A DNA stretch of 64,000 nt from positions 124,001 through 188,000 of the forward strand of contig ABHC01000009.1 in the NCBI GenBank assembly GCA_000171835.1. Direction: 5' to 3'. Both the position numbers and the translations under genes were made by a program. Source of the DNA: an alpha proteobacterium BAL199. GTDB taxonomy: Bacteria > Pseudomonadota > Alphaproteobacteria > Thalassobaculales > Thalassobaculaceae. The stretch's first letter is position 1. Each line of letters opens with the position of its first letter. Below are positions 1-64,000 of the stretch, piece after piece. The notes beneath the pieces were generated by a model that was not told the DNA's origin, did no database searches, and saw only the letters and a list, made by a program, of their open reading frames with translations.

Positions 1-1
1 G

Positions 2-142
2 GCCCTGCAGGACGTTCGCGAGCAGATGGTCGATCTGGCGATGGCCGCGACCCGGCAGCTCATCGAATCGAACATCGATGGCGCGGTACGGTCCCGGCTG
101 GTTGCCGATGCGGTCGCGGAGATCCCGACCCGCCTGCAATAG
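2..142 (+). CDS. C-terminal end of an unidentified protein, cut by the window edge
   Basis: An open frame enters from the left edge and ends at a TAG at 140-142. The 46 visible residues are mostly an amphipathic helix (DLAMAATRQLIESNID followed by RSRLVADAVAEIP). This kind of tail is seen at the end of F-type ATP synthase b-like subunits and related stator proteins, so that is one guess, but too little sequence is visible to assign it. It converges with the GntR gene, whose stop lies 22 bases downstream. The reading frame and the stop are certain; the function is not. Confidence 0.45.
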   Translation, partial: ALQDVREQMVDLAMAATRQLIESNIDGAVRSRLVADAVAEIPTRLQ

Positions 143-163
143 ACAGCGTTACGGTTCGCGGCG

Positions 164-904
164 TCAGCCGCCACCCGACACGGCCCGGCCCTCCGCCGGG
201 CCGTTCGTCGTTGCGGGGCCGGCCGCCGCCGCTTCCTCTCCGAACATGATCCGGATCCGCGCTCGCTGGGCCGAACGGATGTGGGCCCGGGCCGCCGCCT
301 CGGCCGCCTCCGGATTGTGCTCCTCGATCGCCCGCACGATCGCTTCGTGCTCGTCGAACGCGGTGTCGGACCGGCCGGTCAGCGACAGCGTGGTCATGCC
401 CAGTAGCGCCATGGCGTCGCGCAGCACGTTCAGCGTCTTCAGCAGATAGCGGTTGTGGGCTGCTCGGTAGAGCGCGCCGTGGAACTGCCGATTGTGCTGG
501 GCCAGGCGCTGCGGATCGGCGTCGTCGCCCGGATCGGTGACCATGATGTCGCGCAACACCGCGACCTCCGCCTCCGACGCGTGCCTGGCCGCCAGACCGG
601 CGGCGGTGCCTTCAAGCACCTCGCGCATCTGGTACAGCTCCATCACCGCCTGATGATCAAGTTCGGCAATCACCATCCCGCGGTACGGCGCAAAGGTCAG
701 CAGCCCGTCCGCCTCGAGCCGGCGCAATGCCTCGCGCACCGGCGTGCGGCTCATGCTCAGCCGCTCGGCCATCTCGATCTCGCGGATCCGCTCGCCGGGC
801 TTGAGCAAGCCCGCCTGGATCGCCTCCTTCAGGCGGGCGTAGGCGACCTCACCACGGGATTCCGGGCCTTCACCCGTTGGACTCTTGCCATTGCCGCGCG
901 CCAT
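164..904 (-). CDS. GntR-family transcriptional regulator with FCD ligand domain
   Basis: The 246-residue protein has an N-terminal winged helix-turn-helix (about residues 18-85, containing the family signature SRTPVREALRRLEADGLL). An all-helical FCD domain follows (about 95-225), with the HNRQFHGALYRAAHN segment and a later EHEAIVRAIEEH segment carrying the His residues that usually bind a metal or carboxylate ligand. FCD regulators commonly sense organic acids and repress neighbouring catabolic genes. It lies 31 bases downstream of the tricarballylate dehydrogenase-like gene on the same strand, so the two probably share a transcript. A matching palindromic operator is visible at 2509-2518. 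The C-terminal tail is Ala/Gly-rich and unlikely to be structured. Confidence 0.9.
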   Translation of the reverse strand: MARGNGKSPTGEGPESRGEVAYARLKEAIQAGLLKPGERIREIEMAERLSMSRTPVREALRRLEADGLLTFAPYRGMVIAELDHQAVMELYQMREVLEGTAAGLAARHASEAEVAVLRDIMVTDPGDDADPQRLAQHNRQFHGALYRAAHNRYLLKTLNVLRDAMALLGMTTLSLTGRSDTAFDEHEAIVRAIEEHNPEAAEAAARAHIRSAQRARIRIMFGEEAAAAGPATTNGPAEGRAVSGGG

Positions 905-935
905 CGCCGTTCCTCCCGCATCCGCCGGGCTGGTG

Positions 936-2438
936 TCATTCGGCGGCGCGGGCTGTCCCTCCCATCGCCGCCTTGCCCGCTCCGGTTCCGGCCAACCGGC
1001 CGAACACCGCGCCGGACATCAGGCCGGTTCCGCCGGGGTAGTTGAAGTAGAACAGCCCGCCGACCAGCTCGCCCGCCGCATATAGCCCGGGAATCGGCGC
1101 CAGATCCACATCCTGCACCTGCCCGTTGCCGTCGATGCGCAGGCCGCCGAAGGTGAACGTCACCCCGCAGGTGACCTGATAGGCCTCGTAGGGTGGGGTG
1201 TCGAGCCGGTTCGCCCAGTTCGACTTGGGCACAGTCAGGCCCCGGGTGCTACGGCCGTCCTTGACGTTCGGGTCGAACGGCACCTCGGTCATCACCGCGT
1301 CGTTCCAGGCGTTCAGCTCCGCAAGGGCTGCTGCCGGATTCACACCTTCCAGCTTGCCGACCAGTTCCTCCAGCGTCGGCGCCGTGACCTTGGTCACCCG
1401 CTTGATCCGGTACTCGTCGCGCAGCAGATGCGTGACTTTCTGGTCGAAGACCTGCCAGGCGAACTGGTTCGGCTGGTTCAGGATGACCCGCCCGTACTTG
1501 GCGTAGGTGTAATTGCGGAAGTCGGCGCCCTCGTCGACGAAGCGCTTGCCGTCGGCGTTGATCATGATGCCGAACGGGTAGGAGTGCTTCTGGAAGTTGT
1601 CGCCGACCGTCAGGTCGCCGAACTCCGGCGCGTTGTAGTCCCAGCCGACCGCGTGGCTGCCCGACCAGTTGCCGTAGGGTGCCGCGCCGATGTCGAGCGC
1701 CATGCGGATGCCGTCACCGGTGTTGAAGCGGCTGCCGCGCACCTTGGCCAGTTCCCAGCCGGCGCCGAGATAGCGGGTGCGCCACTCCGGGTTGGCCTGG
1801 AAGCCGCCGGCGGCCAGCACCACCGCCTTGGCGTTGATGCTCTCCACGCCGTTCGGGGTCTTGACCCGCACGCCGGAGACCTTGATGTCGTCGTACAGCA
1901 GGTTGAGCACCCGCGACGAGTAGCGAATCTCGATGCCCTGGCGCGCCGCCGATTGCCACAGCGCGTCGACCAGACCCGGCCCGCCGCCCCAGGCTTCGAT
2001 CGTCAATCCGCCCCAGAACTTGAACTTGCCGTCGACCTTGAACGCCTGCCGGCCCCAGATCGGCTGGAACCGCACGCCCTTGCCGCGCATCCAGGTCAGC
2101 GTGTCGTAGGACCGGGTGATCAGCGTTTCGGCCAGATCGGGGTCGCAGCGGTACTGTGTGACCCGGAACATGTCATCGAAGAACTGGTCGCTGGTGTAGG
2201 TGCCGAAATCGGTGATCGCCACCTCTTCGTCGGTCAGGTCGGGCATCAGCGCCCGCAAATCGTCGACCCCATTGTAGACCGTGCGGATGGCCCCGGCGGT
2301 GAACCGGGTGTTGCCGCCACCCTCGTCTTCCGGGGCTCGCTCGAGGACCAGCACCGACGCGCCGCTCTCGCGCGCCGCCAGGGCTGCGCACAGTGCCGCG
2401 TTACCGGCGCCGACCACCACGACGTCCCAATCCGCCAT
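936..2438 (-). CDS. tcuA: FAD-dependent tricarballylate dehydrogenase-like protein
   Basis: The 500-residue protein opens with a dinucleotide-binding motif (VVVGAGNAALCAALAARESG, residues 7-26) and an acidic residue closing the second strand. It then follows the fumarate reductase/succinate dehydrogenase flavoprotein fold to a C-terminal FAD segment (GLYAAGELVGGLFYFNYPGG). The N-terminal stretch EGGGNTRFTAGAIR and the overall length match TcuA, which oxidises tricarballylate to cis-aconitate. No TcuB electron-transfer partner is seen nearby. The gene is divergent from an MFS carrier and probably co-transcribed with the downstream GntR gene, a layout typical of a substrate-induced catabolic module. 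A different substrate (another 3-ketosteroid- or fumarate-reductase-like reaction) cannot be excluded. Confidence 0.8.
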   Translation of the reverse strand: MADWDVVVVGAGNAALCAALAARESGASVLVLERAPEDEGGGNTRFTAGAIRTVYNGVDDLRALMPDLTDEEVAITDFGTYTSDQFFDDMFRVTQYRCDPDLAETLITRSYDTLTWMRGKGVRFQPIWGRQAFKVDGKFKFWGGLTIEAWGGGPGLVDALWQSAARQGIEIRYSSRVLNLLYDDIKVSGVRVKTPNGVESINAKAVVLAAGGFQANPEWRTRYLGAGWELAKVRGSRFNTGDGIRMALDIGAAPYGNWSGSHAVGWDYNAPEFGDLTVGDNFQKHSYPFGIMINADGKRFVDEGADFRNYTYAKYGRVILNQPNQFAWQVFDQKVTHLLRDEYRIKRVTKVTAPTLEELVGKLEGVNPAAALAELNAWNDAVMTEVPFDPNVKDGRSTRGLTVPKSNWANRLDTPPYEAYQVTCGVTFTFGGLRIDGNGQVQDVDLAPIPGLYAAGELVGGLFYFNYPGGTGLMSGAVFGRLAGTGAGKAAMGGTARAAE

Positions 2439-2498
2439 CGTCCGCTCTCCATCTCTTCAGGCTTGGGTATGATGCCAAACTAGGTCAAGCTTTGGCGC

Positions 2499-2518
2499 TT
2501 GTACACTCTTGTATACAA
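2499..2518. promoter_or_regulatory. Putative GntR/FCD operator in the tcuA-MFS intergenic region
   Basis: A perfect 10-base palindrome, TTGTATACAA, lies at 2509-2518, with a related half-site TTGTACAC at 2499-2506. FCD-type GntR regulators are known to bind short palindromes of the form TNGTATACNA. The site lies between the divergent dehydrogenase and MFS genes and ends 4 bases before a strong Shine-Dalgarno sequence (GGAGG, 2523-2527). The linked GntR protein encoded at 164-904 is the obvious candidate to bind it. The palindrome is seen directly; its use as an operator is inferred. Confidence 0.65.
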
Positions 2519-2532
2519 TCCTGGAGGAAAGA

Positions 2533-2598
2533 ATGGCGACCGTAGGCAAGGTGATCGCCGCCAGCGTTGATTCGCCTCCCCACGCCGTGCGCCCCTAG
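2533..2598 (+). CDS. Possible 21-residue leader peptide upstream of the MFS gene
   Basis: An ATG at 2533 has an excellent ribosome-binding site (GGAGG at 2523-2527, five bases upstream) and opens a 21-codon frame ending in TAG at 2596-2598. The frame is the same as that of the MFS gene starting at 2617, with only 18 bases between the stop and that start. The MFS start itself has no clear Shine-Dalgarno sequence, so the short frame may serve as a translational leader. Alternatively the stop is a sequencing error or mutation splitting an originally longer N terminus. No product is recognisable. Confidence 0.35.
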   Translation: MATVGKVIAASVDSPPHAVRP

Positions 2599-2616
2599 GC
2601 CCGCAGGACGCCCCGC

Positions 2617-3882
2617 ATGGCCGCAAACCGGCTCCCCGCTGCGCTCTCCGACCGCCTGCCGTTCTTCTACGGCTGGGTGGTGTTGGCCTGCGCGTGCTGC
2701 GCCGGCTTCGCCCGACAGGGCTCGGCGGTCGCCACCCTGTCGATCTTCATCGAGCCGATGAGCAACGATTTCGGCTGGTCGCGGACCGCCTTGTCCGGGG
2801 CGGTGTCGTTGGGCGGGGTGCTGGCCGCCGTGGTGGCGCCGCTGATCGGTCCGCTGCTCGACCGGCACGGGGCGCGGATGATGCTGTGCGGCGCGGTGCT
2901 GCTGACCGGCGTGTCGGTCGCGCTGCTGTCGACCATCGAGTCGCTGCTGGCGTTCTACCTGCTGTTCTGCGTCGCCCGGATGAGCTTCGCCGGGCCGTTC
3001 GACCTGGGGATCTACGGCGCGCTGAACAACTGGTTCGTAGCCCGCCGGGCATTCGCCACCTCGATCGCCACCCTGGTGCAGATGCTGGGGTTGGGGGCGA
3101 TGCCACTGATCGCCCATTTCGCGATCGTGCAGGACGACTGGCGCGCCGGCTGGCTGGCGGTCGGCGCCACCGTCCTGATCGTTGGCTTCGTGCCGAACTG
3201 GCTGCTGATGGTGCGCCGGCCGGAGGATCTCGGCCTGGTGCCGGATCGCCGGGCGGTGGCGACGGCGGCGGGCGACCCGGAGCCGCCGGCGCTGGTCGAG
3301 CCGGTGTTCACCCGGGCCCAGGCCCTGCGCACCCCGACATTCTGGCTGCTGTCGCTGTTCACCCTGCTGGTCTACCCGGTGCAGGCCGGGGTCAGCCTGC
3401 ACCAGGCACCGCACCTGATCGAGCTCGGCCTGAGCACGACGGTGGCCGCCACCACGGTCAGCACGTTCTCGTTGATGTCGGCCGGCGCTGGCCTCGCATT
3501 CGGGGCGCTCGGCCGCCGGGTGACGGTGCGCGCCACCCTGGTGCTGATCGGGCTGTGCCAGGGCATCGGCGCAGTGGTGATGATCTCCATCGCCTCGGCT
3601 GCCCAAGCCTACGTGGCGGCGGCGATCTTCGGGATCGGCATCGGCGGCTTGATCACCATGCTGCCGATCGCCTGGGCCGACTATTTCGGGCGGCGCAGCT
3701 TCGGCGCGATCCGCGGGGTCGCCCTGTCGGTCCAGGTGGTCGCCCAGGCTGCCGGCCCGGTGCTGTCCGGCGCCCTGCGCGACTGGACCGACGACTACAC
3801 GCTGTCGCTGGAAGTTCTGGCGGCCCTGGCGTTCGCCGGAGCCGGGGTGGCGCTGCTGACCAGGGCACCGCGATCGATTTAG
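2617..3882 (+). CDS. MFS transporter, probable organic-acid carrier
   Basis: This 421-residue inner-membrane protein has about twelve hydrophobic segments in two halves. The loop motif GPLLDRHGARMML between helices 2 and 3 is the classical MFS motif A. The N terminus (LPFFYGWVVLACA) resembles the oxalate/formate-antiporter and monocarboxylate branch of the family. It is divergent from the tcuA-like dehydrogenase and shares the operator-containing intergenic region, so its substrate is likely the acid oxidised by that enzyme. It ends 66 bases from the convergent GFA-family gene. Family assignment is firm; the substrate is inferred from context. Confidence 0.88.
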   Translation: MAANRLPAALSDRLPFFYGWVVLACACCAGFARQGSAVATLSIFIEPMSNDFGWSRTALSGAVSLGGVLAAVVAPLIGPLLDRHGARMMLCGAVLLTGVSVALLSTIESLLAFYLLFCVARMSFAGPFDLGIYGALNNWFVARRAFATSIATLVQMLGLGAMPLIAHFAIVQDDWRAGWLAVGATVLIVGFVPNWLLMVRRPEDLGLVPDRRAVATAAGDPEPPALVEPVFTRAQALRTPTFWLLSLFTLLVYPVQAGVSLHQAPHLIELGLSTTVAATTVSTFSLMSAGAGLAFGALGRRVTVRATLVLIGLCQGIGAVVMISIASAAQAYVAAAIFGIGIGGLITMLPIAWADYFGRRSFGAIRGVALSVQVVAQAAGPVLSGALRDWTDDYTLSLEVLAALAFAGAGVALLTRAPRSI

Positions 3883-3948
3883 GGGTGGGTCTGAGGCGCC
3901 GGACGTCTGTCGGCGGAGGGTGGGGAGCGGACGTTCGCTCTCAACACC

Positions 3949-4344
3949 TCAGTCGCGCGGTGGAACGGTGTCGTATTGCGGCCGGCCGTCTGCGATCTCG
4001 TAGTAGTCCCCCTTGTCGGCGACGTAGATATGCAAATTTGCAGTGGTCTCTGTTGGTCCGTCGAAAGCACCCATTGCCACGGCGATCCAACCCCGATCCG
4101 ACCGATCCCAGAATAGAGACGATCCGCATGTCGAGCAGAAGCCGCGTCGGACGTTCTCCGACGATTGAAACCACGTCAGCTTCTCTTCGCCGACAATCGT
4201 CAAGGCAGTCCTAGGCACATCGGTGGACGCGAAGTAGTGGCCCGAGTGTTTGCGGCACATACGACAATGGCAGACATCAGGATTTGGCAGACTGTCAGCC
4301 ACTGTTAAGGAGACCGCACCACAAAGGCATGAGCCGCTGTGCAT
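3949..4344 (-). CDS. GFA-family zinc protein (CENP-V/GFA domain)
   Basis: The predicted product is 131 residues from the Met that begins MHSGSCLCGAV; an in-frame extension of 32 codons upstream lacks domain similarity and is not used. The cysteine pattern is that of the glutathione-dependent formaldehyde-activating enzyme fold: CLC at residues 6-8, CHCRMC at 25-30 and CSTC near 70-75, which bind structural and catalytic zinc. Most members have no proven reaction and the name overstates their function. The gene stands alone between a convergent MFS gene and the C26 hydrolase, with no operon partner. Confidence 0.85.
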   Translation of the reverse strand: MHSGSCLCGAVSLTVADSLPNPDVCHCRMCRKHSGHYFASTDVPRTALTIVGEEKLTWFQSSENVRRGFCSTCGSSLFWDRSDRGWIAVAMGAFDGPTETTANLHIYVADKGDYYEIADGRPQYDTVPPRD

Positions 4345-4560
4345 CCTCGATTCACTCCCGCAGACGTCTAGTCGGGAAGCATGGCATCGGGGTTGCGACG
4401 TTCGCAAGAGCGACCGCTCCGGATCGTCTCCAAACACCACGCCCGCACATCAAACGCCAGATCGGCGGCGATTGACCAGACGATGGCCGCGAGGTCGTCG
4501 GCAATGAACCTTTGGCTGAGGCCGAATTCCTCAGCAGGCCGTCGGATATGCTTCCCGAGA

Positions 4561-5334
4561 TCAGGCTGCCACCGCACCCCGTCGACGTGCCTGGCAGGCT
4601 CTGGCGGCGTCGCCCAGGCGGGCGTACAGCGCGCGGCTGACTGGGTCGGCGTCGGCGTTGTATTCGGCGTGCCATTGCACACCGACCGCGAAGCTGGTGG
4701 CACCGGCGACGGAGATCGCCTCCACCGTCTGGTCCGCCGCCCAGCCCTCGACCACGATCCGCCCGCCCGGCTCGAGGACGGCTTGGCCGTGCAATGAGTT
4801 GGTCCGGATCGTCTCGGCGCCCAGCATGGTGGCCAGCACGCCATCCGGGCGCAGGCGCACGGTCTCGCGCAACTCGAAAATGATCTCCGGGTCCCGGCAG
4901 CCCTTCGGCATCCGGTGCCGGTGCCGTCCCGGCAACTCGGCGACTTCCGGATGCAGGGTGCCGCCGAAGGCGACGTTCATCTCCTGGATGCCCCTGCAGA
5001 TCCCGAGGATCGGCACGCCGACGTCGATGCAGGCGCGCACCAGCGGCAGGGCGACCCCGTCCCGGTCGTCGTCCATCTCGCCGTGGCGTTCGGTCAGCTC
5101 CTCGCCGTAGTGCCGGGGATGCACGTTGGCCCGCCCGCCGGTCAGCACGACCCCGTCCAGCGCCGCCAGCAGATCCCCCACCGGTACCGCGTCGGGCAGG
5201 GCCGGAATCAGCAGCGGCGTGCAGTAGGCCACGTTGGCGACGGCGTCGATGTTCCGTCGGCCGGTCATCTGGGTCTCGCGCAGTTGCTCGGAGAGGAAGC
5301 GGTTGCACAGGATGCCGATAACCGGTCGCGCCAT
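4561..5334 (-). CDS. Class-I glutamine-amidotransferase-like hydrolase (peptidase C26, PuuD-like)
   Basis: The 257-residue protein starts at the Met of MARPVIGILCN; an upstream in-frame Met adds only 11 unrelated residues. The nucleophile elbow GICRGIQEMN places the catalytic Cys at residue 113, and GVQWHAEY near the C terminus supplies His/Glu of the triad. PuuD-type members hydrolyse gamma-glutamyl-gamma-aminobutyrate or related gamma-glutamyl amides. The gene lies downstream of a peptide-type ABC importer on the same strand (192-base gap), so it may process an imported gamma-glutamylated compound. The exact substrate is unknown. Confidence 0.87.
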   Translation of the reverse strand: MARPVIGILCNRFLSEQLRETQMTGRRNIDAVANVAYCTPLLIPALPDAVPVGDLLAALDGVVLTGGRANVHPRHYGEELTERHGEMDDDRDGVALPLVRACIDVGVPILGICRGIQEMNVAFGGTLHPEVAELPGRHRHRMPKGCRDPEIIFELRETVRLRPDGVLATMLGAETIRTNSLHGQAVLEPGGRIVVEGWAADQTVEAISVAGATSFAVGVQWHAEYNADADPVSRALYARLGDAARACQARRRGAVAA

Positions 5335-5526
5335 GATCTTCCCCTCGAACTTCCCTGCCGGACGCATCGACGCGTCGGACCGCGTGCCGCCCGCTTCCTA
5401 CGGACGGGCGTCCAAGAATGACGGCGCGGATGAACGCCTTGCAAGGGTGCAGTCGCGCGAACGGATCGCGGACACTGATGTCCGCCGGGAAACAACGGCC
5501 TTGGAGCTGGCCGCCGGTTGCCGTCC

Positions 5527-7191
5527 CTAGTTGTCGGCCGCCTTCAGCACCCGGCCCTGCTTGGCCAGTTCGGCGCGCTCGGCCAGCAGCTTGTCGAGCC
5601 AGTCCGGGTCCATCTCGGGGATCGAGGACAGTAGCAGGTCGGTGTAGTCGTGGTGCGGCGGCTTGAACATTTCCGACTTCGGGCCGCTCTCCACCACCTT
5701 GCCCTGGTGCATCACCACCACCTCGTCGGCGATCGCGCGCACGGTGGCGAGGTCGTGGGTGATGAACATGTAGCTGAGGTTGAACTCGTCCTGCAGGCGA
5801 TCGAGCAGCTTCAGGATCTCCTCGGCGACCAACGGATCCAGGGCCGAGGTAACCTCGTCGCACAGGATCACTTCCGGCTCGGCGGCCAGCGCACGGGCGA
5901 TGCAGATCCGCTGCTTTTGCCCGCCCGACAGCTCGCCCGGCAGCCGGTCGATGAAGGTGTCGGGCTCCATCTCGATCATGTTCAGTAGGTCGCGCACCCG
6001 CTCGCGCTTCTTCGCACCAGTCAGGCCGAGATAGAACTCAAGCGGCCGGCCGATCACGTCGCGCACCCGTTGCTTGGGGTTCAGGGCGGTGTCGGCCATC
6101 TGGTAAATCATCTGCAGGCGGCGTAGCTGGTCCTTGCTGCGCTGGTTGAAGCGCCCGGGCAACGGCTCGCCCTTGTACAACACCGAGCCGGACTTGATCG
6201 GCAGCAGGCCGGTGATGACCCGCGCCGCCGTCGACTTGCCCGACCCGGACTCGCCGACCACCGCCACCGTGCGCTTGCGGTGAATCGCGAACGACACGTC
6301 GTGCAGGATCATGGTCTGGCCGTATCCGGCGGTGACACCGCGCATCTCCAGCACCGGGACGGCGTCGGCGGCGTGGCCGCGCTCCTTGACGTGGAACCGG
6401 CGGACCTCCAGCAGGTCTCGGGTGTACTCCTCCTGCGGGTCGGACAGCAGCTCGCGGGTCTCGCCTTCCTCGACCAGCAGGCCGTGGCGCAGCACCATGA
6501 TCCGGTCGGCCATCTGGGCGACCACGGCCAGGTCGTGAGTGATGTAGATCGCCGCCGCCCCGAACTGCTTGACCGCATCGCGGATCGCCGCCAGCACCTC
6601 AATCTGGGTGGTGACGTCGAGCGCCGTGGTCGGCTCGTCGAAGATGATCAGATCGGGCCGGCACGACATCGCCATCGCCGTCATCGCCCGCTGCAGCTGG
6701 CCGCCCGACACCTGGTGCGGGTAGCGGAAGCCGATGGTCTCGGGATCCGGCAACTGCAGCTTCTCGAACAGGGTGATGGCGTCGCTCTCGGCCTCGGCCC
6801 GGCCCATGACGCCGTGCTGGACCGGCGCCTCGCTGTACTGGTCGATCAGACGGTGCGCCGGGTTGAAGGCGGCCGCAGCACTCTGAGCCACGTAGGCGAT
6901 CCGGTTGCCGCGCAACTCGCGCGTCGTGCTGGTCGACGCCTCGCGCAGTTCACGACCGTCGAACTCGATGGTGCCGGCGGACAAGCGGCAGCCGTCGCGG
7001 GCAAACCCCATCGCGGCGAGGCCGATGGTCGACTTTCCAGCGCCGGACTCGCCGATCAGCCCGAGAACCTCCCCGCGCTTCAGGTCGAGGTCGATGCCGT
7101 GGACGATCTCGGCCCACCCCTCTTCAGTCTGGCCCTCGATCTTCAGGCCGCGAATGCGCAGCAGCAGGCCGTCATCGGGTTCGTCGGTCAT
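5527..7191 (-). CDS. Peptide/Opp-type ABC transporter, fused double ATPase
   Basis: A single 554-residue polypeptide carries two ABC ATPase domains that are separate DppD and DppF proteins in many bacteria. The first half has Walker [10 protein letters not shown] (near residue 48), signature [10 protein letters not shown] and Walker [12 protein letters not shown]. The second has Walker [10 protein letters not shown] (near 318), signature LSGGQKQR and Walker [12 protein letters not shown]. It powers import through the two permeases encoded immediately upstream, overlapping the nearer one by four bases (7188-7191). Such fused ATPases are common in alphaproteobacterial oligopeptide, glutathione and opine systems. 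It acts on the cytoplasmic face of the inner membrane. Confidence 0.95.
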
Positions 7192-8030
7192 TCCTTCAAC
7201 CCACTCGTCTCGTGCAGGAACCAGTCCACCACGAAGTTGATGGCCACCGTCAGCAAGGCGATGGCCGCCGCCGGGATCACCGGCGTGATGTCGCCGTAGG
7301 AAATCAGCGTGGCGTTGTCCCGAACCATGCTGCCCCAGTCGGCGGTCGGCGGCTGCAGACCGAGACCGAGGAAGCTGAGCGCGCTGATCGTCAGGAACAC
7401 GAAGCAGAAGCGCAGCCCGAACTCAGCCGCCAGCGGCGCCGAGATGTTCGGCAAGATCTCGCGGCGCATGATCCACCACAGCCCCTCGCCGCGCAGCCGA
7501 GCCGCTTCGACGAAGTCCATGACCACCACGTTCATCGCCACCGCACGGGTCAGGCGGAACACCCGCGTGGAATCCAGCACCGCGATCACCAGGATCATGT
7601 TGATCAGGTTGGTGCCGACGATGGTCAGGATCAGCAGGGCGAACACCAGCGGCGGGATCGCCATCATGACGTCGACCACCCGGCTGAGCACCTGGTCGGC
7701 CCAGCCGCGCAAGGTCGCCGCCAGCAGCCCGGCGATGCTGCCGATCAGGAAGGCCAGCATGGTGGTCGCGAACGCCACCCCGACGGTGTTTCGGGCACCG
7801 TAGATGATCCGGCTCAGCATGTCGCGGCCGAGACTGTCGGTGCCGAGCGGGTAGACCGCGTTCCACGGCTCGTACTCGATGCCGACGATCTCGGTCTCGC
7901 CGTACGGCGCGATCAGCGGGGCTCCCAGCGCAGTGGCCACGTAGATCAGGATGACCAGCATCCCGAACCGAGCGCTCCACGGGCTGCGTCCCAGCAGCTT
8001 CAATGAATTCTGAGCAGCCGTCGCCATCAC
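7188..8030 (-). CDS. ABC transporter inner-membrane permease, DppC-like
   Basis: The 280-residue polytopic protein contains an N-terminal cytoplasmic tail and hydrophobic helix (residues 20-40), the [18 protein letters not shown] segment typical of DppC/OppC, and the EAARLRGEG coupling region that contacts the ATPase. It forms the permease heterodimer with the gene one base upstream. Its end overlaps the fused ATPase start by four bases, indicating translational coupling. Confidence 0.94.
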
Positions 8031-8031
8031 G

Positions 8032-8988
8032 TCACCTCGGGTGCAGAAGGCGTGGGTTGCTGAGGATCGACAGGATGTCGGCCAGCAAATTCAGCAGGAT
8101 GTAGGTCACTGCGAAGATCAGGCAGGCCGCCTGCACCACCGGGATGTCGCGCTTGGACACCGAGTCGATCATCAACTGCCCAAGCCCCGGATAGACGAAC
8201 ACCACCTCGACCAGCACCACCCCGACCACCAGGTAGGCGAGGTTGATGGCGATCACGTTGATGATCGGCGACAGGGCGTTCGGCAACGCGTGCCGCACGA
8301 TGATCCGCGAACGGGTCAGGCCCTTCAGGCTCGCCATTTCAATGTACGGACTGGCCATCAGATTGATGATGGCGGCCCGGGTCATCCGCATCATGTGCGC
8401 CGTCGTCACCATGGTCAGGGTCACGGCCGGCAGGATGCAGCGGTACACCCGCTCCCAGAACGGGGTATCGGAGTTCACGTTGACGATCGAGGGAAACCAG
8501 TCCCACTGCACCGCGAACAGGAAGATCAGCGCGTAGGCGATGAAGAACTCGGGAAACGAGATCGAGCTGAGCGTCACCAGGTTGATGCCGCGGTCGAACC
8601 AGCTGTTGCGGTACAGCGCCGCCAGAAGACCAAGCGTCACGGCCAGCGGCACCGCGATGATCGCGGCGAAACTGGCGAGGAACAGCGTGTTCATCAACCG
8701 TCCGCCGATCAACTCGGCGATGTCCCGCTTGCTGGCCAGTGACCGGCCCAGATCGCCCTGGGCGATGTCGCCGAGCCACGCGAGGTAGCGCAGGTGTGCC
8801 GGCACGTCGAGGCCAAGCTCGCGCCGGAAGGCCGCCACCGTCTCCGGCGTAGCCCCCTGGCCGAGAATCGCTTCGGTGATGTCGCCCGGCAGCATCTCCA
8901 CCGACAGGAAGATGATCAGCGAAACGATGAACAAGGTCAGGAGGCCCAGCGCCAAGCGCTGGGCCACCATTTTCAGGATCGGCCCCAC
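8032..8988 (-). CDS. ABC transporter inner-membrane permease, DppB-like
   Basis: The 318-residue permease begins with a membrane helix (RLALGLLTLFIVSLIIFL) and has the DppB/OppB pattern of a large first periplasmic loop (LPGDITEAILGQGATPE) and a C-terminal half with EMASLKGLTRSRI, the ATPase-coupling loop. It is the partner of the DppC-like subunit one base downstream. The substrate-binding protein gene ends 23 bases upstream, so the four transporter genes form one operon. Confidence 0.94.
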   Translation of the reverse strand: MGPILKMVAQRLALGLLTLFIVSLIIFLSVEMLPGDITEAILGQGATPETVAAFRRELGLDVPAHLRYLAWLGDIAQGDLGRSLASKRDIAELIGGRLMNTLFLASFAAIIAVPLAVTLGLLAALYRNSWFDRGINLVTLSSISFPEFFIAYALIFLFAVQWDWFPSIVNVNSDTPFWERVYRCILPAVTLTMVTTAHMMRMTRAAIINLMASPYIEMASLKGLTRSRIIVRHALPNALSPIINVIAINLAYLVVGVVLVEVVFVYPGLGQLMIDSVSKRDIPVVQAACLIFAVTYILLNLLADILSILSNPRLLHPR

Positions 8989-9011
8989 GGCCCCCCGCTC
9001 CCGCTGTCAGC

Positions 9012-10598
9012 TCAGGCGAACCACCAACGCTCGGACGCCTTCATGCCGTCCAGATCCCAGTTGCCGGCCATCTTGTCGTGGGTCAGATCGTCCGACGAAG
9101 CGCCGACATAGTTCGCGAACATCGGAACGACAACGCCGCCTTCGTCGCGAACGATAAGCTGCATGTCCTTGTACAGCTCAGTGCGCTTGGCTTCGTCGAG
9201 TTCAACGCGCGCTGCCACCAGAAGCTGGTTGAACTTCTTGTTGTCCCAGAACGTGTCGTTCCAGGCGACACCGGCCTCGTAGGCCGTGGAGAACATCCAG
9301 TCGGCCGTCGGCCGACCGCCCCAATAGCAGGCGCCCCACGGCTTCTTCATCCAGACGTTCGACCAATAGCCGTCGTTCGGCTCGCGAACCACGTTGATGG
9401 TGATGCCGGCCTTGGCTGCGTGCTCCTTGTAGAGAACCGCCGCGTCGACCGCGCCGGCAAAGGCCGCATCCGCCGCCGACAGATCGATCGTCAGCCCCTC
9501 GGCCCCACCCTTCTTCAGGTGGAACTTGGCTTTTTCCGGATCGTAGGCGCGCTGCTCCAACTCGACATAGAAGCTGGTCGACGGGGCGATCGGGGTGTCG
9601 TTTCCGACCATGCCATGACCGCGCAGGACCTTCTTGACCATCTCCTCGCGGTCGACCGCGAGCTTCAGCGCCATGCGGACATCGTTGTTGTCGAACGGCG
9701 CCTGCGTCGTGATCATCGGGAAGGTGTAGTGCTGCGAACCGGTGACCTCGAAGATGTTCACCTTCTTGTTTCGCTGCAGCAGATGCACGGTCTTCAGGTC
9801 GCACCGATCCATCAAGTGGATCTCGCCGGTGGTCAGCGCGTTGGTACGCGCTGCAACGTCGACGATCGACAGCACCTCAATGCTGTCGAAATGCGCACGC
9901 CCGCTCTTCCAGTAGCTTGGATTGCGCTCGAGGTAGGCGCGCACGCCCGGCTCGAACTTCTTCACCACATAGCCGCCGGTACCGGTGCCCGACTGCCAGT
10001 CGACGGTGCCGTCGCCCTTCGAGGGCATGATCGCGATATGGTAGTCGCTGAGCAGATACGGCAGGTCGGCATTGCCGCTTTCCAGCGTCATGACCACCGA
10101 ATCACCGTCGGCCTTGAGCGTTGTGATCGGCGCCAGCAGCGGCTTGGCCGGCGACTTCGAGTCCGGCCCCCGATGATGGTTGATCGAATCGATGACATCC
10201 TCGGTCGTCAGCGCCTTGCCGTTGTGGAACGTCACACCCTTGCGGATCTTGAACGTCCAGGTCTTGGCATCCGGCGTGGCGTTCCAGCTCTCGGCCAGTT
10301 CGCCGACCAGCTTTCCGCTGTTGTCGATCTCGGTCAGGCAATTGCGCATGCAGCCGAAGCCGACGAACTGCATGTAGCTGTCGGTGAAGGTCGCCGGATC
10401 GAAGGTGTCGGAGGTCGATCCCGCCCCGATCGCCACCTTGAGCGCGCCACCCTTCTTGGGCGTCGCCGCAAAGGCCGATCCGCCGAACATCCGTTCGGCC
10501 GCGCCAACCGCACCCAGGGCCGCTGCCCCCTTGATCAAGCCCCGTCGGTCAATCTGCCCCATAGACCGCAGCAGCGAGAGTTCGTCGCGTGTCGTCAT
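9012..10598 (-). CDS. Periplasmic substrate-binding protein of the peptide-type ABC importer
   Basis: The start at 10598 is chosen because AGGAG lies eight bases upstream and the protein then begins with a recognisable export signal. A longer in-frame extension upstream (49 codons) lacks both. The signal contains a twin-arginine motif (DRRGLIKGAAALGA, about residues 18-31) and a likely AFA-A cleavage site, so Tat export is probable. The mature part is an SBP_bac_5 protein with SWNATPDAKTWTFKIRKG and FHNGKALTTEDVI, typical of DppA/OppA. It is about 528 residues long, the usual size. The ligand could be a peptide, an opine-like compound or a quaternary amine given the adjacent carnitine genes. 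Confidence 0.93.
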   Translation of the reverse strand: MTTRDELSLLRSMGQIDRRGLIKGAAALGAVGAAERMFGGSAFAATPKKGGALKVAIGAGSTSDTFDPATFTDSYMQFVGFGCMRNCLTEIDNSGKLVGELAESWNATPDAKTWTFKIRKGVTFHNGKALTTEDVIDSINHHRGPDSKSPAKPLLAPITTLKADGDSVVMTLESGNADLPYLLSDYHIAIMPSKGDGTVDWQSGTGTGGYVVKKFEPGVRAYLERNPSYWKSGRAHFDSIEVLSIVDVAARTNALTTGEIHLMDRCDLKTVHLLQRNKKVNIFEVTGSQHYTFPMITTQAPFDNNDVRMALKLAVDREEMVKKVLRGHGMVGNDTPIAPSTSFYVELEQRAYDPEKAKFHLKKGGAEGLTIDLSAADAAFAGAVDAAVLYKEHAAKAGITINVVREPNDGYWSNVWMKKPWGACYWGGRPTADWMFSTAYEAGVAWNDTFWDNKKFNQLLVAARVELDEAKRTELYKDMQLIVRDEGGVVVPMFANYVGASSDDLTHDKMAGNWDLDGMKASERWWFA

Positions 10599-10799
10599 TC
10601 TCAGATCTCCTTTTTGCAGCGACCCGACTGTCGTCAGGTCAGCCGTCTTTTTGAGTATGCGAACCGGTCGGCCAAACGGCCGTTCCGATGTGTCGCTTTC
10701 TCGATAACTTGTGCCGAACAGTACCACCGTTGCCAGAAGGTTCAACTGTGGACGGTACGGATGGCGAACCGGACGACTATATGGTTCAGCCGAAAACCG

Positions 10800-11780
10800 C
10801 TACTGAGAGCGGGTTTCGCGCCAGCGGGCGACCTCGATCCCGGCGCCGATCCCTTGACTTTCGAGAGCTTGGAGGATGGCCACCAGCGCATCGTCGCGGG
10901 TCCGCTCCATCTCGCGAACCGACCGCCCGGCGGCTTGCTGTTCGGTCTGCTCCGACACTCGGTCGATGAGTTCGTCGGTCAGTTCCGGTGCTTCGAGTTT
11001 CGTCCACGGTAGTTTCAGGGCCGGCCCGAACTGGGCCATGAAATGCCGCATCCCGGCCTCGCCGCCGGCCAGCCGATAGATCCCGAACGTGCCCATAAAC
11101 GCCCAACGCAGACCGGCGCCATAGCACACGGCCCGGTCGATCTCCTCGGTCGTCGCCACCCCGTCGTTCACCAGGTGCAGGGCCTCGCGCCACAGCGCCT
11201 CAAGCAGCCGGTCGGCGATGAACCCGTCGATCTCGTTGCGGACCACCAGCGGATGCATGCCGATCGACGCGTAAAACGCCGACGCCGCCTCGATCGTTTC
11301 CGCACTCGTCGACTTCCCGCCGCAGACTTCGACCAGCGGCAGCAGGTACACCGGGTTGAACGGGTGCCCGACTACAACCCGTTCGGGAAACCGGCAATCA
11401 GCCTGGAGCACGCTCGGCAGCAGGCCGGACGTGCTGGTCGCCACGATCACGCCGGCCGGCGCCACCGCGGCGGCGCGAGCCAGCAGGCCACGCTTCAGAT
11501 CCTCACGCTCCGGTGCGCTCTCCTGGACAAAGTCGGCCCCATCGACCGCGTCCTCCACCGACTCCGAAAAGACAACCATGCCCCGACGGTCCGGCTCGTC
11601 GGGAAACAGGCGCCGAAGCGCCCGTTCGGCATTGGCGAGCACGGTCTCGGTCTTGCGCCGAACCTCCGGGTCGGGATCGGCGATCGCTACGTCGATACCG
11701 TTCTCGATCAGCCTCGCCGCCCAGCCCGCCCCAATCACCCCGGCGCCGAGCAGAGCAACCTTTCGTACCGGTGTCGTCAC
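10800..11780 (-). CDS. L-carnitine dehydrogenase-like 3-hydroxyacyl-CoA dehydrogenase family protein
   Basis: The 326-residue protein has an N-terminal Rossmann fold (LLGAGVIGAGW, glycines at 12, 14 and 17) and NAD-selecting acidic residues after it (IADPDP). The catalytic region VVGHPFNPVYLLPLVEV is shared by 3-hydroxyacyl-CoA and carnitine dehydrogenases. The adjacent BKACE gene argues for carnitine dehydrogenase, which oxidises L-carnitine to 3-dehydrocarnitine. In several rhizobia the enzyme carries a C-terminal thioesterase domain of about 150 residues; that domain is absent here. It lies 10 bases downstream of the BKACE gene and 201 bases upstream of the ABC importer operon. The equivalent gene in Pseudomonas is cdhA. 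Confidence 0.82.
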   Translation of the reverse strand: MTTPVRKVALLGAGVIGAGWAARLIENGIDVAIADPDPEVRRKTETVLANAERALRRLFPDEPDRRGMVVFSESVEDAVDGADFVQESAPEREDLKRGLLARAAAVAPAGVIVATSTSGLLPSVLQADCRFPERVVVGHPFNPVYLLPLVEVCGGKSTSAETIEAASAFYASIGMHPLVVRNEIDGFIADRLLEALWREALHLVNDGVATTEEIDRAVCYGAGLRWAFMGTFGIYRLAGGEAGMRHFMAQFGPALKLPWTKLEAPELTDELIDRVSEQTEQQAAGRSVREMERTRDDALVAILQALESQGIGAGIEVARWRETRSQ

Positions 11781-11790
11781 GACAATCTCC

Positions 11791-12684
11791 TCAGGAAGGA
11801 GTGCGCAGCGCTAGCCGGGCTCGGACCTCCGCCGGACCAAGTGGGCGAGCGCCCATCCGCACCAGAATCCCCAGCGCCCGCTCCACGAGCTGCCCGTTGG
11901 ACGCGAACACTCCACGATCGAGGTACAAATTGTCCTCCAGCCCGACCCGGATGTTCCCCCCGGCCAGCGCCGCAGCGGCCACCCAGGGCATCTGCATCCG
12001 GCTGATGCCGAACGAACTCCACACCGATCCGGCGGGCAGGCGGTTCACCATCGCCAGCAGGGTGCCAAGGTCGGAGGGCGCGCCATAGGGGATCCCGGTG
12101 CAGAGTTGTACCAACGGAACGCCCTCGATCAGGCCTTCATGGACCAGCCGCTCGACGAACCAGAGGTGGCCGGTGTCGAACACCTCCAACTCGGGCTTCA
12201 CTCCCAGTTCCTTGATGCGCGCGGCCTTGGCCCGCAGCATATCCGGCGTGTTCACGACGATGAAATTGCCATCGCCGAAATTCATCGACCCACAATCGAG
12301 GGTGCAGATCTCCGGGCGCAGCGCTTCGATGTGTTCCAGCCGTTCCATCGGCCCGACCATGTCGGTGGTCCGCTGATCCAGCGCCAACGGCGCCTCGCCG
12401 GCACCGAAGCCAAGATCCCCACCCATGCCCGCCGTCAGGTTCAGGACAACGTCGACTCCGGAATCCCGCACTCGCTCAACCACCTCGCGATACAACTCGA
12501 GCCGCCGGCTGCCGAGGCCGGTATCCGGTTCCCGCACGTGAATGTGCGCGACGGCGGCCCCCGCCCGAGCCGCCTCGATGGCGGCAGAGGCGATTGCCTG
12601 AGGAGTGGTAGGCAGATTCGGATGCTTTCCGGCCGTATCACCCGCTCCAGTGACCGCGCATGTCACGAAGGGTTCGAAGTTCAT
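11791..12684 (-). CDS. BKACE-family enzyme, probable 3-dehydrocarnitine cleavage
   Basis: This 297-residue TIM-barrel protein belongs to the beta-keto acid cleavage enzyme family (DUF849). The zinc ligands are visible as HIHVRE (residues 46-51) and in GLEDNLYL near residue 257. The N-terminal sequence [10 protein letters not shown] followed by HPNLPTTP is the form seen in CdhC proteins, which condense 3-dehydrocarnitine with acetyl-CoA to give betainyl-CoA and acetoacetate. A carnitine dehydrogenase-like gene follows after 10 bases. The betainyl-CoA thioesterase (CdhB) expected in the pathway is not seen in the window. Some BKACE members act on other beta-keto acids, so the substrate rests on context. 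Confidence 0.84.
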
Positions 12685-12723
12685 GGGGTGCTCTCCGGTT
12701 AACGGCGTACTACCCGCGCGCAG

Positions 12724-13977
12724 TCAGCTCATCGCGGGACCGATCGACAGTCCATCCGGACGCGGCAGCTCCAAAATCTCGGTCTCCGGATTTGTTCGAG
12801 CAGTCTCTTCCGCCGGCAGCCAGACCGTCACCGTCGTACCCTCGTTCAACCTGCTCTCAAAGTCGAGCCGGCCACCGTGCGCATTGACCAGCATTCTGAC
12901 CAACGACAGCCCAAGACCCGAGCCGCCCACCGCCGGCAGCTCGCGCTCATGAGCGCGGTAGAATGGCTCAAAAATCCGCGACAGATCGCTCGCGCCGACC
13001 CCATAGCCGCGATCGACGACCCTGATCAGGGTACCGTCGGCGTCGTGCTCAGCGCGGATCACCACTGACGTCCCTTTCGGGGAATACTTCAGCGCGTTGG
13101 AAATCAGACTGTTCAGAATGGTGGCGAGCGATCTGCGGTCGGCCCAGACCTGCATTCCGGCGGGCACCTCGGATGCCTGCACCGTTGAACGCAACCGGTC
13201 GATCACCTCCGTGCAGACCGAGGCAAGGTCCTGGCGCTCTTGGGCCAAGGCGTCGGCCCCTGCACTCAGATGCTCAAGATCCAGGATGTCGGTGATCTGT
13301 TCCAGCAACTGGGCCGATGCCGCCTGGATGCTCGCGCAATACTCGAGTTGCTTGCCTACCAAGGTGCCTCCAATGCCTGCGCTCAGCATCTCGCCGAAAC
13401 CGATGATCGCGTTCAAAGGCGTGCGCAGCTCGTGGCTCATGCGCGCCATGAAATCCGCTTTGACGCGCTCGGCTTCACGCGCCTCATACACGGCGGCGAT
13501 CAGCCGGGTGTTGGCCGACGACAGTTCATTTGTCCGTTCGGCCACGCGCTGTTCCAGCACGCTGTTCAGCCGTCGCAACTCGTCGTTAGCCGCCGTCATT
13601 TCAGCCTGGCTGGGCGTCGCCAGTACCAAGTGGAGGATTCGCCAGACCAGCGCTGCCGTGATGATCGACACCGCCGCGCAGACGATCTTCACGAAACCCG
13701 ACAGGACATACCAAGGCAGCCAGAGCGTAACGATCGTCGACACATGGGTCGCGGCGCACAAGATGATGAATGCGGCAAACCAGTACAGAACCCCGAACGG
13801 ATTCAGGTCCGGCCGCTGCCGGCCGACCACCGCCAACGCCGCGGGAATCGCGAGATAGGCAAGCGCAATGGAAGCGTCCGCGATCAGATGCAGCCAGATC
13901 AGCCCAGGATCCCAGAGCAAGCAATAACCGTGTGGGGTAACGCCATCGGTCGGGAAAATCACGTCGAGTAGCGCCAT
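12724..13977 (-). CDS. Sensor histidine kinase with ethylene-receptor-type transmembrane domain
   Basis: The start at 13977 has AGGGAG eight bases upstream. The 417-residue product has three membrane helices (about residues 24-46, 60-80, 90-112). They carry Asp34, Tyr41, Ile44, Pro45, Ile71, Cys74 and His78, the same residues at the same spacing as plant ETR1 Asp25, Tyr32, Ile35, Pro36, Ile62, Cys65 and His69, which bind Cu(I) and ethylene. There is no GAF domain: a coiled coil (about 125-165) leads straight to a HisKA domain ([15 protein letters not shown], phospho-His 182) and an HATPase_c domain (about 280-400, with GSGLGLSLVRML). No response regulator is adjacent. The BKACE gene follows after 39 bases, so co-transcription is possible. 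Ethylene binding is inferred from residues, not shown. Confidence 0.88.
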   Translation of the reverse strand: MALLDVIFPTDGVTPHGYCLLWDPGLIWLHLIADASIALAYLAIPAALAVVGRQRPDLNPFGVLYWFAAFIILCAATHVSTIVTLWLPWYVLSGFVKIVCAAVSIITAALVWRILHLVLATPSQAEMTAANDELRRLNSVLEQRVAERTNELSSANTRLIAAVYEAREAERVKADFMARMSHELRTPLNAIIGFGEMLSAGIGGTLVGKQLEYCASIQAASAQLLEQITDILDLEHLSAGADALAQERQDLASVCTEVIDRLRSTVQASEVPAGMQVWADRRSLATILNSLISNALKYSPKGTSVVIRAEHDADGTLIRVVDRGYGVGASDLSRIFEPFYRAHERELPAVGGSGLGLSLVRMLVNAHGGRLDFESRLNEGTTVTVWLPAEETARTNPETEILELPRPDGLSIGPAMS

Positions 13978-14098
13978 GGGCGTTCTCCCTTCGGCCGACA
14001 CACGCTTTTCGTGCACCGCCGTAGTATGGCTTACATCGTCCGGCTCCGCGAGACATCCGGCGAATTTCCATATCTCTATAAAACAATATTTTAAATGG

Positions 14099-15683
14099 TT
14101 AAGAGCCTGTTGCTGAATGAGTCTGGCTTGACGGCATGAAGCAGCTATCCGGTGATTTTGCCCTCAGACGGCATTTTTCTTGTCCAATTGCTTCAGTTCA
14201 AGAGCCATTTTCCACCCTTTCTTCCTCTGCGGACGGACTCCGAGTGTAGTTTTTTGATGTTGTGGGCGGCGCAGTGCAGGTTCCATTCACCCTGGGTCTC
14301 CTGCTCCCCGCGCATCATGAATCCGTCTGCGCCCTGGGTCTCCTTCATTTGCCCGAACACCGGTTCCACGGTCTGGCCGCGCAGCCGGTAAAGTTTTCGG
14401 CCCCGTTGGGTCAGGAGCTTACGCTCCATCTGGTCACGGGCACTCATGTCCCTGGGTATACGGCCCCGGGGTGGTGGAGCATCACGCATCGCCTTGCGCT
14501 GCTTCCAATCCTTAGTGGTGGCGATCAGGTATTCGCATTCCGCTGTTTCCGTGGCCGCGTTCTCGTCAGACCAATAGCCCGCGTCAAACAGGCCAACCCC
14601 CAGCACCGCCTCGTCGCCGGTCACCGCCTCCATCATCGTCAGGGTCCGGGCAATCATCGGGGCCAGTTGGCGAACGTCGTTGGCCTGGTTCGTCACATCG
14701 GTGGCGAGGATGATCTGGTCCGCCGTCACCACCGCCTGGGCATTGTACCCCTGGAGATATCCCTTGCGGCTCTTCATGATCCGGCTGTCCGGGTCGCTCA
14801 CGTTGGCCTTGGCCTCTTCCTTGACAACCGCCTCGGCTGTCTTCGGCTTCCGCCCGCGTTTGGCTTTTCCGTTCGCCTTTTCCTCGGCAATCCGGGCGTT
14901 GATCTTCTCCTGCTGCTCGACCCGTTGATGGTCGGCTTCGCGCAAGAGACGTTCATGACAGGAGCGAAGACGGGACAGCCGATCTGACGGCTTCCTCAGC
15001 CCGACGGGAACATCGTCACCTCGGCCCTCCCCGAACATCCCGTCCTCGGCGGCATCGATCGCCTCGGCCTCCGACAGCATGGCGGCAACCTCCGCCTCCA
15101 GGGACTTCGAGGTCTGGTTCGCCGCAAGCGACGCATTTGCCTTCACCTTGGTCCCATCCAGCGCCACCACGCCCAACCGCACCAGCCCCGCCGCATGACA
15201 CAGCTTCAGGACCTCCACGAACAGGGTCTCCAGGTCGCCCCGGTGCCGCTTGCGGAACCGCGCTATCACGCTGTGGTCGGGAACCTCGGCGCACACGATC
15301 GTCCGAAACCCAGCATCCCGCACGCACAGGCGCTCGATCTTGCGGCTTGAGCGTTGCCCGTTCGCATACGCATAAACAAGGAGACTAACCATCATCCTCG
15401 GCGCGAACGGTGGCGCTCCCGACCCACGCTTCCGGTAGTGCGTCTCGAATGCCGATAGATCCATCAAACCCACGGCATCCAGAAGAAGGTGCACGAGGTC
15501 TGTGTCCGGAACCCAATCCGCCATGTCCACCGGCAGAAGAAACCGCTGCCTACGATCTGGTTCTCGGTAAAAATTTGCCATCTCCCCCCCCTTCAAATTG
15601 CCTCTCCCAACGGAATCAGGACCCCGTCAGTGGGTCAAGCGGAGATCGTCGGTGGAACCGGTGATTCTGCAACAGCCTCTTAA
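14099..15683. mobile_element. IS1182-family insertion sequence with TTAA target duplication
   Basis: The element spans 14103-15679 (1577 bases). Its ends form imperfect inverted repeats, GAGCCTGTTGCTGAATGAG on the left and the complement of ATTCTGCAACAGCCTC on the right, matching in about 15 of 19 positions. TTAA flanks it on both sides (14099-14102 and 15680-15683), the expected duplicated target. It carries one intact transposase gene. It landed about 120 bases upstream of the ethylene-receptor-like kinase gene, inside its upstream region, and about 240 bases before malate synthase G. Intact ends and gene suggest a fairly recent insertion. Confidence 0.9.
14193..15581 (-). CDS. IS1182-family transposase
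   Basis: The 462-residue transposase starts at the ATG at 15581 (MANFYREPDRRQRFLL), the usual family start; a TTG five codons upstream is possible. The acidic triad of the DDE nuclease is visible in VVALDGTKVKANAS, GLFDAGYWSDENA and GQTVEPVFGQMKE. A basic, helical insertion lies between the first two. The family's usual length is 450-500 residues and there is no frameshift, so the protein is probably functional. Confidence 0.93.
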   Translation of the reverse strand: MANFYREPDRRQRFLLPVDMADWVPDTDLVHLLLDAVGLMDLSAFETHYRKRGSGAPPFAPRMMVSLLVYAYANGQRSSRKIERLCVRDAGFRTIVCAEVPDHSVIARFRKRHRGDLETLFVEVLKLCHAAGLVRLGVVALDGTKVKANASLAANQTSKSLEAEVAAMLSEAEAIDAAEDGMFGEGRGDDVPVGLRKPSDRLSRLRSCHERLLREADHQRVEQQEKINARIAEEKANGKAKRGRKPKTAEAVVKEEAKANVSDPDSRIMKSRKGYLQGYNAQAVVTADQIILATDVTNQANDVRQLAPMIARTLTMMEAVTGDEAVLGVGLFDAGYWSDENAATETAECEYLIATTKDWKQRKAMRDAPPPRGRIPRDMSARDQMERKLLTQRGRKLYRLRGQTVEPVFGQMKETQGADGFMMRGEQETQGEWNLHCAAHNIKKLHSESVRRGRKGGKWLLN

Positions 15684-15923
15684 TAATTGAATAATTTGCC
15701 GTTCGGCGCGGGCATATCCTCGAACCCGATACCGACGGGCGCGGATGGACGCTCCTAAGCGCGGACCCGCCGGGCCACCGTTAGCGTTCCTGGAACCGCG
15801 GGGCATCGTTCCCGTTGAGAACAAAATCAGTTTTCGCACGGGGTTCAGAACTGCTTGAAGCGTTCTTCGCGTTCTGTTTCATAGCGTCACGCCAAAGCCA
15901 ATCAAGCAACAGGAGCGCTCAGC

Positions 15924-18098
15924 ATGGTGGAACGGGTCGAGATCGGTGGTCTGAAGATTGCGAAATCTCTGTATGATTTCGCCAACGCCGAGGCTCTGCC
16001 CGGCACCGGAATTGCGCCCGCGACATTCTGGGCGACAGCCGACGCCATCATCCACGATCTCGCCCCGAAGAACGCCGCCCTGCTGGCCGAGCGTAAGACG
16101 CTACAGGTCAAGATCGACACCTGGCACATGGAACGCCGCGGCACTCTGCTCGACCTGGACGCCTACAAGTCCTTTCTGAAAGAAATCGGTTACCTCGTCG
16201 AGGAAGGTCCGAACTTCCAGATCGCCACATCCAGCGTCGACGCAGAGATCGCCACCATCGCCGGGCCACAGTTGGTCGTGCCGGTAATGAACGCCCGCTA
16301 CGCACTGAACGCCGCCAACGCCCGCTGGGGCAGCCTTTACGATGCGCTGTATGGCACGGATGCGATTGCCGACGACGGCGATGCAGAACGTACCAACGGC
16401 TACAATCCGGCACGCGGCGCCAAGGTGATCGCTTGGGCGCGCGGCTTCCTGGAGAAGGCGGCACCGCTTGCCACTGGCAACTATGCCGATGCGATCAAAT
16501 ACGCCGTGGTCGACGGGAGGCTGTCGATTGCACTGAACGACGGCAGCAGCACCGGTTTGGCACAGCCAGAGCGCTTCGTCGGCTACAGCGGTCCAGCCGA
16601 TGCGCCGACCGGCATCCTGCTGAAGAACCACGGCCTGCATGCCGAGATCGTGATCGACCGCAGCCACCCGATCGGCAAGACCGATCCGGCGGGGGTCGCA
16701 GATCTGGTGATGGAGTCGGCGATCACCACCATTATGGACTGCGAGGACTCGGTCGCAGCGGTCGATGCCGAGGACAAGGTCCTGGTCTACCGGAATTGGC
16801 TCGGCCTGATGAAGGGCAACCTGATCGAGGCGTTCCAGAAGGGTGGCAAGACCATCGAACGCCGCCTGAATCCAGACCGGACCTACACCGCCCCGGACGG
16901 CTCGACCCTCAGCCTGCACGGTCGCTCGCTGATGCTGGTCCGCAACGTCGGCCACCTGATGACCATCGACGCAATCCTGGACAAGAACGGCAAGGAGGTG
17001 CCCGAAGGCATTCTCGATGCGCTGTTCACCTCAATGATCGCCAAGCACGATCTGCTCGGCAAAAGCGACCGGCGCAACTCGCGGGCCGGCTCGGTCTACA
17101 TCGTGAAGCCGAAGATGCACGGCCCCAAGGAAGTCGCCTTCGCCGATGAGCTGTTCGCACGGGTCGAGGACGGCCTCGGCCTCGGCCGCAATGTCCTGAA
17201 GATGGGCATCATGGACGAGGAGCGGCGGACCACCGTTAACCTGAAGGAATGCATCCGCTCCGCCCGCGAGCGGGTGGTGTTCATCAACACCGGCTTCCTC
17301 GACCGCACCGGCGACGAGTTGCACACCTCGATGGAGGCCGGCCCGATGATCCGCAAGGCCGACATGAAGGCGTCCGCTTGGATCGGCGCCTACGAGGCCT
17401 GGAACGTCGACATTGGCCTGACCTGCGGGCTGACAGGCAAGGCGCAGATCGGCAAGGGCATGTGGGCGATGCCGGACTTGATGGCCGCCATGCTGGAGCA
17501 GAAGATCGGCCATCCCAAGGCCGGTGCCAACACCGCATGGGTCCCGTCGCCGACCGCTGCCACCCTGCACGCCACCCACTATCATGAGGTCGACGTGGCG
17601 GCCCGCCAGGCCGAGTTGCGAAGCCGGGCCCGTGCCAAGCTGGACGACATCCTGACCATCCCGGTTGCCGCCCGCCCGAACTGGACCGCGGCCGACATCC
17701 AGGCCGAGCTCGACAACAACGCTCAGGGCATTCTTGGCTACGTGGTGCGCTGGGTCGATCAGGGTGTCGGCTGCTCGAAGGTGCCGGACATCAACAACGT
17801 CGGCCTGATGGAGGACCGCGCCACCCTGCGGATCTCCAGCCAGCACATCGTCAACTGGCTGCACCACGGGGTGTGCAGCGAGGCCCAGGTGATGGAGACC
17901 ATGAAGCGGATGGCCGCCGTGGTCGACAAGCAGAACGCCGGTGACCCGGCCTACCGCCCGATGGCACCGAGTTTCGACAGCAGCGTGGCGTTCCAGGCAG
18001 CCTGCGACCTGGTGCTCAAGGGCCGTGAACAGCCGAGCGGCTACACCGAGCCGGTCCTGCACCGCCGCCGCATCGAGGCAAAGGCCGCCACGGGCTGA
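15924..18098 (+). CDS. glcB: Malate synthase G
   Basis: The 724-residue protein has the length of malate synthase G, which condenses glyoxylate with acetyl-CoA to malate in the cytoplasm. Conserved segments include [17 protein letters not shown], the [12 protein letters not shown] block, [13 protein letters not shown] (Mg and glyoxylate site) and [22 protein letters not shown] near the C terminus, which holds the catalytic Asp. AGGAG lies eight bases before the ATG. A sulfotransferase-like gene follows after 26 bases. No isocitrate lyase is in the window; glyoxylate could come from glycolate or from the aminotransferase-type pathways nearby. The IS1182 element lies upstream and may alter its promoter. 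Confidence 0.97.
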
Positions 18099-18124
18099 CA
18101 ACAACGCAGGAAGAGGTCATCGTC

Positions 18125-18754
18125 ATGGGATTGGCAGTGGTCGGTGCGGGGTTCGGGCGCACTGGTACAGCGTCGCTGAAGGTCGCGCTCGAGCAGATCG
18201 GCTTCGGCCCCTGCCATCACATGTCGGAGGTCCGCAGCCAGCCCGGTCAACTCGAACACTGGGAGGCAGCAGCAGCCGGCGAGACCGTGGACTGGGACCG
18301 GGTATTCGCCGGGTATCGGTCAACCGTCGACTGGCCGAGTGCCCGGTTCTGGCGGGAGTTGGCGGCGTTTTATCCCGACGCCAAGGTCCTGCTGAGCGTG
18401 CGGCCTGCCGAACGTTGGTGGACCAGCTTCTCCGGCACCATCAAGGCTCTGCTGGATGGTGACGACCAGGACGCCACGCCGGTGGTCCGGCGCATGCGCG
18501 CGATGGCCCGGCGGGTTATCGCCGAGGGGTCGCTACGCGGGGCCTACAATAACGACACAGCCTCGATCGCGGCGTTCAACGACCATGTTGCCGAGGTGAA
18601 GGCCGCCATCCCGGCTGACCGTCTGCTGGTGTTCGATGTCGTCGAAGGCTGGGACCCGCTGTGCCGGTTCCTTGAGGTGCCGGTCCCCGATGCACCGTTT
18701 CCGCGCACCAACTCGACCCGAGAGTTCTGGGAGAAGGTGGGTCCACGCCCTTAG
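18125..18754 (+). CDS. Sulfotransferase-family protein
   Basis: The 209-residue protein starts with the PAPS-binding loop of sulfotransferases, GAGFGRTGTASLKVALEQIG (residues 7-26), followed by the GPCHHM motif. LLSVRPAERWWTSF supplies the second, 3-prime-phosphate-binding element. This short family (about 200-220 residues) occurs widely in bacteria, and most members have no known acceptor. It follows malate synthase by 26 bases and may be translated from the same message, though no functional link is obvious. Confidence 0.85.
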   Translation: MGLAVVGAGFGRTGTASLKVALEQIGFGPCHHMSEVRSQPGQLEHWEAAAAGETVDWDRVFAGYRSTVDWPSARFWRELAAFYPDAKVLLSVRPAERWWTSFSGTIKALLDGDDQDATPVVRRMRAMARRVIAEGSLRGAYNNDTASIAAFNDHVAEVKAAIPADRLLVFDVVEGWDPLCRFLEVPVPDAPFPRTNSTREFWEKVGPRP

Positions 18755-18912
18755 TACTCCCGGCAAAACCCGCCGATTTCGGCGAATCGGCCATGCTTGG
18801 TCATATAAACAACAAAACTGGATCCGAATTCAGTCGCGTTTTCCGTTCATTAACGTTTTCGGCCCATAGTTTGCATCGGGCGAGGGTGGACCAGCCACGG
18901 TTCGAGGACGAG

Positions 18913-19053
18913 ATGATGACGCGGATCAAAGAGGTACTGACCCAGGACACCCTGACCACCCTGCTGCGCCGGTTGAGCCGACAGTTGCGGACCCTGGCGC
19001 GCCGGGCGATCTACCACCCCGAACGACGCTACATGCGCGGTCGCCGAACCTGA
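18913..19053 (+). CDS. Small basic hypothetical protein
   Basis: A 46-codon frame begins with tandem ATGs (18913 and 18916), preceded by GAGGACGAG. The product is strongly basic with a long amphipathic helix rich in Leu and Arg (LTTLLRRLSRQLRTLARRAI). The frame ends 11 bases before a strong hairpin, consistent with an independently terminated small gene. An in-frame extension back to 18793 is possible but looks noncoding. No family is recognised, so coding status is only moderately likely. Confidence 0.4.
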   Translation: MMTRIKEVLTQDTLTTLLRRLSRQLRTLARRAIYHPERRYMRGRRT

Positions 19054-19064
19054 GCGTCCGAGTA

Positions 19065-19100
19065 TTGCCCGAGCGAAGACGCAGTGCTTCGCTCGGGCAA
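19065..19100. terminator. Bidirectional hairpin between the small ORF and dctM
   Basis: A perfect 14-base-pair stem (TTGCCCGAGCGAAG and its complement) with an 8-base loop lies in the 52-base gap between the plus-strand small ORF and the minus-strand dctM stop. There is no long T tract, so it may act as a weak intrinsic terminator or an mRNA-end stabiliser for both convergent transcripts. Confidence 0.7.
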
Positions 19101-19105
19101 CACCG

Positions 19106-20506
19106 TCAGCGTATGACCAGTTCCGGCCCCATCAGCGTGTACGGCAGCCAGGTCGACAGGCCCGGCACGAACGTAACGATGATCAGGAACAAGAACAGGA
19201 TCATCACCCAAGGTGCCGCAGCCTTGACCACCTGAATGACGCTCATCCCGGTGATGCCTGACGTTACGAACAGGTTCAGCCCGATCGGCGGGGTGATCAT
19301 GCCGATCTCCATGTTCACCACCATGATGATGCCCAGGTGGATCGGGTCGATGCCGAGTTCGACCGCGATCGGGAACACCACCGGCGCAACGATCAACAGC
19401 AGGCCCGACGGTTCCATGAACTGACCGCCCAGCAACAGCAGCAGGTTGACCGCCAGCAGGAACGTCCACCAGGTAAACCCGGCGCCGAGCATCCATTCGG
19501 TGATCGATTGCGGAATCCGCTCGGTGGTCAGCACGTGCGCGAACAACAGCGCGTTGGCAATGATGAACATCAACATCACGGTCGTCTTGACCGAGTCGTT
19601 CATCACCTTCTGGGTGTCGCCGTGGAAGCAGGCCGGCACGAACCGGGAGGTCACCAGCCAGAGGTTGCGGCCAGCGGCACCGACCAGCCCCTCGTCCGCC
19701 TGACGCCACGACTGGCCCTGCAAGGGCCCCATGTCGCGGTAGACGAACAGCGCGATGAAGAACGAATAGACCGCCGCAACCGCCGCCGCCTCGGTCGGCG
19801 TGAACACGCCGCCGTAGATTCCGCCCAGGATGATGATGATCAGGAACAGGCCCCAGGCGGCACCCGAGAACGCCTCCCAGATCTCCCGAAACCCGGCCCA
19901 GGGCTGTGCCGGCAGATTCATGATGCGAGCGGCGACATAGATGCCGACCATCAGCATCAGGCCGGCTACCAATCCTGGGAACACGCCGGCCAGAAACATT
20001 CGGCCGACCGAGACGTCAGTGGCCGCAGCATACACCACCATCACGATCGACGGCGGGATCAGGATGCCTAGCGTTCCGGCGTTGCAGATCACGCCCGCCG
20101 CGAACTCTTTGGTGTAGCCGACCTGCCGCATGCCGGCGATCACGATCGTGCCGATCGCCACCACGGTGGCCGGCGACGACCCCGACAGTGCCGCGAACAT
20201 CATGCAGGCGAACACCCCCGCCATCGCCAAACCGCCACGGAACGACCCGACGATGGCGATTGCGAACCGGATGATCCGCCGTGCCACGCCGCCGGTCGAC
20301 ATGAACGCCGAGGCCAGGATGAAGAACGGGATCGCCAGCAGGGTGTAGTGCTCCGCGCTCTCGAAGAACTTCAGCGCGATCGACGCCAGCGAGTCGTTGG
20401 AGAAGAAGATGATGAGGGTCAGGCTCGCCAACCCGAGCGACACGGCTATCGGCACACCGGCAAACAGCAGGCCAAGAACCATGGCGAAGAGAATGAGGGA
20501 TTCCAT
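19106..20506 (-). CDS. dctM: TRAP transporter large permease, DctM family
   Basis: The 466-residue polytopic protein is the main channel subunit of a C4-dicarboxylate-type TRAP system. Conserved signatures include ALSGSSPATVVAIGTI, GTLGILIPPSI and the C-terminal EIGMITPPIGLN repeat of the two-fold architecture. It is about 40 residues longer than the usual DctM because of an extra segment (about residues 259-300, Trp- and Gln-rich) between FVYRDM and the VKTT helix. It lies 14 bases downstream of dctQ and ends the dctPQM unit. The hairpin at 19065-19100 follows. Confidence 0.95.
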   Translation of the reverse strand: MESLILFAMVLGLLFAGVPIAVSLGLASLTLIIFFSNDSLASIALKFFESAEHYTLLAIPFFILASAFMSTGGVARRIIRFAIAIVGSFRGGLAMAGVFACMMFAALSGSSPATVVAIGTIVIAGMRQVGYTKEFAAGVICNAGTLGILIPPSIVMVVYAAATDVSVGRMFLAGVFPGLVAGLMLMVGIYVAARIMNLPAQPWAGFREIWEAFSGAAWGLFLIIIILGGIYGGVFTPTEAAAVAAVYSFFIALFVYRDMGPLQGQSWRQADEGLVGAAGRNLWLVTSRFVPACFHGDTQKVMNDSVKTTVMLMFIIANALLFAHVLTTERIPQSITEWMLGAGFTWWTFLLAVNLLLLLGGQFMEPSGLLLIVAPVVFPIAVELGIDPIHLGIIMVVNMEIGMITPPIGLNLFVTSGITGMSVIQVVKAAAPWVMILFLFLIIVTFVPGLSTWLPYTLMGPELVIR

Positions 20507-20520
20507 CGGTGCGCTCCCGC

Positions 20521-21096
20521 CTAGCTCTTGACCACGCCTTCGTTCTCTCGAACGAGGTCTTCGGCCTCATGGCCAGCGGCCAGTGATTCCCGGCGACCGG
20601 TGACGATCGCCCAGCCGGCTTCAAGGGCGCGGAACGCGAACAGCGTCATGCCGATCGGCAGGATCGAGTAGATCATCCAGCGCGGCCAATGCAGGTCCTC
20701 GCTGCGAAGACCGATCTTGGCCATCTTGCCGACGTAGCCGGAGCCGCAGAGCTTGCCGGTGACGAACGGGTTGCCGCAGGAGCCATAGAAGAAGATCAAC
20801 GCGTAGACGACGCAGCACGCCACCGCGAACAGCACGAACCCCCGGTACACCGGTTTCGGGCACAGCCTGGTCAGCGCGTCGACGCCAAGGTGCCCGCCGA
20901 TCTTCAAGCCGTAGGAGCAGCCGAACAGGACCAGCCAGGCAAAACAGATGGTGGTCAACTCCAGCGCCGCGACCCAACCGGAGTTGAAAAGGTAGCGGGC
21001 AATCACCTGGCTGAAGGTGACAATGGTCATGGTCGCCAGCAACAGCGCCAGGATGGCGCGCTCGATCCGGTCGACCCAGTCTGAGACGGCCTGCAT
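20521..21096 (-). CDS. dctQ: TRAP transporter small permease, DctQ family
   Basis: The 191-residue protein has four membrane helices in the DctQ order (about residues 13-33, 43-62, 85-105 and 150-168). The conserved GLKIGGHLGVDAL motif follows helix 2. It pairs with DctM in the inner membrane. It lies 118 bases after dctP, separated by a GC-rich hairpin. It is slightly longer than average because of an extra periplasmic segment containing two Cys residues (GSCGNPFVTGKLCGSG). Confidence 0.93.
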   Translation of the reverse strand: MQAVSDWVDRIERAILALLLATMTIVTFSQVIARYLFNSGWVAALELTTICFAWLVLFGCSYGLKIGGHLGVDALTRLCPKPVYRGFVLFAVACCVVYALIFFYGSCGNPFVTGKLCGSGYVGKMAKIGLRSEDLHWPRWMIYSILPIGMTLFAFRALEAGWAIVTGRRESLAAGHEAEDLVRENEGVVKS

Positions 21097-21176
21097 GCGT
21101 CGATCCCCCCTTGTCGCGCGATTTTGTTGTCACTTTGTCGTGGATTGCCGGGCCGCGCGGCTCCCGGATCGGTGAC

Positions 21177-21201
21177 GGCGGCCCCGTATCGTGGGGCCGC
21201 C
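21177..21201 (-). terminator. Intercistronic hairpin between dctP and dctQ
   Basis: GGCGGCCCC and its exact complement form a nine-base-pair stem with a seven-base loop, starting 13 bases beyond the dctP stop in the direction of transcription. No T tract follows. In TRAP operons the binding protein is needed in excess over the membrane subunits. A hairpin here fits partial termination or 3-prime protection of dctP mRNA, which is inference. Confidence 0.6.
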
Positions 21202-21214
21202 GCTGCCGTATTGA

Positions 21215-22312
<1,098 letters not shown>

Positions 22313-22429
22313 TCAGCCAGGATTACTCGGACGAACGGGTTCGGGGTTTTGTTACAAAAACTTCCCGCGATGCAATATAATGTTGCCGCATCGCACCATC
22401 GACACGCATCCTCTGAAAACGTCCGGATT

Positions 22430-22470
22430 TCCACCCACTGTGGATCGGTGATCGTGTGGAAACCGACACA
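22430..22470. promoter_or_regulatory. Candidate DctD upstream activator sites
   Basis: Two imperfect dyads lie 130-170 bases upstream of the -24 element, directly after the dctD stop. One is TCCAC-N5-GTGGA at 22430-22444; the other is GTGTGGAAACCGACAC at 22455-22470, with GTGT and ACAC arms. Rhizobial DctD sites have the form TGTGCGGA-N2-TCCGCACA, which the second resembles loosely. Position fits an enhancer, but the match is weak. Confidence 0.4.
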
Positions 22471-22475
22471 GCCGC

Positions 22476-23834
22476 CTACAGCGCTTGCCTGCGGTACCGG
22501 GCCGGGTCGATGCCGTGGCGCTGCATCTTCTCGTACAGAGTCTTGCGGCCGATTCCGAGGCGTTGGTGTGCGTCGGTCACCGAGCCGTCCGTCTCTGACA
22601 GCGCCGCCTCGATCACCGCTTTTTCGAAGCGGTCGACCTGGGCTGACAAGCCTTCGCGGGATCCCGGGTCGGGTGTGTCGACACCTCCGTCCATCAGCGG
22701 ATCCAGCCCGATGACGGCTCGTTCGGCAGCATGCTGCAGCTCGCGCACATTACCCGGCCAGCGGTGTGTTCGCAGGCGCGACGACAGACCGGGATCGATC
22801 GGGCCGACATCGACTGCGTGCCTGGCGGCGTAGCGGTGACGGAAATGTTCGAACAAAATAGGGATGTCCTCGGCGCGGTCGCGCAGCGCCGGGATCGCGA
22901 TCGGTGCGACGGCGAGGCGGTAGTACAAGTCTTCGCGGAACCCGCCGCGCTCGGCTTTCTGCAGAAGGTCTTCCTTGGTCGCGGCGATCACCCGCACATC
23001 GACCGGAACCGGGACGTTGGAGCCGACCCGCTCGATCGCGCGCTCTTGCAGTACCCGCAGCAGCCGGACCTGGGAGTCCAGCGGCATCGACTCGATCTCG
23101 TCCAGGAACACCGTTCCACCCTTGGCAAACTCAAACCGGCCGATCCGACGACGCTGGGCACCGGTGAAAGCCCCCGCTTCGTGCCCGAACAACTCGCTCC
23201 CGATCAGAGTCTCCGGCAGCGCCCCGCAATTGATGGCAACGAACGGGCCGGAAGCCCGGTCGCTGGTCTGGTGCAGAGTGCGCGCCACCAGTTCCTTGCC
23301 GGCCCCGGTCTCCCCGGTGATCAAGACATCGACCCGGCGCGGACCGATCGAGCGGATCAGGCGGCGCAGAGCTTCGATCCGGGTCGACGCGCCGATGATC
23401 GCCGCCGCGGGATCCGAGGCCGTGCCGGCAGGGCGCTGCAAGGCCCTCAGCTCCTGGACCAACCGCCGCTTCTCCAGCGCGTGCGTGACCGTGAGAACCA
23501 GTTGCGCCGGATCGAACGGCTTCTCCAGGAAATCGTATGCGCCCGCGCGCATCGCCTCCACCGCGAGGGGAACATCGCCGTGGCCGGTCATCAGGATCAC
23601 CGGCAAATCCCGGTCGGCCGTCTGCACGGCCCGCAGCAGCGCGATGCCGTCAAGGCCCGGCATCCGGATATCGGTCACGACGATGCCGTTGGTGTCGGGG
23701 CCGAGCCACTTGACCACGGCGTCGGCGCGTTCGCTCGTCTCGACGCGCAGTCCCGCCAGTTCGAGCGACTGGGCGCAGGAGTGCAGCACGTCGGAGTCGT
23801 CGTCGATCAGGATCACCGTGCCGGTCTCGATCAC
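22476..23834 (-). CDS. dctD: Sigma-54-dependent response regulator, DctD family
   Basis: The 452-residue protein has three domains. The receiver (1-125) carries the acidic pocket DDDS and the phospho-acceptor in VVTDIRMPG. The AAA+ domain (about 150-380) has Walker A GETGAGKE, GAFTGA for sigma-54 contact, and Walker B GGTVFLDEIES. A Fis-type helix-turn-helix closes the protein (VTDAHQRLGIGRKTLYEKM). Its start overlaps the end of dctB by four bases. It likely activates dctPQM through the promoter at 22287-22301 when phosphorylated by DctB. Confidence 0.95.
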   Translation of the reverse strand: MIETGTVILIDDDSDVLHSCAQSLELAGLRVETSERADAVVKWLGPDTNGIVVTDIRMPGLDGIALLRAVQTADRDLPVILMTGHGDVPLAVEAMRAGAYDFLEKPFDPAQLVLTVTHALEKRRLVQELRALQRPAGTASDPAAAIIGASTRIEALRRLIRSIGPRRVDVLITGETGAGKELVARTLHQTSDRASGPFVAINCGALPETLIGSELFGHEAGAFTGAQRRRIGRFEFAKGGTVFLDEIESMPLDSQVRLLRVLQERAIERVGSNVPVPVDVRVIAATKEDLLQKAERGGFREDLYYRLAVAPIAIPALRDRAEDIPILFEHFRHRYAARHAVDVGPIDPGLSSRLRTHRWPGNVRELQHAAERAVIGLDPLMDGGVDTPDPGSREGLSAQVDRFEKAVIEAALSETDGSVTDAHQRLGIGRKTLYEKMQRHGIDPARYRRQAL

Positions 23835-25606
23835 TCCGCCGCCTCCGCCTGGCTCGCGTGCAGGGTCAACCGGAACACCGCTCCGCCGCGCGGCGCATCG
23901 CCAACGGTGAGCGTGCCGCCCATGTCGCGCATGATCGAGTACGCGATCGACAGACCAAGGCCAAGTCCGGCCCCCGGCTCTTTGGTGGTGTACATCGGCT
24001 CGAAGATCCGGTCGCGACTGTCGGCCGGGACGCCCGGGCCGCTGTCGGCCACCGAGATCTCCACGACGTCCCCGGTGTCGACCGCGTCGAGCACGATCCA
24101 GCGTTCGCTCCCGCCGGCAACCGCGTCGAGAGCGTTGGTCAGCAGGTTTACGAACACCTGCTCAAGGCGCACCGGATCAGCGCGCACTGATATGCCCGAA
24201 ATGCCCGAACCCACCCGGATCGACACCGACGCATCGCGCGCCTGATGGGCCACCAGCTGCAGGGCGGGCTGTACCACCGCCACCAGGGGTGTGTGCCCGA
24301 GCGTCAACCGGCCCTTGCGGGCGAACGCCTTAAGGTGACGAATCAGACGATTGGCACGCTCGGTAACCTCGGCGATGGTCTGCAGGTTCGCCTGGACCGC
24401 CTCCATCCGACCGGCGGCGAGCAGCTTCAGGGTGTTGTCGGCATAGGAACGGATAGCGGTGATCGGCTGGTTCAGCTCGTGGCCAAGACCGGTCAGCATC
24501 TGGCCCAGCGCCGCCATCTTCTCGGCCTGGACCAGTTCGTCCTGGGCCATCGCCAGATCGGCGGTGCGCTCCTCCACCCGGCGCTCCAGGTCGGCGGCGG
24601 CGCGCTGCAGGGCAATCCGGCTGCGCTCCTCCAGCTCCAGCTTCTCGCGCATGGCCCGGCGGCGCTGCACCGAAGCCCACAGCGCACCGGCAAGCGCCAG
24701 CAGCGCGACCCCGGCGATCAGCGTCACCGCCAGGATCTGGGCCTCAGCCGCGGCCGTGCCGGCCAGCATCACCGCCGTCCAGCCGGCGTCCGGCATGTCC
24801 TGGCGCAACCGCAGGAACCGTCCCGGCGTATCGCCGCCCAGCGTGACGATCGGGACCTCGACGCCGCGTTTGCCAGTGTCGGAGATCGGCAGGGGAGCAC
24901 GGTCGATCCGGTCATACCGTCGGGTCTGCGACAACCGCGCGCGATCGCTGTCGACCAAGGGCCGCGTTGACCGGAACAGCCAGTCGGGCCGGTCCGACAT
25001 GAAGACCATGCGGGCGTCGTCGACCACCAGCATGTGGTCGCTGGGGCCGTGCCAGACCCGCTCCATGTCCTCGACGTCGACCTTCACCGCCAACACGCCC
25101 ACCGCCTCGCCATCGCGGCGGACCGGGTAGGCGAAGTAGTAGCCGCGCTTGTTGGACGTGGTCCCGAGCGCGAAGAACCGGCCCAGCCGACCCTGCATCG
25201 CCTCGATGAAATACGGCCGGTACGCGAAATTCTGGCCGACGAAGGTCGGACGATCGTTCCAGTTGCTGGCGGCGATCGTGGTGCCGTCGCCGTCCATCAC
25301 GTAGACGTCCGACGCACCGATCACCCGGGCGGTGCGCACATACAACCGGTTGGCCGTCGCGACCGCGTCCGGGGTCGGGCCGCGGTCTCCGAACAGGTCC
25401 CTGGTCACCGGATGCTCGGCCAGCACCACCGGCTGGGAACGGAACTTGTCGAGTTGCCCGCGCAGGGTCGCAACATACAGGTCCAGGGTGGCCCGGCTCT
25501 GCACCTCCAGCTGGTCGTACACCAGGTGCGACACGCCACGATGGATGGCCAGCAGGGCTACCATCAGCACCAGGGCCCAGATCGGAATCAGGATCGGTCG
25601 CGTCAC
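23831..25606 (-). CDS. dctB: C4-dicarboxylate sensor histidine kinase, DctB family
   Basis: The 591-residue membrane kinase has two membrane helices (about residues 5-25 and 275-297) bracketing a double-PAS (dCache-like) periplasmic sensor. The sensor includes the NRPTFVGQNFAYRPYF segment and GRFFALGTTSNKRGYYFA, which line the dicarboxylate pocket in DctB proteins. A coiled coil leads to the phospho-acceptor box GLGHELNQPITAIRSY and to an HATPase_c domain with GAGLGLGLSIAYSI. It overlaps dctD by four bases and is presumed to sense external succinate or malate. Confidence 0.94.
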   Translation of the reverse strand: MTRPILIPIWALVLMVALLAIHRGVSHLVYDQLEVQSRATLDLYVATLRGQLDKFRSQPVVLAEHPVTRDLFGDRGPTPDAVATANRLYVRTARVIGASDVYVMDGDGTTIAASNWNDRPTFVGQNFAYRPYFIEAMQGRLGRFFALGTTSNKRGYYFAYPVRRDGEAVGVLAVKVDVEDMERVWHGPSDHMLVVDDARMVFMSDRPDWLFRSTRPLVDSDRARLSQTRRYDRIDRAPLPISDTGKRGVEVPIVTLGGDTPGRFLRLRQDMPDAGWTAVMLAGTAAAEAQILAVTLIAGVALLALAGALWASVQRRRAMREKLELEERSRIALQRAAADLERRVEERTADLAMAQDELVQAEKMAALGQMLTGLGHELNQPITAIRSYADNTLKLLAAGRMEAVQANLQTIAEVTERANRLIRHLKAFARKGRLTLGHTPLVAVVQPALQLVAHQARDASVSIRVGSGISGISVRADPVRLEQVFVNLLTNALDAVAGGSERWIVLDAVDTGDVVEISVADSGPGVPADSRDRIFEPMYTTKEPGAGLGLGLSIAYSIMRDMGGTLTVGDAPRGGAVFRLTLHASQAEAAE

Positions 25607-25704
25607 GGCTTCGGCCCGGCAGCGGTTGCGTGTGGCGCCAGGACCGGCGCCGTTCGCCCTTTATGCCGCGACTGCGGCTAAATCGCGACCGTAGTCAGCG
25701 TTGC

Positions 25705-26163
25705 TCAGGCCTCGGGCACCAATGGACGGACCTTCAGGGTCGTGCCTTCCACGTCAACGACCTCGACCTTGGTGCCGGCCGGTAGGTCCTGCACGCACAT
25801 CGCCCGCCAGCGACTGTCGCCGACCTTCACCGCACCGTAGCCGTCCTCAATGGCCTCGATCACCGTGACGTGGTGGCCGATCGCCGAACGACCGCGCTGG
25901 TTCAACGCCGCGCTGTTGCTGTCATCGCCGGCGCGGAACCGCCGCGCCGCCCAACGCACCGGAAAGTACGAGACGAACGCCAGGGTCGCGAAGATCACCA
26001 TCTGGTAGGCGGGACCAAGATCGACGCACGCCACGATCAGGCCGGTGACAATGCCTGCAATGCCGAACCACAGCAGAACGTTGGTTGGCAACACCATTTC
26101 GCCAAGCGCAAGCACCAGACCGAGCGCGATCCAATGCCAGGCTTCGGGGTGAAACTCGTTCAC
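25705..26163 (-). CDS. NfeD-family membrane protein
   Basis: The 152-residue protein has two or three N-terminal membrane helices (about residues 10-80) and a soluble C-terminal OB-fold (GHHVTVIEAIEDGYGAVKVGDSRWRA). This is the short NfeD form without the ClpP-like protease domain. NfeD proteins partner with SPFH/stomatin proteins, and the SPFH gene lies 27 bases upstream on the same strand. Role: membrane microdomain scaffold or quality control; mechanism unclear. Confidence 0.9.
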   Translation of the reverse strand: MNEFHPEAWHWIALGLVLALGEMVLPTNVLLWFGIAGIVTGLIVACVDLGPAYQMVIFATLAFVSYFPVRWAARRFRAGDDSNSAALNQRGRSAIGHHVTVIEAIEDGYGAVKVGDSRWRAMCVQDLPAGTKVEVVDVEGTTLKVRPLVPEA

Positions 26164-26190
26164 GCGCGCCAGTCCTCCACCACCAGTCGA

Positions 26191-27222
26191 TCAGCTCCGA
26201 GGAGGGGTTGCCGGCGGCGATATCGTCGGTGCCGAGCCGCGCCGAGCGGCAGGACGCGCACCACCGGAGCCACCAGATCCGGACCCGCCGGAATCCGGCC
26301 CCAGTTCGCTCAGCAGTTCGCGAATGCCCCCGATCGAGCCGAGCAGGCTGGTTGCTTCGAGCGGCAGGAACACGGTCTTCTGGTTCGACGATCGCGCGAA
26401 CTCGGCCAGCGCCTCGGTGTATTTCTGGGCGACGAAGTAGTTCACTGCGTCGCGCCCACCCTTGTTGATCGCCTTGGCGACCGATTCAGTAGCGTTCGCC
26501 TCGGCCTCTGCCAGCCGCTCACGGGCCTCGGCCTCGCGGCGGGCGGCTTCCAGGTCGCCCTCGGCCTTGAGGATCTTCGACTGCTTGTCTCCCTCGGCCC
26601 GCTCGATCTGCGACTGCCGGTACCCTTGGGCTTCCAGGATCAACGCGCGCTTCTCACGCTCGGCCTTCATCTGCGCGCCCATGGCGTCCAGCAGATCCTG
26701 CGGAGGTGAAATATCCTTGATCTCGACCCGGGTAATCTTGGTGCCCCAGGGATCGGTCGCTTCGTCCATGGTGTGCAAGATCTTGCGGTTCATGTCTTCG
26801 CGTGACGACAGCGCCGCGTCCAGATCGGTATTGCCGAGCACCGATCGGATGTTGGTCAACGCCAGATTGGTCAGGGCCCGCTCCAGTTCGCGCACCTCAT
26901 AGGCGGCACGCCGCGCATCCACCACCTGATAGAAGACGATGGCGTCGACCGTGACCGACGCGTTGTCCCGGGTGATCACGTCCTGTTCGGGGACGTCGAG
27001 CACGTTCTCCATCATGTTGATGCGGCGGCCGACCTTGCTGAACAACGGGTTGATCAGTCCCAGGCCCGGCGGCAGCGTGCGCACGTAGCGTCCGAACCGC
27101 TCGACCGTCCATTCCTGGCCCTGTGGCACGATCTTGATGCCCTTGACCACCAGCACGCCGATGGCGACGGCCAGAACGACCAGCGCGATATTGGTACCTG
27201 TCAGGAACGCGTCGATGGGCAT
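26191..27222 (-). CDS. SPFH/band-7 domain protein, stomatin-like (QmcA type)
   Basis: The start at 27222 gives an N-terminal membrane anchor (residues 10-30) as in QmcA. A long upstream in-frame extension of 87 residues is Arg/Pro-rich and is rejected. The SPFH domain (about 33-205) starts KIVPQGQEWTVERFGRY and includes VLDVPEQDVITRDNASVTVDA. A helical region with EAQGYRQSQIERAEGDKQ follows, and the C terminus is a low-complexity Gly/Ser/Pro tail. The length is 343 residues. It forms oligomeric cages in the inner membrane, usually with NfeD encoded next to it, as here. Confidence 0.93.
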   Translation of the reverse strand: MPIDAFLTGTNIALVVLAVAIGVLVVKGIKIVPQGQEWTVERFGRYVRTLPPGLGLINPLFSKVGRRINMMENVLDVPEQDVITRDNASVTVDAIVFYQVVDARRAAYEVRELERALTNLALTNIRSVLGNTDLDAALSSREDMNRKILHTMDEATDPWGTKITRVEIKDISPPQDLLDAMGAQMKAEREKRALILEAQGYRQSQIERAEGDKQSKILKAEGDLEAARREAEARERLAEAEANATESVAKAINKGGRDAVNYFVAQKYTEALAEFARSSNQKTVFLPLEATSLLGSIGGIRELLSELGPDSGGSGSGGSGGARPAARRGSAPTISPPATPPRS

Positions 27223-27386
27223 AGGCCACTCCGGTTCGATACTGTGCACTTGCTGGCGGCCGGCGCGCGCCCCAACCGGGGAATGGCACACCGCCGCCGC
27301 AACCTTTATATGGGATCGCGAACGGCGTGACGACGGGAACCTGTTCCGACTGACGGCGCTGCGACCAAAGGGGCACCTCACCGGGT

Positions 27387-28055
27387 ATGATCCGATCGCT
27401 GCGACGTTGGACACTTGTGGCACTAGCGGTCGTGGTCGGGCTGCCGGTGCTGGTGGTCCTGGCCTATCGGATCGTACCGCCACCGATCACGCCGCTGATG
27501 CTGTTGCGCGACGCGCCGATCGACCGGCGCTGGGTGCCGCTGTCCGCCATCGCACCAGCCTTGCCGCGGGCGGTCATTGCCGCCGAGGACAATCTGTTCT
27601 GCCGGCATTGGGGCGTCGACTGGCAATCGCTGTCGGCGGCGGTCGAAGCCTATTCGGATGGCGAGCGGGCCGGCGGCGGTTCGACGATCACCATGCAGAC
27701 CGCCAAGAACCTTTTCCTGTGGCCGGACCGCCATGCAGTGCGCAAGGCGCTGGAGTTCCCGCTGACTCTTCTGATCGAAACCGTCTGGCCGAAGCAACGG
27801 ATCCTGGAGGTCTACCTGAACATCGTGGAGTGGGGCGACGGGATCTACGGGGCGGAGGCCGCAGCCCGCCATCACTTCGGCAGATCCGCCGCCGAGTTGA
27901 GCACGCGCGAAGCCGCCCGGCTGGCCGCCGTTCTGCCGAGCCCGCTGAAATGGTCGGCCAGCCGGCCCGGCGACTATGTCGCCCGCCGAACCGCGATCAT
28001 CGAGCGCCGGGTCCGCCAACTCGGCCCGTTGCTCGACTGTGCGCCCGGCGGATGA
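27387..28055 (+). CDS. mtgA: Monofunctional peptidoglycan glycosyltransferase
   Basis: The 222-residue protein has one N-terminal membrane helix (about residues 9-28) followed by a GT51 domain. The catalytic Glu is in AVIAAEDNLFCRHWG, and GGSTITMQTAKNLFLW and RILEVYLNIVEWG are the other family motifs. It polymerises lipid II into glycan strands on the periplasmic face and lacks a transpeptidase domain. The gene converges with the SDR gene, with 10 bases between their stops. Confidence 0.95.
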   Translation: MIRSLRRWTLVALAVVVGLPVLVVLAYRIVPPPITPLMLLRDAPIDRRWVPLSAIAPALPRAVIAAEDNLFCRHWGVDWQSLSAAVEAYSDGERAGGGSTITMQTAKNLFLWPDRHAVRKALEFPLTLLIETVWPKQRILEVYLNIVEWGDGIYGAEAAARHHFGRSAAELSTREAARLAAVLPSPLKWSASRPGDYVARRTAIIERRVRQLGPLLDCAPGG

Positions 28056-28065
28056 CCAGCCGCGC

Positions 28066-28815
28066 TCAACTCAGGTTCTGCCCACCATCGACGCTGACCG
28101 TCTGGCCGGTCACCCAGGACGCAGCGTCCGACAGCAGGAAGGCGCCGACCCGCGCCACCTCGTCCGGCTTGCCCATTCGGCCGAACGGAATGGTGGCTAA
28201 GGTACGGTTATAGACCTCCGGCGTCTCCGCCTTGCGGCGCGCCCAGACACCGCCCGGAAACTCGATTGAGCCGGGTGCGATGCAGTTCACCCGGATGCGC
28301 TGCTTGGCGTAGCTCAGAGCGTGCGACTGGGTGAGTTGGATCACCGCCGCCTTGACCGCGCCGTACGGGATGTTTCCCGACGGTCCGATGCCGGAGATCG
28401 ACGAGATGTTGAGAACGGCACCTGCGCCGGATTTCTCCAGATGCGGCGCTGCCGCCCAGGTGGCCCGCACCACCCCCATCAGGTCGACATCAAGGCCGCG
28501 TTTCCAGCCGTCCTCGTCGTCCGTCGACCCGAAGCCCGAAGGGTTGTTGACAAGGGCGTCGATGCCGCCGAGCGCTTTCGCCGCGTCCGCCACGTAGCGG
28601 GCGATCGCATACGGGTCGCCGACGTCGCAGGCGCCGCCATGCACCGCGCCGCCATGGGTCTTCAGTCGCTCCACGGCGGCGGCGACACCCTCCGCTCCCC
28701 GCGCGCAGACCGACACCGCCGCACCTTCCTCGGCACAAGCCTCGGCAATTGCGAAGCCGATTCCGCGGGTGCCGCCGGTGACGACCACGCGCTTGCCCTT
28801 CAGTCCCAGATCCAT
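28066..28815 (-). CDS. Short-chain dehydrogenase/reductase
   Basis: From the Met at 28815 the product is 249 residues, the normal SDR size; the upstream in-frame extension of 45 codons is noncoding in character. It has the TGGTRGIGFA cofactor loop, NNPSGFG in place of the usual NNAG, Ser of ISSISGIG, and YGAVK for the catalytic Tyr-Lys pair. It ends with VTGQTVSVDGGQNLS. The substrate is unknown. It is divergent from the class V aminotransferase gene across 133 bases. Confidence 0.92.
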   Translation of the reverse strand: MDLGLKGKRVVVTGGTRGIGFAIAEACAEEGAAVSVCARGAEGVAAAVERLKTHGGAVHGGACDVGDPYAIARYVADAAKALGGIDALVNNPSGFGSTDDEDGWKRGLDVDLMGVVRATWAAAPHLEKSGAGAVLNISSISGIGPSGNIPYGAVKAAVIQLTQSHALSYAKQRIRVNCIAPGSIEFPGGVWARRKAETPEVYNRTLATIPFGRMGKPDEVARVGAFLLSDAASWVTGQTVSVDGGQNLS

Positions 28816-28948
28816 CGTCGATGCCCTCGCTCGAACAGATTGCTGCCACGACTGTAGCCGGGAAACCGAATGGGACTCCATGATGCCGTTGCGCGTTGTC
28901 CCGGCTCCTGCTTCGATACCGGTTCCTGCCACCGAAGGTTCCCGTGAC

Positions 28949-30121
28949 ATGAACTCCCGCCTTCCGATCTCCGGCGACGCCGTACCTTATCGTCTGCGCC
29001 TTCCTGGCCCGACCGCGGTCCCCGAACGGGTCCTGCGGGCGCTGGCCCGTCCGATGATCGCCCACCGTGGGCCGGAGTTTCTGGAACGGTTCCGCGACAT
29101 CCAGGCCCGGTTGAAACCGATCCTCGGACGGACCGGCGCCGAGCCCCATCTGTTCGCAGCGACCGGCATCGGGGCAATGGAGTCGGCGGTGGTGAACGTC
29201 GCGGGTCCCGGAAAACGCGTGCTGATCGCGACCAACGGTCAATGGGGACCGGTGTTCCGGCGGCTGGCGGAAGCTGTCGGCGCCGAGGTCGACGAGGTGG
29301 TGACCGCACCCGGCGAGGCCGTCGACCTCGAAGGTGTGGAACGCGCGTTGAAGGCCAAGCAGTATGCCGCGGTTTTCGGGGTGCACAGCGAAAGCTCCAC
29401 CGGAGTTCTGACCGACCTGAAGGCACTGGGCGCTATCGTCGCCCGGACGCCCGCGCTGTTCGCCGTCGACTCGGTCAGCGGGTTGGCCGGGGCCGAGATG
29501 AAGCAGGACGACTGGCAGGTCGACGTCGTGGTCTCGGCATCGCAGAAGGCCTTGATGTGCCCGCCGGGTCTCGCTCTCGCGTCGGTCAGCGACAAGGCTT
29601 GGGATGTCATCCAGCGCGACGACCGCGGTCCGCGCAGCTATTTCGACTACCGCCGGTTCCACCCCAATTCGGAAAAGGGCGAGCCGACCTATACCGCCCC
29701 GGTCAGCATGCTGACGGCGTTGCACGAATCCCTGATGATGATCGGCGAGGAAGGGCTGGACGCAACCCTGGCTCGGCACCGCAGATTGTCGACGGCGCTA
29801 ACAGCCGGGGCAGTCGCCATGGGCTTCACCCTGTTCCCGAAGGCGCCGACGAGTCCGACCCTCGTGGTTCTGGAAACGCCGGACGGCATCGACGCCATCG
29901 CCCTGATCGACCGACTGGCGGATGGCTACAACACGATCATTGCCGGAACCCGTTTCGAGAACCTCAAGCATCGTATGATCCGGATCGGGACCATGGGCGC
30001 CGTCAGCGACGGCGACGTGCTGACCGATCTCCACCATCTCGCCGGCGCAACGCGCGACCTCGGCGGACGGCCGGACGAAACCGCCGGACTGGCAGCCGCG
30101 GCTGAGGTGCTGGCCGGATAG
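28949..30121 (+). CDS. Class V aminotransferase, alanine/serine-glyoxylate type
   Basis: The 390-residue protein starts at the Met at 28949; upstream residues in frame do not resemble the family. PLP-dependent fold-type I features include LPGPTAVPERVLRAL and HRGPEFLERF at the N terminus. ATGIGAMESAVVN serves phosphate binding, DSVSGLAG carries the Asp that contacts the pyridine nitrogen, and VSASQKALMCPPG carries the Schiff-base Lys. Close families transaminate alanine or serine with glyoxylate, which could link to malate synthase activity. The exact donor cannot be read from sequence. Confidence 0.88.
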   Translation: MNSRLPISGDAVPYRLRLPGPTAVPERVLRALARPMIAHRGPEFLERFRDIQARLKPILGRTGAEPHLFAATGIGAMESAVVNVAGPGKRVLIATNGQWGPVFRRLAEAVGAEVDEVVTAPGEAVDLEGVERALKAKQYAAVFGVHSESSTGVLTDLKALGAIVARTPALFAVDSVSGLAGAEMKQDDWQVDVVVSASQKALMCPPGLALASVSDKAWDVIQRDDRGPRSYFDYRRFHPNSEKGEPTYTAPVSMLTALHESLMMIGEEGLDATLARHRRLSTALTAGAVAMGFTLFPKAPTSPTLVVLETPDGIDAIALIDRLADGYNTIIAGTRFENLKHRMIRIGTMGAVSDGDVLTDLHHLAGATRDLGGRPDETAGLAAAAEVLAG

Positions 30122-30310
30122 ACGCCGGCGAACAGGTCAAAGCGGCACGGTTCTTGTGGCCGGCAAAGTGACGCAGATACCGCCCAAACCGCGGTAACTG
30201 TTTGACCCCATCATCCGATTGCGGCGGCACCGGGATCTGCGTTTGTTTTTTTCGTGTTTTACGAGAATTTAGTATTCTGCTTTCGTAATTTGTTAACCTT
30301 TCGACAATGA

Positions 30311-32725
<2,415 letters not shown>

Positions 32726-32836
32726 CCCGCGGCATCAAAATAGAGGGCGCTGCGGGGCTGAATATGCTCCGGGCGCAACCCGATCGTTTTCTCGCCCAAA
32801 GGGGCACCGGCGAAGCGGTCCGCGGGCAGCGCCACC

Positions 32837-33610
32837 GTGCTCAGCCCGTCGCGGGACCTCCGGGCCGGCCGGATCGACACGGTTGACGGCGTTCCGCTGG
32901 CGGTGCTCGGCCGTTTCGACCTCGTCCCCGAGACGCCGCTGATCACCCGACGGAACGGCGAACGCACCAACACGGTCCAGGCTTTCGTGACGCCGTTCAC
33001 CCTGCCGGGCATCGCCCTCGCCGATTTCGAACGCCGGCTGGCGCAGAGCGGGTTTCGGCCGCCTCCCGGCTACCGAATGAATTTCGGCGGCGAGACCGAG
33101 AAGAGCGGCGAGGCCCAGTCCAACCTGTCGAGCGTGTTCGGCACGCTGGCGATGCTGATGGTCGGCGCGTTGGTCCTCGCCTTCAACTCGTTCGGCGCGG
33201 CCGCCGTCATCATTGTCGTCGCCGTTCTCAGCATCGGCGGCGGCCTGCTGTCGCTATGGGTTTTCGGGTTTCCGATGGGGTTCATCGCCGTTGTCGGGTG
33301 CATGGGCCTGGTCGGCCTGGCGATCAACGACAGCATCGTCGTGCTGTCGGCGCTGCGGGAGAACCCGAAGGCAATGGCCGGCGATCTCGCCGCCGCGCGC
33401 GACGTCGTCATGGACGGCACCCGGCACGTGCTGTCAACCACGGTGACGACGGTTGGCGGATTCATCCCGTTGATCGTCTGGGGCGGGCTGTTCTGGCCGC
33501 CGCTGGCGGTGGCGATCTCCGGCGGCATGATCGGCGCCACCATGCTCGCCCTGTTCTTCGTCCCGCCGGTGTTCGTGCTGATGGGCAGATTCCGCCGCCG
33601 CGGTGCCTGA
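32837..33610 (+). pseudogene. C-terminal remnant of an RND efflux transporter
   Basis: About 257 residues match the end of an AcrB/MexF-like RND pump: a periplasmic strand region (VPLAVLGRFDLVPETPLITRRNGERT), FGGETEKSGEAQ, then the last membrane helices (LAMLMVGALVLAFNSFGAA, MGLVGLAINDSIVVLSALRE, STTVTTVGGFIPLIVWGG). A full pump has over 1000 residues; the first three quarters are missing. The 111 bases between copy A and the first in-frame Met contain stop codons in this frame, so the break is not exactly at the IS end. Probably nonfunctional. Confidence 0.85.
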
Positions 33611-33971
33611 GCGTCGACCGGGTCGCCTGTCCCGCGCCGAACCCCGTGTCTCCGCCGCAGCACGGATCCGATCGAATCGACCAGCGTGCTGCTCCGGCTC
33701 AGCCTCGAGCACGCGCCGTATCTCCGACGCTCCCCGCACCCTACCTCCTCCAGTTGAAACCGATAGCCCTGCCAGGGGAGACACGTCGGGGGCGCGCCGT
33801 GACGCGCTGTGCTTCCCAACGGCTTGGCGGTCAGAAATCGTGCGAAGATTGGATCAGCGGTCTCTACCTTGACGACCGGCGGCATCACATCGACGTACAT
33901 CGCTTTACGCGCAAGGGTGGCAGTGAGGGTGGACAGTGCCGTCACGCCAACCACTCCGAGAACCCTGGTCA
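33611..33971. other. Gap with no recognisable gene
   Basis: This stretch between the RND remnant and the Tat-signal fragment is GC-rich and open in several frames by composition only. None of the translations shows a domain, and no strong ribosome-binding site, hairpin or tRNA was seen. It is probably decayed DNA within the rearranged island. Confidence 0.5.
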
Positions 33972-34189
33972 TGATCCCAGCCGCGCCGCCACCCACCCGC
34001 CGCGTCACGCGACGCGGCGTTCTGATCGGCAGCGCCGGCCTCGCCGCCGCGGGTCTGTCGGCAGCGTCGACCCAGCGTTTCCGCGATATCGCCCGCCGTC
34101 GGCGGCGACCAGCCAGGAGCCCGGACCATGAGCACGTTCACCACTGGCCAGTCGTCCTCATTCCGCCGCCAACTGCGGCAGACCGTTGA
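33972..34189 (+). pseudogene. Possible N-terminal fragment of a Tat-exported protein
   Basis: A 72-codon frame starting at 33972 encodes a convincing twin-arginine signal (RRVTRRGVLIGSAGLAAAGLSA). The following sequence turns into an Arg-rich, nondescript stretch and runs into the IS3-family relic near 34160. The likely reading is the 5-prime end of an exported protein gene whose remainder was lost. With so little sequence the parent family cannot be named. Confidence 0.35.
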
Positions 34190-34400
34190 AGAAGCTCAGG
34201 TATCCGCCGATCGAGGCGCGCGCCGCGCAGCAGGTCCGGGTAGATCCGGTGCCCCGGCGCCGGCTTCCAGATGTGCGGCCGCCGGTCCAGCACGGAGATC
34301 CCCATCCGACGCATCAGCGTCGCCACCCGGCCGCGGACGATAGTACAGCCCGCTCCGGCTCAGTTGCAGCATCATCGGCAACATCGCCGCGCGCCACATG
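34160..34400 (-). pseudogene. IS3-family transposase (orfB) relic with internal deletion
   Basis: Minus-strand translation gives fragments of a typical IS3-group OrfB: LSRSGLYYRP, then LMRRMGISVLDRRP and GHRIYPDLLRG in another frame, and finally ARASIGGYLSFFNGLPQ, which normally lies over 150 residues further on. The central DDE domain is therefore deleted and the remainder is frameshifted. It is a dead element next to the methyltransferase gene. Confidence 0.72.
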
Positions 34401-34457
34401 CCCGGCGGCCATGCCTGAGCCCTGGCCACGCCGCCGTGACGCAGAACGGGAGTCTGG

Positions 34458-35291
34458 TCACGGCGCCATCGGCCCCTTGCCATCCTTGCTCGATTTCAGC
34501 GGATCCCACTGGGCCAACGCCGCATAGGCGGCCTGTTGCGGAAACACCGGCCGATCGCTTTCAGCGATTTTTCGGGCATGGAACCAGAACAGGTATCGAC
34601 AGCCGTCCAGAGGAATCGGGTCGCGAAAACTGGCATCGTGACGGTAGCGAAGCCGGTTGACCGGATCCGACGGAACGGCCGCATACCGCGTGAAGTAGGA
34701 CCCGATCACCTCGAAGCCGTTCGCCGTATAGTAATCGTGAAAAAGCGTCGGCGAGAGCTGATAGAATCCATGGTTCGGCCAGTTGTTGGTCGGCGCCGCG
34801 TGAATGATCTCGCCGCCGAGTTCGCACATCCGGACCAGGTTCCACAGCGCGTTCGGAACATGGAACACATGCTCGATCGTGCCAATCTCGACGATCGTTC
34901 CGAACTGCCGGCCGATCTGCCTGTGCAGATCCGACTCGTTGAGATCGCCAAGCAGATCGGCGCCGTCGTGGTCGGAGATGTCCAATGCGTGTATCGCGTC
35001 AAATCCCATCGCCAGAAAAACCAGCTTCGGGTCCACGAATCGTCCACGTGACGTTCTTTGTGACACGATATAATTGTTGGATCGGATCAGCTCTGCGAGT
35101 CGAGGAACGTTATATCGAAAACCCAATCTGCCGTCGCCGTACTTGCAGTACTCATACTTTTCAAGTTCAGAAAGAATTTCATCGACATTAACTTGAAAAC
35201 TCATGAGTCCGATTTGAACCACCGATCCCTTCGACCGGCAACGATGCAGGTGATCGATCACATCAGGCAAGATATCACTTTGGATGCCCAT
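34458..35291 (-). CDS. Class I SAM-dependent methyltransferase-like protein
   Basis: The 277-residue protein is preceded by GAGGGG eight bases upstream of its ATG. The pattern ALDISDHDGADLLGDLNESDL, GTIVEIGTIEHVFHVPNALWNLVRMCELGGEII and a following HGFYQLSPTLFHDYYTANGF segment resembles methyltransferases found in polysaccharide or small-molecule gene clusters. The classic glycine-rich SAM loop is not clear, so activity is uncertain. Its base composition is visibly more AT-rich than the flanking genes, which suggests transfer. It lies between an IS3 relic and a formyltransferase chimera. Confidence 0.62.
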   Translation of the reverse strand: MGIQSDILPDVIDHLHRCRSKGSVVQIGLMSFQVNVDEILSELEKYEYCKYGDGRLGFRYNVPRLAELIRSNNYIVSQRTSRGRFVDPKLVFLAMGFDAIHALDISDHDGADLLGDLNESDLHRQIGRQFGTIVEIGTIEHVFHVPNALWNLVRMCELGGEIIHAAPTNNWPNHGFYQLSPTLFHDYYTANGFEVIGSYFTRYAAVPSDPVNRLRYRHDASFRDPIPLDGCRYLFWFHARKIAESDRPVFPQQAAYAALAQWDPLKSSKDGKGPMAP

Positions 35292-35569
35292 TCCATTCCC
35301 CTCGAAAGACTTACCATCGTGGCCGTTTCAGGATCGGTTCCCAATCCGGGCAATCTCCGGGCGACCGGCGGTCACGCGCCACCGAACCCGCCCTGTCGCT
35401 TTCCAGCCCACGGCGGGCTTCGCTATCGTTCCATCGGTATCGCTCGTATCATGGACACTGGAATGACATACCATCTGATCGTCGACCGCGAGAGCCGAGC
35501 TTGGCGTTCACCCGAGAAGTCGGTCCGACGCCGCTTGGCCAGACCATACGCCATGAGCTTCCGCAGGCG

Positions 35570-36349
35570 ATGACGAGATTCTCGCTTTGCACGGTCGGCT
35601 TCAGGGGGGTCGTAACGGTTGAGGCGCTCATCGCCGCCGGCGTGATCCCGACACGACTCGTCTCGTATCCCCAAAGAGGCGACCCGTCGGGTGCGTTCGA
35701 GCAGATCAAATCGATCGGGGACAGACACGGCATCCCGTTCGAACGGACAACGGCGCCGGCGTTCGCCGATGGCGAATGGGCGATGCTCGTTGGCTGGCAG
35801 TACCGGGTGGCGCCGGTAACCGACCATCTCATCGTGTTCCACGACTCGCTGTTGCCCCGCTATCGCGGGTTCGCGCCGACGGCAACCGCCCTGATCAACG
35901 GCGACCGTGAGATCGGCGTGACCGCGATCCGCCCGGTGGAGGCGGTGGACGCCGGGCCGATTCTCGGTCAGCGGCGCTGGATGGTCGAGTATCCGATCAG
36001 GGCGCGCGCCGCGCTCGAACGGCAGGCCAAGGCCACCGCCGATCTGGCCGGTGATCTGCTCCGCCAGATTGGCGACGGGACCCTGGCCGCCGCTCAGCAG
36101 GACGCCGCGGCCGCGACGAAGCCCGCGTCCAAGCCGCGGACGCCGCGCGACGGAACCAAGCAGGCGCTGCTGATCGAGATGCTCCGATCCGAGAACGGCG
36201 CGACCATCGCCGAGATCGTCGCGGCCACCGGCTGGCAGCAGCACACGGTGCGCGGCGCCATCGCAGGGGCGCTCAAGAAGAAACTCGGGCTCAACATCAC
36301 CTCCGAGAAGGCGGATCAGGGCGAGCGCATCTATCGCATTGCCGACTGA
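35570..36349 (+). CDS. Chimeric protein: formyltransferase-like domain joined to DUF3489
   Basis: The 259-residue frame has two unrelated parts. Residues 1-178 form a formyltransferase-like domain with FHDSLLPRYRGFAPTATAL (His91) and VDAGPIL (Asp127). The usual catalytic Asn two residues before the His is Val here. From about residue 180 the sequence is a DUF3489 tail: a Lys/Pro/Ala linker, then GTKQALLIEMLRSENGATIA, IVAATGWQQHTVRGAIAGAL and KKKLGLNITSEK, a winged-helix module. DUF3489 normally ends a different small protein, so this looks like an in-frame recombination product. IS6 copy B begins 91 bases downstream. Confidence 0.75.
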   Translation: MTRFSLCTVGFRGVVTVEALIAAGVIPTRLVSYPQRGDPSGAFEQIKSIGDRHGIPFERTTAPAFADGEWAMLVGWQYRVAPVTDHLIVFHDSLLPRYRGFAPTATALINGDREIGVTAIRPVEAVDAGPILGQRRWMVEYPIRARAALERQAKATADLAGDLLRQIGDGTLAAAQQDAAAATKPASKPRTPRDGTKQALLIEMLRSENGATIAEIVAATGWQQHTVRGAIAGALKKKLGLNITSEKADQGERIYRIAD

Positions 36350-36440
36350 CTCATCCGGCATGTCGCGCACACCGCTGCCTTTCGGGCGGCGGTGACGCGT
36401 CATCGTCAGCGAACCGTGTTCGACCCAGAAGGCCTTCGAG

Positions 36441-37256
36441 GGTGTTGTCACGTTAACTCGTCGAGTTAGCAAGTTGGCATGCCGGTCGTTGATCAAGCGG
36501 CATGTGCCGCGGATTTCCAAGCTTCGAACGCTTCGAGCCGATGGTAGCGAATGGTGAGGGCGGAACGACGGCGGGCTGGGACAGAGTAACGATTGCGGGT
36601 TGCGGATTGCATAGACACGAAGCGTTGTAATCCACCCGGTGATCGGAAGCCTTGCATCACCCGCTCTCGTTTTCGGAAGGGCAAGTGGCTGTTCTCGGCG
36701 CGGTTATTGAGCCCCTTGTGTGACCAATGATCAAGGCCAGGCGCGACCTCGCGCTTGGCGGCCCCATATGAGCGCAGTTTGTCCGTAATGATCCTTTTGG
36801 GCACGAAGCCCCAACGTTTCATCAGCTTGATCAAAAGCCGCTTTGCAGCGCGCTTGTCTCGCTTCGATTGTAAGATTTCCTCAAGAACGACACCGTGTTG
36901 GTCGACGGCGCGCCACAGCCAGTATGACCGGCCCGCGATCTTCACGACGACTTCGTCCAGATGCCAAACATCACCAGGGCGAGGCTGCCGTCGCCGCAGA
37001 ACGTGGGCGATCCGGGGACCGAACTTGACGGTCCAGCGCCGGATCGTCTCATACGAAACGTCCACACCACGTTCCAGCATAAGCTCCTCGACCTCGCGCA
37101 GGCTCAAGTTGAACCGGGCGTAGAGCCAGACAACATGAGAAATAATCTGAGGCGGAAAGCGGTGGCGCTTGTAGCTGATTTTCTCTGTTTGCATCGACAC
37201 CGCCTACGCCCGGATCATTGAACCCGCAACCTCAGGCACGTTAACGTGACAACACC
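36441..37256 (-). mobile_element. IS6-family insertion sequence, copy B
   Basis: The full-length 816-base copy is inverted relative to copy A and has the same 17-base terminal repeats. A seven-base direct repeat, CTTCGAG, touches both ends (36434-36440 and 37257-37263). The right copy lies inside truncated copy C, while the left one lies in unrelated DNA. It differs from copies A, C and D by at least one silent base at 37144. Confidence 0.9.
36493..37200 (-). CDS. IS6-family transposase, copy B
   Basis: The protein is identical in translation to copy A (235 residues, same DDE residues). A single silent change, ATT for ATC, occurs in the PQIIS segment. It is intact and preceded on its coding strand by the tail of the copy C frame, which ends four bases upstream of this start. 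Confidence 0.93.
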   Translation of the reverse strand: MSMQTEKISYKRHRFPPQIISHVVWLYARFNLSLREVEELMLERGVDVSYETIRRWTVKFGPRIAHVLRRRQPRPGDVWHLDEVVVKIAGRSYWLWRAVDQHGVVLEEILQSKRDKRAAKRLLIKLMKRWGFVPKRIITDKLRSYGAAKREVAPGLDHWSHKGLNNRAENSHLPFRKRERVMQGFRSPGGLQRFVSMQSATRNRYSVPARRRSALTIRYHRLEAFEAWKSAAHAA

Positions 37257-37926
37257 CTTCGAGCCGATGGTAGCGAATGGTGAGGGCGGAACGACGGCGG
37301 GCTGGGACAGAGTAACGATTGCGGGTTGCGGATTGCATAGACACGAAGCGTTGTAATCCACCCGGTGATCGGAAGCCTTGCATCACCCGCTCTCGTTTTC
37401 GGAAGGGCAAGTGGCTGTTCTCGGCGCGGTTATTGAGCCCCTTGTGTGACCAATGATCAAGGCCAGGCGCGACCTCGCGCTTGGCGGCCCCATATGAGCG
37501 CAGTTTGTCCGTAATGATCCTTTTGGGCACGAAGCCCCAACGTTTCATCAGCTTGATCAAAAGCCGCTTTGCAGCGCGCTTGTCTCGCTTCGATTGTAAG
37601 ATTTCCTCAAGAACGACACCGTGTTGGTCGACGGCGCGCCACAGCCAGTATGACCGGCCCGCGATCTTCACGACGACTTCGTCCAGATGCCAAACATCAC
37701 CAGGGCGAGGCTGCCGTCGCCGCAGAACGTGGGCGATCCGGGGACCGAACTTGACGGTCCAGCGCCGGATCGTCTCATACGAAACGTCCACACCACGTTC
37801 CAGCATAAGCTCCTCGACCTCGCGCAGGCTCAAGTTGAACCGGGCGTAGAGCCAGACAACATGAGAAATGATCTGAGGCGGAAAGCGGTGGCGCTTGTAG
37901 CTGATTTTCTCTGTTTGCATCGACAC
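37204..37926 (-). CDS. IS6-family transposase with replaced C terminus, copy C
   Basis: The frame matches the family transposase through YHRLE and then, instead of the last dozen or so native residues, reads across the junction into copy B's end, adding about 17 foreign residues ([17 protein letters not shown]). The catalytic residues Asp82, Asp140 and Glu169 remain. The element has only one end, so it cannot move alone, but the enzyme might act on the other copies. Confidence 0.85.
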   Translation of the reverse strand: MSMQTEKISYKRHRFPPQIISHVVWLYARFNLSLREVEELMLERGVDVSYETIRRWTVKFGPRIAHVLRRRQPRPGDVWHLDEVVVKIAGRSYWLWRAVDQHGVVLEEILQSKRDKRAAKRLLIKLMKRWGFVPKRIITDKLRSYGAAKREVAPGLDHWSHKGLNNRAENSHLPFRKRERVMQGFRSPGGLQRFVSMQSATRNRYSVPARRRSALTIRYHRLEGCCHVNVPEVAGSMIRA

Positions 37927-37982
37927 CGCCTACGCCCGGATCATTGAACCCGCAACCTCAGGCACGTTAACGTGACAACACC
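37257..37982 (-). mobile_element. IS6-family insertion sequence, truncated copy C
   Basis: This copy keeps the upstream end (inverted repeat at 37966-37982) but has lost its last roughly 90 bases, including the other inverted repeat, where copy B begins. It lies head-to-tail with copy B, giving a tandem of two elements on the minus strand. Its intact end abuts a decapitated dihydroxyacetone kinase gene. Confidence 0.9.
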
Positions 37983-39222
37983 CTTGAACGTCAATATGGT
38001 GATCGTCGATGACGACATCGCGCTTCCCGATCTGCCCCAGGCGCGGGGTGTGGCCGGGACGCTGCTCGTCCACAAGATCGCCGGCGCCCTGGCCGACCAG
38101 GGGGGCGATCTAGCGGTGGTCACGACCGCCGCCAGGAACGCGATCGGCGCCATGGCGTCGATCGGCATGTCGCTTGACTCCTGCACCGTGCCGGGAAACG
38201 CCAAGGACAATCGCATCCCCGTCGGCAAGGCGGAACTCGGCCTCGGCATCCATGGCGAGCCGGGGGTCGAGCAGGTCGATTTCTGCGACGCGGCGGGCGC
38301 GGTCGAGATGGTCGTCGAGCGGCTCGCCGCGACGATCGCTCCAGGACCGCACGTGGCGTTGGTCAACAATTTGGGCAGCGCCACGGCGCTCGAGATGTCC
38401 GTATTGGTCGAAGAACTGATCAAGTCCCGTATCGGCGATCAGATCCGTTGGATGATCGGTCCGGCGCCGCTCATGACGTCGCTCGACATGCGCGGTTTTT
38501 CCGTCTCACTGCTGCCGGTAGGCAAGGCCGAGGAGATGGCCCTGATTGCGCCGGTGGCCTGCGCGGCATGGCCAGGCTGTCACCCGGTCGGCCGGATTGA
38601 CACCTGGCCGTTGCCGGATGGCTTGGCGCCCATTGCGCCGATGCCGTCACGCCACGACGGCCGCCGGGCGTTGATCGAGAATTGCTGTCGTGTGTTCATC
38701 GACGCCGAAGACGATCTCAACGCGCTCGACCTGAAGTCCGGCGACGGGGACACCGGGAGCACGCTGGCGACCGCGGCCCGGGCCCTCATCGGCGCCTTAG
38801 ACCGTTTGCCCCTGGCCGATATGACGCAGCTCTACCGAGCCATCGGGATGGAGCTCAGCCAGACCATGGGGGGCTCCTCAGGCGTGCTTCTGGCGATCTT
38901 CTTTGCCGCGGCGGGAGATGCGTCAGGCAATGGCGAGGACACGATCGGGGCGTTGAGTTCGGCGCTGAAGCGCGTCCAGGAGGTTGGCGGGGCCAAAATT
39001 GGGGATCGAACCATGGTGGACGCGCTCGACCCGGCAATCGACGCCTTGACCGGTGGACTGCGCGAAGCGGCGGTGGCCGCTCGCAAGGGGGCTGATGCCA
39101 CGGCGGCAATCGGCAAGGCCGGCGCCGGCCGCGCGAGCTACATCGCGTCGGCGAATCTCCTCGGCCACAACGACCCGGGAGCCGAGGCGGTTGCCCGCCT
39201 GTTCGAGCATCTGGCCAGGTAG
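37972..39222 (+). pseudogene. Dihydroxyacetone kinase (DhaK-DhaL fusion) lacking its N terminus
   Basis: The frame encodes about 416 residues of a fused DhaK/DhaL kinase. It retains the substrate-binding His region (AELGLGIHGEPG), the K-domain end (TSLDMRGFSVSLLP) and the complete ATP-binding L domain (DLKSGDGDTGSTL). Roughly the first 120 residues, including the GGGSGHEP-type loop, are missing where copy C begins. The IS end supplies an in-frame GTG (37972-37974, reading GTG-ACA-ACA-CCC), so a truncated product could be translated. Without the N terminus the K domain should not fold properly. Confidence 0.85.
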
Positions 39223-39373
39223 TCAGGCGGTTTCCGCCCTCGACCCGAAGTGATTTATTACCCTGGCTAACCAGCCATCCCGCCCGTCGCCGCCGCCTAT
39301 TGCCAGGAGCCGGGAGATCCGGCGGGTCAGTGGGTACGTTGCCGACATACCACCGCGAAACGGACCGAGCACA

Positions 39374-39685
39374 TCAACAGGCTGCCTGGTAAGGTGATTC
39401 CAGCCCGCTGATTGTCCTAGCTTCATCGGGCCTGCCGCCGGATCTGTGGTTCCCTAGAACGGGCGTTGTCGCGTCTTTCGCGTCGACGGTCCGCCGGAGA
39501 GGCATTCGGCGTCGGCCGGTCGAGACGACCCTCTCATCCAGGCGCCCCCGGTTATGCGGATTGGGGCGTCCGGTTCGAAGACGTCTGGGCTTTGCGGCTC
39601 CAGACCGGGCGACCCACCGGTGGACCGTCTCGTAGCTGACATCGAGCGAACGCTCCGCCATAACGTCATCCCCGCATCGACCCAC
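39374..39685 (-). pseudogene. Degenerate remnant of a second IS6-like transposase
   Basis: The minus-strand translation contains ERSLDVSYETVHRWVARSG, RPNPHNRGRLDERVVS and LRRTVDAKD. These line up with the helix-turn-helix, first Asp and following strand of IS6-family transposases but are only distantly similar to copies A-D. The rest is scrambled and no terminal repeats were found. It lies in the roughly 530-base gap between the kinase remnant and the racemase-like gene; nothing else was recognised in that gap. Confidence 0.6.
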
Positions 39686-39753
39686 GGTCCGGTGACAATG
39701 CCTTTGGGATGGACCGTCGCTGTCACGATGCCCCTGGCTGAGCGAGTGTGACG

Positions 39754-40497
39754 ATGACCGGAGACGCGCGTGAATACGGCAGCGGTGGATGGGTCGGCAT
39801 CGGTGTGCCTCAGGCCAACCCGACCGTGGAGATGGAGATGCGCCGGTTGCTCGGGCCGGGCGTCGAGCCGCTGACGACGCGGCTTACCAGCGGCGCCGGG
39901 ACATCCGAAGCGCGACTGGTCGAGTATCTGGATGACTTGCCCCGAACCCTTGAGAGCTATGATGCCCTGCGGCCTGACGTGTTCGGTTTCGCCTGCACGG
40001 GATCGTCCTATCTGTTGGGCGCAGCGCGGGAGGCGGAGATTGTGGCGGTGGCGCAGGACCGCTTCGGGTACCCGGTCATCACCGTCGCCAGAGCGATTCT
40101 GGAAGCCCTGTCGGCCCTGGATGCCCGACGGATCGCGCTGCTGGCCCCGTATCCCGCACGTTTGGTGAACGCCGGTGTCGCGTATTGGCGGGCGGCTGGG
40201 CTTGACGTCGTGGATGTCCGGCGCGTCGAGCTCGGCTCCGGCGACACCCGTCGAATCTACGGTCTGCGCAGCGACGATGCGGTGACCGCCTTGGAGAGCG
40301 GCGTGCCGGAGGATATCGACGCAGTGCTGATCACCGGGACCGGCATGCCGACATTGGCCGCTTTGCCGGTGCTGGGGGAGCGCATCGGCCGTCCGGTTCT
40401 GTCCTCGAACTATTGCCTCGCCTGGGCACTCCTGCGGGCGCTCGGACGGACCGATGCGCCCTGGAGCGCTGCGGGCACCACCCTGCCTCCTGTCTAG
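39754..40497 (+). CDS. Asp/Glu racemase superfamily protein (maleate isomerase / arylmalonate decarboxylase-like)
   Basis: The 247-residue protein (ATG at 39754; a GTG two codons upstream is also possible) begins WVGIGVPQANPTVEMEM, a family N-terminal pattern. One active-site Cys lies in FGFACTGSSYLLG (about residue 79) and a second in SSNYCLAWALLRALG (about 225). Relatives include maleate cis-trans isomerase, arylmalonate decarboxylase and hydantoin racemase. Its stop overlaps the stop of the convergent reductase gene by four bases. Context with hydantoinase-type genes suggests a step on the same substrate. Confidence 0.78.
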   Translation: MTGDAREYGSGGWVGIGVPQANPTVEMEMRRLLGPGVEPLTTRLTSGAGTSEARLVEYLDDLPRTLESYDALRPDVFGFACTGSSYLLGAAREAEIVAVAQDRFGYPVITVARAILEALSALDARRIALLAPYPARLVNAGVAYWRAAGLDVVDVRRVELGSGDTRRIYGLRSDDAVTALESGVPEDIDAVLITGTGMPTLAALPVLGERIGRPVLSSNYCLAWALLRALGRTDAPWSAAGTTLPPV

Positions 40498-42476
40498 CGG
40501 ATCGCCTGGCCGGCCCGGCGGCCTTCCGCCACCGCCTGCATCAGGGCACGGGGTTGGTAGGCATCGCCGATCACCTGCGGCGCGTGTCCGCGCTCCCGCA
40601 GGGCGGTCAGCAGCGCTGTGCGCGGGCGCCGGGGGGAGGCATGTGCGACGGCGTCGATCCCCTCGACCCTCAATCGCGCGCCGGTCAGCAGATGATGGAA
40701 GCCGACCGCACCCTGCATCAGATCGTCCGGAGCGAGATCGACCCGGGCATTGTTCTCGACCCGCACACGGCGCGCGGCGAGCCGTTCCAGCATGCCCTGG
40801 CGCACCACCAGGGGCTCCCGCTGGGCCGGGACCTCCCACTCCGACAGGACCGTGACCGTCGCGAACCGGTCGGCGAGCAACTCGGCGGCGCGGTAGACCC
40901 AGATGCTGTCGTCCCGGTCGATCAGCAGCAGGCCGTCGCCCATCGGACCAGCGCGTCGCAGCGCGTCCTGCACCAGCGCCCGCAGGGACGGCAGGGGCAG
41001 GCCATCATCGAGCGCCGGCCCGTCCCAGGGCGTCTCAGCGCCTGTCGCCAGGATGATGGTGTCGGGCGCGCAGGCCTCGACATCCTGGGCCGTGGCGGTC
41101 AGCCCGCGTTCGAGGCGGACGCCCGCGGCGGCGGCACGGGCGGCGTCGAAGTCGTACACCCCTTCGAGGCCCTCGCCCCCGGGCAGGCGTGCGGCGGTAT
41201 GGGCCCGGCCGCCGAGATCGCCCGAGGCGTGGAACAGGGTAACCGTATGCCCGGCCTCCGCCGCTTCGGCCGCCGCCGAAAGACCGGCGATCCCGCCGCC
41301 GACCACGACGACCCGACGCCCCTGCCTAGCACCCGGGCGAGGTCGCGATCCGCTCAGTTCCGCCGCCGTCCCGAGATCCGGATTGGTGTCGCAGACCAGG
41401 GAGGCGGGCTCGGCGATGGCCCCCCAGCAGGTGTTGCAGGACACGCAGGGCCGTATCGCATGGCTGCGGCCGGACAGGGCTTTTCCGGTCCAGGCCGGAT
41501 CGGCGATCAGGGCGCGCCCGACACCGATGAAATCCGCCTGGTCGCGGGCCAGCATCGCCTCGCCCTCGTTCGGATCGACGATACGGGCGAGGCCCATGAC
41601 CGGCACCCCGTTGGTGTCGCGGCGCAACTCCGCCGTCTTCTCGGCATAGGATGCGCGGGGCCAATGTCCGTCGGGGATATGCCAGTGGAGCTGCCGGTTC
41701 TGCGCGCCCCAGGCAAAGGCGACATAGTCGATTGTCTGCGGATCCGACAGGGCGGAAGCGATCTGGCCTGCCTGGGCGAGGTCGATGCCGGCGGGGTCGC
41801 CATCTTCGGCCGGGAGCTTCAGGCCGAGCACGAAGTCGCGTCCGCAGGCCGACCGGATCGCGGCGACCAGCTCGCGCAGCAGGGTCATCCGGCCGTCCAG
41901 GTCGCCGCCGAAGCGGTCGGTGCGGCGGTTGCTGTGGGCCGACAGGAACTGATGGAACAGGTGGCCGTGACCGGCGGAAACCTCCACCCCGTCGAATCCC
42001 GCCCGCTGCAGACGGCCGGCGGCGGCGGCGAAGGCGTCCACCATGGCCTCCACCTCGCCGGTCGACAGCGCGTGGGGAACGGCGCCGGTCAGGTCGTCGG
42101 GCAGGGCGCTTGGCGCGAAGGTCCGGTCGACTCGCGCCCGGGAGTAATTGCCGCGCCCGCGCTCCTGCAACTGGGCCAGGATCCGGCAGTCGTGGTGGGT
42201 GACGGCCGATGCGAGGCGCGCCAGATCGGGCAGCCCGGCGTCGCTATGGGCGTTCAGATAGGCGCCGCGGCCGGCCTGAGAGGGCAGGGCGTTCACCGCT
42301 TCGGTCACGATCATCGACACCCCGCCCTGGGCGCGGTTCCGGTGATAGGCGATCAGCCGGTCGGTGACCCGTTCCGCCGCGGCGTAGCGCGTCAGGATCG
42401 CCGCATGCGCGACCCGGTTCTTCAGCCGCAGCGCCCCGAATCGCAACGGGCGAGACAGGTGCTCGAAAGCGCTCAT
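40494..42476 (-). CDS. NADH:flavin oxidoreductase with Fe-S and FAD domains (dienoyl-CoA reductase / TMADH-like)
   Basis: The 660-residue protein has an old-yellow-enzyme TIM barrel (residues 1-340; GFDGVEVSAGHGHLFHQFLS, SNRRTDRFGGDLDGR). A 4Fe-4S motif follows (CVSCNTCWG and a fourth Cys in LVCDTNP), then a C-terminal FAD/NAD domain (VVVVGGGIAGLSAAAEAAEA). This matches FadH, trimethylamine dehydrogenase and stachydrine- or proline-betaine-demethylase relatives. It could reduce a conjugated bond or remove an N-methyl group. It starts inside the end of the LysR gene (four-base overlap), so both are translated together. Confidence 0.87.
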   Translation of the reverse strand: MSAFEHLSRPLRFGALRLKNRVAHAAILTRYAAAERVTDRLIAYHRNRAQGGVSMIVTEAVNALPSQAGRGAYLNAHSDAGLPDLARLASAVTHHDCRILAQLQERGRGNYSRARVDRTFAPSALPDDLTGAVPHALSTGEVEAMVDAFAAAAGRLQRAGFDGVEVSAGHGHLFHQFLSAHSNRRTDRFGGDLDGRMTLLRELVAAIRSACGRDFVLGLKLPAEDGDPAGIDLAQAGQIASALSDPQTIDYVAFAWGAQNRQLHWHIPDGHWPRASYAEKTAELRRDTNGVPVMGLARIVDPNEGEAMLARDQADFIGVGRALIADPAWTGKALSGRSHAIRPCVSCNTCWGAIAEPASLVCDTNPDLGTAAELSGSRPRPGARQGRRVVVVGGGIAGLSAAAEAAEAGHTVTLFHASGDLGGRAHTAARLPGGEGLEGVYDFDAARAAAAGVRLERGLTATAQDVEACAPDTIILATGAETPWDGPALDDGLPLPSLRALVQDALRRAGPMGDGLLLIDRDDSIWVYRAAELLADRFATVTVLSEWEVPAQREPLVVRQGMLERLAARRVRVENNARVDLAPDDLMQGAVGFHHLLTGARLRVEGIDAVAHASPRRPRTALLTALRERGHAPQVIGDAYQPRALMQAVAEGRRAGQAIR

Positions 42477-43387
42477 CGGCTCCGCCGCCCTTCGCGGCCC
42501 ACCCGTTTGATATGCTCCAGCATCCGCGCCACTTCCGCCGACATCGGCGTGCCGGCCGGCACATAGACGCCGTAGGCATGGGTAATGGCCGGCGCGATCT
42601 GGGCGGTCACCGTGTCGGGCCCGGCCAAAGCGCGCGCGACGAACGGATCCAGAATCGCGCAGCCGACCCCCGCCCGGGCCAGAAGGGCGGCGCTGGCGAG
42701 CGATGTCGTCTCCGCCACATAGGGCGGTTCCAATCCCAGGGCAGACCAGCTGGTCTCCACGCTCTCCTGATAGGAGGCGAAGGGGTCCAGGGAGATGAAG
42801 GGCAGCCCTGCCAGAAGCGACAGGTTCGGCCACTCGCCCGCCACGGGCCGCACACCCGCGGGTAGCATGGATTGGGGAACGGCCAGTTTCAGGTCGAACG
42901 GAATCTCGTGCACCAGTTCGAAGGCCAGCGGCCGCATCGGCAGCGGCGCCAGCACGATGTCGACCTGGTCCGACTGATCCAATCCCAGCACTTCGCTGAG
43001 GCTGCGCATGGTCGCGCTCGGCGGCAGGTCCGGGCGGTCGGCGATATAGCCGGCCAGCGCGTCGGGCAGCAGGCCGTGCATGATCGAGCTGGTCGCCACG
43101 AGACGGACCCGGTCATAGGTGCCGGCGCCGATCGAGCGGGCCACCCGCGGCAGATTGTCGAGCAGCTCGACCGCCTTGCGGGCATGGGCGGCGAAGGCGT
43201 GACCGTGCCGGTTCAGGGCAACCCGCCCCCGTACCCGGTCGAACAGGCGGAAGCCGATCTCGTCCTCCAGTCCGGAAATCTTTCGGCTGACCCCGGATTG
43301 GGTAAGGCCGAGGCGTTCCGCGGCGCGCGTGACGCTGCCGGTTTCGGCGACCGCCAGAAACGCTTTCAGGTGGTCTGGCAACGGCAT
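42473..43387 (-). CDS. LysR-family transcriptional regulator
   Basis: The 304-residue protein has an N-terminal winged helix (LKAFLAVAETGSVTRAAERLGLTQSGVSRKISGLEDE, residues 8-44) and a periplasmic-binding-like effector domain (about 90-295). It is divergently oriented to the Tct operon, the classical arrangement for autoregulated LysR activators. It overlaps the reductase gene it precedes by four bases. A dyad with T-N11-A geometry lies at 43408-43422, in the 144-base divergent promoter region. Confidence 0.93.
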   Translation of the reverse strand: MPLPDHLKAFLAVAETGSVTRAAERLGLTQSGVSRKISGLEDEIGFRLFDRVRGRVALNRHGHAFAAHARKAVELLDNLPRVARSIGAGTYDRVRLVATSSIMHGLLPDALAGYIADRPDLPPSATMRSLSEVLGLDQSDQVDIVLAPLPMRPLAFELVHEIPFDLKLAVPQSMLPAGVRPVAGEWPNLSLLAGLPFISLDPFASYQESVETSWSALGLEPPYVAETTSLASAALLARAGVGCAILDPFVARALAGPDTVTAQIAPAITHAYGVYVPAGTPMSAEVARMLEHIKRVGREGRRSR

Positions 43388-43407
43388 AGGGGCTCCCGGC
43401 TCAGTTC

Positions 43408-43422
43408 ATGACGATCTGTCAT
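43408..43422. promoter_or_regulatory. Putative LysR-type operator
   Basis: ATGAC-GATCT-GTCAT is a perfect five-base inverted repeat with five-base spacer and contains the T-N11-A pattern typical of LysR recognition sites. It starts 21 bases upstream of the lysR start codon and about 110 bases before tctC, in the shared intergenic region. Binding is inferred. Confidence 0.6.
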
Positions 43423-43531
43423 GCATTTATGATATCTAATAACTTTACATCATTGCTTCGTCATCCCTAGCATTTCCCATCAAGAGACACAGGCCCGCAA
43501 ATCGTGTCTCGGGGACAGCGAGGTGACTGAC

Positions 43532-44485
43532 ATGCGTGGACTTTCGAAATTGATAGGCGGCGTGCTTCTGGCCGCGACAATGTCGAGCGGTGCCTTCGCC
43601 GCCGGCTATCCGGACAAGCCGATCACCCTGATCTGCCCGTATTCCGCGGGCGGCGGCGGCGACACCGCATCGCGGATCATCGCCAAGCTCGCCGGCGATA
43701 TGATGGGTGTGCAGATCAACGTGGAGAACAAGACCGGCGGCGGGGCGACGATCGGCATTTCCGCCGTCGCCAATGCCGCGCCCGATGGCTATACGATCGG
43801 ATTCATCTCCACGAGTCCGATCACCATCCGCCCGCACATGATGGAAGCGCCGTACAATCCGATCGAGGACCTGACCTATATCGGCCAGTTCGTCGCCAGC
43901 AATCAGCCGATGATCGTGCGCGCCGACAGCCCCTACAAGAGCGTCGACGATCTGATCAAATTCGCCCGCGAGAACCCGGGCAAGCTGCGCTGGTCGACCT
44001 CCGTGCAGCGCGGCGGCCCGCATGTCGCCGTCGAAGCGATGTTCAAGGCCGAGGAGGTGGACGCGACCTTCGTGCCGTTCAAGGGCGGTTCCAAGGTTCT
44101 GGCGGCTCTGCTCGGCGGCACCATCGAGATGGCGATGATTTCCGAGGGCAATAAGTCGACCCTGGACGGCCAGACCCGGATCCTTGCCGAAGGCACGCCG
44201 AACAAGAACCCGGTGACGCCGGAGGCGCCGACCCTGACCGAAGCGGGTTATCCGATCGCGCCTGCCATTTTCTTTGGTCTCGCCGGTCCCAAGGGACTGC
44301 CGGACGACGTGCTGGCGAAGTGGGATGAGGTGCTGCCCAAGGTGCTGGCCAGCCCTGAGTTCAAGCAGATCGCCGAGGCGCAGCAGTGGACGGTCGCCCA
44401 TGCCGGCCATGCGGCGTTTACCAAGATCGTCGAGACCGATTACGCGGCCGCCAAGACGGCGATCGCTGCCATTGGAATGAAGTAG
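43532..44485 (+). CDS. Tripartite tricarboxylate transporter substrate-binding protein, TctC family
   Basis: The start at 43532 has GAGGTGA just upstream. The 317-residue protein has a Sec signal peptide (about residues 1-23, ending GAFAAGYPD), then the family motif KPITLICPYSAGGGGDTASRIIA that binds a carboxylate ligand through backbone and water contacts. Ligands of this family vary widely (citrate, tartrate, aromatic acids, nicotinate), so the name does not fix the substrate. It leads an operon with tctB and tctA. Confidence 0.92.
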   Translation: MRGLSKLIGGVLLAATMSSGAFAAGYPDKPITLICPYSAGGGGDTASRIIAKLAGDMMGVQINVENKTGGGATIGISAVANAAPDGYTIGFISTSPITIRPHMMEAPYNPIEDLTYIGQFVASNQPMIVRADSPYKSVDDLIKFARENPGKLRWSTSVQRGGPHVAVEAMFKAEEVDATFVPFKGGSKVLAALLGGTIEMAMISEGNKSTLDGQTRILAEGTPNKNPVTPEAPTLTEAGYPIAPAIFFGLAGPKGLPDDVLAKWDEVLPKVLASPEFKQIAEAQQWTVAHAGHAAFTKIVETDYAAAKTAIAAIGMK

Positions 44486-44557
44486 TCCACCGTCTGACGA
44501 TCCTCCGGCGGCGCAGGCCATGCGTCATGCGCCGCCGGACATCAGGGAGATGTTACC

Positions 44558-45082
44558 GTGACCCGCTCCGCCGAGGTCCGCAGCGAGATCCTCTTGCTCA
44601 CGGTTCTGCTGGCCGCCGACCTCCTGTTCTATGCCGTGGTGATTCCGTTCGGCATTGCCGACCCGCAAGGGTTCGGGCTGGACGAGGGGCTGCCGCCGAG
44701 CTTTTCCGCCAAGGTTGCCGCCGGTCTTTTGGCTCTGATCATGACCATCCGGCTGGTGAGCCTGTGGTTTCGCCCGGAAATCGCGCAGGCCGACGGCGAC
44801 ATCCTGGCGGATGACGGCGACGACGCGGGCGAGCCAATCACCATCTCGACACGCAACCTGGTCGGCATTGCCGCCGCCCTGGTCTTCGCCTACGTGCTGG
44901 TGCCGGTCATCGGGTTCTACATTTCCGGCTTTCTGCTGCTGTCGGCGCTCATGCGGATCATGGGCGAAGCTCGGCTGCTGGTTCTGGCCTGGCAGCCGGC
45001 GGTGGTGGTTTTCCTGATCTGGGGCCTGTTCGATCGGATCTTCTCCATAAACCTGCCCGCGGGGGTGATTTTCGGTGGGTGA
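44558..45082 (+). CDS. Tripartite tricarboxylate transporter small membrane subunit, TctB family
   Basis: The 174-residue protein (GTG start with AGGGAG upstream) has four predicted membrane helices (about residues 8-28, 49-66, 100-120 and 130-155), the TctB topology. An acidic cytoplasmic or periplasmic loop (ADGDILADDGDDAGE) separates the helix pairs. Its last eight bases overlap the start of tctA. Confidence 0.88.
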   Translation: MTRSAEVRSEILLLTVLLAADLLFYAVVIPFGIADPQGFGLDEGLPPSFSAKVAAGLLALIMTIRLVSLWFRPEIAQADGDILADDGDDAGEPITISTRNLVGIAAALVFAYVLVPVIGFYISGFLLLSALMRIMGEARLLVLAWQPAVVVFLIWGLFDRIFSINLPAGVIFGG

Positions 45083-46601
45083 CACGTTCAGCCTCGTGGC
45101 CGAGGGCGTTGGTCTCGCCCTGACCTGGCAGAGCCTGCTCGCGATCGTCCTTGGCGTCGCGGCCGGTCAGATTCTCGGCGCGATTCCCGGACTGACCGCG
45201 TCCATGGCCGTCGCCCTGTTGATCCCCTATTCGTTCTACTTCGACCCCTGGGTTGGCATCCCGATGCTGCTGGGGATGTTCAAGGGTTCCCTGTTCGGCA
45301 GCAGCACGACGGCGATTCTGATCCGCACGCCGGGCACGCCCGCCGCGTCGGCCACGGTGCTGGACGGTTATCCGCTGGCGCAGCAGGGCAAGGGCGGCAA
45401 GGCGGTCAAGATGGCGCTCTATGCCTCGGTCTTCGGCGACACGTTCAGTGATGTCTGCCTGATCTTCTTCGCCAGCCTGCTGGCCATGGTCGCCCTGAAG
45501 TTCGGCCCGGCGGAGTACACCATCCTCATCGTCCTGGCGCTGTGCTCGCTCGGCATGCTGTCCAGCCGGCCGGCCTGGAAGGGTCTGGTGGCGACGCTGG
45601 CCGGAGTGATTATCGGTATGATCGGCCTCGACCCCATGGCGGGCACGCCGCGCCTGACCTTCGACAACCCCGAGCTGGAGGAGGGGATCGGCCTGATCCC
45701 CATGCTGATCGGTTTCCTCGCCGTCTCCGAGGTGTTCCGCCAGATGAGCGGCAAGGCCGAGGATCTGTCGGCCAAGGCCATCCGTTACTCCGACGATCCG
45801 GCCGACAACCGGGTCTCCATGGCCGAGTTCATCAGTTGCCTGCCCACATTGTTCCGGTCCTCGGCGATCGGCACCGCCATCGGCGCGATGCCGGGGCTGG
45901 GATCGACGGTCGCCGCCTTCATCGCCTATGGCGAGGCGCGGCGCGCCTCCAAACATCCGGAAAAATTCGGCAAGGGCGCCCTGGAAGGCGTGGCCGCCCC
46001 TGAGGCGGCGAACAACGCCGTCTCCGGGGCCAACCTGATCCCGCTGCTGGCTTTCGGTATTCCAGGCGATATCGCCGCTGCCCTGATCCTGAGCGCGCTG
46101 ATGGTTCAGGGTGTCACGGTCGGCCCGCTCGCGTTCTCGCAGAACCCGCTGCCGCTCTATGCGATCTATGCCGCGCTGATCCTGGCCAACGTCGTCAACC
46201 TGATCCTAGGTCTCGGCTTGGCCAAGGTCGCCTCCGTCGCCTTCTCGGTGCCGCGCCGCCTGTTGCTGGCGAGCGTGCTGGTGATCGCGGCCGCCGGCAG
46301 TTTCGCGCTGCGCGGATCGGTCTTTGACATCCAGCTCGTCTTCCTGTTCGGCATCTTCGGCTACGTGATGATGCGGTTCGGCTTCCCGCCGGTGCCGTTG
46401 CTGATCGGTTTCATCCTGATGCCGCTCCTGGAGGAGAACCTGCGAACGGTGCTGCTGCTCGCCTCGACCTACGACGAGCATCTGTTCTTCGTCTTCAAAC
46501 GCCCGGCCTTTCTGTCTCTGCTCGCGCTGATGGGAACGGCGATCGGTCTCGTCCTCTGGCGACGGCGACGGCGCGCGCTCGGAGCAAGACCCGACGCCTG
46601 A
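45075..46601 (+). CDS. Tripartite tricarboxylate transporter large membrane subunit, TctA family
   Basis: The 508-residue polytopic protein (GTG start) carries the TctA hallmarks GAIPGLTASMAVALLIP and GSSTTAILIRTPGTPAASATVLDGYPLA near the N terminus. The repeat AIGAMPGLGSTVAAFIAYGEARRASKHPEKFGKG lies in the second half. It forms the translocation channel with TctB and takes the ligand from TctC. The end is followed after 38 bases by the class IV aminotransferase gene. Confidence 0.94.
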   Translation: MGDTFSLVAEGVGLALTWQSLLAIVLGVAAGQILGAIPGLTASMAVALLIPYSFYFDPWVGIPMLLGMFKGSLFGSSTTAILIRTPGTPAASATVLDGYPLAQQGKGGKAVKMALYASVFGDTFSDVCLIFFASLLAMVALKFGPAEYTILIVLALCSLGMLSSRPAWKGLVATLAGVIIGMIGLDPMAGTPRLTFDNPELEEGIGLIPMLIGFLAVSEVFRQMSGKAEDLSAKAIRYSDDPADNRVSMAEFISCLPTLFRSSAIGTAIGAMPGLGSTVAAFIAYGEARRASKHPEKFGKGALEGVAAPEAANNAVSGANLIPLLAFGIPGDIAAALILSALMVQGVTVGPLAFSQNPLPLYAIYAALILANVVNLILGLGLAKVASVAFSVPRRLLLASVLVIAAAGSFALRGSVFDIQLVFLFGIFGYVMMRFGFPPVPLLIGFILMPLLEENLRTVLLLASTYDEHLFFVFKRPAFLSLLALMGTAIGLVLWRRRRRALGARPDA

Positions 46602-46639
46602 CCGTCAAGCAGGCCCGACTTTCGGAAGGAAACAGAAGA

Positions 46640-47560
46640 ATGACGCTACAAGACCGTCCGCCGTTTGCCATCCTCAACGGTGAGATCGTGCCGTTCGACC
46701 AGGCCAAAGTGTCCATCATGGCGCCGGGGCTGACCTTCGCGGTGCTCGCCTTCGAGGGGTTGCGCGGCTACTGGAACGCCGAGGACGAGCAGCTTTATGT
46801 CTTTCGCGTGGCCGAGCACATGGATCGGCTGGCCTTCTCCAACGCGGTGATCGAGATCGACGAGCCGCAGCCCCAGGGCGTGTTGGCCGATCAGATGCTG
46901 GCGCTGATGCGCAAATGCTGTTTCCGGGAAGACGTCTACATTCGGATGCAGACCTATATCGACGATTGGGGCGACATGACCGCAAGCGGTCCGGTCGGCT
47001 GGTCGATCGTCGCCCGCCAGCGCGGGCGGGTCGCGGCCTTCGCCGAGGGACGGCATTTCGGGGTCAGCAGTTGGCGTCGCAATGCCGACGATGCCAGCCC
47101 GCCGCGTATCAAGGCCTCGGCCAACTACCTGAACAGCCGGCTTGCGGGCCTGGAAGCGAAGCGCAGCGGGTATGACGCGGCCGTTCTACTGAACCGCGAC
47201 GGCAGCGTCAGCGAAGGGCCGGGCGGTTGCCTTTTCGTCATGCGCGACGGCACCCTGATCACCCCGCCGGTGACCGCCGGCATTCTGGAGAGCGTGACCC
47301 GGCGCACCCTGATCGAGCTGATCCGGGATGCGGGCATCCCGCTGGAGATCCGCGATGTCGGCCGCACCGAGCTGTACCTGGCCGAAGAGGCCTTCTACTG
47401 CGGCACTGGCCAGGAAATGGTCCCGATCCTCAGCTTCGACCGCAAGCCGGTAGGCAAGGGCGAGCCCGGCGCCACCACGCGGGACCTGCAACGCCTGTAC
47501 GACGCCGTGGTGCGGGGGCGCAACGCGCGCTACCGCCACTGGCTGACCCCCGTTTACTGA
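46640..47560 (+). CDS. Class IV aminotransferase (branched-chain or D-amino acid type)
   Basis: The 306-residue protein is a fold-type IV PLP enzyme. ASPPRIKASANYLNSRLAGLEA contains the Schiff-base Lys (about residue 157), GSVSEGPGGCLFVMRDG the cofactor-phosphate and substrate region, and a GTGQEMVPI segment is near the end. An AGGAAAC sequence precedes the ATG. It lies in the Tct-Hyu operon between transporter and hydantoinase genes, suggesting it transaminates an intermediate of the imported compound rather than housekeeping branched-chain amino acids. Confidence 0.87.
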   Translation: MTLQDRPPFAILNGEIVPFDQAKVSIMAPGLTFAVLAFEGLRGYWNAEDEQLYVFRVAEHMDRLAFSNAVIEIDEPQPQGVLADQMLALMRKCCFREDVYIRMQTYIDDWGDMTASGPVGWSIVARQRGRVAAFAEGRHFGVSSWRRNADDASPPRIKASANYLNSRLAGLEAKRSGYDAAVLLNRDGSVSEGPGGCLFVMRDGTLITPPVTAGILESVTRRTLIELIRDAGIPLEIRDVGRTELYLAEEAFYCGTGQEMVPILSFDRKPVGKGEPGATTRDLQRLYDAVVRGRNARYRHWLTPVY

Positions 47561-47573
47561 TAGTCAGGAGCAG

Positions 47574-49202
47574 ATGATGGACCCGATCCGTGTCGGCCTG
47601 ATCTGGCGCCGCCTCGAAGGCGTCGTCGATCAGGTGGCGGAGACCTTCCTGCGCGCGGCGTTCTCCGTCGTCGTCCGCGACAACTACGACATGGCGTTCA
47701 GCCTGTTCGACTCCCAGGGCCGGCTGATCGCCCAGTCGAAGCGTAGCATCCCGAGCTTCACGGGCACGCTGCCGCGCACCCTGGAGGCGGTTCTGGAACG
47801 CTACCCGATCGAGCGGCTGAACCCGGGCGACACGCTGATCTCAAACGACAGCTGGATCGGCACCGGCCATCTCAACGACATCTCGATGATCCATCCGATC
47901 TTCAGTGACGGCCGGCTGATCGCGTTTGCCGGTAGTACCGCCCATACCGTTGATATCGGCGGGGCGCCGTCGCCGACCGCACGCGACCGCTATGAGGAGG
48001 GGCTCTGCATTCCGATCTGCAAGATCGTCGAGCGGGGCGAGGAGAGCGAGACCGTCATCGATTTTCTGACTCAGAACCTGCGCCAGCCGGACGAGACCCT
48101 CGGCGACATCCGCGCCCAGTTCGCCGCCTACCGCGACTGCACGGCGAAGCTGATGGACATGCTCGCCGATGAGGACCTGCCGGATCTGGACACCGTCGCC
48201 GACGAGATCATCGCCCGCTCCGAGGAGAGCATGCGTAAGGCCATCGCGGCCTTGCCCGACGGCGAATGGCGCGATGAATTTCAGACCGACGGCTTCGACC
48301 ATCCGCTGACCATCGCCTGCAAGGTCAGCATCTCGGGCGACGAGATGACGGTCGATTTCACCGGCACCTCGCCGCAGGTGCCCTGGCCGATCAACTGCGT
48401 GCTGAACTACACCCAGGCCTACAGCCGCTACGCGGTGAAGTGTCTGCTCGATCCGGAGGCGCCGAACAATGCCGGGTCGCTGCGGCCGATCCATGTGATC
48501 GCGCCGGAAGGATGCCTGCTGAACGCCCGATCGCCGGCGCCGGTCTGGGGGCGACATCTGTCCGGCCACTATGTCCCACCGGCGGTCCTCGGCGCGTTGG
48601 CGGCGGTGGTGCCGGAGCGGGCGGTGGCGGAATCCGGCTCGCCGCTCTGGAACGTCTATTTCAGCGGCCAGCGTGGCCCGAAAGCCGAGAACTTCGTCAA
48701 GATGTACTTCATGAATGGCGGCCACGGTGCGCGCTCGATCAGCGACGGTCCCGGCTGTCTCAGCTTTCCCAGCAACGTGTCGAACGAGCCGGTGGAGGTG
48801 TTCGAGAGCCAGACGCCGATGCTGGTCACCGAAAAGGCTTTCGTCCCGGACACTGGCGGGGCCGGGCGCAACCGTGGCGGCAACGCTCAGCGTATCGGCT
48901 TCCGCTCCCTGTCCGACGCGCCGATCACCATGACGATCCGCCACGAGCGGGTGAAATATCCGCCGCGCGGCCTGCTCGGCGGACTGCCGGGAGCGGCGGG
49001 CACCGACCGGCTGAACGGCGCGACGTTGGAGCCGAAGTCGCGCACCGTTCTGAAGCAGGGCGACGAGGTGGTGTTCCAGACACCCGGCGGCGGCGGGCTC
49101 TACCCGCCGCAGGAGCGCGCGCCCGAGAAGATCCGCACGGATATCGAGACCGGACTGGTAACCCGCGAGGAAGCGAGCAGGACCTATGGCAAGTTCGACT
49201 GA
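47574..49202 (+). CDS. Hydantoinase B/oxoprolinase family subunit
   Basis: The 542-residue protein has the HyuB features DNYDMAFSLFDSQGRLIAQS, LISNDSWIGTGHLNDISMIHPIF (metal/substrate region), VDFTGTSPQVPWPINCVLNYTQA and a GGAGRNRGG segment near the C terminus. HyuB pairs with HyuA to hydrolyse cyclic amides with ATP (N-methylhydantoin, 5-oxoproline), or forms related carboxylases. Its end overlaps hyuA by 17 bases. The order B then A is reversed relative to the common A-B order. Confidence 0.92.
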   Translation: MMDPIRVGLIWRRLEGVVDQVAETFLRAAFSVVVRDNYDMAFSLFDSQGRLIAQSKRSIPSFTGTLPRTLEAVLERYPIERLNPGDTLISNDSWIGTGHLNDISMIHPIFSDGRLIAFAGSTAHTVDIGGAPSPTARDRYEEGLCIPICKIVERGEESETVIDFLTQNLRQPDETLGDIRAQFAAYRDCTAKLMDMLADEDLPDLDTVADEIIARSEESMRKAIAALPDGEWRDEFQTDGFDHPLTIACKVSISGDEMTVDFTGTSPQVPWPINCVLNYTQAYSRYAVKCLLDPEAPNNAGSLRPIHVIAPEGCLLNARSPAPVWGRHLSGHYVPPAVLGALAAVVPERAVAESGSPLWNVYFSGQRGPKAENFVKMYFMNGGHGARSISDGPGCLSFPSNVSNEPVEVFESQTPMLVTEKAFVPDTGGAGRNRGGNAQRIGFRSLSDAPITMTIRHERVKYPPRGLLGGLPGAAGTDRLNGATLEPKSRTVLKQGDEVVFQTPGGGGLYPPQERAPEKIRTDIETGLVTREEASRTYGKFD

Positions 49203-51291
49203 ACGCAGAGGCTGGCGCATCGGCGTCGATATCGGCGGAACCTTCACCGACGTGGTGCTGTGGAACGACGCGGGCGGAGCGCTTCGGCGCGACAAGCTGC
49301 TGACCACCCCGGCGGACCCGTCGCGGGCGGTGGTCGACGGCATCGGCCGGATCCTGGCGCGCGAAGGGCTGCGGCCCATCGACCTGACCTCGGTCATTCA
49401 CGGCACGACCCTGGTGGCGAACGCCTTGATCGAGCGCCGCGGCGTGAAGACCGGGCTGGTGACGACGGCGGGGTTTCGCGACGTGCTGGAGATCGGCCGG
49501 GAGTGGCGCTACGACCTTTACGACCTGAACATCACCATGCCGACACCCCTGGTGCCGCGCGACCGGCGCACCGAAGTGGTCGAGCGGGTCTCCGCTTCCG
49601 GCGACGTGCTCACGCCGCTCGACGAGGACAGTGTCGTCGCGGCGGCGAAGACCCTGCGGGAGAGCGGGGCGGAAGCGGTGGCTGTGGCGCTGCTGCATTC
49701 CTATCGCAAGCCGGCTCATGAGCGCCGGGTCGGCGAGATCCTGGCAGGCGAACTGCCGGGCGTCGACATCACCCTGTCCTCCGACGTCAGCCCCGAACTC
49801 GGCGAGTACGAGCGGACGTCGACGGCGGTCGCCAATGCCTATGTGCTGCCGATCTTCGCGCGGTATGTCGGCCGGCTGGTGGACGAACTGCGGTCCATGG
49901 GTTTTGCCCACGACCTGCTGCTGATGCTGTCGGACGGCCGCTGCATCCGCGCCGACATCGCCGCGCGCTATCCGATCCGGCTGGTGCAGTCCGGCCCGGC
50001 GGCGGGGGCGGAGGCGGCCCGCCTGTTCGGGGATCTGGCGGATGTGGGTGACGTCCTGTGCTTCGACATGGGCGGGACGACGGCGAAGGCCTGCCTGATT
50101 CATCATGGCGAGCCGGAGCGCACCGCGCGTTTCGAGGTCGCCCGCGAGACCCGGTTCGCCGAGGGCAGCGGCCTCCCGCTGCAGATCCCGGCGATCGATA
50201 TGATCGAGATCGGCGCCGGCGGCGGCAGTATCGCCTCCATCGATGCCCGCGGCCTGATCCAGGTCGGGCCCCTGAGCGCCAGTGCCGATCCGGGACCGGC
50301 CTGCTACGGCAAGGGCAACGACAGGCCGACGGTCACCGACTGCGACCTGATCCTGGGATACCTGGACGCCGGGTCGTTCCTGGCCGGGCGCATGACCCTC
50401 GACAAGGCGGCGGCGGAGAAGGCGATCGAGACCCATCTGGCCAAACCGCTGGGCGTGTCGGTGGTCGAGGCTGCCTGGGGCGTGCATGAGACGGTAACCG
50501 CCAGCATGGCGCAGGCGGCCTCCATCCACGCCATCGAGCGCGGTTTGGATGCAACCCGTTTCGCCATGTTGCCGATCGGTGGCGCCGGTCCGGTGCATGC
50601 CTGCGGCATGGCGGCGAAGATGAACATCGACCGTTTGGTCTGTCCGGTTGGCGCCGGCGTGGCCTCGGCCATCGGCATGTTGGCGGCCCCGGTGTCCTTC
50701 GAGGTCGCGCGGGCGGCCCCGGTTCGGCTCGACGCGTTCGATCCCGCCGAGGCCCGGTCGCTGATCGAGGAGATGCGGCAGGAGACCCGCGCCCTGGTAA
50801 CGGGTGCCGGTATTGCCGAGGCGGATGTGAGCTACCGGGTCAGCGCCATGATGCGCTACGTCGGACAGGGCTACGAGATCGACGTGACGGTCGACGCCGC
50901 CCGGCTGGAGAGCGACGGGGCGGCCATGCTCGCCGCCGGGTTCGCCGAGGCCTACCGCGATCGTTACGGACGGGTGGAGCGCATGGCCAGCGAGATCCTG
51001 TCCTGGCGGGTGGTCGGCGCCGGTCCCCGCCCGCCGCTGGCCTCCGCCCTCAGCGCGTCGTCAGATCGCAAGGCCGAGGCCCCGGTTGCGACGGGGTCGC
51101 GGCCGGTGTTCTTCGGCGACGGCTTCGTCGACACCCCGGTCTATGCCCGCATGACCCTGGCCAGCGGCCAGACGCTTGTCGGTCCTGCGATCATCGAGGA
51201 GGACGAGTCCACGCTGGTGGTTCCGCCGTCCTTCGATCTGACGGTCGATGTCGCCCTGAACCTGGTGGCGGATCGGAGGGTTCCGGCGTGA
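49186..51291 (+). CDS. Hydantoinase A/oxoprolinase family subunit (ATP-binding)
   Basis: The 701-residue protein begins with the actin-like phosphate loop GVDIGGTFTDVVLWND (residues 12-27), then HGTTLVANALIERRG and a second phosphate loop CFDMGGTTAKACLIH. It ends in the small C-terminal domain of the family. It supplies the ATP-dependent activation of a lactam or imide carbonyl for HyuB. The start lies inside hyuB, and its stop overlaps the start of the next gene by four bases, so B, A and the ThDP enzyme are translationally coupled. Confidence 0.93.
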   Translation: MASSTERRGWRIGVDIGGTFTDVVLWNDAGGALRRDKLLTTPADPSRAVVDGIGRILAREGLRPIDLTSVIHGTTLVANALIERRGVKTGLVTTAGFRDVLEIGREWRYDLYDLNITMPTPLVPRDRRTEVVERVSASGDVLTPLDEDSVVAAAKTLRESGAEAVAVALLHSYRKPAHERRVGEILAGELPGVDITLSSDVSPELGEYERTSTAVANAYVLPIFARYVGRLVDELRSMGFAHDLLLMLSDGRCIRADIAARYPIRLVQSGPAAGAEAARLFGDLADVGDVLCFDMGGTTAKACLIHHGEPERTARFEVARETRFAEGSGLPLQIPAIDMIEIGAGGGSIASIDARGLIQVGPLSASADPGPACYGKGNDRPTVTDCDLILGYLDAGSFLAGRMTLDKAAAEKAIETHLAKPLGVSVVEAAWGVHETVTASMAQAASIHAIERGLDATRFAMLPIGGAGPVHACGMAAKMNIDRLVCPVGAGVASAIGMLAAPVSFEVARAAPVRLDAFDPAEARSLIEEMRQETRALVTGAGIAEADVSYRVSAMMRYVGQGYEIDVTVDAARLESDGAAMLAAGFAEAYRDRYGRVERMASEILSWRVVGAGPRPPLASALSASSDRKAEAPVATGSRPVFFGDGFVDTPVYARMTLASGQTLVGPAIIEEDESTLVVPPSFDLTVDVALNLVADRRVPA

Positions 51292-52904
51292 GCGATAGTC
51301 CCCCACGGTTCGTTGACTGGCTGGCCGCCGAGCTTGCCGCCCGAGGCACCCGGTTCGCCTTCGGTGTGCCGGGGGGCGGGACGACGCTGGACCTGCTGAT
51401 GGCGCTGCACGCCGCCGGCATCCGCTCGGTCATTACCGCGCGGGAGGATGCGGCCGCGATCATGGCCGGGGTTGCCGGACGCCTTGCGAACGCTCCCGGT
51501 GTCGCCTTCACCACCAAGGGACCGGGCCTCGCTTCGGCGACCAACGGGATCGCGTCGGCGCTGCTCGACCGGATGCCGGTGCTGACGGTCGCTGAGAATT
51601 TCGACCGGGACGAGCTCGCCTACCTGACCCATCAGGTCTTCGATCAAGCCGGGTTCGCCGCCGGCCTGTTCGACGGCACGCCGGGCACCGATGCGACGGT
51701 CGTCGGCGCGGACAGGACGGCGGTCTCGGCCGCCCTCGATGCGATGATGCGCACGCCCATGGGGCCGGCTTTGTTACTGGGCGAGCCGTCAGACATGACC
51801 GCGCCGGTCGGGGAGGGGGCAGCGCCCAGCGGCTCGCTCCCCGTCCCGCCAGGTGCCGATCTGGACCGGGCAGCCGCCCTGCTGGCGCGGGCGCACCGGC
51901 CGGTGATCGTCGCCGGTCTGGAAGCGACCACGCCGGAAGCGGCCGCGGGCATTCGTCGACTGGCGGAGGCGCTCGGGACGCCGGTGCTCGTCACCTACAT
52001 GGCCAAAGGTGTGGTGCCGGACGACCATCCGTTGTTCGCCGGGATCTTCACCGGCGGGGCGATCGAGCAGGCTTGCGTGGCCTCGGCCGATCTCATCGTC
52101 CTGGCCGGGCTCGACCCGGTGGAGCTGATCCGCAAGCCTTGGCCCTATGCCGCGCCGGTGCTGGATCTGTCGGCGGTTGCCTATGCGCCGCATTACGTGA
52201 CGCCGACGGTCCGCGTGCTCGGGCCGGTGGCGGCGGCGACCGGCGCGTTGGCGGATGAAGCCCAGCCCACCGACTGGACGGAAGAGGAAATCGCCGGCCA
52301 TCTGGAGCGGTTCCGCACCGGCATGTCGATGCCGACGGACGGCGGCCTGTCGGCGGGCGTCGTCGTCGATGCGGCCATTGCCGCGTTCGTGGACAGGCCC
52401 CGGCTGACCGTGGATGCCGGCGCGCATATGTTCTCCGCCTGCGCCTTCTGGCCCTGCGCCGAGCCGTTGGATCTGCTGATCTCCAACGGCCTTGCCAGCA
52501 TGGGCTTCGCGGTGCCGGCGGCGATCGCGGCGGCGCTGCACGACCCGGCGCGCGGCGCTCTGGCAATGACCGGCGATGGCGGGCTTCTGATGTGTCTCGG
52601 CGAGCTTAAGACGGCCGCCGCCCTCGGTGCCAACCTCACCGTCATCGTGTTCAACGACGCGGCACTCTCGCTGATCGACATCAAGCGCCAGCAACGCCAG
52701 ATGCCGGATCTGGGTCTGTCCTGGCCGGCACCGGATTTCGCGGCGATCGCCGGCGGTTTCGGCTTCGAGACCTGGACCGCCCGGAGCGAGAGGGAAATGC
52801 GCCAGGCCTGCTCGGCTGCCGCACGGTCGGTCGGACCGAGGCTGATCGATGCCCGGATCGACCCGGCTGGTTACCCCGACCAGCTTCGCAGCCTTCGTGG
52901 ATAG
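51288..52904 (+). CDS. Thiamine-diphosphate-dependent enzyme of the acetolactate synthase/decarboxylase family
   Basis: The 538-residue protein starts at a GTG with GGAGGG upstream. The N-terminal Pyr domain has RFAFGVPGGGTTLDLLMAL and the cofactor-activating Glu in ITAREDAAAIMAG. The middle Rossmann-like domain spans about 190-310. The C-terminal PP domain has the GDG-N motif (MTGDGGLLMCLGELKTAAAL then IVFNDAAL) that binds Mg-ThDP. Related proteins decarboxylate 2-oxo acids or form acetolactate. Its operon position after an aminotransferase fits removal of CO2 from the resulting 2-oxo acid. Confidence 0.9.
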   Translation: MSDSPPRFVDWLAAELAARGTRFAFGVPGGGTTLDLLMALHAAGIRSVITAREDAAAIMAGVAGRLANAPGVAFTTKGPGLASATNGIASALLDRMPVLTVAENFDRDELAYLTHQVFDQAGFAAGLFDGTPGTDATVVGADRTAVSAALDAMMRTPMGPALLLGEPSDMTAPVGEGAAPSGSLPVPPGADLDRAAALLARAHRPVIVAGLEATTPEAAAGIRRLAEALGTPVLVTYMAKGVVPDDHPLFAGIFTGGAIEQACVASADLIVLAGLDPVELIRKPWPYAAPVLDLSAVAYAPHYVTPTVRVLGPVAAATGALADEAQPTDWTEEEIAGHLERFRTGMSMPTDGGLSAGVVVDAAIAAFVDRPRLTVDAGAHMFSACAFWPCAEPLDLLISNGLASMGFAVPAAIAAALHDPARGALAMTGDGGLLMCLGELKTAAALGANLTVIVFNDAALSLIDIKRQQRQMPDLGLSWPAPDFAAIAGGFGFETWTARSEREMRQACSAAARSVGPRLIDARIDPAGYPDQLRSLRG

Positions 52905-52949
52905 AGGATCCGCCACTGGGGCTCTGTCACGTCTTTGGCCTGAGCACAT

Positions 52950-53286
52950 GTCGCCCCGGCTCTCTCTACATCGTCGGCGATCTGGCCCCAGGGCTGAACG
53001 ACCAGGGCATCCAGCATATCCGCGGCGCGCCGAGCCATCCGCGGGCTCGGATCGGGCCTTCATGAACCCCTACGGCAACGAGCGATACCACGAGAGCCTC
53101 GGAAACCTTCCGCCGGCCGACCTCTCCTTGGGACGCGCTCATTACATCATCGAAACCAGCAAAGGAATCTATAGAGCGACGTTCCGCGCCAGAAATCTGG
53201 TGCACCAAAATCAAGCCGTACAGCATCATCAAACAGGAGCCGGATCCTCTTTTGCCAAACGAGCTAAACAGGGCCAATTATCCTGA
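52950..53286 (+). pseudogene. IS3-family transposase (orfB) C-terminal relic
   Basis: Two frames together give the end of an IS3-group OrfB: DLAPGLNDQGIQHIRGAPSHP, then after a deletion and frameshift NERYHESLGNLPPADLSLGRAHYIIETSKGIYR. The normal protein has about 50 more residues between these parts. It directly follows the catabolic operon and marks its right edge. Confidence 0.75.
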
Positions 53287-53457
53287 CGATGGATGAGGAA
53301 GGTTCTCCTCATCCTACAGCCTTCTCACTGTCGATTGTCGTCTGACTACCCGAGAGTATGCCGATCTGTACTATGGGGCAGCTATTTTGGTGGGCGTATT
53401 GACACTGAAATGGGTCTCACTGACCAGCAGATTGGCTTTGCAGCGCTCTCGCGTGAA

Positions 53458-54003
53458 TTACGCAGCACTCTTCCATTTTAGTGGAGTCATGTAGACGATG
53501 CGATCACCTACACTGACCATCACATCGCCATCCTGAATATTGATCTGGAGCCTCATCGCGCGGCTCGCCAGTTTTGCCAGTTCGCCCGTATCTTTTTCGG
53601 AAAAATTAATCACTTGAAGGTTCTCAAAACGGGTGGTGTTTTTCTTTATCTTGTCCCACCAGATTTCGGCCGTCCTGCCGCCATAAGGATAAACAATCAC
53701 TTTGCCGGCCTTGCCACAGGATTGACGCATCACCTTCTCGCTGGGAAGCCCTAGGGCCACCCATACATCAAGCGCGCCGTTCAAGCTCTTCTGCCAGATG
53801 TCGGGCTCGTCATCCGTTGACAGTCCCTTCGTCATTTCAAGATTCTCATGGGCATTGAGCGCAAAGGCGACAATGCGCACCATCAGACGTTCATTCGTCT
53901 CAGAGGGATGCTTTGCCACGGTCAATTTATGGGTCTCATAGTAGTGACGATCCATATCGGAGACCGAAAGCTCAACTTTATGAATGGTGGCATTCTGCGC
54001 CAT
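53458..54003 (-). CDS. YaeQ family protein
   Basis: The 181-residue protein matches the YaeQ family over its whole length: ATIHKVELSVSDMDRHYYETH, TNERLMVRIVAFALNAHE, LSTDDEPDIWQKSLNGALDVWVALG and PYGGRTAEIWWDKI. The fold is a PD-(D/E)XK nuclease relative, but no clear biochemical role is established. It is more AT-rich than surrounding genes and stands alone between an IS3 relic and an IS630 element, so it was probably acquired. The 286 bases between it and the IS630 element show no gene. Confidence 0.92.
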   Translation of the reverse strand: MAQNATIHKVELSVSDMDRHYYETHKLTVAKHPSETNERLMVRIVAFALNAHENLEMTKGLSTDDEPDIWQKSLNGALDVWVALGLPSEKVMRQSCGKAGKVIVYPYGGRTAEIWWDKIKKNTTRFENLQVINFSEKDTGELAKLASRAMRLQINIQDGDVMVSVGDRIVYMTPLKWKSAA

Positions 54004-54289
54004 GATTTGTCCCAGGACTGCGGAGACTGCGATGCTTACAGGGGGTGGCGACCCTGTGAAAGTGATAATTCGGCCGGGACGGTGTGGTCACGAATCCGGT
54101 GCCGGAACGAACGAGTGCGTTGTCACATCAAGGCGTGGCGATTGGTCGGGTCGGGTCGGCGCGTAGGCTCTTACGACGAAGCCGATCTCATATGCGCGCC
54201 TGCACTATCCGCCGTCGACCGTCCAGGACGCCGTTTGGCCGTACCGACGGTTCAAGTAATGAACAGAATGTCCAATACGATCAGCGCTC

Positions 54290-55444
54290 CTAGTGGATAA
54301 AATCCGACATTAGAATCCCGCTCAGGATTCCCGCGGGTTCGGTGGCGTGCGAGTCTGGGGCATGCGCACCGGGATCAGCTTCACCGTCAGTACCGCCGAT
54401 CGCGCCCGCCTGGAGGCGATCGTGGCGGACCGCAACAGCCCGCAAAAGCACGTCTGGCGCTGCCGGATCGTGCTGCTCACCGCCGCGGGCCTGGGCACCA
54501 ACGCGATCATGCGCGAGGCCGGGGTCGCCAAGACGGCGGTCTGGCGCTGGCAGGAGCGCTTCGCCGCCGAAGGCGTGGACGGGCTGCTGCGGGACAAGAC
54601 GCGCCCGTCGCGGATCCCGCCGCTGGACCCCTCGGTGGCCGAGCGCGTCGTCGCCCTGACCCTGACCGATCCGCCCGGCGAGACGACCCACTGGACCGCC
54701 GCAACGATGGCGGCACAGACCGGCATCTCGGTTAGTTCGGTGCAGCGGATCTGGCGTGCTCACGGTTTGGCCCCGCATCGGATCCGGCAGTTCAAGCTCT
54801 CGAACGACCCGGAGTTCGTGACCAAGCTGCGCGACGTGGTCGGGCTCTATGTCGACCCGCCGGCCCACGCCATCGTGCTCAGCGTCGACGAGAAGAGCCA
54901 GATCCAGGCGCTCGACCGCACCCAGCCCGGCCTGCCGCTGAAGAAGGGCCGCGCCGGCACCATGACCCACGACTACAAGCGCCATGGCACCACCACCTTG
55001 TTCGCTGCCCTCAACGTGCTCGACGGCACCGTCATCGGCCGCAACATGCAGCGTCACCGCCACCAGGAGTTCATCCGCTTCCTCAACCACATCGAGGCCC
55101 AGGTTCCGGCCGGCAAGGTGATCCACGCCGTCCTCGACAACTACGCCGCCCACAAGCACCCCAAGGTCCGCGCCTGGCTGCACCGCCATCCCCGCTGGAC
55201 CTTCAACTTCGTGCCGACCTCATGTTCCTGGCTCAACGCCGTCGAAGGCTTCTTCGCCAGGCTCGCCAAGCGCCGCCTCAAGCGCGGCGTCTTCCGCTCT
55301 GTCGCCGACCTCCAGGCCGCCATCAACCGCTTCCTCGACGAGCACAACGCCTCAGATCCGAAGCCCTTCAACTGGACAGCCGATCCCGACAAAATCATCG
55401 CCGCCGTCAGGCGTGGGCACCAAGTGTTGGATTCTATCCACTAG
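54290..55444 (+). mobile_element. IS630-family insertion sequence
   Basis: The element runs from CTAG at 54290 to CTAG at 55444 (about 1155 bases). The ends are inverted repeats, CTAGTGGATAAAATCC on the left against CTAGTGGATAGAATCC on the right strand, one mismatch in 16. IS630 elements insert at TA, often within CTAG, which fits. One transposase gene fills it, and its stop codon lies in the right end. Confidence 0.88.
54362..55444 (+). CDS. IS630-family transposase
   Basis: The 360-residue protein has an N-terminal helix-turn-helix pair (TNAIMREAGVAKTAVWRWQERF) and a DDE domain: LSVDEKSQIQAL, VLDNYAAHKHPKV and SWLNAVEGFFARL provide Asp, Asp and Glu. An ATG five codons upstream is possible. 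The frame is intact, so the element may still be active. Confidence 0.93.
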   Translation: MRTGISFTVSTADRARLEAIVADRNSPQKHVWRCRIVLLTAAGLGTNAIMREAGVAKTAVWRWQERFAAEGVDGLLRDKTRPSRIPPLDPSVAERVVALTLTDPPGETTHWTAATMAAQTGISVSSVQRIWRAHGLAPHRIRQFKLSNDPEFVTKLRDVVGLYVDPPAHAIVLSVDEKSQIQALDRTQPGLPLKKGRAGTMTHDYKRHGTTTLFAALNVLDGTVIGRNMQRHRHQEFIRFLNHIEAQVPAGKVIHAVLDNYAAHKHPKVRAWLHRHPRWTFNFVPTSCSWLNAVEGFFARLAKRRLKRGVFRSVADLQAAINRFLDEHNASDPKPFNWTADPDKIIAAVRRGHQVLDSIH

Positions 55445-55693
55445 GATCGTCTCAGGTAGTGAGGAGTAGGGAACACACCTTGTTGTACCCGCAACTGATC
55501 GCCCGTTCGGATTTTCTTTGCTGTTGAGGGGCTATGATCCGATTTTCCGATCAGCCTAAGCTTTGGTTTCGCGAGACTTGAAGTTGATCAATTCCATCGA
55601 AGAGGCAGATCGCGCAATCGGGTATCTCTGATCGAACATCCGGATCACGCTAATCAAAGTTTCCGATTTCTAGATATCAACAGAACTACCAAC
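55445..55693. other. AT-richer spacer without a gene
   Basis: The 249 bases between the IS630 element and IS6 copy D contain no convincing reading frame, no hairpin terminator and no match to the truncated ends of the genes broken at the other IS6 copies. Confidence 0.5.
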
Positions 55694-56509
55694 GGTGTTG
55701 TCACGTTAACGTGCCTGAGGTTGCGGGTTCAATGATCCGGGCGTAGGCGGTGTCGATGCAAACAGAGAAAATCAGCTACAAGCGCCACCGCTTTCCGCCT
55801 CAGATCATTTCTCATGTTGTCTGGCTCTACGCCCGGTTCAACTTGAGCCTGCGCGAGGTCGAGGAGCTTATGCTGGAACGTGGTGTGGACGTTTCGTATG
55901 AGACGATCCGGCGCTGGACCGTCAAGTTCGGTCCCCGGATCGCCCACGTTCTGCGGCGACGGCAGCCTCGCCCTGGTGATGTTTGGCATCTGGACGAAGT
56001 CGTCGTGAAGATCGCGGGCCGGTCATACTGGCTGTGGCGCGCCGTCGACCAACACGGTGTCGTTCTTGAGGAAATCTTACAATCGAAGCGAGACAAGCGC
56101 GCTGCAAAGCGGCTTTTGATCAAGCTGATGAAACGTTGGGGCTTCGTGCCCAAAAGGATCATTACGGACAAACTGCGCTCATATGGGGCCGCCAAGCGCG
56201 AGGTCGCGCCTGGCCTTGATCATTGGTCACACAAGGGGCTCAATAACCGCGCCGAGAACAGCCACTTGCCCTTCCGAAAACGAGAGCGGGTGATGCAAGG
56301 CTTCCGATCACCGGGTGGATTACAACGCTTCGTGTCTATGCAATCCGCAACCCGCAATCGTTACTCTGTCCCAGCCCGCCGTCGTTCCGCCCTCACCATT
56401 CGCTACCATCGGCTCGAAGCGTTCGAAGCTTGGAAATCCGCGGCACATGCCGCTTGATCAACGACCGGCATGCCAACTTGCTAACTCGACGAGTTAACGT
56501 GACAACACC
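55694..56509 (+). mobile_element. IS6-family insertion sequence, copy D
   Basis: The full-length 816-base copy has the same 17-base terminal repeats as copies A and B and the same orientation as A. The flanking octamers (CTACCAAC left, TGCCGAAC right) do not match, so its two sides were brought together by recombination rather than one insertion. It forms the right boundary of the rearranged island. Confidence 0.92.
55750..56457 (+). CDS. IS6-family transposase, copy D
   Basis: The translation is identical to copy A (235 residues; Asp82, Asp140, Glu169). It is intact. Confidence 0.94.
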   Translation: MSMQTEKISYKRHRFPPQIISHVVWLYARFNLSLREVEELMLERGVDVSYETIRRWTVKFGPRIAHVLRRRQPRPGDVWHLDEVVVKIAGRSYWLWRAVDQHGVVLEEILQSKRDKRAAKRLLIKLMKRWGFVPKRIITDKLRSYGAAKREVAPGLDHWSHKGLNNRAENSHLPFRKRERVMQGFRSPGGLQRFVSMQSATRNRYSVPARRRSALTIRYHRLEAFEAWKSAAHAA

Positions 56510-56741
56510 TGCCGAACAAATTTTTTAGACACAGCGACGTTAGCTCGTCTTCTGGTTGCCAACGGGGGGAAAATGCGACGGAGAACCATCCGATGACTTT
56601 GTTCATCGACCGTTGTCGGTCCGCCTGCCGCAGAATCACGGCAAACTCAAGGAGCCGTCTCGAATGCGCCGGATCCAAGAACACCGACACGAGGGCCCGC
56701 ACGAGGTCTGATTTTTTAGGGCGTGTTGTCACATGATCCAT
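56510..56741 (-). pseudogene. Unidentified protein gene truncated by IS6 copy D
   Basis: A minus-strand frame from the Met at 56741 reads about 77 residues (RPKKSDLVRALVSVFLDPAH, LLEFAVILRQADRQRS, WFSVAFSPRWQPEDELTSL) and then enters the inverted repeat of copy D and stops. The sequence looks protein-like, with alternating charged and hydrophobic residues, but I do not recognise a family. Its C-terminal part is missing. Confidence 0.4.
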
Positions 56742-57003
56742 GATGCTGGTTTGCCAATGCCGCTGAGCTATAGGTGAAAGAATGCTGCGATGCGGCATAA
56801 AGCTGCCACATCATAGAAGCAACGAACCGTTGGCAGCGCCTCCTCAAGGCTAAGGTTCAGGGTCGGCAATCCACTCTTGATTCACCACGACCCGTAGACT
56901 CAGTAAAGGGACTATCGGAATGCCAAGGTTGTCTCTTGTTGCAATCTTCCGACACTCGGCAAAGATGGTGTGAACGATCCAGCCGAAATCGCTGCGAGGA
57001 CCT

Positions 57004-57438
57004 ATGCTCAAAGAGTTCCGCACCTTCGCCCTGAAGGGCAACGTCGTCGACCTGGCGGTCGGCATCATCATCGGTGCGGCCTTCACCGGCATCGTGTCGT
57101 CCCTGGTCAACGACGTCGTCATGCCGCCGATCGGAGTGTTGATGGGCGGAATCGATTTCTCCGACTACTTCATCGTGCTGAAGGGCGGTGAAGCCCCGGC
57201 TTCGTTGGCCGCGGCCAAGGATGCCGGCGTGCCGGTCCTGGCCTATGGGAAGTTCATCAATGCCCTGATCAACTTCCTGATCGTGGCGTGGGCGCTGTTC
57301 TTCGTGGTGCGGCAGATGAACACCCTGCGCCGCCGGTTCGAAGCCCAGGAGGCTCAGGCTGCCCAGGCGCCGGCAACCCCGCCACGCCAGGAGCAGCTGT
57401 TGACCGAGATCCGCGACCTGCTCAAGGCACAATCTTGA
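57004..57438 (+). CDS. mscL: Large-conductance mechanosensitive channel
   Basis: The 144-residue protein shows the MscL pattern. The N-terminal amphipathic helix [20 protein letters not shown] leads into TM1 ([20 protein letters not shown], pore-lining Gly/Ala/Val). TM2 follows ([19 protein letters not shown]), then a Gln/Ala-rich linker and the C-terminal bundle helix. As a homopentamer it releases solutes under hypo-osmotic shock. It is the first intact core gene to the right of the island. Confidence 0.96.
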
Positions 57439-57499
57439 TCTCCACCGTCCACGGGGTGCTACCATTCGCCCAACAGTCTCGAATCCGAAGGAGGACGCC

Positions 57500-58288
57500 A
57501 TGTCCGTAACCGCGCTTACTGGCACACGCCGCCCGGTCAAGTATTCCGAGGACGAATGGCGGCTGCGGGTCGAACTCGCCGCCTGCTACCGGCTGGTCGA
57601 GCACTTCGGCATGGCCGATCTGGTCTACAACCACATTACGGTGCGCCTGCCCGACCCGGTCGACGGCAAGGAGGTGTTCCTGATCAACGGCTTCGGCCGG
57701 CACTACACCGAGATCACCGCGTCCAACCTGCTGCGCGTCGACATCGACGGCAAGGCGCTCGACCAGGACAACTATCCGGTGAACGGACCCGGTTACGTCA
57801 TCCACTCGGCGATCCACCGGGCCCGGCATGATGTCGCCTGCATCATCCACACCCACAGCCGCGCCGGCTGCGGTGTGGCGGCGCTCAAGGACGGGCTGGT
57901 TCCGCTCGACCAGCAGTCCATGCAGTTCCACAAGCGCGTCGCCTATCACGAGCTCGAAGGCATCGCCACCGACCTGGGCGAACAGGACCGGTTGATCGCC
58001 GATCTGGGCGACCAGAACGCCATGATCCTGCGCAACCACGGCCTGCTCACCTGCGGCCGCTCGGTCGCCGAGGCGTTCCGGAAAATGTATTACCTGGAAC
58101 GCGCCTGCCGGCTGCAACTCGACGTCATGAGCACAGGTGGCGCCATCGCCGTCCCCCCGGAACACGTCGCCGAGCACACCGCCCAGCAATGGGAGAGGGG
58201 GTCGGCCGGCCAGGGTACCGTCGACACCATCGAATGGCCGGCGCTGGTTCGCCTCATGGAAAAGAAAGACCCGGGTTTCGCCGCCTGA
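57500..58288 (+). CDS. Class II aldolase/adducin family protein
   Basis: The 262-residue protein has the zinc-site pattern of fuculose/rhamnulose-type aldolases: IIHTHSRAGCGVAAL provides two His, and ILRNHGLLTCGRSVAEAF a third. The N-terminal VYNHITVRLPD is also typical. Members include aldolases, decarboxylases and dehydratases, so the reaction is open. A GGAGG sequence lies upstream of the ATG. It converges with algH. Confidence 0.88.
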   Translation: MSVTALTGTRRPVKYSEDEWRLRVELAACYRLVEHFGMADLVYNHITVRLPDPVDGKEVFLINGFGRHYTEITASNLLRVDIDGKALDQDNYPVNGPGYVIHSAIHRARHDVACIIHTHSRAGCGVAALKDGLVPLDQQSMQFHKRVAYHELEGIATDLGEQDRLIADLGDQNAMILRNHGLLTCGRSVAEAFRKMYYLERACRLQLDVMSTGGAIAVPPEHVAEHTAQQWERGSAGQGTVDTIEWPALVRLMEKKDPGFAA

Positions 58289-58311
58289 CGGGCAGCGGGG
58301 GCGCTGACTCT

Positions 58312-58902
58312 TCAGGCGTGGCCGGCGTCGCTCGACAACAGGGAAACGTCGATCCCAAGCTTGGCCAGGGCGCGGTCCCATTTCTCGGTCAGGTCGACGC
58401 TGAATACCAACTCGGGGTCGGCGTCGACCGACAGCCAGGCGTTCTCCTGAAGCTCCCCGTCCAACTGACCCGGCCCCCAACCGGCGTATCCCAGCGCCAG
58501 CAGATGGCGCTGCGGCCCGGTGCCGGCCGCGATAGCCTTCAGAATATCGACCGTGGCGGTCAGTGCGAAGGTGCCGGACAACGGCATGGAATCCGGCCCG
58601 ACATAGTCGACCGAATGCAACACGAAGCCGCGGCCGGTCTCCACCGGGCCGCCGAAATGGATCGCCGGTGCCGGCTCTTCGGCCACCGGCTCCTCCTCGA
58701 CCTTCAATTCCTCAAGAAGATCCTTGAAGGTGATCGAGTCGAGCAGCCGGTTCAGCACCAGGCCCATGGCGCCTTCGGCGTTGTGGGCGCACAGAAAGAT
58801 CACCGAACGGGCAAACCGCGGATCGCTCATGCTGGGCATGGCGATCAGGATCTGGCCGGTCAGATAGCCCTCGCCGTCCTTTTCGCTGTCGTCCAACGTC
58901 AT
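58312..58902 (-). CDS. YqgE/AlgH family protein (UPF0301)
   Basis: The start at 58902 is preceded by AGGAGG and gives 196 residues, the family length; an upstream in-frame extension of 105 codons is rejected. Conserved segments are YLTGQILIAMPSMSDPRFARSVIFLCAH, EGAMGLVLNR, HFGGPVETGRGFVLHS and GYAGWGPGQLDGELQENAW. The molecular role is unknown. An acidic insertion (EEEPVAEEPA) occurs in the middle. It is divergent from the ScsB/DsbD-like gene. Confidence 0.94.
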   Translation of the reverse strand: MTLDDSEKDGEGYLTGQILIAMPSMSDPRFARSVIFLCAHNAEGAMGLVLNRLLDSITFKDLLEELKVEEEPVAEEPAPAIHFGGPVETGRGFVLHSVDYVGPDSMPLSGTFALTATVDILKAIAAGTGPQRHLLALGYAGWGPGQLDGELQENAWLSVDADPELVFSVDLTEKWDRALAKLGIDVSLLSSDAGHA

Positions 58903-59056
58903 GGCCGGTCCTCCTCGGGGAACGCCGTCACAACCTTCTGAGCCGCACCACCCGCGACCATTTGTCGGGGTCGAACCGCCCAGCATCCCGTGTTCGTGAC
59001 CAACGATCTTGTCCACCGTTACTATATTGGGCGGAAGGTGAGTTTCAATCTGGCTG

Positions 59057-61225
59057 ATGAATATGGCATTTTTGGTTCCGATACCGACCCTGCGGGCAGC
59101 GCTTGGCGTTCTGGCAATCGCCGTGATGCCGGGCAGCCTGCAAGCCGCCGAGTCCGCGTCGGACTGGGTTCGCTCAGAGGCCGCCGATGTGCGGCTGGTC
59201 TCCGCCATTGCCGGCACCGAAGGTCGCTACAGCGTGCCGCTCGGCCTGGAATTTCGCCTGTCGGAGGGCTGGAAGGTCTACTGGCGCTCCGCCGGTGACG
59301 TGGGTTATCCGCCCCAGGTCGATTGGCAGGGCTCCAGCAACCTCGCCGGCGCCGACACTTCCTTCCCGGTCCCCCAGCGTTTCTCGGCGTTCGGGATCGA
59401 GCAGTACGGCTATCACGACAATGTCGTCTACCCGATCACCGCCCGGCTCACCGAAGCCGGCGCCGCACTGTCGGTGACGGCCAGCGTCAACGCCCTGGTG
59501 TGCAGCGACATTTGCGTTCCGCTCGATGCAACCCTCAAGCTCGATCTGCCGGCCACCGCCCCGAAGCCGACCGCCTTCACCCAGTTGCTCGACCGCTGGT
59601 CGGCCCGCGTGCCGAGCGACCTGCCGGGCGTCGGCCTCAACGTCGTCGAAGCGCGCGCCAGCGGTGATCCGGCCAGCCCGACCCTGCTTCTGCGGCTGGC
59701 GTCGACCGAACCGTTCAACCAGCCCGATGTCTATCCCGAAGGCCCGGAAGGGCTGACCTACGGCAAGCCGGAGATATCCATCGGATCGGACCGTCGTACC
59801 GCGGAGTTACGCGTTCCGGTCGGCGTTCGCGGCGATGTCCAGCTCTCCGGCGCCGTCTTGCGCTTGACGGTCGTCGACGGCGACCGGTTCGTGGAGCAGG
59901 CCGTTACGGTCGATGCCGCGTCTACTGCTTTCGGCGAATCGGTGAACGCACCGGCTATCAACGCATCCACATGGGTTGCCATGCTGGGAGCCGCCCTGCT
60001 CGGCGGACTGATCCTGAACCTGATGCCCTGCGTCCTGCCGGTGCTGTCGCTCAAGCTGCTGTCCGCAGTCAGCTATGGCGGGGCCGACCGCGCGGTGGTG
60101 CGCCGCGGCTTCCTGGCATCGGCCGCCGGCATCCTGGCTTCGTTTCTGGCACTGGCCGGCGGGGCCGTCGCGCTGAAGGCCGCCGGCGTCTCGGTCGGCT
60201 GGGGCATGCAATTCCAGCAGCCGGTATTCCTGGCCGCCATGGCCGCGCTGGTGGTGCTGTTCGCTGCCAATCTCTGGGGGCTGCTCGAGGTGCCTTTGCC
60301 GCGTTTGATTGCCGATCTCGGCGCCCGCCTGCCCGCTGGCGGATCATCGTCTGAGAATCCCGGCGGCTCGCTGACCGGGCATTTCCTGACCGGTGCGTTC
60401 GCCACCCTTCTGGCGACCCCGTGCTCGGCGCCGTTCCTCGGCACCGCCGTCGGTTTCGCGCTGGCCGGTGGGCCATTGGAGATCGTGGCGGTGTTCGCCG
60501 TGATGGGCCTCGGCCTCGCTCTGCCGTATCTGGCGGTCGCAGCGGTACCCGAACTGGCGCGTGCCATGCCCCGGCCGGGACCCTGGATGCTGACGCTGAA
60601 ACGGGTGCTGGCGGTTGTGCTGGCGGCGACAGCGGTCTGGCTGCTCACGGTGTTAGCTGCGCAGACCGGGACCGTCCCGGCGTTGGCCGTCGCGGGCGCC
60701 TTCATAGCCCTGATCCTGGCACTCGCGCTTGTGCGGAACCGGCGTCTTTCCCTGGCGGCAAGCGCGTTTGCGGTCGTGGCCGCACTGGTGCTCGTCGGCG
60801 CCTCGGACCGCCCGTCCGCCTCCGGCACCGCCCATGCCGAGGTCGGTGCGTCCGTAGCCTGGCAACGCTTTGATCGACCGGCGATCAACCATCTGGTCGC
60901 CGACGGTCACGTGGTGCTGGTCGACGTCACCGCCGACTGGTGCCTGACGTGCAAGGTCAACAAGGCCGCCGTCCTGGGCCGCGGCCCGGTGGCGGCCCTG
61001 CTGGGCGACGGCTCGGTGGTGGCGATGCGCGCCGACTGGACCAGCCCCGACCCGGCAATCGCCGACTATCTGGCCAGCTTCGGGCGCTACGGCATCCCGT
61101 TCAACGCGATTTATGGCCCCGCCGCACCCGAGGGGATCGCGCTGCCCGAACTGCTGACCGATGACACCGTCCTGGCGGCCGTGCATCAGGCGAGTGCCGG
61201 TGCGGTGACGGCCCGGTTGGATTGA
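59057..61225 (+). CDS. Thiol:disulfide interchange protein, DsbD/ScsB type
   Basis: The 722-residue protein starts with a signal-like helix and a long periplasmic DsbC-like domain (about 30-300; NALVCSDICVPLDATLKL holds a Cys pair). An eight-helix DsbD membrane core follows, with redox Cys in NLMPCVLPVLSLKLL and ATPCSAPFLGTAVGFAL. It ends in a thioredoxin domain with Cys629 and Cys632 (DWCLTCKVNKA). It passes cytoplasmic reducing power to periplasmic proteins. The large N-terminal domain makes it ScsB-like rather than E. coli DsbD-like. Peroxiredoxin follows after 97 bases. Confidence 0.92.
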   Translation: MNMAFLVPIPTLRAALGVLAIAVMPGSLQAAESASDWVRSEAADVRLVSAIAGTEGRYSVPLGLEFRLSEGWKVYWRSAGDVGYPPQVDWQGSSNLAGADTSFPVPQRFSAFGIEQYGYHDNVVYPITARLTEAGAALSVTASVNALVCSDICVPLDATLKLDLPATAPKPTAFTQLLDRWSARVPSDLPGVGLNVVEARASGDPASPTLLLRLASTEPFNQPDVYPEGPEGLTYGKPEISIGSDRRTAELRVPVGVRGDVQLSGAVLRLTVVDGDRFVEQAVTVDAASTAFGESVNAPAINASTWVAMLGAALLGGLILNLMPCVLPVLSLKLLSAVSYGGADRAVVRRGFLASAAGILASFLALAGGAVALKAAGVSVGWGMQFQQPVFLAAMAALVVLFAANLWGLLEVPLPRLIADLGARLPAGGSSSENPGGSLTGHFLTGAFATLLATPCSAPFLGTAVGFALAGGPLEIVAVFAVMGLGLALPYLAVAAVPELARAMPRPGPWMLTLKRVLAVVLAATAVWLLTVLAAQTGTVPALAVAGAFIALILALALVRNRRLSLAASAFAVVAALVLVGASDRPSASGTAHAEVGASVAWQRFDRPAINHLVADGHVVLVDVTADWCLTCKVNKAAVLGRGPVAALLGDGSVVAMRADWTSPDPAIADYLASFGRYGIPFNAIYGPAAPEGIALPELLTDDTVLAAVHQASAGAVTARLD

Positions 61226-61322
61226 GCCCGCCGACGGTCTATGTAAGCACCAGCGTTTCGAAGAGGATCACCGACCGCCACCGGGGCGGACCCGGTCGTT
61301 CCTCGGCAACGGAGGCGACGCA

Positions 61323-61805
61323 ATGAGCATCAAAGTTGGCGACAAGATTCCGACGGCCGGCCTGAAGACCAAGACCGCCGAGGGCATCCAGGATGTGAAG
61401 ACCGCCGATCTGTTCGGCGGCAAGACGGTCGTGCTGTTCGCCCTGCCGGGCGCGTTCACGCCGACCTGCTCGGCCAAACACCTGCCGGGCTACGTCGCCA
61501 AGGCAGCCGACCTGAAGGGCAAGGGCGTCGACGCCATCGCCTGCCTGTCGGTCAACGACGCCTTCGTGATGGACGCTTGGGGCAAGGACCAGAAGGTCGG
61601 CGACAATGTCATGATGCTGGCCGACGGCAACGCCGACTTCACCAAGGCCGTTGGCCTTGAGATGGACGGCAGCGGCTACGGCATGGGCACCCGCTCCAAG
61701 CGCTACGCCATGGTCGTCAAGGACGGCGTGGTGAAGGACCTGTTCGTCGAGGAGCCGGGCCAGTTCGAGGTTTCCAGCGCCGACTACGTGCTCGGCAAGC
61801 TCTGA
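61323..61805 (+). CDS. Peroxiredoxin of the Prx5 type
   Basis: The 160-residue protein has the Prx5 active-site motif PGAFTPTCSAKHLPG with peroxidatic Cys49, and one further Cys at 74 (AIACLSVND). The FVMDAWGKDQK and TRSKRYAMVVKDGVV segments are typical. It reduces peroxides with glutathione or thioredoxin as donor. The ATG follows GGAGGCGACGCA. A strong terminator lies just downstream. Confidence 0.96.
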   Translation: MSIKVGDKIPTAGLKTKTAEGIQDVKTADLFGGKTVVLFALPGAFTPTCSAKHLPGYVAKAADLKGKGVDAIACLSVNDAFVMDAWGKDQKVGDNVMMLADGNADFTKAVGLEMDGSGYGMGTRSKRYAMVVKDGVVKDLFVEEPGQFEVSSADYVLGKL

Positions 61806-61828
61806 GACACGGCCTCTCAGGAGGTTTG

Positions 61829-61861
61829 GCGGGGGTGCCTTCGGGCGCCCCCGCTTCGTTT
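61829..61861. terminator. Intrinsic terminator between peroxiredoxin and rnhA
   Basis: An 11-base-pair GC-rich stem (GCGGGGGTGCC against GGCGCCCCCGC, one G-T wobble) is capped by a TTCG tetraloop and followed by TTCGTTT. It begins 24 bases after the peroxiredoxin stop and runs into the convergent rnhA stop, so it likely ends peroxiredoxin transcripts and possibly both. Confidence 0.88.
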
Positions 61862-62325
61862 CAGCGGGCGGCTTCCCGCATCGCCGCGATCGCCATGCGG
61901 GCCAGTTCGTCAGCGCGTTCGTTCTCCGGATGCCCGGCGTGGCCCTTGACCCAGTGCCAGGCGACGTCATGCGCCTTGGCGGCGGCGTCCAGGCGCTCCC
62001 ACAGATCCTGGTTCTTCACCGGCTTCTTGTCCGCGGTCTTCCAGCCGCGCGCCTTCCAAGCCTTCATCCATTTGGTGATGCCGTCGCGCACATAGGTGCT
62101 GTCGGTGGTCAGGTCGACCGGAACCCGCCGGCTCAACGCCTCCAGCGAGGCGATCGCCGCCATCAGCTCCATCCGATTGTTGGTGGTCAGCGGCTCGGCG
62201 CCCGACAGTTCCTTCTCGGTGCCGCGCCAGCACATCACCGCCCCCCAGCCGCCCGGGCCGGGGTTTCCGCTGCACGCTCCGTCGGTGAAGATCGCGACCC
62301 TCTCGGCCGCCACGTCAGAGCCCAT
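61861..62325 (-). CDS. rnhA: Ribonuclease HI
   Basis: The 154-residue enzyme degrades RNA in RNA-DNA hybrids. The four catalytic acidic residues are visible in [43 protein letters not shown] and [11 protein letters not shown]. The HWVKGHAGH loop carries the conserved His. It overlaps the end of thrB by 11 bases, giving the order ispH, thrB, rnhA common in alphaproteobacteria. Confidence 0.97.
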
Positions 62326-63274
62326 AGGCCCCGGGTCCCGAAGCGCTCTGATAGAAGCGCAGCTTCTGGTGATATTCCATGGGATCCTTCGGCTTCACGA
62401 ACGCCCCTTCCGGGTGGTTGAGCCAATCGTACAGCCGGGTCAGCAGGAACCGCAGAGCCGAGCCGCGGGCCAGGATCGGGATCGCCTCGCGCTCGGCCGG
62501 CGTCAGGGTGCGGACGGTCTGGTAGCCACTGACCAGCTGGCGGGCCTTGGTGACGTTGAAGCTGCCGTCGGTCTCGAAGCACCACGCGTTCAGGCAGATC
62601 GCCAGATCGTAGGTCAGCGCGTCGGTGCAGGCGAAATAGAAATCGATCAGCCCCGATACGTCGTCACCCAGGAAGAATACGTTGTCGGGGAACAGGTCGG
62701 CGTGGATCGTGCCGATCGGCAATCCGTCCGGCCAGCTGCGCTCCAGCAGGCCGAGTTCCTGGTTCAGCGCGTTGTACAGGCCGTGGTAGATCTGGTTCGA
62801 CTTCATGCCGCAGGCTTCGAGCAGCGGTCGCCACCCCGCAACCGACAGGTTGTTGGCGCGGGTCATCGTGAAATCGGCGCCGGCCACATGCATGGCCGCC
62901 ATCGCCGCGCCCAGGGACCGGCAATAGGCCGGCTGGATCCGGCGGTGCCACATGCCCTCAAGGAACGTCACGATGGCCGCCGGTCGACCGTTCAAGGTGC
63001 GCAGCGTCACCCCGTCGCGCGCCGGTACCGGCTGCGGACAGCTCAAACCCTTGGCCGCCAGATGGTCCATCAAGCCGATGAAGAACGGCAGCTCCTCCAG
63101 CTTCACACGCTTTTCGTAGAGCGTGAGGATGTAGGTCGAGCGGGTGGTCCGGACCAGGAAGTTGGAGTTCTCAACCCCTTCCGCGATTCCGGCAAACGAG
63201 GTCACCTCGCCGATGTCGTATTCGGCAAGGAACGCCTGCAGTTCGTCGTCGGAAACCGGTGTGTAGACGGCCAT
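62315..63274 (-). CDS. thrB: Homoserine kinase, ThrB of the aminoglycoside-phosphotransferase fold
   Basis: The 319-residue protein phosphorylates L-homoserine in threonine synthesis. It is the APH-like ThrB form, not the GHMP form of E. coli. [20 protein letters not shown] forms the N-lobe, [19 protein letters not shown] is the Brenner motif with the catalytic Asp, and [19 protein letters not shown] is the metal-binding DFG-like region. It sits between ispH (18-base gap) and rnhA (overlap). Confidence 0.96.
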
Positions 63275-63292
63275 GGGAGACTCGGGTCGGGG

Positions 63293-64000
63293 CTACGAGG
63301 CCAGCTCGCGGGGCAGTTTGAAACGGATATCCTCGCGGGCGACCGCGACCTCTTCGACGTTGACGGGGCGCAGCGCCCGGCAGGCGCTGACAACCTGCTC
63401 GACCAGCACCTCGGGAGCCGACGCTCCAGCGCTGATGCCGAGGCGGGATACGCCGCGCAGCCAGTTCGCGTCGATGTCCGCCGGGCCGGAAATCAGCCGA
63501 GCGTCAGCGCAGCCGGCCGCCTTGGCCACCTCCACCAAGCGCTTGGAATTGGATGAGTTCGACGAACCGATCACCACGAACGCGTCAACCTGGGGGGCGA
63601 TCGCCTTGACCGCGTCCTGCCGGTTGGTGGTGGCGTAGCAGATGTCTTCCTTGTTCGGCGCCGCGACGTCCGGGAAGCGGCGCTTCAGGATCTCCACGAT
63701 TCGCGCGGTGTCGTCGACCGACAAGGTGGTCTGGGTCGCGAAGGCCAACGGCATGCCGGGCACCGGCGGTTCGAAGACCGCCGCCTGCGCCTCGTCCTCG
63801 ACCAGGCTCATCGCGCCCTCGGGCAACTGGCCCATCGTGCCGATCACTTCCGGGTGCCCTTCGTGGCCGATCAGCACCACGTGGCGGCCCTGCTTGTGAT
63901 AGCGCTCGGCCTCCAGATGCACCTTGCTGACCAGCGGGCAGGTGGCGTCGACATAGATCATGTTGCGGCGCGCCGCGTCGGCCGGCACCGATTTCGGCAC
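63293..64000 (-). CDS. ispH: 4-hydroxy-3-methylbut-2-enyl diphosphate reductase, C-terminal part
   Basis: The 235 visible residues are the C-terminal three quarters of IspH, cut by the window edge, so the real start lies outside. Two of the three Cys ligands of the 4Fe-4S cluster are present ([12 protein letters not shown] and [15 protein letters not shown]), as are [14 protein letters not shown] and [15 protein letters not shown], which bind the diphosphate. The enzyme makes IPP and DMAPP in the last step of the MEP isoprenoid pathway. It leads the ispH-thrB-rnhA unit. Confidence 0.96.

Follow-up and report, generated by a model that had tools for sequence, protein, structure and literature searches.

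An ETR1-type histidine kinase without GAF or PAS domains and its gene neighbourhood in the alphaproteobacterium BAL199

Results

The kinase gene and its domain layout

The window, the whole 64,000-nucleotide stretch of the BAL199 genome that was analysed, carries on its reverse strand (12724..13977) an open reading frame encoding a histidine kinase of 417 aa, whose boundaries, strand and length are as called in the original prediction, made from the letters alone. The start codon (ATG at 13977) is backed by a conserved block directly upstream on the same strand (13978..14048), comprising the ribosome-binding site and leader, which is kept in two congeners: Thalassobaculum fulvum KCTC 42651 (G001) and the metagenome-assembled genome (MAG) Rhodospirillaceae M30B52 (G002). 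A consensus promoter scan of the kinase region gave no match and fewer than in shuffles, and is thus uninformative for this GC-rich genome.

The encoded protein is, as had been predicted, an ethylene-receptor-like histidine kinase. Based on Pfam, it consists of an ETR1_N membrane domain (PF25487; residues 26-120, 13618..13902; E 2.6e-26, 92.1 bits versus a curated cut-off of 27), a HisKA dimerisation and phosphoacceptor domain (residues 173-240, 13258..13461) with the putative phospho-acceptor H182 within SHELRTPLN, and a HATPase_c domain (residues 280-390, 12808..13140). The H, N, G1, F and G2 boxes are all intact, and the H182 site shows no variation in an alignment of nine orthologues. Neither GAF nor PAS was detected by a Pfam scan of the 417 residues; instead, a predicted coiled-coil helix (residues 124-164, 13486..13608) leads from the membrane domain directly to HisKA, in agreement with the layout originally proposed. 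This kinase is the single ETR1_N gene in the 6.1 Mb genome.

Residues 1-165 were modelled using AlphaFold2 (49 sequences; mean pLDDT 90) as a monomer built without copper. In the model, the three predicted transmembrane helices that characterize an ETR1-type domain (24-54, 60-86 and 90-120) run on into the single long helix of the coiled coil. Searches of solved structures with the membrane domain, by sequence or by fold, found no solved ethylene-binding domain: the sole sequence match in the PDB was a chance one to a cytochrome oxidase subunit, and by fold nothing was found at E <= 0.001, the weak matches being generic membrane helices.

Residues of the predicted copper/ethylene site

All seven predicted residues of the ETR1 Cu(I)/ethylene site were found in the translated kinase (D34, Y41, I44, P45, I71, C74 and H78), with 40 residues from Asp to Cys and 4 from Cys to His. 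Identical spacing follows from the numbering of ETR1 (D25, C65 and H69) and AzoEtr1 (D35, C75 and H79; PMC11819568), the comparison with ETR1 being one of residue numbers and spacing. In the predicted model, C74 and H78 are one turn apart on helix 2 and D34 is on helix 1; moreover, K97 corresponds to the helix-3 lysine that has been linked to output (PMC11819568).

Substitutions at the seven positions in close orthologues, named in the original prediction as evidence that would count against it, were looked for, and neither these residues nor K97 vary in the nine orthologues. Among 49 membrane domains these eight positions are almost invariant, with no variation at D34, I44, C74 and H78 and very little at Y41, P45 and I71, and all seven site residues are kept in 23 of the 31 aligned ETR1_N proteins of a survey of the class. 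The copper-ligand cysteine is lost in four ETR1_N proteins (L044, L045, L047 and L050), some of which are also devoid of other binding residues; judging from these replacements, the four probably do not bind ethylene. The loss of the cysteine in members such as L044, L045 and L050 shows that the site can disappear in this family, which makes its presence in the window kinase informative. The invariance of the residues reflects selection on the site; that ethylene is the ligand does not follow from it.

Orthologues and known members of the family

Full-length orthologues of the kinase were found in the two congeners, T. fulvum (locus L092; 65% identity) and MAG M30B52 (L091; 69% identity), both with the architecture of the window protein, as well as in genus g12 (three genomes) and genus g5 (two genomes) of the same family, at ~50% identity, and in another family, at 39% identity. 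Of 385 genomes sampled from the class, 28 carry ETR1_N, and many homologues come from bacteria without an obvious plant host. Among the 31 homologues of the class survey PAS is common, the direct membrane-to-kinase layout recurs and just one protein has GAF; thus, the absence of GAF, originally put forward as a special feature, is ordinary for the class. The kinase falls into an established bacterial family of wide occurrence, outside the GAF-containing plant/cyanobacterial sub-architecture of ethylene receptors, and a review has already noted such domains, with diverse outputs, in many proteobacteria (PMC7700396).

AzoEtr1 of Azospirillum brasilense Sp7 (L090:3989-5566), likewise from an alphaproteobacterium, shares with the window kinase all seven residues, the PHGxCLxW entry motif and HisKA plus HATPase_c, with 35% identity over the N-terminal 155 residues (membrane domain and linker). 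Yet AzoEtr1 is 525 aa long, with PAS (not GAF) as its intermediate domain and an overlapping downstream response-regulator gene that was described earlier (PMC11819568) and is also seen at L090, whereas the window kinase has neither PAS nor an adjacent regulator. Residues 1-130 of AzoEtr1 bind ethylene, as does SynEtr1, cited in the same paper (PMC11819568). SynEtr1 (slr1212) of Synechocystis, compared here by its published description, similarly joins an ethylene-binding membrane domain to a kinase (PMC7700396, PMC6682694), but it has PAS and a chromophore-binding GAF, through which it senses light (PMC7700396) and is thus a dual light/ethylene sensor, and it has slr1213 as its neighbour. Arabidopsis ETR1/ERS1 resemble the window kinase in the seven residues at the same spacing and in three membrane helices that lead into the kinase region. 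Plant ethylene receptors contain a GAF domain and act through CTR1, and ETR1 has a receiver domain in addition.

BKACE, dehydrogenase and transporter genes downstream

Downstream of the kinase, on the same strand, lies a gene for a BKACE-family beta-keto acid cleavage enzyme of 297 aa (11791..12684), whose identity is unambiguous (Pfam 7.8e-93) and which starts, as predicted, 39 bases after the kinase stop; this gap (12685..12723) harbours no terminator-like site. After 10 further bases follows a 3HCDH-family dehydrogenase (10800..11780). It had been called a carnitine dehydrogenase, and carnitine dehydrogenases are indeed its closest families, but both curated cut-offs are missed (412.7 bits versus 414 for the L-carnitine dehydrogenase profile, and 437.6 versus 592 for that of carnitine 3-dehydrogenase); going by the profiles, carnitine as a substrate label for the two genes is uncertain. 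About 200 bases beyond, and also on the reverse strand, begins an ABC transporter of family 5 (peptide/opine/nickel type), with a solute-binding protein identified by profiles (9012..10598; its start re-set to ATG 10598 by homology with T. fulvum) and two permeases plus a double ATPase (5527..8988; open reading frames, Pfam and synteny). As a conserved, promoter-like non-coding block (10671..10746; TTGAAC-n17-TACTGT) precedes the transporter in the alignment of the window genome (G000) and T. fulvum, the transporter genes probably form a separate transcript with its own promoter. Read-through from the kinase into BKACE and the dehydrogenase is plausible.

The two catabolic genes recall the caiX-cdhCAB-hocS carnitine operon of Pseudomonas aeruginosa, where BKACE-type and carnitine-dehydrogenase-type genes also stand in tandem. 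That operon has the divergent AraC-family regulator typical of carnitine operons (CdhR) and a binding protein, CaiX, that feeds CbcWV (PMC5806209), whereas the window locus has a co-directional kinase, a family-5 solute-binding protein, and neither an AraC-family regulator nor a thioesterase gene at the catabolic genes; the genome's closest AraC homologue, at 35% identity, is located elsewhere. A CdhR-type AraC/DJ-1 regulator is divergent from BKACE in genomes G003 and G036, yet the BKACE-dehydrogenase pairs of G004-G006 are likewise without an adjacent AraC gene. No relevant literature was found on ethylene receptors together with carnitine, nor anything on topic for Thalassobaculum together with ethylene. 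A second BKACE gene of the genome (G000:C67) was set aside, having different neighbours.

Of the original prediction that the sensor may be co-transcribed with betaine/carnitine catabolism, the gene adjacency holds and co-regulation is weakly supported. In T. fulvum, the one congener of the two with the BKACE-dehydrogenase pair behind its kinase, the gene order is the same and BKACE is 88% identical, the kinase-BKACE gap measuring 51 bases and being poorly conserved in sequence. Beyond these two species, the linkage was not found in MAG M30B52, the more distant orthologues or the other named homologous loci, and the transporter block has the promoter-like sequence of its own.

Malate synthase G on the other side

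On the other side of the kinase, a malate synthase G gene lies on the forward strand (15924..18098; above the NCBIfam cut-off and supported by synteny). The two are parted by an IS1182-family insertion sequence (14103..15679, reverse strand; NCBIfam 1.2e-86) that occurs ~29 times in the genome in near-identical form, a multicopy state that reflects a recent transposition burst. Elsewhere in the window, four near-identical open reading frames of 235-240 aa, all starting MSMQTEKISYKRHRFPP (31966-32673, 36493-37200, 37204-37926 and 55750-56457), two of them side by side, look like one multicopy insertion-sequence transposase.

In relatives, the kinase and malate synthase G are divergently oriented neighbours: they directly adjoin in MAG M30B52 (G002) and in three Thalassobaculum-type genomes, G026, Thalassobaculum litoreum (G030) and G034, and in the window genome and T. 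fulvum nothing but inserts parts them. The T. fulvum insert (L092 3929-7161) is a different one, with a large membrane-protein gene and an HlyD-family gene; the former appears glycosyltransferase-like by eye. An apparent move of the kinase in T. fulvum was rejected, since malate synthase G lies ~4 kb off behind the insert. Between the window and T. fulvum, the order of catabolic block, kinase, insert, malate synthase G, TRAP transporter and DctBD-type system is collinear, whereas the kinase of MAG M30B52 stands between malate synthase G and an MFS gene and lacks the catabolic block. The collinear order suggests that the link to BKACE arose in a single event in the common ancestor of the two species, or was lost in MAG M30B52. 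Malate synthase G, a gene on which the original prediction is silent, is thus the more widely conserved neighbour, although G006, G015 and the other named loci do not show the pairing.

A further malate synthase G gene stands immediately upstream of a kinase homologue in Sphingomonas sp. 28-66-16 (L125 5354-9517), where malate synthase G, the ETR1_N kinase and a single-domain response regulator follow in a row on one strand; this link is suggestive only. In Thalassobaculum-type genomes a small conserved protein of ~122 aa without a Pfam match is encoded just downstream of the kinase (L068 8894-9265 and L069 10690-11058).

Signal output

No receiver domain adjoins the kinase among the neighbouring genes inspected in the window and in same-family relatives, and the nearest receiver-domain gene of the window (22476-23834) pairs with a kinase of its own (23831-25606); hence the partner response regulator is presumably unlinked. 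An adjacent response regulator is common but not strictly required, and orphan kinases exist. Elsewhere, a small receiver-type gene was seen near the kinase in sixteen loci, mostly of sphingomonads.

Discussion

Taken together, the window gene is likely a working sensor kinase of the Cu(I)/ethylene type with an unlinked partner, behind which the catabolic genes were placed once. C74 and H78 probably coordinate Cu(I) within the three membrane helices, D34 and K97 being predicted to sit as they do in ETR1, and the ligand of the site is probably ethylene or a comparable small olefin. Its binding would alter the coiled coil and thereby change autophosphorylation at H182, from which the phosphate would pass to a response regulator with an unlinked gene. 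Placement of the catabolic genes downstream of the kinase would have happened once, in the common ancestor of the window species and T. fulvum, unless the genes were lost in MAG M30B52, and read-through may extend transcription to BKACE and the dehydrogenase. No ethylene-binding data were found in the literature for an ETR1_N member without GAF and PAS.

As the residues report a copper site and not a ligand, the domain could instead bind copper but sense another cue, such as copper level, redox state, light or another small olefin. Many homologues do come from bacteria for which no plant host is obvious, and Synechocystis Etr1 also senses light, though via its GAF (PMC7700396); the tested bacterial members, AzoEtr1 and SynEtr1, nevertheless bind ethylene (PMC11819568), and such an alternative cue appears unlikely.

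Two further readings concern the neighbours. A selected operon would likewise account for the pair kept in T. fulvum; in it, kinase, BKACE and dehydrogenase would share one transcript and the sensor would control the catabolism in place of the usual AraC-type regulator. Order and direction agree in two species although their kinases share only 65% identity, the gaps measure 39 and 51 bases, with no terminator in that of the window, and the regulator of the CdhR type seen in G003 and G036 is not beside BKACE here. Nonetheless, the linkage is missing from MAG M30B52 and other homologous loci, the gap itself is unconserved, and a histidine kinase of this kind needs a response regulator for control of transcription, with none adjacent; as the pairs in G004-G006 are also without AraC, its absence says little for a regulatory takeover by the kinase. 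Such an operon is therefore improbable, and co-regulation of the kinase with the BKACE/carnitine-type genes, resting on one linkage event, is possible. It is also rather doubtful that malate synthase G is the older functional partner, in a divergent pair tying an ethylene-type signal to glyoxylate/acetyl-CoA metabolism. The adjacency in four genomes and the Sphingomonas arrangement argue for it; however, the pairing is absent from several loci, inserts are tolerated in two species, and divergent neighbours inside one family can reflect simple shared ancestry. As it stands between malate synthase G and an acetyl-CoA-dependent beta-keto acid cleavage operon, the kinase could even be imagined as a hub of acetyl-CoA/glyoxylate carbon use in a lineage of marine alphaproteobacteria, where a gaseous olefin would switch betaine-/carnitine-type catabolism, but this is very unlikely.

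Returning to the favoured reading of an ethylene-type sensor kinase with an unlinked partner, if ethylene is bound, marine bacteria would add a minimal receptor consisting of membrane domain, coiled coil and kinase, which would be useful for structural work on how binding is passed to the kinase. Furthermore, its two-sided metabolic neighbourhood offers a concrete and cheap test of the targets of such sensors outside plant hosts.

Follow-up and report, generated by a model that had tools for sequence, protein, structure and literature searches.

Three overlapping genes in the alpha proteobacterium BAL199 raise the question of why both subunits of a HyuA/HyuB-type enzyme are encoded together with a ThDP enzyme resembling acetolactate synthase (ALS), and of the order in which the encoded steps might follow each other. 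The window, meaning the whole analysed stretch of 64,000 nucleotides (contig ABHC01000009.1, positions 124,001 to 188,000), carries the following genes in and around this trio, with domain scores from Pfam.

40494–42476, minus strand: FadH/OYE-type flavin oxidoreductase, 660 aa from an ATG overlapping the LysR stop (Oxidored_FMN 188.5 bits, longer ORF)
42473–43387, minus strand: divergent LysR-type regulator (HTH_1 and LysR_substrate domains)
43523–44485, plus strand: TctC-like periplasmic solute receptor of a tripartite tricarboxylate transporter (TTT) (TctC 156 bits)
44558–45082, plus strand: TctB-like small membrane subunit (TctB 44 bits)
45075–46601, plus strand: TctA-like large membrane subunit (TctA 465 bits)
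46640–47560, plus strand: class IV aminotransferase, BCAT-like (Aminotran_4 122 bits)
47574–49202, plus strand: HyuB gene, ATG start, 542 aa (Hydantoinase_B 492 bits)
49186–51291, plus strand: HyuA gene, ATG start, 701 aa (Hydantoinase_A 282, Hydant_A_N 186 and Hydant_A_C 57 bits)
51288–52904, plus strand: ThDP gene, GTG start, 538 aa (TPP_enzyme N, M and C domains)

Layout of the locus

Both overlaps described in the initial annotation are exact in the ORF coordinates: hyuB ends 17 nt inside hyuA, and the hyuA stop shares 4 nt (GTGA) with the GTG of the ThDP gene. Four same-strand genes directly upstream of the trio, those for TctC, TctB, TctA and the BCAT-like enzyme, lay outside the span described there. 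The trio is the 3′ end of a seven-gene run, tctC-tctB-tctA-BCAT-hyuB-hyuA-ThDP, in which the BCAT-like gene stops 13 nt before hyuB and from which the LysR gene diverges. The seven genes are probably a conserved, previously undescribed catabolic operon containing the trio, and the LysR-type gene is likely its regulator. In the literature covered, mostly open-access papers at the level of abstracts, no description of a HyuA/HyuB-ThDP operon was found. The BCAT-like enzyme scores just below the NCBIfam equivalog cut-offs (256.3 against 279 bits for PRK06606 and 240.6 against 245.55 for a second model), and an aldehyde dehydrogenase (ALDH) gene is absent from the seven-gene operon.

Conservation and gene order in other genomes

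A set of 122 distinct loci with ThDP homologues was collected, seeded with the ThDP protein of the window. The search for the same adjacency in other genomes, proposed by the initial annotation, revealed that it is not unique. HyuA/HyuB genes lie within 10 kb of the ThDP gene in 71 of the 122 loci, in Alpha-, Beta- and Gammaproteobacteria and in several gene orders; this conservation across many genomes rules out a chance adjacency of the trio. A transaminase (BCAT) gene is found within 10 kb in 40 of these 71 HyuAB loci. The order BCAT-HyuB-HyuA-ThDP occurs in 28 of them, ThDP-HyuB-HyuA with BCAT missing in 22, the same order with BCAT on the opposite strand in 6 and HyuB-HyuA-ThDP-BCAT in 2, and further orders exist. 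Altogether, the ThDP gene precedes hyuB in 30 of the 71 loci.

HyuAB is present in 63 members of one ThDP clade of 76 rows (SH-aLRT 89) and in none of the 15 rows of a neighbouring group (SH-aLRT 83), 7 of which have cut context. It is absent from 51 of the 122 loci, 32 of these with full context. In Shinella, a ThDP lineage only distantly related to that of the window (34% identity) has HyuB-HyuA-ThDP together with BCAT, and a second locus of this Shinella-type lineage, G391, has the same gene set rearranged. The distances among ThDP, HyuA and HyuB proteins correlate with r of 0.95–0.97 over 60 loci (equalled in none of 999 permutations), a correlation that partly reflects shared species history. 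The view of HyuB-HyuA-ThDP as a conserved functional unit is supported, and neither of the refuting conditions named in the initial annotation has so far been borne out. Clustering of all locus ORFs, which included many shadow ORFs in GC-rich DNA, served only the choice of genes for Pfam. Five plasmid regions were examined out of 871 matching records, and HyuAB stands beside the ThDP homologue in one of the five.

Among the transporter genes, tctC at the head of the cluster is kept in relatives, and TctA lies close to the ThDP gene in 14 of the 71 HyuAB loci, many other loci being cut at their edges. Of 29 loci selected for this comparison, 10 have a LysR homologue adjoining tctC, with identities of 48–88% in nine and 31% in the tenth (L132).

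The junctions were tabulated for 63 loci with gene starts picked by a rule. Of 62 loci where the HyuB-HyuA junction was measurable, 57 show an overlap; for HyuA and the ThDP gene the figure is 24 of 33, with exactly 4 nt in 19 of the 33. In the module, hyuB comes before hyuA at each locus where the two were measured on the same strand. Of the five other HyuA/HyuB pairs placed in the BAL199 genome, four run A-then-B, one of these four as a single open frame, and the fifth runs B-then-A; for two more HyuA matches, no HyuB partner passed the cut-off applied. The subunit order, which had been called inverted, is therefore inverted relative to most paralogues of this genome, but it is ordinary in the module and also occurs in the CapB-CapA coding sequence of caprolactamase, as given in the accessible part of PMC8453981. 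Subunit order was rejected as a meaningful trait on these grounds.

The initial annotation had also read the overlaps as stoichiometric coupling and as a sign that the cyclic amidase and the ThDP step follow each other directly. Neither view is borne out. A transaminase belongs to the set in the 40 loci counted above, in Variovorax sp. KK3 hyuA and the ThDP gene are separated by an ALDH gene, and the ThDP gene often comes ahead of hyuB; therefore, the overlaps are ordinary operon packing and no evidence of a fixed stoichiometry. In addition, BCAT-ThDP pairs without HyuAB exist in three loci, two with full context (L115 and L120) and one cut at a contig edge (L114); L115 and L120 carry DctM/NMT1-type transporter genes. 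In Variovorax paradoxus VAI-C, genes for an alpha-hydroxy-acid-oxidizing protein and an ALDH lie beside the ThDP gene. Such HyuAB-less relatives, beside a transaminase or beside a hydroxy-acid oxidase and ALDH, argue that the ThDP step probably follows the formation of a 2-oxo acid and not ring opening directly.

The encoded enzymes

By family, HyuB would be the metal-binding subunit and HyuA the ATP-binding subunit of a putative ATP-dependent cyclic-amide hydrolase. The domains Hydant_A_N, Hydantoinase_A, Hydant_A_C and Hydantoinase_B all score above the Pfam cut-offs. HyuB D39, H99, D102 and H124 align with the CapB metal ligands Asp41, His99, Asp102 and His124, and each is kept in 60 of 60 module sequences. 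HyuA has the phosphate motifs DIGGTFTD (D15) and DMGGT (D294), aligned with CapA D11 and D295, with both aspartates in 60 of 60; of the adenosine motif GxxPGP, PGP is found in 60 of 60, and the window sequence has S for the first G. HyuA scores best against N-methylhydantoinase (400 bits), then caprolactamase (360) and carboxylase subunits (283 at most). The same ranking holds for HyuB, with 235, 142 and at most 88 bits, respectively. The relatives of HyuA and HyuB include carboxylases. The CapA Lys40 marker of oxoprolinases played no part in the assignment, since the lysine aligned with K37 of the window's HyuA counts as CapA position 32.

The caprolactamase CapAB of Pseudomonas jessenii (6YRA), as described in the accessible part of PMC8453981, resembles the window's HyuAB in its two subunits, its Asp-His-Asp-His metal site, both ATP phosphate motifs and its B-before-A coding order. 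In contrast, the window's proteins reach about half or less of the caprolactamase equivalog cut-off of 1000 bits (NF050156/NF050157; CapA 498.7 and CapB 207 bits) and are not caprolactamase by that test. CapAB yields an omega-amino acid, whereas the window operon has a class IV BCAT-like transaminase and then the ThDP gene. The best solved relative of both subunits is an ATP-dependent N-methylhydantoinase (7HK5), whose chain is a single protein of 1288 aa beginning with its HyuA part, unlike the two separate genes, B first, of the window.

The ThDP protein has the motifs of the ThDP-dependent decarboxylase superfamily, a catalytic Glu at standard position 51 and GDGX24-27N, as set out in the accessible text of PMC3534367. 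All 60 module sequences have E53, GDG 429–431 and D457, and 58 of them have N456. Glyoxylate carboligase was set aside because the protein retains E53, a position for which the same text gives Val in that family. The AlphaFold2 model (pLDDT 91.9) is nearest to solved structures of acetolactate synthases (TM 0.86–0.88, 24–28% identity), and the best sequence match is 13bb_A, deposited as acetolactate synthase. The protein belongs to the AlsS-like branch of ThDP-dependent enzymes and is proposed to be a 2-oxo acid decarboxylase. It has the fold and ThDP machinery of AlsS (1OZF, 4RJI); it differs in the replacement of Q424 and Q487, in the lack of an alsD match in the genome and in its place among HyuAB and transaminase genes. 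The first glutamine aligns with A403, found in 69 of the 71 HyuAB-linked rows (G in 2), and the second with K466, found in 122 of 122 homologues. Because the latter count includes all 51 rows lacking HyuAB, K466 is no mark of the module.

The initial annotation allowed that the ThDP protein might prove to be a functional acetolactate synthase. It is distinct in sequence from the cell's own AHAS, although the nearest folds are still acetolactate synthases. On TIGR00118 (cut-off 538.35 bits) the whole protein scores 160.2 bits, and its best stretch of 112 bits is the lowest among the 13 matches listed; a separate canonical AHAS of the genome scores 799.8. A housekeeping AHAS identity was rejected on this basis.

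Proposed pathway and its alternatives

We propose that the TTT system would import a small carboxylated cyclic amide, such as a lactam, hydantoin or imide acid. HyuA would activate it with ATP and HyuB would hydrolyse it at the metal site to an alpha-amino acid. Transamination of this amino acid by the BCAT-like enzyme would yield a 2-oxo acid, which the ThDP enzyme would decarboxylate to an aldehyde for an ALDH, whose gene is nearby in a few relatives. BCAT in the set and the BCAT-ThDP pairs lacking HyuAB make the order HyuAB, transaminase, ThDP enzyme and ALDH the likely one. Action on a 2-oxo acid is supported by neighbours able to supply one, namely BCAT, the hydroxy-acid oxidase and a D-2-hydroxyacid dehydrogenase-type gene near the ThDP gene in a Roseomonas group (from labels, with Pfam on one example, L153). 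The ALDH gene of Variovorax sp. KK3 and another in L162, divergent and adjoining hyuB, also speak for the scheme. BCAT absent or on the opposite strand in 28 loci, an ALDH gene near in only 3 of 71 HyuAB loci and the 51 ThDP loci without HyuAB count against it. As a whole, we give it a probability of roughly one half. Many loci without a same-strand BCAT carry GGT- and 2-hydroxyacid-dehydrogenase-type genes with the set; these need not share the window's pathway.

Instead of releasing an aldehyde, the ThDP enzyme could be an ALS-like carboligase, coupling the unit left after decarboxylation of one 2-oxo acid to an aldehyde or 2-oxo acid derived from HyuAB and BCAT. Catabolic acetolactate synthases and carboxyethylarginine synthase are its closest relatives in structure and sequence, it has the HQ pair (H115, Q116) and the GDG...ND motif as in AlsS, and 13bb_A also has Lys at the aligned K466 position. 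However, it falls far under every ALS cut-off (at best 232.4 against 509 bits, among the best 25 of 53 families), the search of the seven-gene run yielded no AHAS small-subunit gene, the genome has no match to acetolactate decarboxylase (AlsD), and the Variovorax ALDH neighbours fit an aldehyde product better. The glutamine replacements are a weak criterion here: the accessible part of PMC9469723 says that Q424 and Q487 position the second pyruvate, but also that pyruvate condensation is faster in the mutants Q424S and Q487S. We consider carboligation unlikely.

Very unlikely is a HyuAB acting as an ATP-dependent carboxylase or activator, in the manner of acetone or acetophenone carboxylase, with the ThDP enzyme later removing the carboxylate. 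The superfamily, metal motifs and ATP motifs are the same, and the ApcC model gives 294.8 bits; this score, like those of ApcA (188) and ApcD (79.6), is far from the equivalog cut-offs of 1250–1500 bits, and both subunits score higher against N-methylhydantoinase and caprolactamase. ORFs and Pfam identified no third or further carboxylase subunit gene between 43523 and 52904, and a nitrogen-releasing step suits the transaminase partner. Quite unlikely, too, is a broad carboxylate-scavenging operon in which HyuAB and the ThDP enzyme serve separate, co-induced branches with no common intermediate. TTT systems import many acids and HyuAB-less ThDP relatives occur in varied surroundings, but the HyuAB-ThDP pairing outlasts rearrangement in several lineages, and two ThDP lineages have it alongside a transaminase of the same type. 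In the accessible part of a thiodipropionate (TDP) study (PMC6370202), a putative acetolactate synthase, IlvX, was induced, only other deletions gave a TDP-negative or reduced-growth phenotype, and no link to HyuAB was found.

The proposed pathway resembles the Ehrlich-type route of amino acids, in which transamination is followed by ThDP-dependent decarboxylation of the 2-oxo acid to an aldehyde. It would differ in that the amino acid would come via ATP-dependent ring opening, the operon also encoding a TTT importer. A 5-oxoprolinase route from pyroglutamate through glutamate and 2-oxoglutarate to succinic semialdehyde is chemically possible, with no evident need for a dedicated route. The invariant lysine at the AlsS Gln487 position may bind a second carboxylate; the 2-oxo acid would then be a dicarboxylate, which would fit the TTT importer. 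More tentatively, and with considerable doubt, the set may be an undescribed widespread route for cyclic-amide acids, made of a TTT system, a dedicated HyuAB clade, transamination and the 'K466' ThDP branch. That branch would be a shared outlet for 2-oxo acids, whether these stem from cyclic amides, amino acids, 2-hydroxy acids or lactones, and the HyuAB-BCAT-ThDP set would have been assembled on two or more occasions (window-type and Shinella-type).

Genes of the HyuA/HyuB and ALS-like types are common, and most receive default annotations; the matching plasmid records carry labels such as 'thiamine pyrophosphate-binding protein' and 'acetolactate synthase large subunit'. Through the conserved set, one HyuAB clade and one ThDP branch share a genomic context, and a substrate can be sought in hosts with strain names, such as Falsiroseomonas stagni DSM 19981 and Variovorax sp. 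KK3. If the scheme is true, stable ring amides would enter amino-acid catabolism in Proteobacteria by an ATP-driven step.

The FadH/OYE protein scores 455 bits on TIGR03997, under the cut-off of 793. Only a short N-terminal piece of a homologue precedes the locus edge in L094 and L096, where the match also runs across the LysR gene in another frame. A full-length homologue stands beside the module in 3 of 121 other loci (L046, L066 and L110). This associated gene may point to an extra reductive step outside the proposed scheme, which counts against the latter.

The seven-gene run and its recurrence

The ThDP gene of the window and the genes around it form a real, conserved catabolic operon that is apparently undescribed. 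Its enzyme families are already known. Their combination, a HyuA/HyuB-ThDP operon, was not found in the published, mostly openly accessible literature searched. The three genes at its 3' end are as follows:

47574-49202, + strand, hyuB
49186-51291, + strand, hyuA, overlapping hyuB by 17 nt
51288-52904, + strand, ThDP gene, overlapping hyuA by 4 nt (GTGA)

These frames and both overlaps agree with the initial annotation. The genes tctC, tctB, tctA and a class IV, BCAT-like aminotransferase (BCAT) are located directly 5' of hyuB on the same strand. The trio thus forms the 3' end of a run of seven genes. A LysR gene is transcribed divergently from this run, and its homologues adjoin tctC in 10 of 29 loci tested.

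The search of other genomes suggested by the initial annotation was carried out with several sources. ThDP homologues were obtained from 26 of 41 genomes related to that of the window (E ≤ 1e-50) and 31 of 385 genomes of the class (E ≤ 1e-70). A single scan of contigs from named genomes, with the ThDP alignment of the module as seed, gave 432 relatives, of which the best 80 were kept. From 871 matching plasmid records five regions were examined, and HyuAB was present in one. A total of 137 loci entered the gene-order survey; L051, without a full-length ThDP gene, was dropped, and removal of near-identical copies reduced the remaining 136 to 122 distinct loci. The association recurs: in 71 of the 122, the ThDP gene has HyuA and/or HyuB within 10 kb, a survey fraction that is not a population frequency because the seed biases recovery towards the ThDP branch of the module itself. 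BCAT is also within 10 kb in 40 of the 71. Members were found in Alpha-, Beta- (Variovorax sp. KK3 and a Burkholderiales MAG) and Gammaproteobacteria among the named contigs, and L043, L045, L046, L048, L064, L066 and L068 are among the loci with complete seven-gene runs. Two complete clusters stand on separate contigs of a single MAG (L097 and L098; also L043 and L045), which strain mixing in the bin may explain.

Table. Gene orders in the 122 distinct ThDP loci
BCAT-HyuB-HyuA-ThDP: 28 loci (in L162 an ALDH gene sits between BCAT and hyuB)
ThDP-HyuB-HyuA: 22 loci
ThDP-HyuB-HyuA, BCAT on the opposite strand: 6 loci
HyuA-ThDP: 4 loci (all cut by a contig end)
HyuB-HyuA-ThDP: 3 loci
HyuB-HyuA-ThDP-BCAT: 2 loci
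ThDP-HyuB: 2 loci (both cut)
Singleton orders: 4 loci
BCAT-ThDP without Hyu: 3 loci
Neither Hyu nor BCAT: 48 loci

Junctions were surveyed in the 63 loci with both Hyu genes, with starts picked by closeness to the homologous start. HyuB overlaps HyuA in 57 of 62 loci and HyuA overlaps ThDP in 24 of 33 (exactly 4 nt in 19). In the ThDP-HyuB order, the genes overlap in 4 of 28 loci and lie within 30 nt in 27. Neither junction overlaps in the outlying seven-gene run L068. Stoichiometric coupling had been read from the overlaps. Since 4-nt overlaps are frequent in bacterial operons, they indicate tight packing, not stoichiometry.

The ThDP protein and its HyuAB partners

The ThDP protein retains the catalytic Glu and the GDG motif, and its predicted model (pLDDT 91.9) is closest to AlsS structures. 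It falls below the acetolactate synthase cut-offs among the best 25 of 53 families. On TIGR00118 (cut-off 538 bits), the canonical AHAS of the same genome scores 799.8 bits, whereas the ThDP protein scores 112 for its best stretch, last among the 13 listed rows (one gene split over two), and 160 as a whole. No match to acetolactate decarboxylase was obtained in the window's genome with a search whose control was positive in 3 of 14 genomes. Q424 and Q487 of AlsS, which place the second pyruvate according to PMC9469723, align with A403 and K466. All 122 homologues have K466; A403 occurs in 85 of the 122, including 69 of the 71 HyuAB-linked rows. These replacements are weak evidence against acetolactate synthesis because serine mutants at Q424 and Q487 condense pyruvate faster (PMC9469723) and 13bb_A, deposited as acetolactate synthase, likewise carries the lysine. 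The second-best match in the genome (G000:C69:18805-20295; L058) is 38% identical to the ThDP protein; an acyl-CoA-dehydrogenase-like gene adjoins it, and HyuAB was not found in the 20 kb read.

In the ThDP tree (122 rows, built by a quick method and rooted at the midpoint, with several long branches flagged), HyuAB accompanies 63 of the 76 rows in the clade that contains the module (SH-aLRT 89), 9 of the other 13 having full context, and none of 15 in a neighbouring group (SH-aLRT 83; 8 full context, 7 cut). A starred Shinella-type clade, placed beyond a starred branch, has HyuAB in 2 of 5 rows. Shinella WSC3-e is 34% (ThDP), 48% (HyuA), 45% (HyuB) and 42% (BCAT) identical to the window. Its HyuB falls within the range of HyuB outside window-type modules (≤45% in 11 genomes or records), and a separate recruitment of HyuAB in Shinella is therefore possible. 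HyuB of the Variovorax sp. KK3 module is 59% identical to that of the window. Pairwise distances correlate (r = 0.96 for ThDP-HyuA, 0.95 for ThDP-HyuB, 0.97 for HyuA-HyuB; 60 loci, 0 of 999 permutations), with a contribution from shared host ancestry.

The best structure scores of HyuA and HyuB are N-methylhydantoinase and caprolactamase, followed by carboxylases. ATP and metal residues that matter in caprolactamase (PMC8453981) are kept in 60 of 60 module HyuA/HyuB sequences. Both subunits score under every NCBIfam equivalog cut-off among those listed, and thus the family does not name the substrate. The genome also encodes a fused HyuA-HyuB protein, since both match within one 1418-aa frame (G000:C21:8356-12132).

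Proposed order of steps

HyuAB and the ThDP enzyme had been proposed to catalyse consecutive steps. The contexts of relatives argue against this and suggest that the ThDP step directly follows the formation of a 2-oxo acid. Three loci, L114 (cut upstream), L115 and L120, have BCAT-ThDP but no HyuAB; L115 and L120 also carry DctM/NMT1-type transporter genes on the opposite strand. Downstream of ALDH-ThDP in Variovorax paradoxus VAI-C come genes for TctC, an SMP-30/gluconolactonase-type protein and an alpha-hydroxy-acid-oxidizing protein. Variovorax sp. KK3 has an ALDH gene that separates hyuA from the ThDP gene, and in L162 a divergent one adjoins hyuB. Such neighbours support a scheme in which import would be followed by HyuAB, the transaminase, the ThDP enzyme and ALDH, HyuAB being one of several putative entry modules feeding the ThDP step. 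In the Roseomonas-type group, D-2-hydroxyacid dehydrogenase-type, MFS and gamma-glutamyltranspeptidase-type genes are 5' of ThDP-HyuB-HyuA (Pfam on one example each). The last, a possible amide-cleaving entry step, is found at L145:7292-8989 and in 14 more loci of its ORF cluster (Pfam on L145), with a 4-nt overlap in L160. In L144, L158 and L162 the ThDP gene is followed by an acyl-CoA-dehydrogenase-like gene with 70-73% identity to a gene on plasmid 3 of Variovorax sp. SRS16; L168 has such a gene in the same position.

Flanking genes and possible mobility

40494-42476, FadH/OYE-type oxidoreductase, 660 aa, mycofactocin OYE_2-like below cut-off; its ATG overlaps the LysR stop (ATGA)
31910-32673, 36435-37988 and 55691-56509, IS240-type transposase copies (Pfam DDE_Tnp_IS240), 99.7-100% identical

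A longer 779-aa frame at the FadH/OYE gene probably reflects a wrong start. L046, L066 and L110 have a full-length homologue adjacent to the module, either convergent with the ThDP gene or located past it; in L094 and L096 the match is limited to a short N-terminal piece where the locus ends. The gene may point to an unsaturated substrate or intermediate, which the proposed import-to-ALDH scheme does not account for.

The IS240-type copies, which we take to be IS6 family, flank the segment from LysR to ThDP on both sides, in opposite orientation, and in this genome the operon may therefore belong to a mobile or rearranged block. Two copies are in tandem at 36.4-38.0 kb, and the inverted repeats are 19-23 nt. 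A dihydroxyacetone-kinase-like ORF (Dak1+Dak2; 37972-39222) starts at the edge of an IS copy, with its Dak1 match beginning at profile position 110, and looks truncated by the insertion. Downstream of the operon are a YaeQ-family gene (53458-54003) and a 365-aa transposase-like ORF (54347-55444), presumably of IS630 type.
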